Below, piece by piece: positions 1 to 64,000 of a stretch of DNA of 64,000 nucleotides. Origin of the DNA: Platanthera guangdongensis (Eukaryota > Streptophyta > Magnoliopsida > Asparagales > Orchidaceae). The DNA is taken from contig CM077165.1 in assembly GCA_039583875.1 (NCBI GenBank), positions 74,388,757 to 74,452,756 on the forward strand, given 5' to 3'. Each line of letters begins with the position of its first letter. Positions within the stretch are counted from its first letter, which is position 1. The position numbers were made by a program, and so were the translations under genes. The notes beneath the pieces were generated by a model. It worked only from the letters and a program-made list of their open reading frames with translations. It was not told the DNA's origin and did no database searches.

Positions 1-123
1 TTAACGCAAAAGGCACCACCAACATGATCGAGGCCCAAACTGAACTGCTCCACGAAGGCTCTAGCCACAAACGAGTGGGTAGCGCCTGAATCAAAGAGAA
101 CACGCGCCCAACGGTTCTTTACC
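1..123 (-). CDS. TekB protease fragment (start of pol)
   Basis: The minus-strand translation carries the retropepsin signature [11 protein letters not shown], with the catalytic Asp codon at 92-90. It is preceded by KVKNRWARV, the same context as the TekC protease. The catalytic D-S-G is intact in the part seen. The reading continues off the left edge, where RT, RNase H and integrase would follow. It is separated from the end of gag at 180 and is probably in another frame, as in TekC. The family cleaves the gag-pol polyprotein inside virus-like particles. The start codon cannot be placed. Confidence 0.8.
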
Positions 124-179
124 TTAACTCGTCCTACTCATAGCACACACATCTAAAGCAACAATCGCTAGAATGAAAA

Positions 180-1160
180 CTACAACAAGGGAACATGACA
201 AAACAGCTTGGGAGGAGTCGAACCTGAGATAACCTGGGTCGAAGTCTGCGCTTCGTCTGCCGAAAGCACATTCAGCTTCCCCTTTCCTCTCTCCAATTGC
301 TGAGGCGGTGGCAAAGCCCGGAGGGGAACTGGCTGCAGAACAGGCTGGAACTGCGGGCACTTTGTCTTGAGATGACCCTTCTGCCCACATTGAAAACATA
401 CCTTATCTCTTAACCAGCAACGGGCAGCCTCATGCCCCTTCCTTCCACATAAGGCACATACCAAGTCTCCTCTAGGAGCACCCTGCATCGCATGCACCTG
501 TTCCTTCTTCTGCGCTCTCAACCTTTTGAAACACCTCTCCAAGGGGTGGCCTAGCCGACCACAGAAGCTACAAAGCTCTTTGTTCTTCTTCCTCGAGGGA
601 GCATCAGGCTCCTGAGGGCTTTTCCCTCCACCGGACTTCCGCTTATCCTTCCTTATCTGCTGTCCTTTATTCTTGGCACCCTTAATGGCCTCGACCTTCG
701 AGGCAGCTTCCACCACGCTGACAAAACTAACTGCTCCATAGGCATTCGCTAACTGCTGAATGTCGCTTCTTAGCCCACCCAAAAATCGCTTAACTTGGTC
801 TTCTTCAACACTCACCAAACCAGGGGCAAACCGACTCAACTTGTTGAACTCAATCTCATCCGCACTAACCGTGAGTTCCCTTTGCTTCAAATGGAGAAAG
901 TTATTCATTAGCTGGTCCCTCTCGACTGAAGGCAGAAACTTACTCAACAGCATCACCTTAAACGACTCCCAAGTGCATCCTGCCACCACTGCTACAAGAG
1001 ATTGAATCTGAGCCTGCATATCCACTACCTGTCTTGATAAGGCCTCATTACTCTGCCGCAAGCTTTCTATCAACGCCTCACTCTGCGCTCCCGACGTCTC
1101 ACCCTCGGATTGGGGGGTTGATCTCGTCGCAGGATATCTTGCCATCCTAATATCGCACAA
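180..1160 (-). CDS. TekB gag, internally deleted
   Basis: A 326-residue gag (capsid-nucleocapsid) protein that would package element RNA in the cytoplasm. The N-terminal ~60 residues are polar with a short helical stretch. Then follows the retrotransposon gag core (WESFK, FLPSVERDQLMNNFLHLKQRELTV). Three CCHC zinc knuckles lie at about residues 197-210, 235-248 and 255-268, all with intact C-x2-C-x4-H-x4-C spacing. Compared with TekC, about 90 residues are missing between the N-terminal segment and WESFK. They include the stretch around FQRLRPPTYDGK and the W-rich segment, so the capsid is probably non-functional. The ATG at 1160 fits a natural start, which TekC lacks. Confidence 0.88.
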   Translation of the reverse strand: MCDIRMARYPATRSTPQSEGETSGAQSEALIESLRQSNEALSRQVVDMQAQIQSLVAVVAGCTWESFKVMLLSKFLPSVERDQLMNNFLHLKQRELTVSADEIEFNKLSRFAPGLVSVEEDQVKRFLGGLRSDIQQLANAYGAVSFVSVVEAASKVEAIKGAKNKGQQIRKDKRKSGGGKSPQEPDAPSRKKNKELCSFCGRLGHPLERCFKRLRAQKKEQVHAMQGAPRGDLVCALCGRKGHEAARCWLRDKVCFQCGQKGHLKTKCPQFQPVLQPVPLRALPPPQQLERGKGKLNVLSADEAQTSTQVISGSTPPKLFCHVPLL

Positions 1161-1816
1161 GCTTAGACAAAACCCAGCCCAAGAGCTAGAACAAATCTAC
1201 CCGGTACAGACAAACACACTTAAATATGAACTTCAACTGCAAAACTTGCTCTGGGAGTTGTTTTTACCATGATGATGTTATGCTTAACCTAAGATGGTTC
1301 ACCACCATCATACTAACTCATGTGCCTAAACCATGAATGCATGTATTTGTATTCTTTTTGACTCAAATCCATGTGTGTACATATGTCATCTTGCAAATCT
1401 TTAGCTTGGCACGTTGTGCTTATGATATGTTATGCTATGCATGATGTGCTATGCATTCTAAAAAGGCCTTAATGCATGTCATGGGCGGCGTACACATGAA
1501 AATGTTATGCATCCCATACTACATAAAATTCCCATGCAACGAAAAAAGAAAACGTGCTAGCCGCATTCATGTGGTGAGGTTATGCATCCCATACTACATA
1601 ACCCTCACATGTTGCCTCCTATGGTGGATCCATATACAAACACATATTATGCATCCCATACTACATAATATGCCCCGTATACTTCTTTATGCTCATGAGT
1701 GTAGTGTTCGTGCTTCAGCCAAGACGTGCTGATGACATATCGATGTGTGTATGGTATGACGCTAACCACTAATGCAAACAAGGGAAAGGTTGCCTGACCA
1801 TTTGTCAAGCAACCTC
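1161..1816 (-). other. TekB untranslated leader with ~70-bp repeats
   Basis: No coding sequence is recognised between primer site and gag. The stretch holds at least three spaced copies of a short motif containing GTAGTATGGGATGCAT (near 1507, 1581 and 1648 on the minus strand), about 70 bp apart, with related sequence between them. The same leader and repeats occur at 9541-10177 in TekC. Small ORFs across it are by-products of the repeats. Confidence 0.7.
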
Positions 1817-1828
1817 CCTCTGATACCA
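1817..1828 (-). other. TekB primer binding site
   Basis: The minus strand reads TGGTATCAGAGG, complementary to the 3' end of initiator Met-tRNA except at the last base. It lies 2 bp inside the LTR edge at 1831. This is the usual plant primer site for minus-strand DNA synthesis and fixes the inner LTR border and the element's orientation. Confidence 0.9.
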
Positions 1829-1830
1829 AC

Positions 1831-4800
1831 TGTCACAACCCGCATTTTCTCAACGATAAAATCGTATCAGAGCAAGAGAAAACATGTGCCGTGATGGCAC
1901 GTCGTGCAGGGGATAACTGCACACGCTCAGGCAAAACTCCAGACCTTTGATTTTAAGGAAAATCGTTGATTAAATATGAAAGAAAATCAGTTATGTTGAA
2001 AAGCCGTATCCCTCGGCACGGTGGATCAGCTAGTCCACAATTAAAAGTATATTTATACGCAGCAGAAAATACTTTGGTTTAATTAAGTTGACATCCTAAA
2101 TGAGCATAAGTGTCCCCGAGGGACGACTCATGGTATGCACGACTCTAAAGTGAATATAATATATATGAAAGATAGTCTTTTTACGCTAAGGAAATATTGT
2201 ATCTTTATTTTATAAATATGTTATGCATGGGGTACATATAATAATGTTTTTAGGGTTTAAAATATCTAACATGCAACCTAGCTTAAATCCTTCCCAGAAG
2301 CAAGTAAACAACCACAAATAGGCAAAAATAGCAGTTTAAGTTCATACCCAGCATCGCAAGAAGCCACCAGTGGGCGCCAACAACCTGACACGAACACACT
2401 GGTGAGTATGTATGTCTATACAGAAAGGTAAAGAACTACCTCACAAAATCGGGGTTCCGCTATCTCAGCTACCCAAGAGGCCACCAATCAGCCCCTCCAA
2501 AAGAACTAGCCGCTGAACTGGCTACAACCTGGACCTGAGGCATTCAAGAAAAGAACACCTCAGCAAGAAAATAATCAAAGGTAAATAGAGCATTAGATTT
2601 GTGAGAAAATAAAAAGAAGGGTTTACCAACCCGACAACAAACTGCTATAAGCAAAAGAAAGGGCATGACAGTAAGAAAAGAGTACTGTCTAAAGCACAGC
2701 AAAGCACACCAAGTGCGAGCAATAAAAGCACCTTGCCCTACAAAGAGTCTGCAACAGCAACAAGACATATACATATATGCCAAAAGAAAGAGAAAACATA
2801 AACAGGAAAGGGACTAACAATCCTAACACGTGGGTAAGTGGCAGTGGTCAAAACATGGATCTGAATACATAACCAAAACCAGATCGAAAAAGGGCTAAGG
2901 GGTCATCAGTGGCAGCTTTAGGGTCCCACACACACCAACCCAAACCGGGGCAAAAGGCAGTGGCCACAGCTCTCCACATCAAAATCCACCCCTCTAGAGG
3001 CCACCAAAACTCCACCACCTGCCACAACCCAAGAGTCGGCAAGCAAAACTAGCCGAACACCCAATACCACCCCCTAGAGAAAGGGAAAAGTCACACTAAC
3101 AATCCCAAGGAAACACACGAACCTAAGATAGAAATGTCGAGCCCACTCGACGCGGCGTGGAGTAAGCTCCGCTTACTTGACGCCGAAAATACTTAGCCGC
3201 AAATCCTACGCTAGGTGACGACGTTGAGTGAACTCGGCTCAGTCGACGCTGTCAGCGCTTTCCACTTAGGGTAAACGTAAGTTTTAGTCAAAACCGCAGC
3301 CTAAACTCTCTCAACGCGCGAAAACAGGGAGTTGGAAATTTCATCCCAACCCTCCGTTCCATCCTAACTACTCGGTCTACCGCAACTAAACCTAAACTGT
3401 AGCTAACCACAGCCTCACCCTAACTCTAGCTACCCACTGGACACCAAACCTCAGACAAACGAGAGAACATTGATTTAAATTCTAGAAAAAAATAAAGGAT
3501 CAACCACTTGATTTAAAGCTTGATGTAATAACTCAACCTGCTGCTCTAGGGAGGAAAACAAAGAGAACAGAGCGATAGCACAAGAAATGAAAATAGAGCA
3601 TGGGTTAGAAATAATTTGGCAAGGGCAAGGGAGCCACTTGCCTCTACCTCCAGGAAAAACAACAACTACCACCCAAGCTTGGCACCAGCGGCAAGATCGG
3701 CCACCTAGAAGACCAAAACTGAAACTTTGAGGAAGAAGAAAAGAAATCAAAAATTCCTAACTCCTAGAATCAACCCTAAATCAATAAAAACTTACATGGA
3801 AGGGAAGATCTAGACGAGAGCAAGCCAAATCCGCTATCGCACGAGAAAAACGAGCTTCCTCCCGCAAACACCGGCCAAAATAAAAGCACCACCTCCTCTC
3901 AAAACCCTTCCGCTGGAAGCTCTCCAGACCCGGGAACGATGAAAAAGAAGAGGAAAAACGGTTCACGACAACAAAAGATGCTCTCAGGAGAAAAAGTACG
4001 GAACACGCCCAAGACACGCCCGTGATACGGCCCGACACGCCCGTGTCACGAGGCGTGTACTTACTCGACGAACGTCGATCTCCACTCGACGAAACACGAG
4101 ACACCCCCCAGACATGCCCGTGACACGGCCCGACACGCCCGTGTCACGGGGCGTGTACTCACACGCCTACCCACTTGACGACCGTCGATCTCAGCTCGAC
4201 GAAACAGGTGACACGCCCTGTGACATGCCTGTGTCACAGGCCGTGTACCAACTCAAACACCACTCGATGATCGTGGAGCACCGATCGTCGAACGGAGAGA
4301 CACGCCCCGTGTCACGCCCGTGTTCGATACGACACGCCCGTGACACGGCCGTGTTCTCACTAAAACTCCGCCTGACGACCATCGAGCGCAGCTCGACGAA
4401 GGGGGACAAGCCCTGTGACACGCCCGTGTCACAGGCCGTGTTCCTACAAAAACCCCGTCGACCAAAAATTCGTCGACCTGAGAAACGGGAGCTCTACCCG
4501 AGCACGACACGCCCTGGGTCACGGGCGTGACCCAGGCCGTGTCACCCAAACTTACACAAAAAAGGAAACCTGCTGACTCCTAGCAAACAAAAGACAAGGC
4601 ACCAGCCTACTAGCTCGGCCATATCAGGCACGCACAGCACAACAAACATTACAAACATTATATCTAACAAAAACAATCGTCGAAATGACGCGAAAGCAAA
4701 CGATCCCGGATTTCGACCAAAACTCGCACCGTAGCTAAACTCCCAGGCTACGAAAACAACGGTGAGGTCGAAAACAACATCCGACGATCGCACACTCGGG

Positions 4801-5026
4801 CTAACACCTCCCGAAGCCAAAACACAAGCATTTCCCTAAGAGGCCCAACCGAGTCACCAAAACAGACTCCGGCTAGCTGGGGAAACTTGACAACAGGCTA
4901 CAACCAGGCTACACAAGGAACCTAAAGAGCTAAGACCACGCTCTACAACGGTGAAAGGCCGGAAAATGCGTCATTGTAACGCCAATCCAAGATCAAACAA
5001 AACCGAGAAAAACCGGGGGCGTTACA
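1831..5026 (-). repeat. TekB 5' LTR (3196 bp)
   Basis: On the minus strand it begins TGTAACGCCCCCGG at 5026 and ends GGGTTGTGACA at 1831, giving TG...CA ends. The first ~250 bp and the last ~50 bp align with the TekC LTR, including the stretch around GCCGGAGTCTGTT, while the middle differs. It contains a GC-rich palindrome array (4005-4545). The several small ORFs in it are chance readings. It should contain the element promoter, but I see no clear TATA box. Confidence 0.88.
4005..4545. repeat. Array of ACACGCCCGTGTCA and CGAC..GTCG palindromes in TekB LTR
   Basis: Roughly a dozen copies of a near-palindrome of type GACACGCCCGTGTCAC are interleaved with a second dyad containing CGACGACCGTCGATC and CTCGACGAA. 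The spacers are irregular. It lies about 480-1020 bp inside the LTR, in the probable U3. A related array is in the TekA LTR (18825-19355). The TekC LTR has an unrelated palindrome at a comparable place. Confidence 0.8.
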
Positions 5027-6751
5027 AGCCCCGCCTCAACCGGAGATTGATTTCACGATTAAGCTAGTTCCAGGTGCAAAACCCGTGTCACGCTCTCCAT
5101 ATTGGCTAGCGCCTAAGGATATGGCGGAGCTGAAAGTTAAACTGCAAGAGTTGTTGGAACAAGATTATGTGCGTCCAAGTTCGTTGCCTTGGAGCTCACC
5201 AGTCCTCTTTGTTAAGAAGAAGGATGGGAGCTTGAGACTCTGTATTGATTATCGGGAGCTGAACAAGCTAACGGAAAAGAACAAGTACCCGATACCAAGG
5301 ATTGATGATCTATTTGATCAGTTAGTCGGGTCGACAGTATACTCTAAGTTGGATCTTAAGTCTGGATACTATCAGCTGAGGATAAGGGAGAGTCATATCC
5401 CCAAAACAGCTTTTAGTACGAGATACGAGCATTACGAGTTTACGATCATGCCGTTTGGGCTAACGAATACACCGTCGGTGTTCATGGATTTGATGAATAG
5501 GACTTTCAGGGAGTACTTAGACCACTTTGTGATTGTCTTCATCGACGATATTTTGGTGTACTCGCAGAGAGAGTATGATCACTTCAGGCATCTTCATTTC
5601 GTTTTGGAGACGCCGAGGAGGAATTAATTGTACGCCAAGTTCTCGAAATGCGAGTTTTGGTTGTCCTCAGTGGCGTTCCTCGGTCATATAGTCAGTGGAC
5701 AGGGCATTGCGGTGGATCCGACGAAGATTGTTGCGATACGAGAGTGGCCTGTGCTTGCTACGGTAGCGGAAGTCCGGAGTTTTCTGGGGCTTGCCGGCTA
5801 TTACAGGTGCTTCATGGAGAACTTCTCGCAGATAGCGTTACCTCTCATTACTTTGATGAGGAAGGAGCAGAAGTTCGTTTGGATGCCGGAGTGCACACGA
5901 GCTTTTGAGGAGTTGAAGTGTCGGTTGACCACGATGCTTGTGCTTAGTTCGCCGAGTGGGATCGAAAGCTTTGAAATCTATAGTGATGCTTCGGGCAGTG
6001 GTTGGGTTGCGTGCTATTGCAACATTGAAGCGTTATAGCATATGTCTCAAGACATCTGAAAGTGCACGAGAGGAATTATCCGGTCCATGACTTGGACTTA
6101 GCGGCCGTGATTTTTGCCTTGAAGCTGTGGAGGCACTACTTGTATGGGGTAAGGGTTGTTATCTATATTGACCATAAGCGCCTGAAATATTTGTTGGATC
6201 AGAAAGATCTGAACATGTGGCAGCGTAGATGTATGGAGTTCCTGGGGGACTACACATTCAAGATCCACTACGTGCCTGGTAAAGACAATGCTTTTGCGGA
6301 CGCGTTGAGTCGCCGGGCCCCAGCTCAAGCCAATTGGCTGTCGGTCCATGACGAGCGGTTGGTTCGGGAGTTGTAGGCATTAGAGATCTCTTGCATTGAC
6401 AAGCAGTCGAGTGTTGAAACGCTATTGAATTAGACGAAAGTTTAGTATTACCTACCTGATCGGATTCGACAGGATTTGGATGTGGTAGCAGCATAAAGCA
6501 GCTCATGATAGAGGCTCTGGATGGGTCAAATTCCCAATATGAGGTTATGGATGGTTTGCTTTGGAAAGACGGACATCTGTGCGTCCCGAATGTGGGCACT
6601 TTGCGGGTGGAATTGTTGTACGAGGCACATCATACCAAGTACACGATTCCCTCGGGGAGCACAAAGATGTACCGCGATATGAAGAAATTATTCTGGTGGC
6701 CAGGATTGAAGAAGGATGTGGCACTGTATGTGGCGAAGTGTCAGACATGCG
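5027..6751 (+). pseudogene. TekA pol fragment 1: RT, RNase H, start of integrase
   Basis: This is the polymerase section of an old Ty3 chromovirus, cut on the left by TekB and on the right by TekC. RT is seen from about 5085: [19 protein letters not shown], then the catalytic FIDDILVYS near 5539. An in-frame TAA lies at 5625-5627. RT continues to about 5900, followed by RNase H (YSDASGSG, then a frameshift near 6010-6060, then [15 protein letters not shown] and ADALSRR). The integrase zinc-finger start is 6505-6751, where the expected second His region reads TIPSGSTKMY instead of the usual HPGSTKMY. Several stops and at least one frameshift make it non-coding today. Upstream gag and protease should lie beyond TekB, to the left. 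Confidence 0.9.
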
Positions 6752-9526
6752 TGTAACGCCCCCGATTTTCCAGTGATTTATTTAATTTCTCATTTGACGT
6801 ATTATGACGTCAGGGCGTTATGTTAGCGCGTGTTGGTCAGGTGACGTTGTTAGAGCGTGCTTTTAGCTCTTTAGGTTTCCTGCGTGGCTTGGTGATGCCT
6901 GGTAGCAAGATTCCCTAGCGAGCCGGAGTCTGTTTGGTGACTCGGTGGAGCCTCTTGGGGAATGCTTGTGTTTTGGCTTCGGGAGAATTTGCCCGAGTTT
7001 TGTTCGTCGGATTTTGTTACCGACTGTGTCGTTAGCGCGTTTTGCGTTCGTTAGGTTTGACCGGCCAGATTTTGGGATTTGCGTCGGGAGTGGAAAATTT
7101 TATATTAGAAAATTAGATCGGCTAATTTTAGACTTGCTCGTCAAGTTTCGTCGCGTTCCGAGCATTTTTGGAGCCTCGGCGTGCGATTGAAGTTTGTATG
7201 TTTTCGCGTACGCCGTTAACTTTAGAAATTATTATCTCGAAAACGGTGCGTCGGAATTCGATTTCAACATCGCCGTTGGATTCGTAGCGTCGTCATTCGC
7301 CTACGGTGCGAATTTCGTTCGATTCGGCGCGCGTTTGGCCCTCCGTAACGATATATGTTATATCATTCCTTTTTAAATAATTATAAGTATTAATATTTTA
7401 TATTTATATAAAATATTTTAAATAAAAAAAAATAATAAAATAAAAAAATTCGGTGAGAATGATTCTCACCGAATCGGATTCGGTGAGAATCATTCTCACC
7501 GAATCCACTGTTCGGTGAGAATTCTCACCGAATCCACTGTTCGGTGAGAATTCTCACCGATCAGTTAGGCTAGTTATATTATATGTTAAGTATATAATAT
7601 TTGTATATTATATTATTATTCTTATTATATAATATATTATATTAGTTTAAGAAGCAAAACTCCTTTCTTCTTCCCCGAACAGCAGCCCCCCTCCTGTGCG
7701 AAATTTTTGCGGAGTGCGGAACCCTTCCGTTCGCAAATCTTCCGGCGGCCGCCACCGCCGATCCGGTGGACGGAATTTCGATCCGATCGCGGCGTTGGAA
7801 AGCTCTCGGCGAGAGCTTCGAGATCGCGGTAAGTTTTTCCCGTTTCGGTGACCGTTTCGCCTTAGATTTTTTTCGGCCCTAACCCCGGTTGTCCGTTTTT
7901 TCGTAGATCTCGTCTCCGCGTGTCCCCTCTTGAACGGATCTACGTGTTGGAGTTTTTTGGGTGACGTTTTCGAGATCGATTTGAGGCAAGTGGATTTCTC
8001 CCCCCTTGCGTGCCTCCATGAGTTGCATTTTTTTTGTTTTATTATTCTTTCCTCCTTGTCGTAGAATAGGTAATATTGGAATGCTCCTAGTTTTGGGCTT
8101 GTAGTCGGCCCAAACTAGGAAGTTATCGGTTTTATTTTAGTTGTACTCGGCGGGTAGGGGGAAATAACTCGGCGGGTAGGGGAAAATAAATCGGCGGGTA
8201 GGGGGAAATAATTCGGCGGGTTTTGGTTGTACAACTTGGTAGTTTTAAGTGGTGTTGTCGGCTAGTTTTGGTGCCGAATCGTGGATCCTTAGCATGTGGT
8301 AGCTGGGTTTCTGAAGGAGTATGGTACCAGGAGAGTTTGAGCCATGGCCACCACCATTCCCTCCTTTGGACATTTTGGGTTCCTGTAAGAGGTTGGAACT
8401 CTATGTGTGTGGACCCTGTGGCGGCCCCTTTAGTACTCTTGAGACACCTGGACCTGGTTGTTTGGTTGTGACTGTTCTTAGTCTCCGACACAGGTTTGGG
8501 ATTTGTGCCAGTGCTAATGATTTACAAGTTTAGGACTGTTAGTTCCTTCTTACTGTTCATTTGATGCATATTGGTTTCCTTCTGTTTCTGCAGGCTTGAG
8601 CGGAGTCTGGTACGTTTCTGTACTTGTTGCATTTCTCTCACTTTACTGATTATTACACCTACATTTTGTCCTCTTTTGGATTCTTTAGCTGAGTTTTTCG
8701 GCATTTACTCTTGCAGGGTTGGTAACCCTTTTTCTTGTTGTTCTTTTTATTCAATTATTATCTGATGCTTCTTTGCCACTTGTTTCATTATTTCTTGCTG
8801 AGGTGTTCTTCTTTTGAATGCCTCAGGTTCAGGTCTGTAGCCGGCTGTGCGGCTAGTTTCAGGAGTTTCTCTGTGGACTGCGCTTTGGCAGTGTTTTCCT
8901 CGCTTGTCGAGGTAGTTCTTTAGCCTTGTAGTAGTACAGACATACATGCTCACCAGCGAGTTCATGTCAGGTTGTTGACGCTCGTTGGTGATTTTCCTTT
9001 GTGATATTAAGTATTTGCTTAGCTGCTAGTTTACCTGTTTTGTGGTAGTTTCACTTGCTCTCTGGGAATGTTTTATGCTAGGTTGCTAGTTACTTTAAAC
9101 CCTATAATGGAACTACTATATGTATTGCATGATCAGCATGTTTTATAAAAACTCAAACTCTATTTTCAAATGCGTAAAAAGATGGTTTCCCTTATAAATA
9201 TTATAAATTGAAATCTAGGGTCTTGCATAGTGTAAGTTGTCCTCTTAGGACGCTTATGCGCTCTTTTAGGATGTTTAGCATAAATGAAGTATTTTTCCGC
9301 TACGTATAAATATAGTTTTCAAACCGTGGACTATCTGATCCACTGAGCCGAGGGATACGGCCAATTAATTTAAAAATCAGTTTTCTATTCATTTTAACTT
9401 ATGATTTGAAGGATTAGAGTGTCGCCTGAGCGTCAGCAGTTATCCCCTGCTTGACGTGGCATCACAGCTCGTAGTTTTCTCGTGCTCTGATTTATTATTT
9501 TAAATGAGAAAATGCGGGTTGTGACA
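6752..9526 (+). repeat. TekC 5' LTR (2775 bp)
   Basis: It starts TGTAACGCCCCCG and ends GGGTTGTGACA. From 5' to 3': GC-rich start shared with TekB, an AT-rich tract (7370-7445), a palindrome array (7448-7561), a second AT-rich, TATA-like tract (7575-7660), then GC-rich sequence resembling a 5' untranslated region. The transcription start probably lies just after the second AT tract. It matches 14779-17552 almost throughout. Confidence 0.95.
7448..7561. repeat. TTCGGTGAGAAT/ATTCTCACCGAA palindrome array, 5' copy
   Basis: Four head-to-head dyads of TTCGGTGAGAA with TTCTCACCGAA stand in a row. Two have a central ATGATT/ATCATT and two have GAATTC at the centre, and most are joined by a short ATCCACTG spacer. 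Each can fold into a perfect hairpin. The block sits between two AT-rich tracts, just before the likely TATA region. Confidence 0.9.
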
Positions 9527-9528
9527 GT

Positions 9529-9540
9529 TGGTATCAGAGG
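9529..9540 (+). other. TekC primer binding site
   Basis: TGGTATCAGAGG, 2 bp after the LTR end, matches the initiator Met-tRNA 3' end except at the last base. It is identical to the TekB site. Confidence 0.93.
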
Positions 9541-10177
9541 GAGGTTGCTTGACAAATTGTCGGGCAACCTGTCCCTGTAAGTGTTAGGTGTTTAGAATCA
9601 TACCATACACACACCGATATGTCATCAGCACGTCTTGGCTAAAGCACGAACACTACACTCATGAGCATAAAGAAGTATACGGGGCATATTATGTAGTATG
9701 GGATGCATACTATGTGTTTGTATATGGATCCACCATAGGAGGCAACATGTGAGGGTTATGTAGTATGGGATGCATAACCTCACCACATGAATGCGGCTAG
9801 CACGTTTTCTTTTTCGTTGCATGGAAATGTTATGTAGTATGGGATGCATAACATTTTCATGTGTACGCCGCTCATAACATGCATTAGGGCCTTTTTAGAA
9901 TGCATAGCACAATCATGCATAGCATAACATTGCATAAGCACAATGTGCCAAGCTAAAGATTTGCAGGATGACATGTGTACACACATAAGTTTGAGTCAAA
10001 AAGAATATAAATTCATGCATTCCCGATCTAGGCACAAGAGTTAGTGTGATGATAGTGAATCATCGTAGGTTAAGCATAACATCATTATTAAAAATCCCAG
10101 AGCAAGTTATCAGCATGAGCAAGTACTTAAGTATGTCTTGTTTGTACTATATTGTTTGGTTCTAGTGGGTGGGCTAA
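9541..10177 (+). other. TekC untranslated leader with repeated motif
   Basis: Non-coding leader with three copies of a motif around TATGTAGTATGGGATGCATA (near 9690, 9757 and 9831), about 70 bp apart. It is shared with the TekB leader. Its position between primer site and gag is where packaging or dimerisation signals would be expected; that role is inference. Confidence 0.75.
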
Positions 10178-11230
10178 GTGTCTAAATTAGTGTTTGTGGG
10201 TCAAGCTGTCCCTGTTCCCCCCGCTCCTCTGGTGCCTCCGGTCGTGGTGCCACTAGAGATGACCTTTATTTCTCAGTTTCAGCGACTTAGGCCTCCGACG
10301 TATGATGGCAAGGCAGATTACATGGTTTTAGACGATTGGATAATATCAATCGAGGAGATGTTCTCATACTCCGGGATCACTGATGATCAGAAAGTGATGT
10401 TAGCCGCATATCAGCTCAAAGGGTTGGCAAAGAGCTGGTGGCTGAGGGAGAAAGAAGGTCTGAAGGACGGGTGTTCCTGGGAGTCCTTTAAGGAGCTACT
10501 TTTGAGCAAGTTTCTGCCATCGGTCGAGAGGGACCGTCTGATGAATGATTTTCTGCACTTGAAGCAGAGGCAACTCACGGTTAGTGAGTACGAAATCGAG
10601 TTTAGTAAGCTAAGTCGATTTGCCCCAGACTTGGTGAGTTCCGACGAAAATAGAAGCAAACGATTTCTGGCCGGGCTAAGGAGTGACGTCCAGCAATTAG
10701 CAAGTGCCTATGCGACCTCAAGTTATGCTGGTATGGTGGAAGCTGCCTTAAAGGTAGAGGCAATTGATAATGCCAAGAATCGAGGTCAACAACTGAGAAA
10801 GGATAAAAGAAAGTCTGATGAGGGTAAGAGTACTCAGGTCCCTGACGCTGCTCCGAGGAAGAGAAACAAGGAGGTATGCAGTTTCTGTGGCCGACCGGGC
10901 CATCCATTGGAAAGATGCTATCAAAGGTTAGGAGCTCAAAAGAAAGAGCAGATTCATGCGATCCAAGGTGTCCAAAAGAAAGATTTGCTTTGTTCGGTAT
11001 GCAGGAAGCCGGGGCACGATGATGCCCATTGCTGGAAGAAGACTAGAAGTTGTTTCTTATGCGGTCAAGTGGGTCATCTCAAGTATCAGTGCCCGCAAGC
11101 TCAGCTTACTCTGCAGCCAGTTCCTCTTCAGGCCTTGCCGCCGCCGCAGCGAGTGGACAAGGGGAAAGGAAAGTTGAACGTGGTCTCTATGGACGAAGCT
11201 CAGACGTCCACGCAAGTGATATCAGGTTAG
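10178..11230 (+). pseudogene. TekC gag, N-terminus lost
   Basis: The open frame runs 10178-11230, but it opens without an ATG. The first ATG is at 10259 (MTFISQFQRLRPPTYDGK). It holds the full gag core (W-rich LAKSWWLREKE, then SWESFKELLLSKFLPSVERD) and three CCHC knuckles (CSFCGRPGHPLERC, CSVCRKPGHDDAHC, CFLCGQVGHLKYQC), followed by a proline-rich tail. The N-terminal ~60 residues present in TekB gag are missing. The leader joins directly to the equivalent of the segment before QAVPVPPAP. The product would be capsid-nucleocapsid. The lesion is complementary to the one in TekB. Confidence 0.85.
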
Positions 11231-11270
11231 ATCCTCCCCTAGTTTTAATGTTTAGCTCATAGTTATAGTT

Positions 11271-14200
11271 TTGAGCGTTCGCTTCCTTAGTCGCGTGTGC
11301 AATTTTATAGGACGATTTAAGGTAAAGAACCGCTGGGCGCGTGTTCTGTTCGATTCCGGCGCTACCCACTCATTTGTGGCTAGGGCCTTCGTAGAGCGTT
11401 ACCGGTTGGATCTCGATCGTGTTGGTGATGCGTTCTGTGTCAAGTTCCCTTCAGGCGAGTCTGTAGTTTCGGACCAGGGTATTCAGAGTTGTCCGATTTT
11501 GTTAGGCGATTTCCTCGCGTTTGCTGATTTGAAGCTGTTGGATCTGGAAGACTTCGATGTGATCCTAGGCATGGACTGGTTGTCCAGATATGATGCTGTG
11601 ATCCAATGCAAGGGTAAACGCTGGGACTTCAGGATGGACAACGGTCAGCCCGGGAGTGTTTACGGTTATCCGCGCCAGGATTCTCCGACTATATCGGCGG
11701 TATGTGCTCGGAAGCTTGTAGATTCCGGATGTTTTGCTTGTTTGGTTTCGGTTTTAGAAACCAAGGTTAGTTTGCCGTGTTTGGAGGAGATCCCGGTGGT
11801 TCGTGATTATCCTGATGTCTTTCCAGCTAATCTTCCTGGTCTCCCGCCTGATCGAGACGTGGAGATTGTTATAGATTTGGAGCCGGGTACGCGTCCTATT
11901 GTCAAGGCGCCTTACCGAATGGCCCCACGCGAACTGGAGGAGTTGCGTATCCAGTTAGGCGAGTTGCTTGAGAACGGATTTATAAGGCCGAGTTCTTCGC
12001 CTTGGGGTGCTCCCGTTTTGTTCGTCAAGAAAAAGGATGGATCGATGAGGTTGTGCATCGATTATAGAGAGCTAAATAAGGTAACGATCAAGAATAGGTA
12101 TCCGTTGCCAAGGATAGATGATTTATTTGATCAACTGCGAGGCAGCGCCGTGTTCTCTAAGATTGACCTTCGTTCGGGCTACCACCAGTTAAGGATCCGT
12201 GAATCAGATATACCGCGGACTGCCTTCCGTTCCCGACATGGACATTTTGAATTTTTGGTGATGTCGTTCGGTTTGACCAACGCACCTTCTGCTTTCATGG
12301 ACATGATGAACAGGGTCTTCAAGGACTTTCTGGACAAGTTTGTGGTCGTATTTATAGACGATGTGTTGGTGTATTCACGCAATGTTGAGGAGCATGACCA
12401 ACATTTGCGTCTAGTTTTATCTGCCTTGAGGGACCATAAGTTGTTCGCCAAGCTAAGTAAATGCGAGTTCTGGTTGCCTCAGGTTTCTTTCCTGGGTCAT
12501 GTGGTTAACAAGAACGGAATCTCGGTCGACCCAGAAAAGATAGCCGCAGTTATGGAATGGACGAGGCCTGCCACACCCAAAGAAATAAGAAGCTTCCTAG
12601 GGTTGGCTGGCTACTACAGGAGATTTGTAGAGGGTTTCTCTACGTTATCTGCGCCATTGACCAAATTGACCCAGAAGAATGCAGCATTTGTGTGGAGCGA
12701 TAAGTGCGAAGAAGCGTTCCAAGAGCTAAAGAATAGACTGTGCACTGCTCCGATATTGACTTTGCCTACGGAAGGATGAGACTATGCCGTTTACGTGGAC
12801 GCATCCCACGTGGGTCTTGGTTGTGTGCTGATGCAAGAAGGAAAAGTGATTGCGTATGGGTCAAGACAGCTTAAGATTCATGAAAGGAACTACCCTACGC
12901 ATGACTTGGAATTCGCAGCAGTTATTTATACATTGAAATTATGGAGACACTTGTTGTATGGCGCGCAGTGCAAGATTTATACAGATCATAAGAGTTTGAA
13001 GTACGTTTTCACTCAAAAGGAGTTGAACTTGCGCCAGCGCAGATGGTTAGAGTATGTGGCTGATTATGAAGTGGAGATCCTATACCATCCGGGTAAGGCT
13101 AACGTGGTAGCCGACGCCTTAAGCAGGAAGACAGGGAAAATCTTCAATCTCTCCACTGAGTTGTTGGTAGAAGAGTTTCTTTTAATGGATATTTCAGTTG
13201 GTAGATGTGACTCGCCAAGCAGTTTGGAAGTGTCTGAGCCTTCATGGATTTCTCTTACGAGGCTTCATCAAAAGGACGATCCTGATCTACTGCACCTTCA
13301 TAATAGAACTGAGAAGGGGGAGCTGCCTGACTTTTCGATCGATGACGCAGGTACTCTAAAGTACCGCGGTAGATTTTGCGTCCCCAATTTTCGAGATATT
13401 CGAGATAAGTTGTGCAGTGAGGCACACAGTTCAAGTGTGGCCTACCATCCAGGGTCTACAAAAATGTATAAGGACTTGAAACAGATTGCCTGGTGGATTG
13501 GGATGAAGAGTGACATTGCAAGGTTTGTGTCAGAATGCTTTACGTGCAAAAGAGTTAAGGCTGATCATGGAAGGCCTGGTGGAAAGTTAGCGCCTTTAGA
13601 GATTCTAACTTGGAAGTGGGAGAGTATCTCAATGGATTTCATTACTGGTTTGCCGAGATCTCCCAGAGGGCATGACTCTGTTTGAGTGATTGTTGATAGA
13701 TTAACAAAGTGTGCACACTTCGTACCCTTTCAGATTGGTTACTCGATGAAGAAGATAGCGGAGCTATATTTGAATGAAGTTATCAGGTTACATGGAGTAC
13801 CCGTAAGTATAGTATCAGATCGAGACTCCAGGTTTACGTCTCGTTTCTGGAAGAGCCTTCAAGAAGGATTGGGAACTGACTTGAGATATTCTACCGCATA
13901 TCATCCACAGACTAATGGTCAAACAGAGCGTGTTAATCAGATTGTGGAAGATATGATCCGTTGTTATATATTAGACCACGGAGGAGCGTGGGATGAACGC
14001 TTGAAGTTGATGGAGTTCGCATACAATAACAGTTATCAAGAGAGTCTGCAAATGGCTCCGTTCGAAGCGCTATATGGAAGACGATGTAGAACTCCTCTAT
14101 TTTGGGCTGAGGTTGGTGAGAGGCCGATGTTAGGTCCAGATGCCTTAGAAGAAATGGAAGTTTATGTAAAGCTTATTCGAGAGAAGCTTCGGATAGCGCA

Positions 14201-14669
14201 AGAGCGGTACGAGAAGAACGCCAATCGACGTAGGTCCGTTTTGGAATTTTCTGTGGGGGACATGGTATTCCTTAAGGTTTCCCCGATGGTTGGAGTGAAG
14301 AGGTTCGGTAAGAACCATAAGTTGGACCCAAGGTATGTGGGACCATTTGAAATTGTGGAGCGGATTGGTGTGTCAGCCTACAAGTTGAATTTGTCCGAAA
14401 ATTTTCCTGGCGTGCACAATGTTTTTCACGTGAGCCAACTGCGGAGGTGTGTGCTAAGTGACAGACAAGTGCTGGATGCAGTGCCCCAGTTGGAGCCTAA
14501 CCTTTCCTACGTGGAAGTTCCTATTCGTGTTCTGGATGTGCAAGATCGAGTGTTGCAGAGAAAGACAATACTGATGGTAAAGATTCTGTGGAGAAACCAA
14601 GACGTGGAGAGCGCGACTTGGGAGCTGGAGTCAGCTATGAGGGAGGCGCATCCTCATTTGTTCTCCTAG
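11271..14669 (+). pseudogene. TekC pol polyprotein with two in-frame stops
   Basis: One continuous frame of about 1132 codons, different from the gag frame and without an ATG of its own, so it would need frameshifting or fusion to gag. Domains by codon from 11271: protease FDSGA at about 27-31; RT with YRELN and FIDD at 361-364; stop TGA at 12777-12779 (codon 503); RNase H from about 510 ([26 protein letters not shown]); integrase HHCC zinc finger (EAHSS, YHPG, ECFTC); stop TGA at 13683-13685 (codon 805) in place of Trp inside the catalytic core; then SDRDSRFTS and QTERVNQ carrying the second Asp and the Glu; GPFEIVERIG; and a C-terminal chromodomain-like stretch. No frameshift is seen. Two nonsense changes inactivate it. 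Confidence 0.92.
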
Positions 14670-14760
14670 TTGTGCTCGGTAAGCATTCGATAACCTTTGG
14701 TTATTTTCTTTTCCTCTTTGGTAGAATTGTTTTATGCGTAAAGTTTCGGGACGAAACTTT

Positions 14761-14778
14761 CTTTTAGGGGGAGTGACT
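14761..14778 (+). other. TekC polypurine tract
   Basis: TTTTAGGGGGAGTGAC lies directly before the 3' LTR. It is the usual plus-strand primer in this family and supports the LTR start at 14779. Confidence 0.85.
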
Positions 14779-17552
14779 GTAATGCCCCCGATTTTCCAGT
14801 GATTTATTTAATTTCTCATTTGACGTATTATGACGTCAGGGCGTTATGTTAGCGCGTGTTGGTCAGGTGACGTTGTTAGAGCGTGCTTTTAGCTCTTTAG
14901 GTTTCCTGCGTGGCTTGGTGATGCCTGGTAGCAAGATTCCCTAGCGAGCCGGAGTCTGTTTGGTGACTCGGTGGAGCCTCTTGGGGAATGCTTGTGTTTT
15001 GGCTTCGGGAGAATTTGCCCGAGTTTTGTTCGTCGGATTTTGTTACCGACTGTGTCGTTAGCGCGTTTTGCGTTCGTTAGGTTTGACCGGCCAGATTTTG
15101 GGATTTGCGTCGGGAGTGGAAAATTTTATATTAGGAAATTAGATCGGCTAATTTTAGACTTGCTCGTCAAGTTTCGTCGCGTTCCGAGCATTTTTGGAGC
15201 CTCGGCGTGCGATTGAAGTTTGTATGTTTTCGCGTACGCCGTTAACTTTAGAAATTATTATCTCGAAAACGGTGCGTCGGAATTCGATTTCGACTTCGCC
15301 ATTGGATTCGTAGCGTCGTCATTCGCCTACGGTGCGAATTTCGTTCGATTCGGCGCGCGTTTGGCCCTCCGTAACGATATATGTTATATCATTCCTTTTT
15401 AAATAATTATAAGTATTAATATTTTATATTTATATAAAATATTTTAAATAAAAAAAAAATAATAAAATAAGAAAATTCGGTGAGAATGATTCTCACCGAA
15501 TCGGATTCGGTGAGAATCATTCTCACCGAATCCACTGTTCGGTGAGAATTCTCACCGAATCCACTGTTCGGTGAGAATTCTCACCGATCAATTAGGCTAG
15601 TTATATTATATGTTAAGTATATAATATTTGTATATTATATTATTATTCTTATTATATAATATATTATATTAGTTTAAGAAGCAAAACTCCTTTCTTCTTC
15701 CCCGAACAGCAGCCCCCCTCCTGTGCGAAATTTTTGCGGAGTGCGGAACCAACCCGTTCGCAAATCTTCCGGCGGCCGCCACCGCCGATCCGGTGGACGG
15801 AATTTCGATCCGATCGCGGCGTTGGAAAGCTCTCGGCGAGAGCTTCGAGATCGCGGTAAGTTTTTCCCGTTTCGGTGACCGTTTCGCCTTAGATTTTTTT
15901 CGGCCCTAACCCCGGTTGTCCGTTTTTTCGTAGATCTCGTCTCCGCGTGTCCCCTCTTGAACGGATCTACGTGTTGGAGTTTTTTGGGTGACGTTTTCGA
16001 GATCGATTTGAGGCAAGTGGATTTCTCCCCCTTGCGTGCCTCCATGAGTTGCATTTTTTTTGTTTTATTATTCTTTCCTCCTTGTCGTAGAATAGGTAAT
16101 ATTGGAATGTTCCTAGTTTTGGGCTTGTAGTCGGCCCAAACTAGGAAGTTATCGGTTTTATTTTAGTTGTACTCGGCGGGTAGGGGGAAATAACTCGGCG
16201 GGTAGGGGAAAATAAATCGGCGGGTAGGGGGAAATAATTCGGCGGGTTTTGGTTGTAGAACTTGGTAGTTTTAAGTGGTGTTGTCGGCTAGTTTTGGTGC
16301 CGAATCGTGGATCCTTAGCATGTGGTAGCTGGGTTTCTGAAGGAGTATGGTACCAGGGGAGTTTGAGCCGTGGCCACCACCATTCCCTCCTTTGGACATT
16401 TTGGGTTCCTGTAAGAGGTTGGAACTCTATGTGTGTGGACCCTGTGGCGGCCCCTTTAGTACTCTTGAGACACCTGGACCTGGTTGTTCGGTTGTGACTG
16501 TTCTTAGTCTCCGACACAGGTTTGGGATTTGTGCCAGTGCTAATGATTTACAAGTTTAGGACTGTTAGTTCCTTCTTACTGTTCATTTGATGCATATTGG
16601 TTTCCTTCTGTTTCTGCAGGCTTGAGCGGAGTTTGGTACGTTTCTGTACTTGTTGCATTTCTCTCACTTTACTGATTATTACACCTGCATTTTGTCCTCT
16701 TTTGGATTCTTTAGCTGAGTTTTTCGGCATTTACTCTTGCAGGGTTGGTAACCCTTTTTCTTGTTGTTCTTTTTATTCAATTATTATCTGATGCTTCTTT
16801 GCCACTTGTTTCATTATTTCTTGCTGAGGTGTTCTTCTTTTGAATGCCTCAGGTTCAGGTCTGTAGCCGGCTGTGCGGCTAGTTTCAGGAGTTTCTCTGT
16901 GGACTGCGCTTTGGCAGTGTTTTCCTCGCTTGTCGAGGTAGTTCTTTAGCCTTGTAGTAGTACAGACATACATGCTCACCAGCGAGTTCGTGTCAGGTTG
17001 TTGACGCTCGTTGGTGATTTTCCTTTGTGATATTAAGTATTTGCTTAGCTGCTAGTTTACCTGTTTTGTGGTAGTTTCACTTGCTCTCTGGGAATGTTTT
17101 ATGCTAGGTTGCTAGTTACTTTAAACCCTATAATAGAACTACTATATGTATTGCATGATCAGCATGTTTTATAAAAGCTCAAACTCTATTTTCAAATGCG
17201 TAAAAAGATGGTTTCCCTTATAAATATTATAAATTGAAATCTAGGGTCTTGCATAGTGTAAGTTGTCCTCTTAGGATGCTTATGCGCTCTTTTAGGATGT
17301 TTAGCATAAATGAAGTATTTTTCCGCTACGTATAAATATAGTTTTCAAACCGTGGACTATCTGATCCACTGAGCCGAGGGATACGGCCAATTAATTTAAA
17401 AATCAGTTTTCTATTCATTTTAACTTATGATTTGAAGGATTAGAGTGTCGCCTGAGCGTCAGCAGTTATCCCCTGCTTGACGTGGCATCACAGCTCGTAG
17501 TTTTCTCGTGCTCTGATTTATTATTTTAAATGAGAAAATGCGGGTTGTGATA
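14779..17552 (+). repeat. TekC 3' LTR (2774 bp)
   Basis: It starts TGTAATGCCCCCG and ends TTGTGATA, where the 5' copy has TTGTGACA; the C-to-T change at the end hides the terminal CA. The palindrome array recurs at 15475-15588. It is followed by ATGCG, the second half of the target duplication, after which the TekA integrase reading resumes. Confidence 0.95.
15475..15588. repeat. TTCGGTGAGAAT palindrome array, 3' copy
   Basis: Same four dyads as at 7448-7561 with no visible change inside the palindromes, although flanking bases differ. All four units are preserved in both LTRs. Confidence 0.9.
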
Positions 17553-18693
17553 ATGCGCCTTGGTGAATGCGGAATGCCAAAAGCTGGGAGGATTCTTGAA
17601 GTACTTGCCTATTCCGGAGTGGTAGTTTGACGACATTACTATGGACTTTATGCACGGGCTGCCAAGGTCGCAAAAAGGGAACGGTGCCATTTGGGTGGTC
17701 GTAGATCGTCTAACGAAGGTGTCGCATTTCATTCCTCATAGGAAGGAAGATCCGGTTGAGAAATTGGCAAAACTGTATGTGGACAACATAGCACTGCTTC
17801 ACGGTGTGCCCCACAGCATCGTGAGTGGCCGATATGGGCGGTTCACGTCCAATAATAGGAGGCTGGTGCAGCAGATGTTGGGAACAAAGCTGAGTTTCAG
17901 CACAGCCTTTCATCTGCAGACGTATGGGCAAACCAAGAGAGTCAATATGACAATGGAGGACATGCTTCGCATGTGTATCATAGACTTCGGTAAGCAGTGG
18001 GAGGACCACTTATACTTGGTGGAGTTCACGTACAACAATAGCTACCAGGCAAGTATACAAATGGCGCCCTTCGAGGCCCTTTATGGTGGAAGATGTCGCA
18101 CGCCGTTGTCTTGGTTAGAAACGGGCGAGCCAAAGTTGTACAAGAGACAAGAGGTGGAAGATGCTACTTCTTTGGTATGAACCATTAGGGAGAGGTTGCT
18201 AATCGCTCAAGACCGCTAGGCTAAGTACTATAATGCCAAACACATGAACATATAGTTCACTGTTGGCGACTAGGTGTACTTGAAGATCAAGCAGTTCAAG
18301 AGTGTCTCGCGGGTGCGGTGCTTAAAGAAGCTAAGCTCGAGGTACCTTGGACCGTTTGAGGTTCTGGAGCGGATTGGTGAAGAAGCTTATCGGTTGAAGC
18401 TGTCAGTGGAGCTTAGTGGTCTACATGATGTATTCCATATATCGGTGCTACGGAAGGCGGTGCAAGAGCCTTCGCATGTGATCGCGGTGGATCAAGTACC
18501 CGTGGGTAATGGGTTGACGACGAAGGTCAAGCCCGTACGAATTGAGGACTCGAAAGTCAAGCGGCTACGCAACAAAGAGATCAGGATGGACAAGGTCCAT
18601 TGGGACAATTGCGGTCAGGAAGAGCTCTCTAGGGAGCGAGAGCAGACCATGCTTGAGGAGTACCCGGAGTTGTTCCACTCAGGTACTGTTTAA
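17553..18693 (+). pseudogene. TekA pol fragment 2: integrase core to C-terminus
   Basis: This continues the reading broken at 6751: KCQTC before the insertion joins ALVNAECQK after it. The core includes MDFMHGLPRS, a changed second-Asp region (VSGRYGRFTS where SDRD is usual) and a TKRVNM stretch where the catalytic Glu is expected (Lys here). The C-terminal part has RYLGPFEVLERIG and DVFHISVLRK, then a chromodomain-like tail. Stops occur near 17626, 18178, 18220 and 18256. Both catalytic positions appear altered, so this integrase is dead. Confidence 0.88.
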
Positions 18694-18734
18694 GTTTTAT
18701 GTTTCTTTCCTTTACGTAATTTCGAGGACGAAAT

Positions 18735-18754
18735 TCTTTTAAGAGGTAGAGAGT
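18735..18754 (+). other. TekA polypurine tract
   Basis: CTTTTAAGAGGTAGAGAG just before TGTAATGCCCC. It marks the end of the internal region and the orientation of TekA. Confidence 0.75.
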
Positions 18755-20964
18755 TGTAATGCCCCGAAACTCAAAAGAGTGATGGGAGGCGTTTTGAGCC
18801 AAGTTTGGAATTTGGCAGGGGGTACACGACCTGGGACATGGGCGTATACCAGGGCGTGTCGTGTTTGGGTCGACGATTTGGACGAGACGTCGATGAATTT
18901 TGGAGTCGACGATCGTCGAGCAACGAACACGGCCTGCGACACGGGCATGTCCCAGGGCGTGTCGAGCTCGTGTCAACGATCTGCTAGGGAAGTCGACGAT
19001 TTTGCTCGATGAAGTGTCGAGACAGGGAACACGGCCTAGGACACGGGTGTGTCTAAGGTCATGTCGGGTGGTCGACGAACTGTGCTCGACGAAGTGTCGA
19101 GACAATGAACACGGCCTGGAGCCCAGGCGTGTTCGGGTTCGACATGGGCATGTCCAAGACCCGTGTGAGTCTCGGATTGGTGTTGGTCCTGTGTTGACGG
19201 AGGAACACGCCCGGGAACACGGGCATGTACTGGCTGACACGGGCATGTCAGGTCGAACACGGGCATGTCGGGTGCCCGTGTGTTTATCGAGACGCGCCGA
19301 TTTCGACGGCGGATGGGGAACACGGTCCTGGACACGGGCGTGTCACACACCGTGTTCAGCCAAGATTTTGAATTTCAGCTACAGATCGTGGCCGTTCGTT
19401 TCCTTATTTTGGGAACTGATGGTTGGGGGTTGTTCCTACTGGGATATACCCGAGAATAGGATTTCAAATCCCTCACTTCTTTCACATAATCTCTTTCTAA
19501 AAGTCTAGAGAGAAGGGAGAGCAAGGAAGAAGAAAGGAGGATAGATCCGGTTACCGACTGAGATTCGGAGCTCCAAATCGCGAGCCGACTTCGGATCTAC
19601 GGAGGCAAGGAGATTGCGGTGCTTTCCATCCACATACATTTCCATGGCGTCAAGGAAAAGAGCTAGGGTAATGATTCTCTACTTGAGCATGTCAAACTCT
19701 CTTTTCCTTTGCATAGGAAGCTCACTCTCGGGAGTTTGCGGTGAGTTGAGGCGTTCCTTTGGGTAGACATGAATAGTCCCCATTGTGTGCATGTAGAGTC
19801 TGTAATCGAGAATAGATATAGGCATGATGTGTGAAGCCTACCTAGATAAGTTGGTCTGGATCGGTGATGTTGCATTGCTTGAATGGCCGGAGAATACTCC
19901 GTGCGAATGATTGTTTTTCGGGTTTTCTACGCGGTAGATTGCAACAGGGCGCCTAGGGGATTAACTCCAAGGTGCACCCGGAAAACTGGGTAGATGCGTG
20001 ATTCTGCCAACATGGTGGCCTGGGAGCCAACCTGAACATAACTGGGTTATGTGTTGTGTGTAACGATTTGGGGCTCGGGGAACTAACTCGCGCATATGGC
20101 TTAAATTAATATTGCAGTGTGAGCAACGTGTTAAGCGGAACCGTGCCCGTTCTATATCATTCGGTACAAGCAAACTAAAGCTATGTGGGACTTGTCATTG
20201 GCATAGATAGGAGGTCTCAGGTTGTATATGGCTTAAATTGACGTGACATTGGCCGAAAGGAGCTAAATGCTCACGAGATTTGGTCGTCCTTGTGGCGGTG
20301 GTGATACCGAGATGTCTATGGCTTAAACTGACGTGACATTGACCGGTTCACCGAGAATGTGCCCTAAGTGCATGGGTTGTGTGGACTGAGTGCCTATGCC
20401 TGTGTTGTTGTGTTTTTACTCTATACTGCTGGATTATGATAATAAAGTGCAGGGAAGGAGCATCGCCGCCCCGAGTTGGGGGCGAGATCATTATAATTTG
20501 GTCAGCATAGCTGACCGTTGCCTTTGTTTGCCACCGTGCGGTGGATTGTTGTTTGCAGGTGCTGCGGAGCCGAATGCTAAATAGCGGGCTAAAGCCCAAG
20601 TTGCTGAGTCGTCCCTCGAAGGCCTAAATTGAGTGTTTACTAGCTTTATTCATGTGTGACCGGCCTGCATGCCGAGTTTTGGAAAACATGTTATTTTAGT
20701 AAACAAATGTAAGGTCTTAAGGCCATCGTACTTGTGTATTGTACTTCATTCCTATTGGTTTTTTGAGTAGTGGACATTCATGTTTAGTTGGGTTCTTTAT
20801 TCTTGTAACTTTAAATTTCTTCCGCTAGAATGACTCTGTGTAGGACGTTGGATATCAGTTGGATGGTTTCCATTGAGTAGCCACCCGATCTGTCTGTGGT
20901 ATATGGCGTCGGACCCCAGCCGGACGTAATGCTATATGCTATGCGACTGATATGGGGTGTTACA
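18755..20964 (+). repeat. TekA 3' LTR (2210 bp)
   Basis: It starts TGTAATGCCCCG and ends GGGGTGTTACA, a near-perfect inverted terminal repeat typical of chromoviral LTRs. The first half holds a GC-rich palindrome array. The second half has two copies of a TATGGCTTAAA..TGACGTGACATTG segment (near 20228 and 20320). It is followed by AAGTG, probably half of the target duplication, inside satellite-like DNA. No coding sequence is supported. Confidence 0.85.
18825..19355. repeat. ACACGGGCGTGTC palindrome array in TekA LTR
   Basis: About a dozen near-palindromes of type ACACGGGCGTGTC, many decayed to forms such as ACACGGGCATGTC. They are mixed with CGACGAT and CTCGACGAAGTGTCGA dyads. The layout and motif match the TekB LTR array in mirror orientation. 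Many differences are CG-to-CA or CG-to-TG. Confidence 0.75.
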
Positions 20965-21309
20965 AAGTGAGTAAGCTACATTCAACGCATTTGGACAGCC
21001 TATTTTTTGTGTCTGAAAATACAGGCTCTGACTAGATGAGAATCATTCAATGCTTTTTATCACATGACATTGAGTGGGCTTGCCTCTCTCAAAGCCTGTG
21101 GACTTAGTCAAATATCTACACAGATTTTTTTGTCTTTGACTGATTGAGCAATACTCAACGAATTATGTTGTATGACATTAAGTGAGTAGACTTCACTCAA
21201 CACATGTGGACTTAGCCATATTTCAGCAAATTTCTCCTTAGGCTTTGACTGCCTCAGCCTGTATCACAGCTTTTTGTTGTATGGCGTTGAGTGAGTAGAC
21301 TACAATCAA
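20965..21309. repeat. Tandem satellite-like repeat, ~109-bp period
   Basis: A recurring block of type TTGAGTGAGTAGACT..ACTCAAC begins near 20965, 21069, 21178 and 21287, giving spacings of about 105-109 bp. Shared downstream words are GTGGACTTAGYCA and CTTTGACTG. At least three diverged monomers are visible. Both sides are cut by insertions (the TekA LTR on the left, an LTR-like edge at 21310 on the right), so this looks like the DNA that was there first. Confidence 0.65.
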
Positions 21310-24390
<3,081 letters not shown>

Positions 24391-24954
24391 TGTCAACCAG
24401 TAAAGACAAAAGTCAGAGTTAGCGCGCAAGACCGCGGAAGGCCTGGGCGAGTATGGCGAGCTCCTCTCGCATACTCGCCAGGTAGGCGACTAGGAAAGAT
24501 ACTCACCCAGCCCGTGTGAGTTCCCCTTGGAAGTCGCCTAGTCGCCATGGGGTGGGGTATAAATATGACCCCCCTCCTTGGATTTCCCTATAAATAGGAC
24601 CCCAGGGGTACGAGGTGAGACACAAAAAATCCTCTGCAGGATACTCGCGAGTTCTCCTTTCAAGATACTAGTCGAGCCTTTGGATTCCTTTTCTTAAGAG
24701 ATCAGGTCGCGGCCTTGGGACTTTGTCATCAGCTAGTCTCCCTCGTACCTAGTTCGGCCACTTTTGATTTAGAAGGGGTTGCTCCTTTCGAGCATACGAG
24801 TACGTGGTGTTACCTTCCTGCCGCAACATCTGGGGTCCTGTTTGCATTCGTTCTTCATCCTAGTCATCCTAGCTGTCTGGTCTTACCCCTGAGTTGGTAA
24901 CCTTAGGCGGCTTAGATCTGAATTCTGAGGTTGAGATTTTTCTTGGCTTCAACA
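24391..24954 (+). repeat. TatF 5' LTR (left border tentative)
   Basis: The right border is the CA at 24953-24954 (GGCTTCAACA), directly before a primer-site-like stretch. The left border at TGTCAACC is a guess; the LTR could reach back as far as 21310. It contains two TATA boxes about 30 bp apart, TATAAATA near 24558 and 24590, each followed by GACCCC-type sequence, suggesting a small promoter duplication. Confidence 0.5.
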
Positions 24955-24972
24955 TTTGGTGCGGTGAGCGTG
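24955..24972 (+). other. TatF primer-binding-site-like sequence
   Basis: TTTGGTGCGGTGAGCGTG follows the LTR end without a gap. It resembles the TTTGGCGCC-type sites of Tat elements with changes, and it is not the Met-tRNA type of its neighbours. The tRNA cannot be named with confidence. Confidence 0.5.
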
Positions 24973-25010
24973 AATCGCAGCCAAGGAGGAAAGTTTGGTG
25001 GTTTAGCGAG

Positions 25011-26156
25011 ATGGCCAGTGATGGCGAACATGGAGAGTTGGTCGGTAACTCGGCGGGAGTTAGTGATCTCGCGCGAGGTGGTGAGTTCGTGACTATTGCT
25101 GCGTTCGAGGATTTCGTGAAGAGAATTGAGAAGGCCATCCTCGCTAGGTTTTCTCATCGCCCCGATGACACAGCGACCTCCCCCTGTCGCGTGACATCGC
25201 TGGATGAGGAAGCGCCGCCAAGGCGAGCTGGGAAGGAGCCCGCTTGGGCAGGAGAAGAGCGATCGATGTGGTCGCGACACCATCCGGCGGGCAGCCAAGG
25301 GGTCCATTTCCGAGATCCAATGTTGCCAACGAGATACCGAGATACTCGCTAGTGGCACGAGTATGATATCTCTAGTGAGGATGAAACTCGTCACCGCCAG
25401 GGTGGGAGGAGCCCCTTCTGGGATGAGATCCTTACTGCCCCCATCCCCGAAGGGTCTAGAGAGCCCGTTCTCACCTACTACTCAGGCAGGGATGACCCTG
25501 TCAGGCATCTTCAGTGGTTTGAAGATGTCGTCTCCATCCTCAACATGTTTGGCGCTTTCAAATGTCGGTTCTTCTCGATTACCCTCAAAGGCAATGCGAG
25601 GTACTGGTTCCATCAGCTGCCAACAGGTTCCGTCTACTGTTTCTCCGATCTGCATCGGGGCCTCATGACGAGGTTCGTGACATCCAAGAAGTGGAAGAAG
25701 GAAGCAACCGCCCTCTTTAAAATCTACCAAGGGAAGCATGAGAGCATCAACCATTACATAGATCGTTTCCAGGAGGAGATCTTGGAAGTGGAAGAGGTGG
25801 ATAGCTTTACTCTGATTGTGGCCCTGAAGTTCTGGTTGAAACATGGCCTTTTCAGCATGGAGATGGGGCCCAACCACCCGAGGTCCTTTGAGGATATAGT
25901 AGAGAGGGCGAATATTTTTGTCCAAGGAGAGCAGAAGAACAAAGATTTCTTGGCGCGGCTGGACGTGGATGAACCGTTGGAAAGGGAGAGAGCAGGACCT
26001 TCAAGGATGAATGTTGGAAGGTCTCCAGATAGTCCGGTTGAAAGGAGGAAAGAGGAGCCGAGGAGAAAAAGGAGAAGAGGAAGAGAGAAGAGCCCAGGAG
26101 GGTGGAAGAGAGGAGGTAGGAGAGGCCTCGAAGGCAAGAGCAGAGAAGGCCAGTAG
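25011..26156 (+). pseudogene. TatF gag with one in-frame stop
   Basis: The frame from the ATG at 25011 is open except for TAG at 25350-25352. A gag core is clear: PVLTYYSGRDDPVRHLQWFED, LKGNARYWFHQLP, SINHYIDRFQEE. It is followed by a highly basic, Arg-Lys-Glu-rich tail (PVERRKEEPRRKRRRGREK) that could bind RNA. The stop at 26154-26156 is early. Remnants of the usual C-terminal part continue in another frame to about 26510 (YCDIHRVEGI, a decayed zinc-binding motif), so a frameshift is likely near 26150-26330. A 254-codon antisense frame here is a shadow. Confidence 0.8.
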
Positions 26157-26511
26157 AGTCCCGGGCAAGGAGAGAGGAAGATATGTGATTCTAGTACCCC
26201 GAGAACCACCCCCAGTGGAGGCCAACAACGAGACCACATTTCCAACAGGAGAGGAGGAATGGCAACTGGCAGGAGGAAGGCAGAGGAGGAGGAAGAAGGG
26301 AAGCAATGACGATCGCCTATCAGGAGAACAAGCATCGCTGGAGGGAGCAATAGGCGATGTGTCAGGAAGCAGAGATCCCCCTTTACTGCGACATCCATCG
26401 AGTAGAGGGCATAGGACGTTGGCTTTCCCTGAGTTTTGGGAAGCGAGGAGGAGGTTGGAAGCAGGAGTTGTGGAGAGGGAGCAGCAGAGGTAGGAGGCCC
26501 CAGTGGAATAA

Positions 26512-27156
26512 GTGGCATGCCAAGCTATGTCGAGGAGGAGGAATAAGGATCATGTTGACCTGGGAGGTCGTGGAGAGGTGATCCTTGGCCCAGGAGGTGG
26601 GCATGTTAGGGTAATCATTGGAGGTGCCAGGCTCGAAGCTTCTCGCAAGGGAAGTCTCAATCAAATTTATAAGAAGAATGCCGCCTCGACATCACAGAAC
26701 CCGCTGCCGTTAGAAGAAATCACTTTCTCAGAGGAGGATAAGCTGGGGAATGAGAACCCCTTCCACGACGCCCTGGTTATTCAAGCTGCCATCGAAGACT
26801 TCACGGTCGACCAAATCCTCGTGGATAACGGGAGCTCGGTGAACGTCATCTTCAAGAGAACTTTCGTCGGGTTTCAGGTGGAAGCATCTCGGGTCCAGAC
26901 TATAGATGGACCCCTCTTTTGCTTCTCAGCAGAGAAGAAAGTAGTGGAAGGGGAAGTGGAGCTTCTGGTTATTCTCAGTGGGACTTCGATCCAATGCCGC
27001 TTCGTCATCATCGATTCACCGAGTGGATACAACGTCATCTTCGGGCGTCCCCTCATCAATTATTTCAAGGCAGTCCCGCTGTCTTATCTTCAATACTTGA
27101 AGTACTGCCGATGGGATGTCCAAGTTAGGATCAGGGGTGGATCCAAAAGACTCTAA
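26512..27156 (+). CDS. TatF protease fragment
   Basis: A 214-codon open frame carrying the aspartic protease of the Tat type. The active-site stretch reads ILVDNGSSVNVIF (near 26818), where Tat proteases usually have D-T-G-S-S; the Asn in place of Thr may lower activity. Downstream YNVIFGRPLINYFKAVPL matches the conserved second half of the fold (I-L-G-R-P type). It ends at 27156 by a stop or frameshift before RT. Its frame is intact but its neighbours are broken, so it is probably not expressed as part of a working polyprotein. Confidence 0.75.
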   Translation: MACQAMSRRRNKDHVDLGGRGEVILGPGGGHVRVIIGGARLEASRKGSLNQIYKKNAASTSQNPLPLEEITFSEEDKLGNENPFHDALVIQAAIEDFTVDQILVDNGSSVNVIFKRTFVGFQVEASRVQTIDGPLFCFSAEKKVVEGEVELLVILSGTSIQCRFVIIDSPSGYNVIFGRPLINYFKAVPLSYLQYLKYCRWDVQVRIRGGSKRL

Positions 27157-27159
27157 AGA

Positions 27160-30154
27160 GTGCTACCTGAATGTCGTGAGTACCATCAGCTGGATGGGGG
27201 ACGCGAATAAGTTGGAGGAGTTGCTGGAAAGGGAGGAAGGTTTGCGTGCTGCTGAGGAAATAGAAGTGGTGGAAGTGATCTCCCGAGGAGCAGAGCCTGG
27301 TCTGCTAATGGTCGGAGGATCCTTGCCGCTGGAGGGGAAGATAGAGATGGTCGCTTGCCTACAGGAGAACGTCAATGTTTTTTGCATGGAGAGCCGCCGA
27401 GATGCCAGATGTTGACGCCGATGTTGCCTGCCATCACCTCAACCTAGATCCCGCAGTGGCTCCCGTTCATCAAAAGAAAAGGAAAACCGCTGCTGTGCTG
27501 GCTGGTCCTATAAGGGAGGAAGTGGAGAAGCTGTTAAAGGCAGGTTTTGTTTCGGAGATCCAGTATCCAGGCTGGGTCTCCAACATTATAACGGTGAAGA
27601 AGCTCGGAGTGGGCTCGCGTCTATGTATCAACTTTTCTATGTTGAATAAAGCTTGCCCGAAGGATTGCTACCCCTTTCCTGAAATCGACGTGTTGGTTGA
27701 TTCTGCCGCCGGGTTTCCTATGATGAGTTTTCTTGATGCTTTTTTAGGGTATCACCAGATCCGAATGCATCCCCCCGACTACCACGACATATCCTTCATA
27801 TCCAGTGATGGTTGATATAGCTATAAGATGATGTCCTTTCGACTCAAAAATGCGGACGCAACTTACCAGAGAATGATGGATCAAATCTTCAAAGAACAAA
27901 AGGGGCGGAACCTGGAAGTCTACGTGGATGATCTCATTATCAAGAGCAAAAGCATCACGTAGCACATAGCGGATATGGTGGAGACCTTCGCCACCCTGCG
28001 GAAGTATAAGATGCGACTCAACCCGGCTAAGTGCATCTTCGGTGCAGGAAGAGGAAAGTTCTTAGGTCACCTCCTCACTTTCAGGGGGTGGAACCTAACC
28101 CGGACAAAGTTGAGGCCATTCTTGAGATGACATCCCCGAGAGATCCCAAAGAAGTCCAAAGGTTGATAAGAAGGCTGGCAGGACTTAGTCATTTTTTATC
28201 CAAGGCAGGAGAGAGGTGCTCTCCATTCTTTAAAACTCTTTGGGGAAATCAAAAGATTGAGTGGACCGCGGTGTGTGAGGAGGCCTTCTGAAAGCTCAAG
28301 CAACAGCTAACCCAAGCTCCTCTCCTCCAAGGCCCACAGGGTGATGAAGACCTCTTGCACTATTTGGGAGTAGGAGCAGAGGCGGTCAGCTCGGTATTGG
28401 TCAGATAAGAAGGCATGAAGCATCTCCCCATCTACTACATAAGTAGAGTGATATGACAAATGAAACGGATATCCTATCGTGGAGAAGTTGGTGTTCACTC
28501 TGGTGGTCTCGGCTCGAAGGCTCCATCCTTACTTTCAGGCTCACTCCATCAGGGTCATCTCTGATCACCCTCTGCATAGTATCCTGAATGGGGTGGAGCA
28601 TTCAGGCAGGTTGTCAAAGTGGGCGGTAGAGCTTAGCGAGTTCGACATTTCTTACTCTCTGAGGGTAGCGATCAAGGCGCAGGCAGTAGCAGATTTCCTT
28701 TCAGACTTCTCAGCCGAGGTGGGAGGAGATAAAGGCTCTTCCAGCCCAGTCACTTGGAAGATGTTCATGTATGGGGCTTCAGGCCGGTGTTCCATGGGAG
28801 CAGGAGTCATTCTAGTAAGCCCCCAGGGAACCAGATCGAGCAAGCCATCAAAATCCTCTTCCCCATTACAAATAACTAGGAAGAGTACGAAGCCATGGTG
28901 GCTGGCTTGCGTCTCGCCAAGGAGCTAGCAATTCGGGATATTAGGTCCTTCACCGACTCGATGGTAGTCACATCCTAGATCAGAGGAGAGTTTGAAGTGA
29001 ATGATCTAGTCCTTCAGAAGTACTTAATCAAAGTGAAGGGTCTGATCAGGGAATTCTGATCCTTCTTCATCGAGCATGTACCCAGAGAGGAGAATTCAGA
29101 GGCCGATTACCTCGCCAAATATGGTCCCCGGGCCGGGAGGACCTTTACCGAACTCTTCCGACCGTCCATCGAAGAGGGGGAGATGATGGAGATCGAACAG
29201 AAGGTTTCTTGGAGGGATCCATTCATTTATTTCTTGGCGACAGGTCGGCTCCCTGCCAGCGTGGGAGACAGAGGAAGTTTCATTACAAAGCTGCATATTA
29301 CCTGCTACAGGAAGGAGAGCTCTATCGTAAGATTATCTCAGGCCCACTGGCCCGGTGCTTGTCGGAGGCAGAAGTCTCTCGTATTCTGGAAGAGATTCAT
29401 TCGGGAGAGTTTGACAGCCACTCGGGAACTCGTACTCTGGAACAGAGAATTCTAAGGTACGGATACTTCTGGCCCACCATTCGAAAGGATGCAGAAGCTT
29501 TCTCTAGGAAGTGTCCTCAATGTGAGTTCTTCACGCCCCTTCAAATACAACCAACTCAGCACCTTCGCTCGATCACTGCTCCCTGTCCCTTCGCCATCTG
29601 GGGAATGTACTTAATCGACCCTTTCCCTCAGTCCAACTGATAGAGGAAGTTCGTCCTCATCATGATCAATTACTTCTCCAAATTGATCGAGGCAAAAGCT
29701 CTGACCAAGACCACTTCTCAAATTATAAATAATTTCATCTGGGGGAGATTGCATGCAGGTTCATGATTCCTCTTGCCATCGTCACCGACAATGGTCCACA
29801 ATTCGCAAGCTTTGAGTTAGGGGACTTCTGCAATAGCTAGGGACGGATCTTCGATTCACCTCCGTGCTCATCCTCGCAGAAATGGATAGGTAGAAGCGGC
29901 CAACAAGTTAATCGTCAACCTACTGAATAAGAAGGTCAACAACTTGAAGGTCAATTGGGCGGAGCAACTCCCCTCAGTCCTTTGGGCTCTGAGAACAACT
30001 CCAAACTCGGCCACGGGGGAAACTCCCTTCAAATTGTCCCACGAGTCTGAGGCACTCATCCCAGTGGAGTTTGAGGTTCGGAGCTGAAGATTCATAGCAG
30101 CGGGAGACGGTAGCGAAGAATGACGCTTGGAGAATGAAGACGCTTAAAGACTCT
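27160..30154 (+). pseudogene. TatF RT, RNase H, second RNase H and integrase (broken)
   Basis: RT: AGPIREEVEKLLKAGFV, NFSMLNKACPKDCYPFP and the catalytic YVDDLIIKS near 27921. In-frame stops lie near 27813 and 27959. The first RNase H is weak and decayed (28300-28700). A second RNase H region starts about 28755 (FMYGASGR, GVILVSPQGT, RSFTDS, EHVPREENSEADYLAKY), characteristic of Tat elements. Integrase: IHSGEFDSHSGTRTL and CPQC zinc ligands near 29395-29520, then VTDNGPQFAS near 29785 and RTTPNSATGETPF near 29995. Many stops and frameshifts occur. SireG cuts it after the integrase core. Confidence 0.85.
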
Positions 30155-30298
30155 TGTTGGGTACATTGGTCTAAATGTACCTGATTTGAAGAAGCCTCAC
30201 CCAACTCAATGATATACATCAAAATGTATTTGATGTATTTTGAGTTACATGTGCAGGTTTAGTATTTGCAGGAAATGATGAAAAAGTTTCTAAGTCCA

Positions 30299-31164
30299 TG
30301 TGTCGACACTTAAGAAGACTTGTGTCGACACTCAGGCAAGCAGTGTTGACACTTGGAGTCATTGTGTCGACACCTGGGATGCTGAGTCGACACCAGACAG
30401 AAAGTGTCGACACAAGGAGCTGTGTCGACACTCAGTGAAGAAAAGTGCAGTAAAGCTGTGTCTGCACTTAACAGCAGTGTCGACACCTAGAAGAACTGTG
30501 TCTACACCAGAAAGTGTCGACACTTGGAGCTGTGTCGACACTCAGCAAAAATCAGCAGAGACTAAGTATATGTGTCGACACCCAGAACAATGTGTCGACA
30601 CTCAATAGAAGAGTCAACACTTGAAGTAAGTGTCGACACTCAGAACAATGTGTCGACACTCAGCTGAAGACTCAACACTTGAAGAAAGTGTCGACACATG
30701 GAGCTGTGTCGACACTTAACAAAGAACAACAAGATCAACAAAATATTCTAAGTACAAGTGTCGACACTAAGACTATGTGTCGACACTCAGCTGAAGTCTC
30801 AACAGAAGAATCAAGTGTCGACACAAGGAGCTGTGTCGACACTCAGCAAGTATCAACATTGAAGACTATGTGTCGACACCAAGAAGTAGTGTCGACACTT
30901 AACAGATTCAACACAAGAAGTTGTGTCGACACAAAGGAGATGTGTCGACACTTAGAAGAATTCAGCAAAAGATAGAAGATCAAGTACTTGAGTCGACACT
31001 CAATTTCAGTGTCGACACATGCAGAAGAAACTGTGTCGAGACATAGAATCTACAACACAAGGAGTTGTGTCGACACCCTGTAGACTTGTGTCGACACTTA
31101 CACAACTTGTGTCGATACTTGGTCTATAAGTGTCGACACGTAAAGACAGAAAGTCTCGACACTT
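30299..31164. repeat. TGTCGACA palindrome array in SireG U3, 5' copy
   Basis: Roughly 28 intact copies of GTGTCGACAC-type palindromes plus several decayed ones, separated by spacers of mostly 10-25 bp that are themselves related (CTCAGCAA, AGGAGCTG). The array fills U3 and stops about 130 bp before the TATA box. Repeat-derived ORFs rich in VDT/CRH are artefacts. Confidence 0.95.
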
Positions 31165-31296
31165 TCAGACAGTTAGAGAACTTTCAAGAACTGACTGGAT
31201 GACTTGACAGCTGCCGTTCTAGCCGGTCTACATCAACTGTCAGAGATGTCAGAATTCAGTTATGGACCGGACCAGCCGGTTACCATGAAGAAGGCC

Positions 31297-31304
31297 TATA
31301 AATA
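31297..31304 (+). promoter_or_regulatory. SireG LTR TATA box
   Basis: TATAAATA in the context GGCCTATAAATAGGC, directly downstream of the palindrome array. The same box is in the 3' LTR at 42339-42346. It is the likely start site for genomic RNA. Confidence 0.8.
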
Positions 31305-31753
31305 GGCTCATATAGTCTACAGAAATAAGTTGTTGGACAGATTAAAAGTTGTTCAAAAAGTGGTTCACAGAGTTATTCAAGTTATTGATCAAGTATCAAA
31401 ACAAGAAGATCTAGCTGTCCAAGTGCAGATCTAAGGAGTTGGAGAGAGAGGGCTCCATCCAAGAAATCAGCCGTTGGAACTAGGCTGAGAAGAAGGGTTC
31501 AGATTTATTCTGGATCTTAAGAAGCAGAGGTCAAGGATCAACTGCAGAAGGAGTCAATCTTATTGAGTTCTACTTTCAAGAAGCTTTGAAGAAAGCTAAG
31601 TCAGATTGAATACAGCTGAGTTCTTCCAAGAACTCATCAAGAAACTCACAATTCCCCTCACTTGTTTCTGAGTTGCTGAGTTATCATTTGTAAATTCATT
31701 TTTATCTTGTAGGATCCTTTGGATCTGAGTGTTTGTAAGCCTGTAATTATAAA

Positions 31754-31915
31754 GGCTGAGTGTAGGGCTTGAGAGCCTGAGTGTAGGAGATAGAAATCTC
31801 TGAGTGTAGGCCTTGGTGGCTGAGTGTAGGCCTGGGTGGCTGAGTGTAGGCCTTTGTGGCTGAGTGCAGGCTTTGTGGAAAAGCTGAGTTGTAGGGCCTT
31901 GGGCCTGAGGTGTAG
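31754..31915. repeat. GGCTGAGTGTAGGCC short tandem repeat
   Basis: About seven imperfect units of 17-26 bp built on CTGAGTGTAGGCCT, located downstream of the TATA box in the transcribed part of the LTR. They are present again at 42796-42955. Confidence 0.85.
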
Positions 31916-32183
31916 GAACCAGTTTGGGTTCTGAGATAGTGGAGAAGTTTGGCCGAATCTAGTACACTGCTAGATAGGCGAAGGGGGAAAGTGGATGTAC
32001 CCAAATCTTGGGGTACCACTATAAAACTCTGTGTCTGCTGTGATTGTGATTTGCTGTGTGATTGCTGTGCAATAGTTAAGTAAATGCTGTGTGAAAAACT
32101 GTTTGCTGCCATAAATAGTTAAAAAGAATTTGGTCACCTATTCACCCCCCCCCTCTAGGTGTTTAGGTACTATATCTTTCAAG

Positions 32184-32195
32184 TGGTATCAGAGG
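32184..32195 (+). other. SireG primer binding site
   Basis: TGGTATCAGAGG, 2 bp after the LTR end, is of initiator Met-tRNA type and the same as in the chromoviruses here. Confidence 0.92.
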
Positions 32196-32286
32196 GAGGT
32201 TACTCAAAAAGGACTAACAGTCTGAGCAGATCCTGATTGGCAGATTCAGTCTAAGGTAAATTACAGATTCAAGAAAATCAAGAACC

Positions 32287-34329
32287 ATGGGTTCCTCTGA
32301 GAATCACAAGGAATTGGGTTCCATGAAATTACCTATATGCAGAAAGGAAATCTTTGGGATCTGTAAGGAAAGGGTAAGGCTGTTTATGGAAGCCTCAGAC
32401 CCTAGGATTTACATCACAGTAAAAGAGGGGCCATATGTGCCCATGAAGATATCAGTTCTAGATGCAAATCAGAGAACCCCAAAGGATTTCTCTGAAATGA
32501 CAAAGGATGAGATTGTCCTAGCCACCATGGACAAAATGGCACAAAACATTATAGTGAGTGCCATAGATGATGCAACTTTTCAGAATCTTATACACTGTAA
32601 GACAGCCAAAGAGATGTGAGATACCCTTATTGTGTATATGGAAGGTTCTGAAGAAGTTAGACAAGACAGAAAATCCTTGCTAAATCAAGAGTATGAAAGT
32701 TTTAGACAAGGAAAGGGTGATAGCATAACTGAGTGCTATAAGAAGTTCTATAAGATAGTGAATGAACTCATGTCTTATGGAAGAGAGTTCAATAATTATG
32801 AACTAAATGACAAGTTCCTAAGGTCCCTAACTAAAGATTGGGACACAAAGATTTGTGCCATTAGAGAAATGGCTAAGTTGGGAGAAATTCCTCCACCTAC
32901 ACTGTTTGACAAATTGTTGTCTTATGAAATGCAGTTGACAGTGAGAAAAGAGGAGGAGAAATCAACAAGAAATGAACACAAGGAAAGAACTGTAGCTTTC
33001 AAGACAGAAGCCCCCAGAAAGTACAGGAAAAAGTCACCAACTCCACCTCCAAAGGTTGCTGAATCAGAGTCAGATGAGTTAGTCAGTACAAAATCTGAAA
33101 GCAGTGAAAGTGATGAAGACTTTGCTGCCTTCACTAGACATTTTCAGAAGTTCTTGAAGAAGAAACAGTGGAGGTCAAGGCCTTCTACTTCACAGGGAAA
33201 AGAAGACCTATATCAGAATAAAAAGGCTTCAAAGAAGGACAGGAAGAGGACTAAGTCTAGCAAGGCAACTGTTTCAAAAATAGTGTGCTATTGCTGCAAT
33301 AGATAAGGCCATGTTGTTGCAGATTGTCCTGAAAAGAGAAAAGAGTCTAGTGACAAGAAGAAGACTCATTTTAAAGGCAAGAAAGAAAAGTCTTTTGTTG
33401 CCAAGAAGGAGAAGACTCTATCAGATATTTCTTCTTCAGAAACTGAGTCAGATGCTGAGGCATACATAGGGCTGTTTGCTGAAGAAGAAGAAGAAGAATT
33501 CATGCAGATTATGGAGTCTATATATGAACAAGAAGACTGTTAGTGCCAAGGACTGATGACATTGACTGAAAATGACAAAATCCTGGAGCAGCCAGGACCC
33601 AGTAAGGTACAATGTTCAACTCTAAGTTCAATTTCTTGTGCCAGTACAGAATCAGATTCATCATCATCTAGTGATGAGAGTGTATCTGAGTCTGACGCAG
33701 ATATTCATCAGTTGATAGATGAATACAAGGTTCTGTTGCAAGCTTACAAGAAGAGCAAGTCCCTAGCCAAAAGTCAGGCAAAGGAAATTGCTGATCTTAA
33801 AGCTGCTGCAATTGAGTTTGAGAAGTCTTTTGATCAAAAACTTAATGAGATAGCCAGATTGAAACACATAACTGTGATTCAAATGGGAACTACATCATTT
33901 AAGAATGATCAAATTAAGAGTCTGGAGATTAATCTTCAGAAGGAGAAGGACTTAGTTGCTAGGTTTTCTAAACCTAAGTCAGTACTGCCTTTAATTGATG
34001 AATTTGTTCATCAAAAAGGCAAGGCTGGACTGGGTTTTACAAGACCTGCAAGGACTGTTCAGTCCAAGTCCAAGTCCAAGGGCAAAGCCCCAACATTCTA
34101 CAAGTCATATGCAGATAAGACAGCAAAGATAGTACCTAAGCAAATGTACAATAAGTTTGAATGTTGGTGCTGTGGCAAGGTTGGCCACTTTGCAATGGAC
34201 TGTTGGCACAATGCTAGTGCCAAAGTGTGTAGCAAACTGCCTATTGGAAAAACAGTAGGTAGCTTTGTCAAGTTGCAAACTAACAAGTACCAAGGACCCA
34301 ATAATACTTTGGGTTCTAAGGTTCATTAA
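32287..34329 (+). pseudogene. SireG gag with stops at 32617, 33304 and 33541
   Basis: One frame of about 680 codons from the ATG at 32287. The N-terminal copia gag region (MKLPICRKEIFGICKERV) is followed by a UBN2-type gag core (KSLLNQEYESFRQGKGDSI, LRSLTKDWDTK). An acidic/basic low-complexity stretch follows, then a first zinc knuckle CYCCNR-GHVVADC, broken by TAA at 33304. After a second acidic part and coiled coil (33700-33960) comes a second knuckle CWCCGKVGHFAMDC near 34162. Stops: TGA 32617 (Trp position), TAA 33304, TAG 33541. The final TAA at 34327 coincides with the end of gag in SireJ and may be natural. Confidence 0.88.
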
Positions 34330-37300
34330 TCTGTTTTGCAGGTGAGTCCAAGTGGCCATACCCCAACATGGTACTTGGACAGTGGATGTTCCAGACATAT
34401 GACTGGAACTAGAGGACTACTAAGGGACTACATTCCAATCAAAGATGGTCCAAAAGTAACCTTTGGTGGTTCTGAAAAAGGAATCATCAAAGGGTTTGGT
34501 AACATTTCTAGTAACTTAGTTACCATTACTCAAGTGGCTTATGTTAAAGGGTTGAAACACAACCTAATAAGTATAAGTCAATTAAGTGATGTAGGGTATG
34601 ATATCTCATTTGTTAAGAATGGTTGTCATATCAAGAGGTCAAGTGATCAAGAGATCATTTTGACTGGTTATAGGAAAAGGAATGTCTATTGCTTAGACAT
34701 TATGGTTGAGAACAATGGTTCTCAAGTGTGTCTTGTAGCTGATGAGATAGTCTCTCATTGTGTCAAATGGCACAAGAGGCTAGCTCATCTAAATTACAAG
34801 ACACTTGGCAAACTCTTTAGCAAAGAGTTAGTGAGGAATGGTCCTCAAGTTAAGTGTGTTAAAGATGGTATTTGCTCAGCTTGTCAAAAGGGCAAGCAGA
34901 CTAAATCCACCTTTAGAAGCATAGAAAACAAAGATGCTGTGAGGTGTTTATACCTCTTGCATATGGATCTTTTTGGTCCAATGCCAGTTCACAGCCTAGG
35001 TAGGAAGGTCTATACCTTTGTAGTTGTAGATGACTACTCAAGGTTTTCCTGGGTGTTCTTCTTAAGATAGAAATCTGAAACACCTAATGTCTTCTATAGC
35101 TTTGTCAAGCAAATTCAGAAGGAACTAAATAGTACAGTGGTCAAGATTAGAAGTGACCATGGTACTGAATTTCAGTCTGATAGCATGACAAAACTATGTG
35201 AAGACTTTGGGATATTTCAAGAGTTTTCTTCACCTAGAACACCTCAGCAAAATGACATTGCTGAGAGGAAGAATAGGACCTTGATAGAGGCTGGTAGGAC
35301 CCTATTAAATGATACATCACTGCCAGAGTATTTCTGGGCTGAAGCAGTTAACACTGCATGCCATGTTATAAATAGGGCTACCATCACTAAAGGCCTCAAC
35401 AAGACCCCCTATGAGGTTGTGAAAGGTAGGAAACCAAACCTATCCTACTTCAGGATCTTTGGTTGCAAATGCTTCATACTTAACAATGGAAAGTCTTACT
35501 TAACTAAGTTTGCTGCCAAGTCCCAAGAGGGAATTTTTGTTGGGTACAGCAATAACAGTAAGACTTATAGAGTCTACAACTTGTCTACACAAGTTGTAGA
35601 AGAAACTGTACATGTAGTATTTGATGAGACTAAACTTATTAATAATGAGTTGTCTAGTAGTGTATGCAGCCCCACAGGTTTAACAAAGAAGATGCACAAG
35701 CTCACTTTAGAAGAAGAATCTACTGCAAGACAGCAAGTAGAAGACAGTGGCTATTGTCCAGGGGGAGAACTACATGTACCAAATGCAGAAGAAGTACAAG
35801 GAGTACAGCAAGATGATGAAACTGAAGAGGTTCAACCAGAAGTAAGGATGCCTCCAGCCAACAGGCATCTTAGAGATCATCCAGTAGAGCAGATTATTGG
35901 AGATCCAAGACAAGGGGTACAAACAAGGAGCAGAAACCTGAATGCAGCAATCTACTCCAGTTTTCTATCCCAAGTTGAACCTAAGAAGTTTGAAGAAGCA
36001 ATACTAGATCCACAATGGACTGAAGCAATGCAAGAAGAGCTTAATCAGTTCAAGAGGTGCAGGGTCTGGGAACTTGTTCCTAAACCTAAAGATCACAATA
36101 TAATAGGAACCAAGTGGATCTACAGGAATAAGATGGATGAACAAGGGGTCATCATTAAGAATAAAGCAAGATTGGTTGCTAAAGGATATAGGCAAGAAGA
36201 AGGTATTGACTTTGATCAAACCTTTGCTCCAGTAGCCAGACTGGAAGCCATAAGGATATTCTTGGCCTATGCAACCTATCAAGGATTCAAGGTTTACCAA
36301 ATGGATGTCAAGTCAGCATTCCTGAATGGTAATCTTAAAGAGGAAGTCTATGTGGAACAACCTTCAGGTTTTGTTGATTCAACTCTACCTCATCATGTCT
36401 ATAGACTTAGGAAAGCTTTATATGGGTTAAAGCAAGCCCCTAGGGCTTGGTATGAAACCCTATCTAGTTTCCTCATTGAGAACAAGTTCTCAAGGGGGAA
36501 AATAGATAAGACTCTATTCCTTAGGGAATCTAGAGGCAAAGTTATACTTGTCCAAATATATGTAGATGACATTATATTTGGGTCTACTGAAAGCAGCCTT
36601 TGCAAAAAGTTTGCAAAACTTATGCAAGGTCAATTTGAGATGAGTAGTATGGGAGAGCTGAAGTTTTTCTTGGGTCTCCAAGTTAAACAGACTGAAAGTG
36701 GTTTATCCATATGTCAGTCCAAGTTCACCCTAGAACTCATAAGGAAGTATGGTATGGATTCATCCAGTACCATGAAGACTCCAATGGGGTCAAGTATGTC
36801 TCTTAGCAAGGATGATGCAGGGAAACCTGTGGATGAAACCTTGTATAGAGGGATAGTTGGCTCCCTATTATACTTGACTGCAAGTAGACCAGATATCATG
36901 TATGCTACATGTGTCTGTGCAAGGTATCAAGCTTGCCCTAAAGAGTCTCATTTGACAGCAGTCAAAAGAATATTGAGATATCTAAAGGGCACTCCTTATC
37001 TAGGCCTCTGGTACCCTAGGAATGAGGATTTTGAACTAACAGGTTATTCAGATGCAGACTTTGCAGGATGCAAATAAGATAGAAAAAGCACTACTGGAAC
37101 ATGTCAATTCCTAGGTGGGAGACTAATTTTATGGAGTAGCAAAAAGCAAACAAGTGTGGCTATCTCCACTGTAGAATCAGAGTATGTGGCTGCAGGAAGT
37201 TGCTGTGCTCAACATCTGTGGATACAATATCAGCTAGAGGACTATGGATTTCAGGTAAGTAGAACTCCACTCTTTTGTGATTCTACAAGTGTTATTTCAA

Positions 37301-37503
37301 TAGTTAATAATCCTGTATCCCATAGTAGAACAAAACATATTGAAATTAAATATCATTTTCTTAGGGAGCATGTAGAAAGAGAAGATATTTCACTTGTATA
37401 TGTTAAAACAGATGAACAACTAGCTGATATGTATACTAAGCCCCTAGAAGAAGCTAAGTTCAATAGATTTAAAATTGAACTAGGAATGATAAACTTAGAG
37501 TAA
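34330..37503 (+). pseudogene. SireG pol polyprotein with stops at 35068 and 37075
   Basis: It stays in the gag frame, without an ATG directly at its head. In copia order: protease WYLDSGCSRHMTG (catalytic Asp at 34378-34380); pre-integrase HKRLAHLNYKTL and CSACQKGK zinc ligands; integrase core [16 protein letters not shown] and [10 protein letters not shown] with [14 protein letters not shown] and the catalytic YVDDIIFGS near 36559; RNase H SDADFAGC near 37050, VESEYVA, and a C-terminus NRFKIELGMINLE. TAG at 35068-35070 lies in the integrase core and TAA at 37075-37077 in RNase H. No frameshift is seen. All catalytic residues I can see are otherwise present. Confidence 0.9.
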
Positions 37504-37534
37504 GTTTACAGAATTGAAATTGGCTAAGTAAAAA

Positions 37535-37985
37535 GGTGTCGACACATAGAGATTTCTGTGTCGACACAGAAAGTTGGTGTCGACACTTCAGGGAAAAGGT
37601 GTCGACACATCTAGAAAGTTAGTGTCGACACTTCAGAATATTAGTGTCGACACATGACAAGTTGGTGTTGACACACCCAAGGTGGTGTCGACACTTAGTG
37701 TTTTACTCAGAATTCTCTAAGTAAAGTCTCGACTATGTGTCGAGTTATGTTGTGTCGACACATAAACAAGTGTCGACACATAAAATCTGTTGACTAAACT
37801 TGTGTCGACACATATGTGTCGAGACATTATAAGTCAGTGTCGACACTTATTGCCAGTGTCGACACAATTTAAGTTAGCTGTCCGGCCTGTTCATCTTCAA
37901 AATTAGAAAGGTATAAATAGGGTTTTGCCTTAGTTTGTCGACACGCTTTCAAAGTTTCTAGACCAAACTTCTGTGTCGACACCTC
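37535..37985 (+). promoter_or_regulatory. Internal promoter of SireG extra ORF: TGTCGACA array plus TATA
   Basis: Between the pol stop and the extra ORF stand about 14 TGTCGACA-type palindromes with the same flanking style as the LTR array. A TATA box, TATAAATA, follows at 37912-37919 in the context AAGGTATAAATAGGG. Two further palindromes (near 37938 and 37975) lie between the TATA box and the ATG at 38017. The LTR likewise has array then TATAAATAGG. The combination suggests a separate subgenomic transcript for the extra ORF under the same control as U3. Confidence 0.75.
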
Positions 37986-38016
37986 TCTTCTCTCAAGACA
38001 AATTCTACAAACCCTA

Positions 38017-40884
38017 ATGGCGCCAAAGCTTGAGGAGAATGTCAACGAAGGATACGAGCTGGTGCGTGGTGCTTTTGAGGATGCCGATCAAGAAATTCAG
38101 GCTGTCGTAACCCTAGTAGCCGATTCAGGGATAGATTATCTTGTTTCAGAACCGACAAAAATCTGGAAGAAAGAGATACTCGAATTCCTCAATGGAGCTG
38201 AAGTGGATGAAACTGGATTCAAAATCAAATCCAGAGTTTATGGAACAAAGGTTAAGATTTCACCAAAGAGATTGAGGAAGGTGCTTCAATTGCCAAGAAC
38301 TAAAGAGGAAGATGAGGTTACAGCTTCAAAGACCAGGGCAACTCTAACCTGGTGTGGACTAGATTCTACAATGAAGATAGGATCTGTGTTTAACAGGAAG
38401 GGAATGAACAATCAAGGAAAGTTTCTTTCTGAAATTGTTGGAAAGGTCATCCTCAGCAAGCCAGGAGGGCATGACAGAGTGTCTGCCTCTATGTTCAATA
38501 TTATGACAAGGATAATTTTCTCTCTAAACACTGACTGGTCTATGGTAGTCTTTGAAAATATTAAAGAAAGCTTGAAGAAGCCCAACCTGGGCAGAATTTT
38601 AAGTCTATACCTAGCTGGTACCATACCAGAGGTAATGCAACAAGCTGCTGGAAGTAAAATAAATCACATGAGAAAAATGGACATGAGGTTGTTTTCTAGA
38701 TGGGACAGGGTGTTGTCTAAAGAGATGCCAACCCCTGTGAAGATAGTTCCTGAGAAAGAAATTCCTCCAAAGAAGAAAAGGAAGACTGTTCCAGTGGCAC
38801 AAGAGTCCACTAGTAGCTCTGACAGTGAAGAACAGGTTGTCTTCACTCCAAATGAGAATGAGGAAGGGACTGTTGAAAAGACTCCTGCTCCTCAAGATGA
38901 TGCTGAGATCCAGGGGGAGCTACCAAGCCTCATCCATAAGGATCAAAGCCAGGGGGAGCTCCCAGTTGTAGATGAACCCACTACACTGGAAAGTGAACAA
39001 GCAACCACAATCATACTAGAGGTAATCACTGAACTAAACACTATAGATTTTCCTATGGAAGATACTGATTTGTCTGATGTTCATCAGCAAACTCAGCTGG
39101 ATAGTCAAGTTCCAGATGCTGTTATAGAAGACACATCTGCTGTTGTTCAAGATGTTATTGTTCAAGTGGTATCTGATCCAGTGGTTGAAGAGACCAGAGT
39201 TTCTCCAGCTCATTCTCCACAAGAGTTTATAATGGAAGATTTGTTTCTAAATCTGGATCAAGAGGATTTTGATAAAGAAATCAATGCTGAAGGAGATAAT
39301 GCTGCTGCTAAGGGGGCGCAAGTGCACATTCTGGAAGAGCCTGTGAGGCAAGAACCTGAGAATGCACCAGCTGTGCAAACTGAGAGGCCCCCAAGCCCTA
39401 AGGAGAGGGTAGATATAGCCAGCTCCTCAGCATCTGAAGATGAGGAGGCTGTCAGGGAAAAGAAAAAGAAACTTTATGTCTTCAAGAGAAGGAGTCAAAG
39501 TTATAAGAAGGCTCTACAATCTATTGCACCACAGCCTATAGTTCAGCAAACACCATCAGTTGATTATAGTGCTTTAATGGTTGCAATGCAAGTCAAGCTG
39601 GATGAGCACAGGCAGGCAATTGAGAAGTATGTAGATGAAGGGCAGAAATCTTTGCAATTTGATCTGGCCCAAGATATCAAGTCAATAAGATTCGAGATGA
39701 ATCTTAACAAAAAGGAAATGACAGACTGTTTTCACAAGGGTGGAAATGCAGTGGTGTACTTGGCAACACACCAAGAGAAGATAAAAGCACAAGTGGATGA
39801 CATAGCATTGAAGCAAGGGTATGTTCTTGAAAATCAGCTAAGGATGAATGACAATCTTACTGCTTCCCATAATGCTATTGTCTTAGAATTAAAGAACCAG
39901 GCTGCTGGACCTTCTACCTCTACTGCTACTGTTAAAGCTGAATTTGACAAGGTATTTCAAGAAGAAATCAATGCTGTTAAAACTGCCATTGAAGACTCCC
40001 AGAAGGCCATATCTGAACAACTTAAAAAGCTCAAACCCTTCTTTAAAGATGGAGTCAGATACTTGGATAATCAAATCAGATTCCAGAAGGATGATGTCAG
40101 AGATCATATGGCTAGAGAAGTCATAAAAGGGGAGAGAGTTTTAGTCAAAGCTAGCTCTGATCATGCTAAATGGATATCTAATTCCATCAGAGATGCACTG
40201 GGCTATCCTCCACTTTGTGATGATGACAATGTTGCTGAATCTGGAATTCAGCCTGCATATCTTGGAGGTGAGCAACCAGAAGTAGCTCAAGTGATCTATC
40301 CTCCACCAGATTTTGAAATGGTGCAAGCTGATATTCATCACATGTATAGCCCAACTGAAGGGAAGTCTAATGTCATTCTGGAGAAAGTGGTTCAGCCTAT
40401 ATCTGAAGCTATGCAAGCAGCTCTTCAGAAAGAAGAAGAAGCTCTACAAAAAGAAGAAGAGATAAGATTGTCTAAGAAGAGGTTTAGGGAACAAGCTGAA
40501 CAAAGGCCAGACTTTGAGAAGTGGAGCCCTACCTCAAGGAATATCATTTTAACTGCCTGGAAAGCTGCCAAAGATAATGTGTATGACAGGAACAAATGGT
40601 TTTCTGAAGCTGAATGGAGAAAACATGAGATCAGGCAGGAGGCAATAGTCCAGTATAGGAGGAAGGCCAAGATGGGAAAGCTACATCCTACTGCTCTGGA
40701 GCCTAGCAAGTACTTTCCAAAGCCATACCATTACTTTGAAAGACAAAAGATCAAAGCAGAAGAGCTTAAGAAGAAAGACTTGAAGGGCAAGAAGCCTGCT
40801 GATGCTGAAGTTGCTGATGCTCCTGTTCAAGCTAAAGTTCAAGCTGGAAAAGGCATAGTGATTAAGGAGCCAGAACAGAAATAG
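38017..40884 (+). CDS. SireG extra ORF: 955-aa nuclear-type protein of unknown function
   Basis: Fully open from the ATG at 38017, 98 bp after a TATA box. N-terminal domain about 1-235 (GYELVRGAF, MNNQGKFLSEIVGKVIL, GRILSLYL) is shared with the SireI and SireJ ORFs. An SV40-like nuclear localisation signal PPKKKRKTV is at 250-258. Then a long acidic, low-complexity region (about 260-470), a basic cluster EKKKKLYVFKRR (about 480-490), a helical/coiled-coil middle (about 520-700) and a conserved C-terminal domain about 830-915 (EKWSPTSRNIIL at 834, later YFPKPYHYFERQ). No signal peptide or membrane segment is seen, so it is not envelope-like. It vaguely recalls 'putative plant transposon protein' domains; I cannot name it. 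It is intact although pol is dead. Sequence-specific regulation is my inference. Confidence 0.85.
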   Translation: MAPKLEENVNEGYELVRGAFEDADQEIQAVVTLVADSGIDYLVSEPTKIWKKEILEFLNGAEVDETGFKIKSRVYGTKVKISPKRLRKVLQLPRTKEEDEVTASKTRATLTWCGLDSTMKIGSVFNRKGMNNQGKFLSEIVGKVILSKPGGHDRVSASMFNIMTRIIFSLNTDWSMVVFENIKESLKKPNLGRILSLYLAGTIPEVMQQAAGSKINHMRKMDMRLFSRWDRVLSKEMPTPVKIVPEKEIPPKKKRKTVPVAQESTSSSDSEEQVVFTPNENEEGTVEKTPAPQDDAEIQGELPSLIHKDQSQGELPVVDEPTTLESEQATTIILEVITELNTIDFPMEDTDLSDVHQQTQLDSQVPDAVIEDTSAVVQDVIVQVVSDPVVEETRVSPAHSPQEFIMEDLFLNLDQEDFDKEINAEGDNAAAKGAQVHILEEPVRQEPENAPAVQTERPPSPKERVDIASSSASEDEEAVREKKKKLYVFKRRSQSYKKALQSIAPQPIVQQTPSVDYSALMVAMQVKLDEHRQAIEKYVDEGQKSLQFDLAQDIKSIRFEMNLNKKEMTDCFHKGGNAVVYLATHQEKIKAQVDDIALKQGYVLENQLRMNDNLTASHNAIVLELKNQAAGPSTSTATVKAEFDKVFQEEINAVKTAIEDSQKAISEQLKKLKPFFKDGVRYLDNQIRFQKDDVRDHMAREVIKGERVLVKASSDHAKWISNSIRDALGYPPLCDDDNVAESGIQPAYLGGEQPEVAQVIYPPPDFEMVQADIHHMYSPTEGKSNVILEKVVQPISEAMQAALQKEEEALQKEEEIRLSKKRFREQAEQRPDFEKWSPTSRNIILTAWKAAKDNVYDRNKWFSEAEWRKHEIRQEAIVQYRRKAKMGKLHPTALEPSKYFPKPYHYFERQKIKAEELKKKDLKGKKPADAEVADAPVQAKVQAGKGIVIKEPEQK

Positions 40885-41161
40885 CTTAGAACATTTCTTA
40901 AGTTTACCATGTATTCTTTTGATATAAATCATGCTGTAAACTTTTGACAAAGAATATGACAAAGTATTGGAACAATGTTTTGTGTGATAAATTTGTTGTG
41001 TTAAATTTATTTCATAATTGTTCTGTGATGCAATCTATCTGTATATGCATGTTAGTTTTATACATGTGATGTACTTTCCTGTTTACATAATCCTGTCTTA
41101 CATCATTTTGTATTTTTATTATAAATGGTGTATATCATTGACTAAGGGTTATGACTTCTCC
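40885..41161 (+). other. SireG 3' untranslated region
   Basis: AT-rich, non-coding spacer between the extra ORF stop and the polypurine tract. I see no further gene or repeat in it. It could hold the polyadenylation region of an upstream transcript, but no signal is certain. Confidence 0.6.
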
Positions 41162-41174
41162 AAATAGGGGGAGA
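41162..41174 (+). other. SireG polypurine tract
   Basis: AAATAGGGGGAGA directly before TGTTGGG. The same AATAGGGGGAGATTGTTGGG junction occurs on the minus strand at the 3' LTRs of SireI, SireJ and SireK. Confidence 0.9.
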
Positions 41175-41175
41175 T

Positions 41176-43221
41176 TGTTGGGTACATTGGTCTAAATGTA
41201 CTTGATTTGAAGAAGCCTCACCCAACTCAATGATATACATCAAAATGTATTTGATGTATTTTGAGTTACATGTGCAGGTTTAGTATTTGCAGGAAATGAT
41301 GAAAAAGTTTCTAAGTCCATGTGTCGACACCCAGAGGGAAAGTGTCGACACTTAAGAAGACTTGTGTCGACACTCAGGCAAGCAGTGTCGACACTTGGAG
41401 TCATTGTGTCGACACCTGGGATGCTGAGTCGACACCAGACAGAAAGTGTCGACACAAGGAGCTGTGTCGACACTCAGTGAAGAAAAGTGCAGTAAAGCTG
41501 TGTCGATACTTAACAGCAGTGTCGACACCTAGAAGAACTGTGTCTACACCAGAAAGTGTCGACACTTAGAGCTGTGTCGACACTCAGCAAAAGTCAGCAA
41601 AGACTAAGTATATGTGTCGACACCCAGAATAATGTGTCGACACTCAATAGAAGAGTCAACACTTGAAGTAAGTGTCGACACTCAGAACAATGTGTCGAAA
41701 CTCAGCTGAAGACTCAACACTTGAAGAAAGTGTCGACACATGGAGCTGTGTCGACACTTAACAAAGAACAGCAAGATCAACAAAATATTCTAAGTACAAG
41801 TGTCGACACTAAGACTATGTGTCGACACTCAGCTGAAGTCTCAATAGAAGAATCAAGTGTCGACACAAGGAGCTGTGTCGACACTCAGCAAGTATCAACA
41901 TTGAAGACTATGTGTCGACACCAAGAAGTAGTGTCGACACTTAACAGATTCAACACAAGAAGTTGTGTCGACACAAAGGAGATGTGTCGACACTTAGAAG
42001 AATTCAGCAAAAGATAGAAGATCAAGTACTTGTGTCGACACTCAATTTCAGTGTCGACACATGCAGAAGAAATTGTGTCGAGACATAGAATCTACATCAC
42101 AAGGAGTTGTGTCAACACCCTATAGACTTGTGTCGACACTTACACAACTTGTGTCGACACTTGGTCTATAAGTGTCGACACTTAAAGACAGAAAGTCTCG
42201 ACACTTTCAAACAGTTAGAGAACTTTCAAGAACTGACTGGATGACTTGACAGCTGCCGTTCCAGCCGGTCTACATCACCTGTCAGAGATGTCAGAATTCA
42301 GTTATGGACCGGACCAGCCGGTTACCATGAAGAAGGCCTATAAATAGGCTCATACAGTCTACAGAAATAAGTTGTCGGACAGATTGAAAGTTGTTCAAAA
42401 AGTGGTTCACAGAGTTGTTCAAGTTATTGATCAAGTATCAAAACAAGAAGATCTAGCTGTCCAAGTGCAGATCTAAGGAGTTGGAGAGAGAGGGCTCCAT
42501 CCAAGAAATTAGCCGTTGGAACTAGGCTGAGAAGAAGGGTTCAGATTTATTCTGGATCTTAAGAAGCAGAGGTCAAGGATCAACTGCAGAAGGAGTCAAT
42601 CTTATTGAGTTCTACTTTCAAGAAGCTTTGAAGAAAGCTAAGTCAGATTGAATCCAGCTGAGTTCTTCCAAGAACTCATCAAGAAACTCACAACTCCCCT
42701 CACTTGTTTCTGAGTTGCTGAGTTATCATTTGTAAATTCATTTTTATCTTGTAGGATCCTTTGGATCTGAGTGTTTGTAAGCCTGTAATTATAAAGGCTG
42801 AGTGTAGGGCTTGAGAGCCTGAGTGTAGGAGATAGAAATCTCTGAGTGTAGGCCTTGGTGGCTGAGTGTAGGCCTGAGTGGCTGAGTGTAGGCCTTTGTG
42901 GCTGAGTGTAGGCTTTGCGGAAAAGCTGAGTTGTAGGGCCTTGGGCCTGAGGTGTAGGAACCAGTTTGGGTTCTTAGATAGTGGAGAAGTGTGGCCGAAT
43001 CTAGTACACTGCTAGATAGGCGAAGGGGGAAAGTGGATGTACCCAAATCTTGGGGAACCACTATAAAACTCTGTGTCTGCTGTGATTGTGATTTGCTGTG
43101 TGATTGCTGTGCAATAGTTAAGTAAATGCTGTGTGAAAAACTGTTTGCTGCCATAAATAGTTAAAAAGAATTTGGTCACCTATTCACCCCCCCTCTAGGT
43201 GTTTAGGTACTATATCTTTTA
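41176..43221 (+). repeat. SireG 3' LTR (2046 bp)
   Basis: Nearly identical to 30155-32181. It has an array at 41319-42205, TATA at 42339, and ends TATATCTTTTA (final C changed to T), followed by the target duplication ACTCT. It is longer than the 5' copy mainly because one palindrome unit (near 41321-41341) is absent from the 5' copy. Confidence 0.95.
41319..42205. repeat. TGTCGACA palindrome array in SireG U3, 3' copy
   Basis: Same organisation as the 5' array with one extra unit. Several palindromes that are intact here are mutated in the 5' copy and vice versa, often at the central CG (for example GTGTTGACAC in the 5' copy, GTGTCAACAC here). Confidence 0.93.
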
Positions 43222-43226
43222 ACTCT

Positions 43227-43537
43227 TGCTGGATTTTGTTGAAGAACTTCGTAACTTAGCCTCCATCCACTAGGAGGAAATCAAGCGGCGTATGACAAAG
43301 CACTTCGACAAAAACTTCCGCATAAAACATTTCCTCGCAGGAGATTTGGTCATGAAAAAGGTGGACGCCGCAGGAAGGGGAGCAGCGGTTGGCAATCTAC
43401 ATCCCAACTGGGAAGGTCCATTCATCATCCATGAAGCCTTGGCTACTGGAGGCTATTACCTTCAAGATCAATTCAGAGAGTAGCTGGGAGGTACTTGGAG
43501 CGGGGATGACCTGAAAAAGTTCTATCTCAAGCAGTAA
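43227..43537 (+). pseudogene. TatF integrase C-terminus
   Basis: The reading LLDFVEELRNLASIH, stop, EEIKRRM, then HFDKNFRIKHFLAGDLVMKKV and GRGAAVGNLHPNWEGPF, a stop in place of Gln or similar, then GDDLKKFYLKQ and a final TAA at 43535-43537. The W-x-G-P-F and L-K-K-F-Y words are the usual Tat integrase end, with no chromodomain. Two in-frame stops are present. It joins directly to the sequence before SireG once one copy of ACTCT is removed. Confidence 0.85.
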
Positions 43538-43689
43538 CACTGTATTTACCTTATAAATCGTGATTGCGTATATATATGAGCAGTGGCAACCCAATTATTT
43601 CCCTTTGTACTAATTCATATCAAGACATTCGAGGCTTTAGGGTTCAGCTCCATGCTCGATTCGAGAAACTAGCTGTCGACATGTTCCTC

Positions 43690-44292
43690 GTAAATAGCCC
43701 AATACGGATGATGGGATGATGCCTCCAGAAGCGCTCTTGTAAGACTGAGCCTCTGCAATGACGGCCGTGATGAGCTCCCCCCTTGCATGTTGGCCTAGGT
43801 ACCCCTGATTGCATCTCTCCACCGACTGGAGGAACTACCAGGAACAGCTCTGGACGCCAATCTCTCGGATTCGAGAAGGGGCCGACCTTACCAAGCATTC
43901 ATTTGGGAAACAACATTCCGATTATTTCTAAGGGCAGGATAACCTATTATGGGGCAAGGATATGCCCAAGGGAGGATGTTGGCCGCGAGTGCGTCCTAAA
44001 GGTCTGTTGGAAGACCATTACTCTTCACTCATACACTTGCGCTCATAGCCAAGTGGCATGGCAGAAAGCGATCCCCACCATCCGATCAGGATACGAACCT
44101 TCGGCCCGTTTCTTCTGCATATCCCAGTGCGGATGATGGTATGATGCCTCAGGACATGAGAGCTCTTATAAGACCGATCCCCTGCTGTGACGGCCGAGAT
44201 CAGCTCCCCCCTTGCATGTCGGCCTAGATACCCCCGATTGCATCTCTCCTCCGACTGGAGGAAGTAATAGAAATAAGTATGGACACCAACCT
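43690..44292. repeat. Direct duplication (~175 bp) in TatF 3' region
   Basis: The blocks 43690-43865 and 44117-44292 share GCGGATGATGG, AGCTCCCCCCTTGCATGT, GGCCTAG and CGACTGGAGGAA in the same order, about 427 bp apart. Neither codes for a recognisable protein. Confidence 0.75.
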
Positions 44293-44572
44293 CCTGATTT
44301 GACGAAGAAAGGATCGTCTCTTTATAAACCTCCATCTCCAAAACATGGGTACGATTAACTCTTTATATCACCATTCAAGTGATAGGGCGAAATCACCTCA
44401 ATGCAAACTGAAGTCCTTGGGTGGCAGTGCCATCGTAAGTCCGAGTTCTTCCATGAGAAAATCTCCCGCACATCAGCCGACGACCTCCTTGAGTGACACC
44501 AAATTCCTTGTTAGAGTGATGTCGTAGCCCGTGAACCCTGTACGAACTCCCCTCCTACATGCCGACTACTAG

Positions 44573-45330
44573 CCATCCAAGTCGACTGATTTCCACCCCT
44601 AGTTGAGCTTGGCTCCTGCTGGATGATGACTGATTCCCACCCCTAGTTGAGTTTGGATCCTGCTGGGTGTCGACTGATTCCCACCCCTAGTTGAGCTTGG
44701 ATCCTACTGGGTGTCGACTGATTTACACCCCCAGTTGAGATTGGCTCCTGCTGGGTGTCGATTAATTCCAACCCCCAGTTGAGCTTGGCTCCTGCTAGGT
44801 GTCGACTGATTCCCACCCCCAGTTGAGCTTGGCTCCTGCTGGGTGTTGACTGATACCCACCCCCAGTTGAGCTTAGCTCCTGTTGGGTATCGACTGATTC
44901 CCACCCCAGTTTAACTTGGCTCCTGCTGGGTGTTGACTGATTCACACCCCCAGTTGAGCTTGGCTCCTGCTAGGTGTCGACTGATTACCACCCCCAGTTG
45001 AGCTTGGCTCCTGCTGGGTGTCGACTGATTCCCACCCCTAATTGAGCTTGGCTCCTGCTAGGTGTCGACTGATTCCCACCCCAGTTGAGCTTGGCTCTTG
45101 CTGGGTGTCGACTGATTCCCACACCCAAATGAGCTTGGCTCCTGCTGTGTGTCGACTAATTCCAACCCCCAGTTGAGCTTGGCTCCTGCTAGATGTCGAC
45201 TGATTCCCACCCCCATTTGAGCTTGGCTCATACTGGGTGTCGACTAATTCCCACCCCCAATTGAGCTTTGCTCCTACTGGGTGTTGACTTCTTCCCACCG
45301 CCAGTTGAGCTTGACTCCTGATGGGTGTTA
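44573..45330. repeat. Tandem array, ~44-bp unit, about 17 copies
   Basis: The unit contains GTTGAGCTTGGCTCCTGC, then TGGGTGTCGACTGATT, then CCCACCCCCA. The start of GAGCTTGG recurs every 43-45 bp from about 44603 to 45306. Units differ by a few bases. Tat elements are known for variable tandem repeats in this position. The antisense ORFs here (repeats of NQSTPSRSQAQLG) are artefacts. Confidence 0.93.
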
Positions 45331-45339
45331 GCTCTGATC

Positions 45340-45640
45340 TCCATGTCAATTGGGTTTAACCCCAGCGAGATGAATGATTATGCAAGTGCGAGTATGTCTT
45401 GGCGATTATGCGAGTACACCTTGGCGAGCATGCAAGTATACCATGGCGAATATGCGCACGGACACGGATGCGAGCATCAGGATGTGAATTGTTGGTGCGA
45501 CCATACCCGTGCGAGTAGTAACGACGCGACTACGACCGATATCAACGAGTGAGCAAGCATCACAAGCACTCATCCTCCACAAGCCTATGGGCCTAGTGAG
45601 CGCCCTCAACCAACAAGCGTGCGAGTAAAGAAGAAAAGAG
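45340..45640. repeat. Short degenerate GCGAGTAT/GGCGAGCATGC repeats
   Basis: Irregular recurrence of TGCGAGTA, TGGCGAGCATGC and ATGCGAGCAT over about 150 bp, then mixed sequence up to the antisense gene. No gene is recognised. Confidence 0.5.
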
Positions 45641-45986
45641 AATGCGGTAACTCAAAGCTTGTCTAAATATATCAAAAATTCAAGTTACAAAAATGTGCAG
45701 ATAATCCTTTACATGTGAGCATGAGGAAAATTAACGAGCAACTAGGACTAATCGTCGCCAGTATCTGGCCGATATTCATAATCTCCAATGTCGGCATCCT
45801 CCTCTTCCTCGCCGCCTTCGCCGCTTCCCTCCCCATCAGTGATTTTGCCGCTGCCGCTGCTACTGCCACTGCCGCTACTACTGGATCCCAATGTTGAGGA
45901 AGAGACGCAATCGGCGAGGTAGATTCCTCGGAAAGCAATTTAGGAATAAGCTCGTCGACAGTGAGTTGCTTATCCCCCTCGACAAG

Positions 45987-47689
45987 CTAGCCATTGATCC
46001 TCAGCCGAGCAAGCATAATATTCCACGCCGCTCGCGCTATCTCACGATGGACTGACGACCTCTCTTTCCAAAGGATGCGAGACCTCTTAACTTCCCAATA
46101 CGGGTCATCCTTCGGCCGCGGCGCATCGGAGCAGGGAGCAGAAGAGCTCGCGCGTCCCTCGAAGGCAATCAGGCGAGTTTCCATCTCGGTGGCGCGAACC
46201 TATGCTGCCTCCAGCTCCGCCAATGAGTTGGCGAGGTTCTCCTCGCACTCAGAGAGCTTCTTCGCGGCCTCAATCTCGATAGCCTGCGATAAATAACAAT
46301 CTGCAAAATAAATCTAAGTCCAGATCATCCATGTCAGACGCGGGGAGGCGACTTACCTCATAGTCCCTCCAGCGAACCAATTGCATGTCGAGATCTATAG
46401 CCTTCTTGGTGACGGTATTTAGAGCCCGATGCATCTCCAGCATCTCCTGGCCGAGTTGTGTCCTATCTCGACAGTCTGCATGAGCGAGCATGAGGTTTGC
46501 TGGGAGAGTTCATCCGGTCTGAGCTCCAGCAGGGACTGGACATCAACTCGCTCGTAGAAAGCATGGAGAACAACGAAGGCCTGCACCTTATCTTCCAAAT
46601 CTGCCGACCCGGAGCGGAGGTTGGTGCTCAGCATCACTGAGTGCTCGTCCTCAGACCAGGTCACCAGCAGGCGACCATAAGCATCCACCGCCCCGCACCC
46701 AAGATTGAAATTTTGGTGGAAGTGGGGCGCCCGAGCATCACGCGGCGACTCTTGATCGCCGGACTGAGGCGATGATGTTTTGGCCCTCTTACTCGCAGGG
46801 CCAGGCGACTTCAATTTTGCTTTACCTTTGGCAAGTTTCTTATTCTCGCCAACATCAGGTGGAGGGTTGGATTCCGGGAAGGATGAGGCGAATTCCTTCA
46901 CCGGAGGAAGCGGCTTCTCTGGAAGCTTGCAAACCACTGCAAATGTCAAGCAAAACATTAATACCGAGCTTCGATAAATGGGAGCGAGCATGCGAGCAGG
47001 TGTGATTCTGGCTCAATATTACCCTCACAGGGATGGATCTGCAGGAGCGTGTTGACATTGAGTCGACAATAGATGACGTCGAAGCGTCGACCTCAGAAGG
47101 ACTCGAACAGTTGCTCGCGAGCACTTTCCAAGATTGGAGGAAGGAAGGTGACATCGACAGTTTGGTGCGGCCTCCCCAGAATGCCCTCGAAGTCACCTTG
47201 AAAGACGGCTAGTTGATCGCTCCACTTATGGACTTTGTTCGCCGTCCCGACCAGGGTGTAGACGGGGCTACTGAAGTATACAACCTCCTCAGCAGTCGCG
47301 GAGAAGGCGAATATCTTGCGGAAAACCGAGAGGTCGAAGGCAACCCTCTCTTCCCGCAGGTAGCAAAGGAACCCCATAATGATCGCCACTCCATTGGGGT
47401 TGATTTGTGCGGGGAAAATCCTCAAATACCGCAGGATCTCGCGATATTCTGGCCAGGAGGGAAGTCACAGGCCAGTGTCGAAATGACGGAGCGACAAGGC
47501 CATAACACCCTCAATGTAGGTGTTAAGTCATTCTCTCCTAGTAGGCAGCCTAGCCGAGTAACCATCCGACAGAAGTCACTCCCTGAACGGCTCAAGATCT
47601 CGCTTTGTTGTGATGGACTTCTTAAAAGCTGCGTCGGCAAAATTGGCGGCGTGGGCCTGTCAGCAAGCGCTAGCATCATCCCCAGCCAT
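45987..47689 (-). pseudogene. Antisense additional gene of TatF, three exons, decayed
   Basis: Antisense to the element. ATG at 47689-47687. Exon 1 holds LRIFPAQINPNGVAIIMGFL, VFRKIFAFSATAEEVVYFSS, resembling the 'putative gypsy-type transposon' domain. Intron 1 is 47022-46937 (GT...TTGCAG, 86 nt) and restores the reading HPCE|VVCKLPEKPLPPV. Exon 2 carries a Lys-rich stretch (KGKAKLKSPGPASKRAK). Intron 2 is 46356-46284 (GAG|GTAAGT...CGCAG, 73 nt) and joins WRDYE to AIEIEAAKKLSE. Exon 3 is a coiled coil ending LRING and a stop at about 45987. Lesions: TGA at codon 10, further stops in exon 1 including TGA at 47095-47093, and a frameshift near 46490. Antisense additional ORFs are known in Tat elements; the intron calls are mine. 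Confidence 0.65.
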
Positions 47690-47823
47690 TTTCAGCGAGC
47701 TCGCTTCAAGAGAAGAGAAGGAAATGTGAGAAGAGAAGGAAGGTAGAGACGCAAGCAAGAAAAGATACTCGCGAGTTGGAGATTTTAAATCGCAGCAACA
47801 TACTTATGGCCACCTAGCCCTTA

Positions 47824-47831
47824 TATTTATA
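47824..47831 (-). promoter_or_regulatory. TATA box of the antisense gene
   Basis: The minus strand reads GCCTATAAATATAAG, about 135 bp before the ATG at 47689. On the minus strand an 18-base C tract (47849-47866) lies just upstream. This supports an independent antisense promoter. Confidence 0.6.
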
Positions 47832-48177
47832 GGCGAAGGCAAAGGAACGGGGGGGGGGGGGGGGGGTGTATATATCAGCTTCAGCGAGTATGATCCTAAG
47901 TCGCGATGTAGACGAATAAGCAGATTGCCGACATCAATGCCATCTCGCACAGTGTAGTAAGAAATCTCGCAATTTCGCCAAAACCTACCAAATGAACTCG
48001 GCATATCACAAAAAAGGCAGCGAGTAAACAACAAAGAAAAAGAAACAGAAATCAAGAGTGAGATACAAAATCACTTATTAAAAATATAATATTGTTTGTT
48101 ACAATAATAGCCTATGACGAGTTTAAATAAAGAAAGAATTTTTAAGTTCTAGGCGGCCACTCCGGAAGATGTGGATG

Positions 48178-48759
48178 TCATCCGGCCCATCCCATCTCAC
48201 GCGCCCACCGGTAATGATCGGTTGTCAGTCCTATCGCATCGTTGCTGAGCCGCAGATGTTCCTCCATCCTCACCAATTGACCAGCCGAACCCATGCCCGC
48301 ACGCATCACAACCAACTCGTCGAGGACAAGCTGAAGATGGTGGTCATTCATCGCCATCCGTCGGTCAATCTGGCTTATCATGTGGAAGCGGGCCTCGTAG
48401 TTCTCCAGGATGGCCCAAAGTTCTTCCATCCTCACCATTCTCACCTCCAGAGATGAGATCCGACGATGTGGCTCACAAATTGCCAGCTGCTCGAACTTGC
48501 ACTCCAGCTCCAGATAGGCGCGAGCAGTGCCACGACGATACTCGCTGCCCGATAACCCGATGGCGTCGATGAAGGCCGCCCCTGGGGTCGCTAGGTGATC
48601 TGCCAAAATAAATAGAAGGCCGCCAGATCTGAAATTGACGACTAACTCATTAAACGAAACAATAGTAACGTAGGTTACTGGGACAAGGACACCGTGATCG
48701 ACGAGGAGAATGGCCGCGACCTGAGGAATCTCGTTGACCAGAAGATGAACCACCCGCAT
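48178..48759 (-). CDS. Possible second antisense ORF, coiled-coil protein (uncertain)
   Basis: A 193-codon minus-strand frame. From about codon 55 on it has a regular, helix-prone composition (SSLEVRMVRMEELWAILENY, HHLQLVLDELVVMRAGMG) consistent with a coiled coil. A TTTATTTTGGCAG acceptor-like sequence just before DHLATPGAAF (near 48598) suggests that the first part may be intron. I do not recognise the family. It lies upstream of the first antisense gene on the same strand. Tat elements can carry two additional ORFs, so this may be the second. It could also be a chance frame; codon-level support is thin. Confidence 0.35.
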   Translation of the reverse strand: MRVVHLLVNEIPQVAAILLVDHGVLVPVTYVTIVSFNELVVNFRSGGLLFILADHLATPGAAFIDAIGLSGSEYRRGTARAYLELECKFEQLAICEPHRRISSLEVRMVRMEELWAILENYEARFHMISQIDRRMAMNDHHLQLVLDELVVMRAGMGSAGQLVRMEEHLRLSNDAIGLTTDHYRWAREMGWAG

Positions 48760-49017
48760 GAGGCGGAGGCTACGACGAACTCGCCGGTTGGTACAAGGTC
48801 TTCTACGGAGGAGGTGTTGGATGTCGCTACTTGTCAGTTAGCGGCTGAGCGGTCAGAGGGGGCGACGACGGCAATAGATCACTCACCTCCTGTAGAGGAG
48901 CGACATTCAGAAGAGGTAATAGCGGTAATGGATGACTCGCAGGTGGTAGTGCAGAATCTTGCGCGGGAGTGGAGGTGACCTTGATCGTCGAAAGGTCCTT
49001 GCTCGCCCGATGGACCT

Positions 49018-49506
49018 TGTTGGGTACACTGGAAAATGTGTACCAGATTTAAAGAAGCCTCACCCTACTCAATGATATGCATCAAGGTGTATTTGATGTG
49101 TTTTGAGTTTATATGTGCAGGTTAAGTAATTGAGGGAAATGCAGAAAATTTCTAAGTTCATGTGTCGACACCTAGAGAAGCAGTGTCGACACTTATGAAG
49201 GCTTGTGTCGACACTGGAGAAAAGCTGTGTCGATACTTGGAGTAAATTGTGTCGACACCAGGAAAGGCAGAGTCGACACTAGAAGAAATGTGTCGACACA
49301 TACAGGCAGTGTCGACACACTGTGACGAATAGTTGACATAAATCGTGTCGACACTTAGAGGCAGTGTCGACACCCAGAGAAGATTAGTCGACATCAAATG
49401 TGTCGACACCAGGAGGCTGTGTCAACACACTGAAGGCATTGTCGACATCAACTATGTCGACACACAGGACTTGTGTCGACACACAGCAAGAATTCTGAAA
49501 GAAAAC
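49018..49506 (+). mobile_element. SireH: start of a SIRE-type 5' LTR, cut by SireI
   Basis: It begins TGTTGGGTACACTGG and matches the first ~140 bp of the SireG LTR with differences. A TGTCGACA array (49161-49490, about 13 copies, several altered) follows. It breaks off at the SireI LTR edge; the rest should lie beyond SireI, past the right border of the window. The left flank GACCT (49013-49017) is its expected target duplication. No gene is present. Confidence 0.85.
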
Positions 49507-51240
49507 TGTTGTCGACCTAAATCACCTAGAGGGGGGTGAATAGGTGGTTTGTGCGTCTTTTGCGGAAAAAAAAAATAATTAGAGCACAACACAGAAATAT
49601 CTACCAATATCACATACGACACAAGATTTATAGTGGTTCCCCAACCTTGGGTACATCCACTTTCCCTCACCGATCTAGCAATCAACTAGACTCGGCTACT
49701 CCACTATCTCGGATCAAAAATCGATCTTACCCTCGGAACAAAGTTCCTACAAACTTGATCCAAACAAAGGGATCTACACATCGGAAGATAACCCTTCCTA
49801 CAAACTCGGAGTGAAGAACTCCTACACCCGGAGAAGATTTCTCCTACAAAATTAATAAAGTGTTTACAAGAATACAAACAGTAAATCACTCAGATCTGGA
49901 AGACACGGCCAGGATCTTCTTCTTTACAACTTTGTATCAGAAATCGGTAAAGAAGTTCTCGGCTTCGATCTGGATTTACTCTCTTTTACAGAAATCGAGA
50001 GAGAATATGATCAGCGAAGTCGATCTCGATATGTAACTTTCTTCAGAATAATCCTCTGAAAGTAGAAGCTTTGGCCGGAGGAGAAGGCGGCGGCGGCGGC
50101 TTCCGATTTGCGAAAATCAGAGAGGAGTCGGCTGAAGAATATTTCTCGAAATAGAATGACAAGAAAGCTTGGAGAATACTTTGGGTTTGTCATTTTCTGA
50201 TAAGACCTTATATAGGAGAGACTAACGGTCATAATCAGTCATAATGATGTACACGTGGACCAATCATGTCGCGTGATTTAAAAAATCTCGTCAGAAAAAG
50301 GACTTAGAAAAATTTCGGAAAGATTCAGCCAACTACACGAGTAAGTCAATAACTACTCGAGTAGTTGAATAACTACTCGAGTATATTATGGAGAACATAC
50401 TCGGGTAAATATATAAAGACTACTCGAGTATATAGAGATCAACTACTCGAGTAAGCAGACAGAACTACTCGAGTACGTGTAGAGACCTACTCGAGTACAT
50501 AAAGGATCTACTCGAGTACTGGAGAAGTTACTCGAGTATATTCCATGAATTACTCGAGTACATGAAGTACTACTCGAGTGGAATACTTAGAAAAAAATTC
50601 TGAAGAGGTCTGCTGGCAACTACTCGAGTAGTTGAACTAAACTACTCGAGAGGGAGTAATCTACTCGAGTAGGTGAAAGTTCTACTCGAGTAAAAGACTT
50701 AGAAAAATTTAGATGAGGAAACCCTTTAGTACTCGGGTATAAAGAGAAATCTACTCGAGTATATAAGCATGCTACTCGAGTATATGACTTTGTCTACTCG
50801 AGTAGGTGACTTAGCTACTCGAGTATATGACTATGTCTACTCGAGTACAAGGTTCCTTTACTCGAGTAAATTATACCCAGACTACTCGAGTAGGTGAAAG
50901 CTCTACTCGAGTAAAACACTTAGAAAATTTCTGATGTTGGAAAAACTGATTCTTCTAGAGTAGCCAACTTCAAATTTCTTTCCCATAGTCCAATAGCTTG
51001 AATATGAAGTGTATCCCAATAGAGAGACCACACATGAGTCAACACCTTGGAATATGCAATGAGGGATTACATTTCACAGTTCCTATGTTTGAAGACCCAC
51101 TGTGGACTTACAATGGTCTACACTTCCAGTGAAATTCCTGCAAGCATATAACTCAAACCAAGCATTAGATACAACTTAATTCATCTTAGTTCCAGGGTGA
51201 CTTCATCAAATCTGGGTTCATGTGGATGAAATACCCAACA
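49507..51240 (-). repeat. SireI 3' LTR (~1.73 kb)
   Basis: The minus strand begins TGTTGGGTATTTC at 51240. The end is TG on the plus strand at 49507 (or 49510), next to CCTAAATCACCTAGAGGGGGG, the counterpart of the SireG LTR end. It carries a TACTCGAGTA array, TATATAA at 50214-50208 and a G/C-tract hairpin near the end. The inner border is sharp; the outer border is uncertain by 3 bp. Confidence 0.85.
50335..50920. repeat. TACTCGAGTA palindrome array in SireI U3
   Basis: About 20 copies of CTACTCGAGTAG or TACTCGAGTA with spacers of roughly 10-20 bp and a few decayed copies (ACTCGGGTA). It ends about 120 bp before the LTR TATA box (minus strand). The motif is entirely different from the one in SireG, but the layout is the same. 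Confidence 0.95.
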
Positions 51241-51444
51241 ATCTCCCCCTATTTGTTGAAGTCAGAACCCTTTACACTAAGGTGAATTATGGATATGAAA
51301 GAAACTAAGTAGAAAAAATATGAGCAGGTAAGCAAAGGATAATGAAAAAGATAATTAGACATCAATGAAGAATTGTATATATTTGAGTTTCCAAAAACAT
51401 CAAGTCTGCAACTTGTCATTTCAATCTCTCAACATCTTTTAGGT

Positions 51445-53831
51445 TTAGGCTTGAGAGTGCTGCTTATCCATGTTTTCCTGCTGTCTTCTTAGATAACTGA
51501 ATGGCTTTGGGAAATACTTAGGAGGCCTTGGAGGAGCAGCAAGGTTATTTCTCCCAAACTCTCTGCCATGGATCTTCCTTTTCAGCATTGACTTCTCATA
51601 TAACTCCCATTCCTGGGAACTGTAGTGCATGTTTCTGTTCTCATTGTGATCCATGACCAGCCTGAGTGTGTCCAAAATGAGAGACTTTGAAGTTGGAGAC
51701 CAGGCTTCAGGATGTTCAGGGGCCTTAGAAGGAGCAGTCCTGCTAGCAGAGGGACCATCACCATATTTCCTTTTCTTCTTGTGGATTCTAATATCTGGAT
51801 GGGCTTGAAGGAATATATCAGCAGGATCGTCTTTTTCCCAGCCTGGAACATAAGTGTCTGGAGGAGCAACTGAGTCTCCAGGCCTGGGAGAGAAGGTAGG
51901 TTGTTGAGGAACAGCTGGGGCAGTGACATCTATGGCTAGAGGATTGAGATGATGGGGAATGATGTTTGGGTCAACTGCAAGATCTGGCAAGATCTGATTG
52001 TGCATCCATACATCAGTGTCATATGTGTGAAATTTGACACTCTGTATCTGGGCAAGCACATCATCATGAATAGTCTTCACATGAGCTTCCCATACAGCTG
52101 TCTTTTGAGCAGTAGATTTTTCTACCTATTCTTTGAGTTCTTTTATCAAACCCTCCCCCTTTCTGATTTCAACAGATACTTTCTCTATGGTGTCATCTTT
52201 GAAAATGCCAACTTCTTCACAGATCTTCATCTTGTTGGCTTCAGTCCTTTTGTCTAGTTCTATCTGATTGTTTGCCAAGGTGATACCTTGTTCCATAACA
52301 TTGCCCACACTAGTGATAGTATGGTCAAGGGCTTTGCCACCAAGTTTGAACAGGTACTTGAGCTTGTCAGTGTTATGCTGAATTTCAGCAAAACCTCTAC
52401 TCATTTCAGACTCAAGAGCAGTTACCTTGTCAGTGACCACCTTTAGAGAGGTGTCAAAATAGGTTCTCTGTGCTTGAAGAAGAAGTGCAATACTTTGCAG
52501 CAGATCTGAGGAGGAGGAAACTGTAGCAATGGCTGAGGGAGCAGCAGTAGGGATAAGAGGAGTTACCCAAGGAGCCATTTCTTCAATTATCACTGAGCTG
52601 AGAGATCTGGTGGTAGGAATGACAGCATCCAATTCTTCTGTATCATGGGGGATGGAGAAATCGAGGTTTCTGAGAGGGGCCTCAGCTGGCTCAGGAGAAG
52701 GCTCATCAGAAATAAAAATGGTGTCTGGCTTATCTGCTGGAGGATTTGGAGAAGGTGTGGGAGTCCTGGCTGGAGAGTGAGCAGGAGTCTGTGCTGGAGA
52801 CAAGTCCTTGTTACCTTCAGAGGTTGGAGCTGGAGGAGAGGGAGGAGGAGGAGGGAGCACATCTTCAGAAAGCTCTGGAATCATGGCATCTATAACAGCA
52901 GCTGTGGATAGAAGAGTGTCTTGAGGTAGGTGATCTAAGGGAGTGGCTGGACTCTGTGCAGTATGAGGTAGGGATGGAATTTCTGGCTGAGGAGAGGGCT
53001 GCCTGACTTGGCTAGAAGGAGCAGGCTCCCCCTCACTTAGTGCACCAGAGGAGCTGGCCACATGATGAGGAGAGGGAGATGGAGTCCTGTCCTCTTCAAC
53101 TGGAACTGCTGGAATTTTTGAAACTTGTGCAGCTTGGGCAGAGTTCTTGAGCTTAAGATCACATCTCTGAATTGAAGAGATGGAGACCTTCTTCATGTGG
53201 TGAAGTGGGGTTCCTTTGGTGAAGTTGAAAACTGCAGGATCTGTTTCATGGAGAAGCAGAGAGATGATTCTGGCGTAGTTGGGTGATTTCACGCTATCCT
53301 TGATTTTGTCCAGAATCAGCATACCAAACTGAAATTTCTTGTGGCAGACAATTGCTTGCATTATGTCGAAGAAATAGGATGGGATGTCTCTGATGGAGTG
53401 TGCCTTGCAGAGAGGAATTTTGCCAATGATGTCTACCAGAAATTTTCCTTCAGCATTCATGTCTGACCTCTTGATATATTGAGCTTCAGGAGAAATGCCA
53501 TAGAAGAGTGCTGTTCGGTCAGAATCTTCATCATCCAGATCATCTTCTTCATCAACAATAGGTAAACGGAGAAGTTGAGAGACAGAGGCTTAGTGAACTT
53601 GAGTTTCAATCCCTTTACTGTAGATTTTAGAACTTTTCCATTTCGTCGAACCTTGAGATTTGAGAAGAATTCTGCAACTTCGGGGAAGAGAACACGACAG
53701 GGTTCTTGGAGAGTGAAGGAGAGGCTGGCGGTGTCGAGAAGGATGAGGAGGTTGCGGAAATCATCGGAGAGCTCTGCGATACCCTCGGTGACTAGTTCGG
53801 AGCCGACGCCAATCTTGTGAGAAGTCGCCAT
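51445..53831 (-). pseudogene. SireI extra ORF, one frameshift and one stop
   Basis: ATG at 53831. The first ~90 codons (GSELVTEGIAELSDDFRNLLILLDTA, EPCRVLFPEVAEFFSNL, KSTVKGLKLKFTKPLSLNF) align with the start of the SireJ and SireG ORFs. A frameshift near 53570-53590 moves the rest into the frame holding MNAEGKFLVDIIGKIPL and ARIISLLLHETDP. A TAG lies at 52128-52126, after which the frame continues with KTIHDDVLAQ. A long Ser-Pro-rich acidic middle is followed by a basic NLS-like HKKKRKYG near 51780 and the conserved C-terminal domain (EAWSPTSKSLIL, YFPKPFSYLRRQ). About 795 codons in all. No membrane segment is visible. Confidence 0.85.
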
Positions 53832-53922
53832 GGATACGAATGACTGGAGGAATGAGAGAGAGGGCTCTGCAACTTCGGCGGAGGAGAGGAGTCGAATCGG
53901 CAGGGTAGGCGAAGAGGCAGAG

Positions 53923-54409
53923 GGTACTCGAGAGATAAAAATGATCTCGTGTAGGTTTGAGGTTGCGGAATTTCATATATATATTACTCTTAAATTACTG
54001 CTAATTAATTTAAAGCAGGAGGCGACATCTAGCCTTGGGGGGCGAATAGAACAATTTTCAAAATCTGGGAAACAGGACACGAGAAGGAGATAGACTACTC
54101 GAGTAGGTAAAGGAGCTACTCGAGTAGGTCGTTAGGAGGTGCTCGAGTAGGTCTGCAAAGAGTACTCGAGTAGGTAGATGACTTACTCGAGTAGGTCGAC
54201 AGGAGTTACTCGAGTAGGAGGAGAGAGCTACTCGAGTAGATGGGTGACTTACTCGAGTAGGTAAATGACTTACTCAAGTAGGTCTTTAGATACTCGAGTA
54301 GGCACATCCTCATACTCGAGTAGGTCAGTATACATACTCGAGTAGGTGCATTCTTATACTAGAGTAGGTAGAGAGGAGTACTCGAGTATGTCTCAACTTC
54401 TCGAGTAGA
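53923..54409 (-). promoter_or_regulatory. Internal promoter of SireI extra ORF: TACTCGAGTA array plus TATA
   Basis: About 13 TACTCGAGTA palindromes (54093-54409) lie between the RNase H end and the extra ORF. A TATA-like ATATATATA follows at 53985-53975 on the minus strand, with one more CTCGAG core near 53927 before the ATG at 53831. It copies the SireI U3 motif, just as the SireG spacer copies the SireG U3 motif. Confidence 0.7.
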
Positions 54410-54485
54410 ATTTTGAAAAAGTTGAGAAGGGAGAGATTTTGACTAACCCCTTGCAATTACGAGTTTCTTAGTCAGCTAGCCTTCT

Positions 54486-54573
54486 TTAGTCCTCTTTGTT
54501 GAGCATCCTAAGCTCTGTCTTGAAGAACAAGAACATGGTCTCGTCCAGCGGCTTTGTGAAGATATCTACAACT
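54486..54573 (-). pseudogene. SireI RNase H C-terminal fragment
   Basis: The minus-strand reading VDIFTKPLDETMFLFFKTEL, then RMLNKED and TAA at 54488-54486, is the conserved end of copia RNase H. It matches the ends in SireK (IFTKPLDEAKFNLFKTELGML) and SireG. It is cut at 54573 by the SireJ LTR. Confidence 0.88.
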
Positions 54574-56204
54574 TGAAAGTCCACCTAGTGTCAACTATGT
54601 GCACCTATGGGGGGGGGGGGGGGTGGGGAAATAGGTGACGTGTAGCGCTTTTGCGGAATTTCCGAATGTACCTGCACAATAAAAATAAAAAGCACAGCAC
54701 ACAGAATACACAGGCAATTTATAGTGGTTCCCCGACTTGGGTACATCCACTTTCCCCCTTCGACCTATCTCCCAACAAGGGACGACTCGGTCTCTTCTCC
54801 AACAGGATTGAAATCCAATCCCTGCACTATCGGAAGGAACCCTTCCATACGTGAGAGTCAACACTCCCACAAAATGGGTTGCACCCAACCCTTACAACAT
54901 GGAACAATCGTTCCTTTACAACAAAAGTAAAATGGAATGTACATGAGATACAAACTTCGTTTGGAGACTACGATGTTCCTCTTCGTTCGACGACGTGTTC
55001 GTGAAGTCAACGAAGAGTCTACAACCTTGGTCTCTCTTGGAAAGGATCTCCCCGGAACAGGCGGCGGCAAAACGAGCGGCGGCTTGGTTCGGGATCGGCG
55101 ACAACGAAGGTGCGCGGCTGCAGTACTTTGAGATCCAAACTTCGTAGCGAAGCTAGCTAGGTCTACCAACGGTCACACTAGGATCAATCGTCTCGATCGA
55201 TTCGAATGGGGAAGACTTTCCCGATCTACAAATCGAGAGACAAGAGATCTCCGGTTAGACACGTGAGACGCTGAGCTTAGCTAGGCTTCTATCGACCGGA
55301 GATCAGGAAGAAAACACGATCTCGACCGGCGATCCACACTCTCGCGCGGCGATGGAGGCGGCGGTGGAAACTCGCGAACTAGGTCAAGTCGCGGCTCTGC
55401 TTTTTCGTATCTTTTTCCGTTCTTCTACTGTTCAAAAATACCCGTATATTTATACATTGAAGACCCATACAATATGACCGTTGTGGGTCCCACAAGTAGA
55501 AACCCGAAATCCGTTTCAAACTAGTCCAGCGGCAGAATCCGGTCCAGCAGCATCTAGAGAAAACGCCAAGTAAAATTCGTCGAGAATCGTTGGTGATTCT
55601 CGACGAATCGGCGAGAATCAATTAACGATTCTTGACGATTCGTCGAGAATCACTAGTGATTCTCGACGATTCCCTTGTTGATTCTCAACGATTTTCACTT
55701 GGTATTCATGACCTGCTCTGCGACGGGTTCGGCGAGAATCATTAGTGATTCTCGCCGAATCTCACTTGGCACCATTTTAAGGTAGCCGGAAGGAGTCGGC
55801 GAGAATCACTAATGATTCTCGACGATTCAGCGAGAATCGGCGAGAATCACTTGGTGATTCTCGTCGACTTTCACTTGGACGAATTTTCGTCATTCCACTC
55901 AAGAGCTGCTTCTTGACCCATCCTTGCTCCTTGTCTTCTCTTGCATAAACATGGCCCTGTACTTGAAAGTAAGTGCACTCCAATAGAGAGAGTACACGTA
56001 GGCCAACACACTGATCTGCTCAACGAGGGATTACGTCGTGCAGACCCGTGTATATTGACCTACTGCACCCTGACATTGGTGTGCACTTAGCGTGGAAGAG
56101 ATGCAAGCACAACTTAAGATGTTTCATCAAATACATTGTGAATTCATCTTAGCTTGACAGGTGGCTTCCTCAAATCCAGGTAATTGTGGATACAATACCC
56201 AACA
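54574..56204 (-). repeat. SireJ 3' LTR (1631 bp)
   Basis: The minus strand begins TGTTGGGTATTG at 56204 and ends GTGGACTTTCA at 54574. It contains a hairpin array (55565-55870), TATAAATA at 55454-55447 and a poly-C tract flanked by CACCTAT/ATAGGTG near the end. It is similar to the SireK LTR (about 93% over the last 350 bp by eye). The polypurine tract is at 56217-56205. Confidence 0.92.
55565..55870. repeat. GATTCTCG/CGAGAATC palindrome array in SireJ U3
   Basis: About ten half-sites GATTCTCGACGAATC or CGGCGAGAATC, arranged as head-to-head hairpins. The best is CGAGAATCACTAGTGATTCTCG-like, and there are gaps of non-repeat sequence. It lies directly upstream of the LTR TATA box on the minus strand. 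Confidence 0.9.
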
Positions 56205-56458
56205 ATCTCCCCCTATTTGACGAAGCCAAAACCCTACTAGCTAAGATGAATAACACCTATCAAATAATAAACATAGCATTCGGAAATTAAACATGCAGCA
56301 TAAGAGAATAAATGCAACCAGATCAGGACTTGAGTCATTCACAAATTAAAATACGAATGTATATATATATATATATATATATAATCTCAGAATTGTTCAT
56401 ATCATAACAATAATCATTAAATGTTTTTAGGAGAGAATGACAAGCTACAAGTTGTTGA

Positions 56459-58699
56459 CTATCTTTCCTTAGCTAAGTCATCCTTGAGTTTCTGCGCCAA
56501 AAACTTCTTCCTTTGTCTCTCCATGTACTCCTTAGGCTTCGGGTAATATCTGGGAGGAGGAACTTTATCTGCATCCGTGTTGTTTCTGAAGAATATGTTC
56601 CTTTTGGCTTCATACGTCTTATGCCTCTCCCATTCATACTGGCTGTATACTTCGTTGCGATTGAGTTCTCCTTTTTCTTGTAGCCAAAAGGTGTCCAAGA
56701 TGATATTCTTTGAAACTGGACTCCACTTTTCATTTCTTACTTCCTCCTCACTCAGTCGAGTTCTCTTTTCAGCCTGTGTCTCCTTGGAGGTCCCTTCTTG
56801 AGCTTTTCTTTTTCCCCTGGCTTTTGCTAAGGCCTCTTGGTCAAACATGCTCCTCAGTTTAGCTTTGGAGAGAGCCCTAGCATCAGCTTCATTTGTGGGA
56901 ACATCTGCAGCACTTGCACTTATTCCTTCAGCAGCACCTACTCCCTCAGCGGCCGTAGAAGTCTCAGGAGGATGAATATCTGCAGGATTTTCAGCAAAGG
57001 GGATGCCTAACGCCTGGTGGAGCATCCACCAGTTGCTGTCATAGACGTACTTGTTTGACTGCTCGAAGTTTGTGATCATGACTTCTCGTAGCTCAGCCAT
57101 CTTAGCTATGTAGTCCTCCTCCCCCTTTTTGGCTTCAACATCGATACAGTTTGCATAGGAGTGCAAGGAGTCATCAATGTGCTTGGTGGTTCGGGAGAAT
57201 TCATTGACTAAGGCTTGCTGATTGGTGTTAAGAGTTACCATATTACCGTCAAACTTTTGAATGTTGTTGGCTACAACATGTGCATTCTGATTTACGACAG
57301 CAAGAGTGTCGGTGTTCTTCTTCAATCCGGCCATAAGAAGTGTGACAGCTTCGCCGGCCGCGGTATACTTCTCTTCAAATTTCTTCTCCATCACGTCCAG
57401 TTTATGGTTGATTTCCACCATATTCTTGAGCATGAGCTTTTCAGATGTCTTAATCCTTTTCAGCATTTTATTCTGAGCTTCATCAAAAGAGGCTTGAAGT
57501 TCATTCACAATGCCCTGAATGACATTGATAGTGTGAGTGGCTAGCTCGTCTCGTAACGGAATAACCGGAGGCACTTGTGGGCCTTGCCCTTCAGCAGACG
57601 CATCTGTAGAGCTGGATACAAGCACAGTCTCTAATGGAGGAATGCTGGCGGCCTCTGTAGATTTATCTGACTCCCCCTCCACTGGTGCAGGCTTGTCAGA
57701 TGGAGGTTCAACAGGATCCGGAGCCTCCAATACTTCATGTCCCTCATGCCCTTCATCCTCTTCGTCATCATCCATGAACTCATCTTCATCAGCAACCTCT
57801 TCCAATTCTTTGCCAGCAGTCTCCAGTACAGTGTCACTTTCTTCTCGAATTTCGGCCACAGTATCCCTGGCCACCTGGGAGATTTCAGATACTACATCCG
57901 TATGAGGGGGTAGAGGCTCCCCCTCGATTCCTGCAGGCAAGGTATCAGGAATGTCACTGGGGGTGACTGCTGAAGATACTCCCTGTTGCTCTTCCACTGC
58001 AGTCTGCCCAATACGCCTCTCCCATCGATCAAACACACTTGAGTCCATCTTCTTCAAGTAGTGGAGAGGGACACCTTTACTCATGTCAAATTTGTCTCCA
58101 TTTAGCTGGTTTAGATATAGACTTATGATGCGGCCGAAACTCGGAGAGCCCAAGGTGTCCTTGATCTTCTCGAACAGCAACTCCCCCCAGTTGAACCGTT
58201 TACGGCAGACGACAGCTATCAGGATCTTGAACATATCCGCTGAGATATGGTCGTGAGAGCCCGGCTTGCAGATGAGCACCTTTCCAATAATGTCAGACAG
58301 GAGCTTCCCTTCTTCATTCATATCCTTTCTCTTTATGGACCTAGTTCCTCGTGGGAGACCGCAGAATGAGAGAGTTCTGGCTTTGTCATCGTCCTCCAGA
58401 TAGTCTTCATGCTCCGATCTAGAAAGCTGCAGGAAGCGGGTCAGCTTGCTGGCAGATAGCTTGACCTTTGCCCCAGCCACCTTGCTTTTGATTAGTGAGT
58501 CGCCACTTCGGAGTCTTGCGGTGGCGAAGAACTCCAACACCTCTTTGTCCAAGATTTTGCAAGGGTGCTCCAGGACGAATGTTAGCCCAGCCTCTTCCAG
58601 CATCAGAATGATGTTGCGGAATTCGTCCGAGGCGTGAGAGAACCCAGTCCGAACAAGCTCGTAACCGGTGACCAACCCAGCAGTTGTCCTTGGAGCCAT
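56459..58699 (-). CDS. SireJ extra ORF: intact 746-aa homologue
   Basis: Open from the ATG at 58699 to 56459. N-terminal domain about 1-230: GYELVRTGFSHASDEFRNII, EVLEFFATARLRSG, DMNEEGKLLSDIIGKVLICK, GRIISLYLNQLNG. Then an acidic region rich in Glu/Asp (about 260-370), a helical coiled-coil middle (about 390-540), and basic clusters KARGKRKAQEG and EKRTRLSEEE (about 620-650) that could form a bipartite nuclear signal. The conserved C-terminal domain has EKWSPVSKNIIL with Trp at 659 and YYPKPKEYMERQRKKF near the end. No signal peptide or membrane helix is visible. It is the clearest sign that the extra ORF is kept by selection, since this element has no pol. Function unknown. Confidence 0.85.
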   Translation of the reverse strand: MAPRTTAGLVTGYELVRTGFSHASDEFRNIILMLEEAGLTFVLEHPCKILDKEVLEFFATARLRSGDSLIKSKVAGAKVKLSASKLTRFLQLSRSEHEDYLEDDDKARTLSFCGLPRGTRSIKRKDMNEEGKLLSDIIGKVLICKPGSHDHISADMFKILIAVVCRKRFNWGELLFEKIKDTLGSPSFGRIISLYLNQLNGDKFDMSKGVPLHYLKKMDSSVFDRWERRIGQTAVEEQQGVSSAVTPSDIPDTLPAGIEGEPLPPHTDVVSEISQVARDTVAEIREESDTVLETAGKELEEVADEDEFMDDDEEDEGHEGHEVLEAPDPVEPPSDKPAPVEGESDKSTEAASIPPLETVLVSSSTDASAEGQGPQVPPVIPLRDELATHTINVIQGIVNELQASFDEAQNKMLKRIKTSEKLMLKNMVEINHKLDVMEKKFEEKYTAAGEAVTLLMAGLKKNTDTLAVVNQNAHVVANNIQKFDGNMVTLNTNQQALVNEFSRTTKHIDDSLHSYANCIDVEAKKGEEDYIAKMAELREVMITNFEQSNKYVYDSNWWMLHQALGIPFAENPADIHPPETSTAAEGVGAAEGISASAADVPTNEADARALSKAKLRSMFDQEALAKARGKRKAQEGTSKETQAEKRTRLSEEEVRNEKWSPVSKNIILDTFWLQEKGELNRNEVYSQYEWERHKTYEAKRNIFFRNNTDADKVPPPRYYPKPKEYMERQRKKFLAQKLKDDLAKER

Positions 58700-58879
58700 T
58701 GCAGATCTAGAGAGAGAATCCCTACTCTAAGCTTTAATGAACACTCAAAAGGAAAGAGTCACTAGTGAGAACGTCCAAGTACGGGTGAGGAAGAGGTTAC
58801 CTAGGGGCGTAGACGGAAGTGAGTTTGTGAGCTTCCTGCGAGAACTCTTCCTAGAGCGTCTTTTGGGAAGACCTTCGGT

Positions 58880-59250
58880 GGAGACCTAGCGGGAAACAAC
58901 GATGGAGACCTTCGGTGAGTAGGAGAGTGTACTGCGTGGTTCGACGGGATTCGTCGGGAGCTTGACGAGAACCTTGCGAGAGCCTTGTGGGAACTTAGGG
59001 GAAGACGATGGAGAACTTGCGGGATTGTGAGAAGGCGGTGCGGGATCCGACGAGAACTTTGCGCGATTCCTACAAGAGAAACCTTGCGGGAACTTTGAGA
59101 GATTCGACGAGCTTCCTTGCGGGATCCGACGGAAGAAACCTTGCGATTTGGCGTGATTTCTGCGAGAGTCGGCGGGACTCGTGTAGCTTGCTCCTTCGGC
59201 GGGATACTTGAGGAAGGTGAAGGGTCGGCGAGATTCCGAGTATATAATGG
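58880..59250 (-). promoter_or_regulatory. Upstream region of SireJ extra ORF: TATA and degenerate half-sites
   Basis: A TATA-like TTATATA is at 59247-59241 (minus). Below it, down to about 58880, are recurring GC-rich words such as CGACGAGAAC, GGCGAGATTC and GGGATTCGTCGGG, one or two bases away from the SireJ U3 half-sites. Unlike SireG and SireI they lie mainly downstream of the TATA and are not clean palindromes, so the parallel is weaker. Confidence 0.4.
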
Positions 59251-59572
59251 GTCGGCGGGATTTGTCTAATTCGAAATTGAAAGGTTTCTCTACTAGGAAT
59301 TTTCACGTTAAGAGGCATTGCAAGATTTTCGAATTATTCTGATGTCAAGTCAATATAAGATCGATAAATACATATATATTGTAAAGCCAATCTATTTGGG
59401 TTTGAGCGAGGCTTCTCCAAACACTTCTTGATGTCAATTGTGAGTTGTCGAGATTCACAAGGACATATCTTCGTTAACTCTTTATTGATGTATAAAGGTT
59501 TGCATATATTGGGTTAACCTATCCTTAGATGTGCACACATACATGTATATACAAAGATGTATCTATATATAA

Positions 59573-59705
<133 letters not shown>

Positions 59706-59933
59706 ATTGTCAATTGAAAACGACTCAAGTCTTGGAACGGATCATGAGTACCTGGGATTTTGAGAGTCATCGTTTTAGTCCCACAGGTAGAACATATTAG
59801 AGGCTCAATGTGAGTATGCTCAAATAGATATCACATCTGTTATTGCAGACGCTTGTTCTAATTTAGTCTTGAGCCACCTACTGTCTAGTTCCCCTCATAT
59901 TTACGGGAACCTAGACTACCCTGCAAGAAAGAA

Positions 59934-61505
59934 TTACCTTACCTTAGGAACCCAAATCATATTGGGTCCTAGGTTCCTGTTAGCATAAGCACGCAACTGC
60001 CTTCCTTCAGAAAACCTGTCAGGAAGACTACCTCTGTCCCGTGAATGTGGGTAAGAACTTGCCGTTGGCACAGAGGGGTTGTGCCAACAGTCGATGGCAA
60101 AGTGTCCCACTTTGCCACAGCACCAACATGGGTGAATGTTGTATCGCCGTTTCCGACCCGATCTAGTGACTGAGGTAGTCACAGTCCTAGGTCTAAACGG
60201 GATAGAGCATGATCTCCTCACAAAATTTCCTCTTCCATCGTGACACGTGAAAGGGTGGAAGGAATGCATGTTGTGAGCGTCATGAGGCCGGGAAGGTGGT
60301 GCCCTCCTTTCAGGCATCCCCCTTTCAGAGGCCCCATGAAAACTTACACCATGACTTCTAACCTCCCTATCCTGTGTCCTCGGGTGGTGAGAAATGTTCT
60401 GTGAGCTAGGACATGCAGATTCGCACCGAGTTGAGGCAGTGGCCGTGAATACAAAGGGCTCAGAAGGAGCCTTAGGTATTCTCTCATGGGTGGCCACGAC
60501 GGCCCTTGCACTATGGGTGTCTCCACATGGGGACAGATCACCCTTGTAGTGACCACGACTATTCCTGTGGTCATACCTGAAGGCATGATGAGTTGCCTTC
60601 CTGCTTGGAGTGGGGGGTCGGAATACCGTTTCCCCATTTCTCCACGAATTAATAATCCGGGAGATCCACCCATTTTCTTGCTTTCTCTTTATAGCATCAA
60701 CCTTGGAAAAGTTTGATACTATTCTTTTCTCATTTTCTAGACTACTCTCTAGAGCTGAGATCTTAGAGTCCTTGACCTTTTTGGATGCCAATTGGAGAAC
60801 CAACAAGATCTTCAGTTGAGCAATCTCTTGAGCTTGCTCCTCAGCAAGTAGGTTGCTTTCCTGAAGGGCTCTTTTCACGGAATCAGAATTTTCTGGAGGA
60901 GAGCAGTTTCTGTCTTCAGAAAGTTCAAAAGATATGGGGCAGGATGAAGATGTTACCTGCTCATCTGTGTTATAGTCATTAGAGCCAGTGACCATTGTTT
61001 CATCCTCATCAGAGCTGCTTTCCTCACTGGCCTCGTCAGTCTCTGACACGGACACTGGAGCTCTGATGCTGTCCGAGTGATGCTTGCCTTCATCTTCAGA
61101 GGTGAGGACCCCCACATAGGCTTCCTCCTTAGGTTGACAGCATATTCCAGCTTTCTCTGACTCCCCCATCCACTCTGATATCATCACCCACATGGATTTA
61201 GCAGTCCTACATTTTGCTAATCTAGAGCGAGAAGCTCCAGACCAGATATCCAAGATAATTTGACGAATCCTCTCGTCCAAGTTAAATAGGGACAGTTCCG
61301 TCTCTGACATCTCAGCAATGCACATGGGCACTTGGATCCCAGAGTCGGAGGTCTTCATGGGAATGAACGGACCCTCTTCCAGGATGAAGGATGCTCGAGG
61401 ATCGATAGCATCAAGGTGAAATGACACTCTCATCCTCCAGATGGGATAATAATCCTTTGTGCATGCGGGGAGTTTGAGTGGCGGTATCTCATAATCCAGC
61501 TCCAT
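59934..61505 (-). CDS. SireJ gag, 523 aa, internally shortened
   Basis: Open from the ATG at 61505. The N-terminal copia gag region (LKLPACTKDYYPIWRMRVSF, CRTAKSMWVMISEWMGES) aligns with SireG gag. After that the gag core of about 200 residues and the first zinc knuckle are missing, the frame being kept. Then an acidic stretch (SSSDEDETMVTGSNDYN), a coiled coil (about 210-265), a Ser/Arg/His-rich region and the terminal knuckle CWCCGKVGHFAIDC near 60130-60090. It ends WVPKVR and TAA at 59936-59934, the same place as the gag stop in SireG. Expected role: RNA packaging in particles, if the shortened core still assembles. Confidence 0.85.
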   Translation of the reverse strand: MELDYEIPPLKLPACTKDYYPIWRMRVSFHLDAIDPRASFILEEGPFIPMKTSDSGIQVPMCIAEMSETELSLFNLDERIRQIILDIWSGASRSRLAKCRTAKSMWVMISEWMGESEKAGICCQPKEEAYVGVLTSEDEGKHHSDSIRAPVSVSETDEASEESSSDEDETMVTGSNDYNTDEQVTSSSCPISFELSEDRNCSPPENSDSVKRALQESNLLAEEQAQEIAQLKILLVLQLASKKVKDSKISALESSLENEKRIVSNFSKVDAIKRKQENGWISRIINSWRNGETVFRPPTPSRKATHHAFRYDHRNSRGHYKGDLSPCGDTHSARAVVATHERIPKAPSEPFVFTATASTRCESACPSSQNISHHPRTQDREVRSHGVSFHGASERGMPERRAPPSRPHDAHNMHSFHPFTCHDGRGNFVRRSCSIPFRPRTVTTSVTRSGRKRRYNIHPCWCCGKVGHFAIDCWHNPSVPTASSYPHSRDRGSLPDRFSEGRQLRAYANRNLGPNMIWVPKVR

Positions 61506-61565
61506 GCCTCTGACACTGGTGGCAGGATTCTACTCAAGGTGTTAACCTTTTTGATGAGCAACCTG

Positions 61566-61577
61566 GCTTTGATACCA
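61566..61577 (-). other. SireJ primer binding site
   Basis: The minus strand reads TGGTATCAAAGC, 2 bp inside the LTR edge at 61580. It is of Met-tRNA type with one change (AAAGC where AGAGC is usual). Confidence 0.85.
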
Positions 61578-61579
61578 CT

Positions 61580-61764
61580 TGAAAGTCCACCTAGTGTCAA
61601 CTATGTGCACCTATGGGGGGGGGGAATAGGTGACATGTAGCGCTTTTGCGGAATTTACGAATGTACCTGCACAATAAAAATAAAAAGCACAGCACACAGA
61701 ATACACAGGCAATTTATAGTGGTTCCCCGACTTGGGTACATCCACTTTCCCCCTTCGACCTATC
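61580..61764 (-). repeat. SireJ 5' LTR fragment (185 bp)
   Basis: This is the end of the LTR next to the primer site, nearly identical to the corresponding part of 54574-56204. It breaks at CGACCTATC, where SireK's 3' LTR begins. CTATC (61760-61764) is the predicted SireK target duplication. Confidence 0.88.
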
Positions 61765-63422
61765 TGAAAGTCCACCTAGTGTCAACTATGTGCACCTATG
61801 GGGGGGGGGGGGGAAGGTGACGTGTGGTTCTTTTGCGGAATTTACGGATGTACCTGCACAATAAAAACAAAAAGCACAGCACACAGAATACACAACAAAT
61901 TTATAGTGGTTCCCCGACTTGGGTACATCCACTTTCCCCCTTCGACCTATCTCCCCAACAAGGGATGACTCGGTCACTTCTCCAACGGGATTGAAATCCA
62001 ATCCCTGCACTAACGGAAGGAGCCCTTCCACACGTGAGAGTCAACACTCCCACAAAACGGGTTGCACCCAACCCTTACAACACGGAACAAAAGTTCCTTT
62101 ACAACGAAATTAAATATAGAGTGTACACGTGATACAAACTTCTTTTGGAGACTACGGTGTTCCTCTTTGTCCGACGACATGTTCTTGAAGTCGATGAAGA
62201 GTCTACAACCTTGGTCTCTCTTGGAGAGGATCTCCCGGAACCGGCGGCGGCAATCCGAGCGGCGGCTTGGTTCGGAGTCGGCGGCAACGAAGGTGCACTG
62301 CTGCAGTGCTTTGAGATCCAAACTTCTTTGCGAAGCAAACTAGGTCTACCAACGGTCACTCTAGGATCGGTCGTCTCGATCGATTCGGACGGGGGGGTTT
62401 TTCCCGGTCAACAAATCGAGAGACAAGAGATCTCTGGATAGACACGTGAGACGCAAGCTTTGCTAAGCTTCTGTCGCCGGAGATCGGGAAGAAGAACGAT
62501 CAGCGGCGGCGACGGACTTGCGCGAGCGGCGACGGAGGCGGCGGAGAGATTTCGCGATATTAGGGTTTCCGCTCGCTCGGCTTCTTTCTGTGTTGGTATT
62601 CCGTTCAAAATACCTGTATATAAATACTGTAGAAGTTTTCCAATATGACCGTTTGTGGGACCCACAATAGGAATCCCCAAATCCCGGTCCAGGAATTTAA
62701 CATCGGCAGAATCCGGTTCAGGAATTTCCAGAAAAATGCCAAGTCAAAATCGGTGAGAATCGAAAGTGATTCTCGCCGAGTCGCCGAGAATCAAAGGTGA
62801 TTCTCGACGATTCGGAGAGAATCATAGATGATTCTCGTCGAATTTGCCTTGGTTGCACGCACTGCTTTAAGCCAGGTCGAGACGGCGAGAATCAACCAGT
62901 GATTCTCGTCGATTCGACGAGAATCACTAGTGATTCTCGCCGAATCGGCGAGAATCACTAAGTGATTCTCGTCGATTCTTACTTAGACGCAGAGGTGCTT
63001 GCTTAGAAGTTGCTGGATCGAGTTCGGCGAGAGTCAACTTCTGATTCTCGACGAATCGGCGAGAATCCCAAGTGATTCTCGTCGATTCTAACTTAGACGA
63101 ATTTTCGTCTTTCCACCTGTGAGATGCTCCTTGACCCATCCTTGCTCCTTGTCTGCTCCTGCATATTTACAGCCCTGTGCTTGAAAATAAGTGCACTCCA
63201 ATAGAGAGAGTACACGTAGGCCAACACACTGATCTGCTCAACAAGGGATTACGTCGTGCAGACCCGTGTATATTGACCTACTGCACCCTGACATTGGTGT
63301 GCCCTTAGCGTGGAAAAACTGCAAGCACAACTAGAAGGATTTTATCAAATACATAGTCTATTGACCTTAGCTTGTCCAGGGGCTTCTTCAAATCAGGTAC
63401 ATTGTGGATACAATACCCAACA
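61765..63422 (-). repeat. SireK 3' LTR (1658 bp)
   Basis: The minus strand begins TGTTGGGTATTG at 63422 and ends GTGGACTTTCA at 61765. It contains a GATTCTCG-type array (62745-63090), a TATA box within GTATTTATATAC (62627-62616) and a poly-C hairpin near the end (61795-61815). Confidence 0.92.
62745..63090. repeat. GATTCTCG/CGAGAATC palindrome array in SireK U3
   Basis: About twelve half-sites in head-to-head pairs (CGAGAATCACTAGTGATTCTCG-like; GAATCGGCGAGAATC), of the same motif family as SireJ. It is directly upstream of the TATA box (minus strand). Clean units outnumber decayed ones. Confidence 0.9.
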
Positions 63423-63680
63423 ATCTCCCCCTATTTGAAGAAGCCTAAACCCTACAAGCTAAGGTGAATAGAACAAATGAGAATGAAAACCATAAACTGA
63501 AAAGAGAGTTAAGTGAGTTATCCATTACCAATACCAATTTCTTGGGAGCAAGCTTGGAGCCACCTTAGCCTTAGCCGAGAGGGTAATCTCCCCCTTTTCG
63601 GCTTCTACAAATCGGGGTCTGTAGCGTTTTACCCTTTGCTCCCCCTCAGTTCTTGCACGAGCCTGGAGCCTCTGTAGTCT
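63423..63680 (-). other. SireK spacer between RNase H and LTR
   Basis: Non-coding. It includes the polypurine tract (AATAGGGGGAGATTG on the minus strand) at the LTR and a CCCCCTTTTCGGC-type stretch. No palindrome array, TATA box or extra ORF is seen here. Confidence 0.7.
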
Positions 63681-64000
63681 TCATTCCTCATAATTCAGCA
63701 TCCCCAATTCAGTCTTGAAAAGATTGAACTTGGCCTCGTCTAGGGGCTTTGTGAATATATCAGCAATCTGCTTGTCCGTGGGGACATAACAGAGAGAGAT
63801 ATCTTTGTTCTCCACGTGCTCCCGAATGAAGTGGTAGCGTACTTCGATATGCTTCGTTCTACTGTGCGACACCGGATTGTTGGCAATGGCAATTGCACTT
63901 GAGGAGTCGCAGTACATGGGTACTTCCTTGAACTGAAGGTCGTAGTCGGCTAGCTGGTTTCTGATCCATAGAAGTTGTGCGCAACAGCTTCCTGCCGAGA
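63681..64000 (-). CDS. SireK RNase H C-terminal part (partial)
   Basis: An open minus-strand frame that continues off the right edge: GSCCAQLLWIRNQLADYDLQ, CDSSSAIAIANNPVSHSRTK, EVRYHFIREHVENKDISL, IADIFTKPLDEAKFNLFKTE, and a stop at 63683-63681. These are the conserved last ~100 residues of copia RNase H, which degrades the RNA strand in RNA-DNA hybrids during reverse transcription. No stop or frameshift is seen in the visible part, so SireK could be, or recently have been, an autonomous element. Confidence 0.9.
   Translation of the reverse strand, partial: SAGSCCAQLLWIRNQLADYDLQFKEVPMYCDSSSAIAIANNPVSHSRTKHIEVRYHFIREHVENKDISLCYVPTDKQIADIFTKPLDEAKFNLFKTELGMLNYEE

What the first reader, a model, noticed from the sequence alone, without database searches (positions are those of the whole stretch)
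37535..38016. SireG extra ORF has an internal promoter that copies the U3: same palindrome array, then TATA
The pol-to-ORF spacer carries about 14 TGTCGACA palindromes followed by TATAAATAGGG and the ATG 98 bp later. The LTR has the same order: TGTCGACA array, then TATAAATAGG. Having one exact regulatory motif at the two places where an element would start its genomic and its subgenomic RNA looks like a coordinated or self-regulated circuit. The sequence facts are direct; the regulatory role is inference.
Basis: partly seen in the sequence, partly recalled or inferred. Interest (0 to 1): 0.92.

Follow-up and report, generated by a model that had tools for sequence, protein, structure and literature searches.

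The report
Retroelement's extra gene shares promoter array
An orchid retrotransposon carries the same array of short palindromes, followed by a TATA box, in its main promoter and in front of its extra gene; the array pattern was already published for this group, but the gene's product resembles a transposon protein that binds such arrays to escape silencing.

The parts
30155..32181 (+). 5' LTR of element 1 (Sirevirus-like Ty1/copia); 5-bp target duplication ACTCT before 30155 and after 43221
30300..31162 (+). U3 palindrome array of the 5' LTR: 26 exact GTGTCGACAC, 7 with one and 2 with two mismatches
31297..31306 (+). TATAAATAGG after the U3 array
32632..37503 (+). gag-pol remnants (Retrotran_gag_2, Pol_BBD, integrase, RVT_2) split over several frames; 32180-37500 holds 1 CpG
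37252..37260 (+). perfect 5' splice donor CAG|GTAAGT inside the RNase H coding end; the only one in 64 kb on either strand; exact in 28 of 30 genomic copies
37536..37865 (+). spacer palindrome array upstream of the TATA: 12 exact GTGTCGACAC, 2 with one mismatch, spacing mostly 18-23 bp
37912..37921 (+). TATAAATAGG; exact in 22 of 30 genomic copies, TATAWATA core in 30 of 30, 104-106 bp before the ORF start
37935..37982 (+). two further boxes (TTGTCGACAC at 37935, GTGTCGACAC at 37973) between TATA and ATG; 38 nt apart here, 39 nt in the gene models P0004 and P0008
38017..40884 (+). extra ORF, 955 aa; PF20167-related N-terminal domain, acidic middle, predicted long helices (coiled coil), basic cluster PPKKKRKT near residue 252; no hydrophobic segment of membrane type
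41166..41175 (+). AGGGGGAG polypurine tract plus AT before the 3' LTR (Sirevirus junction)
41176..43221 (+). 3' LTR of element 1, 98.3% identical to the 5' LTR without gaps (35 differences in 2024)
41321..42204 (+). U3 palindrome array of the 3' LTR: 28 exact GTGTCGACAC, 7 with one and 1 with two mismatches; TATAAATAGG at 42339
49017..49482 (+). fragment of a related LTR; in the part aligned (to 49445) palindromes are 94.6% conserved against 62.9% between them
50334..50913 (-). element 3, U3 array of TACTCGAGTA (20 exact, 4 with one mismatch); TATA-like CTATATAAGG starts at 50215
54096..54407 (-). element 3, spacer array of TACTCGAGTA (11 exact, 4 with one mismatch), after what by eye is the end of pol
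53974..53983 (-). element 3, TATA-like TATATATATG between spacer array and a likely ORF start (ATG at 53831)
52129..53460 (-). element 3, part of its extra ORF, 30% identical to the element 1 ORF over 182 aa
56459..58699 (-). element 2, extra ORF of 746 aa with PF20167 (E 9.6e-9); 38% identical to the element 1 ORF over 231 aa
58700..59300 (-). element 2, spacer with 7 TCYCGNCG half-sites, the looser motif matches on one strand only; the U3 has 13 TCTCGNCGA (both strands) at about 62740-63100

Best explanation
Element 1 is a young Sirevirus-like retrotransposon, by inference of Platanthera guangdongensis. Its U3 and its pol-to-ORF spacer carry arrays of one 10-bp palindrome that are binding sites for one sequence-specific factor (inferred), each next to a TATA box. 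The U3 array serves the genomic RNA. The spacer array most likely serves a second, internal promoter that starts about 70-80 nt before the ORF's ATG (inferred). The ORF makes a non-membrane protein with nuclear-type basic clusters, whose N-terminal domain is most likely related in fold to the DNA-binding anti-silencing protein VANC21, so the likeliest factor is the ORF product itself, which would keep both promoters open (inferred). Shown: motifs, positions, conservation, joint switching in a second element, CpG retention in this element, fold resemblance. Not shown: transcription start, binding, effect.
Confidence: 0.5

Rival explanations
1. The ORF is expressed from a spliced RNA that starts in the 5' LTR, as in retroviral env: the donor CAG|GTAAGT at 37252 joins an acceptor just before the ORF, and the array sits in the intron.
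For: The only CAGGTAAGT on either strand of 64 kb lies 280 bp before the array. The 3 Platanthera gene models found that contain pol and this ORF (P0004, P0006, P0008) all end their RNase H exon at that place. It is exact in 28 of 30 genomic copies. Splicing of env-like RNA is reported for barley Bagy2 (review PMC7264820).
Against: A donor this far downstream leaves gag-pol in front of the ORF, so the product would be a fusion that lacks the RNase H end. P0004 and P0008 read the same leader DNA in different frames, so the leader is not conserved as coding. The acceptor AG that overlaps the TATA is changed in 3 of 30 copies (in one an AG stands one base on) while the TATA core is kept; the better acceptor at 37996 was not tested in copies. 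Coding constraint alone may keep the donor: 81 of 300 nine-base windows of the pol end are as conserved. The basis of the gene models is unknown.
Confidence: 0.25
2. A host transcription factor, not the element's own protein, reads both arrays, and the extra ORF has another role.
For: Bousios 2010 found mainly stress-related plant sites in other Sirevirus repeats, and LTR arrays in elements without ENV.
Against: Two families in one genome use unrelated palindromes, and the 13 published elements carry 12 different motifs, which suits element-specific factors better than one host factor.
Confidence: 0.3
3. The palindromes act in RNA: neighbouring copies pair into hairpins in the genomic RNA (packaging, recoding, dimer contacts) or are targets of small RNAs.
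For: The spacer RNA folds far better than shuffles (z -12.7, 0 of 100). In maize, small RNAs are in excess on Sirevirus regions with palindrome clusters (Bousios 2016 as cited in PMC10760457, passages).
Against: The arrays stand upstream of TATA boxes, and from the LTR promoter the 5' U3 array is not in the RNA. Good folding follows from any array of identical palindromes. Small-RNA targeting explains a cost, not conservation.
Confidence: 0.12
4. The shared motif is a by-product of copying between U3 and spacer during reverse transcription or conversion, without function.
For: In element 3 the flanks of U3 and spacer units are somewhat alike (0.309 against 0.265, 0 of 500 shuffles as high).
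Against: In element 1 they are not (0.299 against 0.289, p 0.148), and masked spacer and LTR share nothing beyond shuffles. The palindromes are conserved while the sequence between them is not, and CpG is kept against almost complete loss from gag-pol.
Confidence: 0.06

Closest known systems
Sirevirus repeated motifs (RM boxes) of Bousios et al. 2010, PMC2829016
   Same: Palindromic boxes in high copy in the LTR upstream of a TATA box and again upstream of the ENV-like gene; 9 of 13 RM elements have ENV and all 9 have linker copies, 77 of 79 upstream of ENV; CpG concentrated in the boxes; internal promoter for ENV suggested.
   Different: Core here is TCGA (GTGTCGACAC, TACTCGAGTA), not CGG-CCG; a TATA box before the ORF is located and its core found in 30 of 30 copies; more boxes per LTR (35 and 36 within two mismatches, against 3-14 in the paper's 3' LTRs); boxes also lie between TATA and ATG.
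VANC anti-silencing system of VANDAL elements (Hosaka 2017, PMC5735166; Sasaki 2023, PMC10398659, abstract)
   Same: Short motifs in dense arrays in the element's noncoding regions, changing quickly between related elements together with a diverging element-encoded protein; VANC21-like fold of the ORF domain.
   Different: VANDALs are Mutator-like DNA transposons (recalled); the VANC21 motif YAGTATTAY is arrayed in one orientation, these are palindromes; no DUF1985 hit for this ORF, 8% identity, binding and demethylation untested here.
Maize Grande gene23 (Gomez-Orte 2013, as cited in review PMC7264820)
   Same: An accessory gene between pol and 3' LTR, transcribed from its own promoter, encoding a nuclear protein (title in reference list and passages).
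   Different: Antisense gene (passages) of a Ty3/gypsy element (recalled); no shared palindrome array mentioned in what I read.
Athila extra ORF with Transposase_32 (PF20167), sunflower, PMC11728184
   Same: Same Pfam family, nuclear-localisation signals (passages).
   Different: Ty3/gypsy lineage (recalled); no array with shared U3 motif described in the passages read.

Membership tests
Sirevirus (Ty1/copia) | copia gene order, integrase before reverse transcriptase | tested here: met
   rve and SH3_retrovirus before RVT_2 in one frame
Sirevirus (Ty1/copia) | AGGGGGAG tract followed by AT/TG at the 3' LTR | tested here: met
   AGGGGGAG at 41166, AT, LTR from 41176
Sirevirus (Ty1/copia) | several tract copies clustered before the 3' LTR | tested here: not met
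   4 copies in the element, only the terminal one lies after the ORF (others at 35760, 38912, 38951)
Sirevirus (Ty1/copia) | polyC-rich signal at the LTR 3' end | tested here: met
   CACCTATTCACCCCCC at 32135 and 43177
Sirevirus (Ty1/copia) | palindromic RM boxes in U3 before TATA and before ENV | tested here: met
Sirevirus (Ty1/copia) | CGG-CCG core of the RM | tested here: not met
   core is TCGA; the published Tnd-1 also lacks it, so this is not an absolute criterion
Sirevirus (Ty1/copia) | place in the RT tree | not tested
   no tree was built
Retroviral-type envelope | transmembrane segment | tested here: not met
   highest 19-residue Kyte-Doolittle mean 1.17
VANC anti-silencing protein | DUF1985/DUF287 sequence domains | tested here: not met
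   only Transposase_32 (E 0.054) for this ORF at E up to 10; for the 16 proteins together 25 of 34 matching families were shown, DUF1985 and DUF287 not among them
VANC anti-silencing protein | VANC21 fold | tested here: inconclusive
VANC anti-silencing protein | target motif in arrays in the element's noncoding regions | tested here: inconclusive
   arrays of one motif are there; that they are the ORF product's target is not tested
VANC anti-silencing protein | sequence-specific DNA binding and loss of methylation | not testable with these tools
   CpG retention in element 1's arrays is only indirect

The most novel reading that the evidence does not exclude
The 'envelope-like' protein of Sireviruses is not an envelope but a VANC-type, sequence-specific DNA-binding anti-silencing or activator protein. 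Each Sirevirus family has its own private palindrome, placed as arrays in the LTR and in front of the protein's own gene, so that protein and sites form a positive feedback loop that keeps the family's promoters unmethylated, and protein and palindrome change together when families split. This would be the VANDAL strategy reached by, or shared with, a retrotransposon lineage.
Probability: 0.35. Interest if true: 0.92.

Novelty: new variant of a known kind. Interest (0 to 1): 0.68.

Why it matters
What the extra gene of Sireviruses does, and how it is expressed, is described as unproven and controversial in the papers read. A concrete DNA-binding hypothesis with a named motif per family, a located TATA box and a competing splice donor turns this into a few direct tests. 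If the own-factor reading holds, sequence-specific anti-silencing would not be a VANDAL peculiarity but a strategy of an abundant retrotransposon group of plants; in this genome alone 1.4 million places with paired sites were counted.

Tried and rejected
Spacer as a captured or nested LTR: rejected, no homology once palindromes are masked. Leader conserved as coding: rejected, two gene models read it in different frames. Strict helical phasing of boxes: not supported; Rayleigh R at 10.5 bp is 0.35-0.46 in element 1 and 0.65-0.80 in element 3, where a spacing of about 18-24 bp alone would raise it. Full-length structure: pLDDT 38.8, unusable; in its PDB comparison the 50 rows shown are matches of the helical part, residues 507-738, VANC21 not among them; this is no real control. 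Viral structure library: nothing at E 0.001. Viral contigs with either motif pair: 2 and 4 contigs; I read 251-301 bases around the match in the two, saw isolated boxes, and did not examine the other four. Plasmid search with element 2's ORF: no match. Rfam and tRNA scans of the window: none. Bacterial promoter scan of the spacer: not meaningful for a plant. Sequence search of solved structures with the domain profile: six chains at E up to 10, all matched at profile positions 382-585, outside the domain. Papers: Bousios 2010 abstract, sections 3, 4 (parts 1-2 of 3) and 15 (part 1 of 2) read; Hosaka 2017 abstract and sections 7, 8, 9, 11; Sasaki 2023 abstract; PMC7264820 first of three parts and passages; PMC3414828, PMC10760457, PMC11728184, PMC11963269 passages. 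Bousios 2016 was not held. That I know of no paper linking Sirevirus ENV with VANC rests only on the listings of the ten searches, none aimed at exactly that pair.

Other families in the genome, which would test U3-spacer concordance widely, could not be searched: those requests did not complete. Concordance therefore rests on elements 1 and 3 (met), element 2 (half-sites only) and the published table.

Full report
What is there. The finding lies in an LTR retrotransposon with both ends, 30155-43221, with LTRs 98.3% identical when gaps are left out (35 differences in 2024 sites) and the target duplication ACTCT on both sides. It has copia gene order, the Sirevirus junction AGGGGGAG-AT/TG and the polyC LTR end. 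gag-pol is split over several frames while the 955-aa extra ORF is open. The genome is a 4.25-Gb assembly. Its contig 1 has 183,543,909 bases, the length listed for the contig of P0010 from Platanthera guangdongensis, so I infer that species, an orchid; the genus is in Orchidaceae (for P. zijinensis).

The observation. GTGTCGACAC occurs 13 times exactly in the spacer, 26 and 28 times in the two LTRs, and not within one mismatch in gag-pol or the ORF. Of 39 different 10-bp palindromes in the window (simple two-letter ones left out) only four occur three or more times: GTGTCGACAC 77, TACTCGAGTA 31, GAGAATTCTC 4 and TCACTAGTGA 3. Of the 14 TGTCGACA in the spacer, 12 precede and 2 follow the TATA. 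Genome-wide the paired motif occurs at 1,406,372 places against 52 for the reversed pattern.

Not a copy of the U3. With palindromes masked, the best local match between spacer and LTR is the TATA stretch itself, at a score reached by 76 of 200 shuffles. The two places share palindrome and TATA and nothing else detectable.

Selection on the palindromes. A fragment of a related LTR at 49017-49445 aligns in register: sequence in 13 palindromes is 94.6% identical, between them 62.9%, and none of 267 shifted versions does as well; with the palindromes defined in the fragment the figures are 97.5% and 62.7%. Among 29 genomic copies compared with the window copy, array palindromes agree at 92.6% and the bases between at 85.9%. 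gag-pol has 1 CpG in 5321 bp (observed/expected 0.01) and the ORF 11 in 2868, but the spacer has 19 in 516 bp, 16 in palindromes, and the U3s 36 and 37, of which 32 and 33 are in palindromes. Either the boxes are under selection or they escape methylation; both fit binding sites. Against a general rule, elements 2 and 3 keep CpG elsewhere too (for example 1.01 and 0.97 observed/expected in the LTR part after the array). Between the two LTRs of element 1, palindromes differ at 8 of 350 sites, the array between them at 10 of 513, the rest at 17 of 1161, so nothing shows constraint on this copy since insertion, as expected.

Joint switching. On the minus strand the window holds two more elements with homologous extra ORFs (38% over 231 aa; 30% over 182 aa). 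Element 3 has TACTCGAGTA 20 times in U3 and 11 times in the spacer, none of the element 1 motif, and element 1 none of its motif; TATA-like sequences follow both arrays. Element 2 has TCTCGNCGA 13 times in U3 but once in the spacer, with 7 looser matches on one strand: shared half-site, no shared palindrome. So 1 of 2 further elements fully agrees. Published: all 9 ENV-bearing elements that have boxes carry them in linker and LTR; six other ENV elements have CpG-rich stretches there without boxes (Bousios 2010).

TATA and leader. Of 30 genomic copies (the first 30 of 150 scored among 102,760 candidates, 90% identical or more over the ORF's first 242 residues), 22 have TATAAATAGG exactly, 30 have TATAWATA, all 104-106 bp before the ORF start, which is ATG in 29. 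The TATA is not better conserved than its surroundings: 72 of 206 windows are as high. A P. zijinensis gene model (P0004) happens to read through this leader; its residues GINR fit GGTATAAATAGG and both boxes follow at matching distance (score 13.2, maximum of 300 shuffles 5.9). A P. guangdongensis model (P0008) of another family member does the same for the two boxes (29.3 against 3.7). They use different frames at the boxes, so the DNA, not a peptide, is conserved. No ATG lies between the TATA and the ORF start.

Rival route. CAG|GTAAGT at 37252, perfect to the donor consensus (recalled), is the only such 9-mer on either strand of the window and the exon end in the three gene models found that hold both pol and this ORF. 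It is exact in 28 of 30 copies, though it lies in coding sequence and 81 of 300 nine-base windows there are as conserved. Splicing therefore remains a serious alternative or addition to the internal promoter.

Judgement. The array-before-ENV pattern and the internal-promoter idea are published. Added here are the orchid motifs, the located and conserved TATA, the joint switch in a co-resident family, the footprint and CpG contrast, the splice donor and the VANC21-like fold. I rate it a new variant of a known kind, with an unusually testable bold reading.

Noticed in passing
window 32180-37500: The gag-pol stretch contains 1 CpG in 5321 bp (observed/expected 0.01), an almost complete loss in a young element.
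   Followed up: partly
window 54567-63470 (-): Element 2 shows a 523-aa ORF (weak zinc-knuckle hit, E 0.38; perhaps gag) and an extra ORF but no pol ORF of 150 aa or more between LTRs that are only 83% identical; the upstream LTR is itself preceded by a polypurine-like stretch, so it may be a recombined, pol-less element.
   Followed up: partly
window 49013-51250: Element 3's LTR end abuts the U3 palindrome array of an element 1-type LTR fragment, as if it had inserted into the array.
   Followed up: no
G000:C1:475159-483108: Palindrome pairs such as GTGTCGACACTTGGGCCAAGTGTCGACAC recur at 103-bp steps (5 listed), perhaps a satellite grown from Sirevirus boxes.
   Followed up: no
window 44503-45417: Tandem array with a 44-bp step, 16 register copies reported.
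   Followed up: no
window 6752-17550: Ty3/gypsy element with 2.77-kb repeats at 99.2% identity, probably its LTRs and a recent insertion.
   Followed up: no
P0002, P0005, P0008: Public Platanthera gene models named as polyamine oxidase, kinase and transcription elongation factor contain parts of this retrotransposon ORF.
   Followed up: no
window 32255 (+): A donor-like AAG|GTAAAT (8 of 9) lies 74 bp after the 5' LTR, where retroviruses keep their leader donor (recalled); another 8-of-9 site is at 34341.
   Followed up: no
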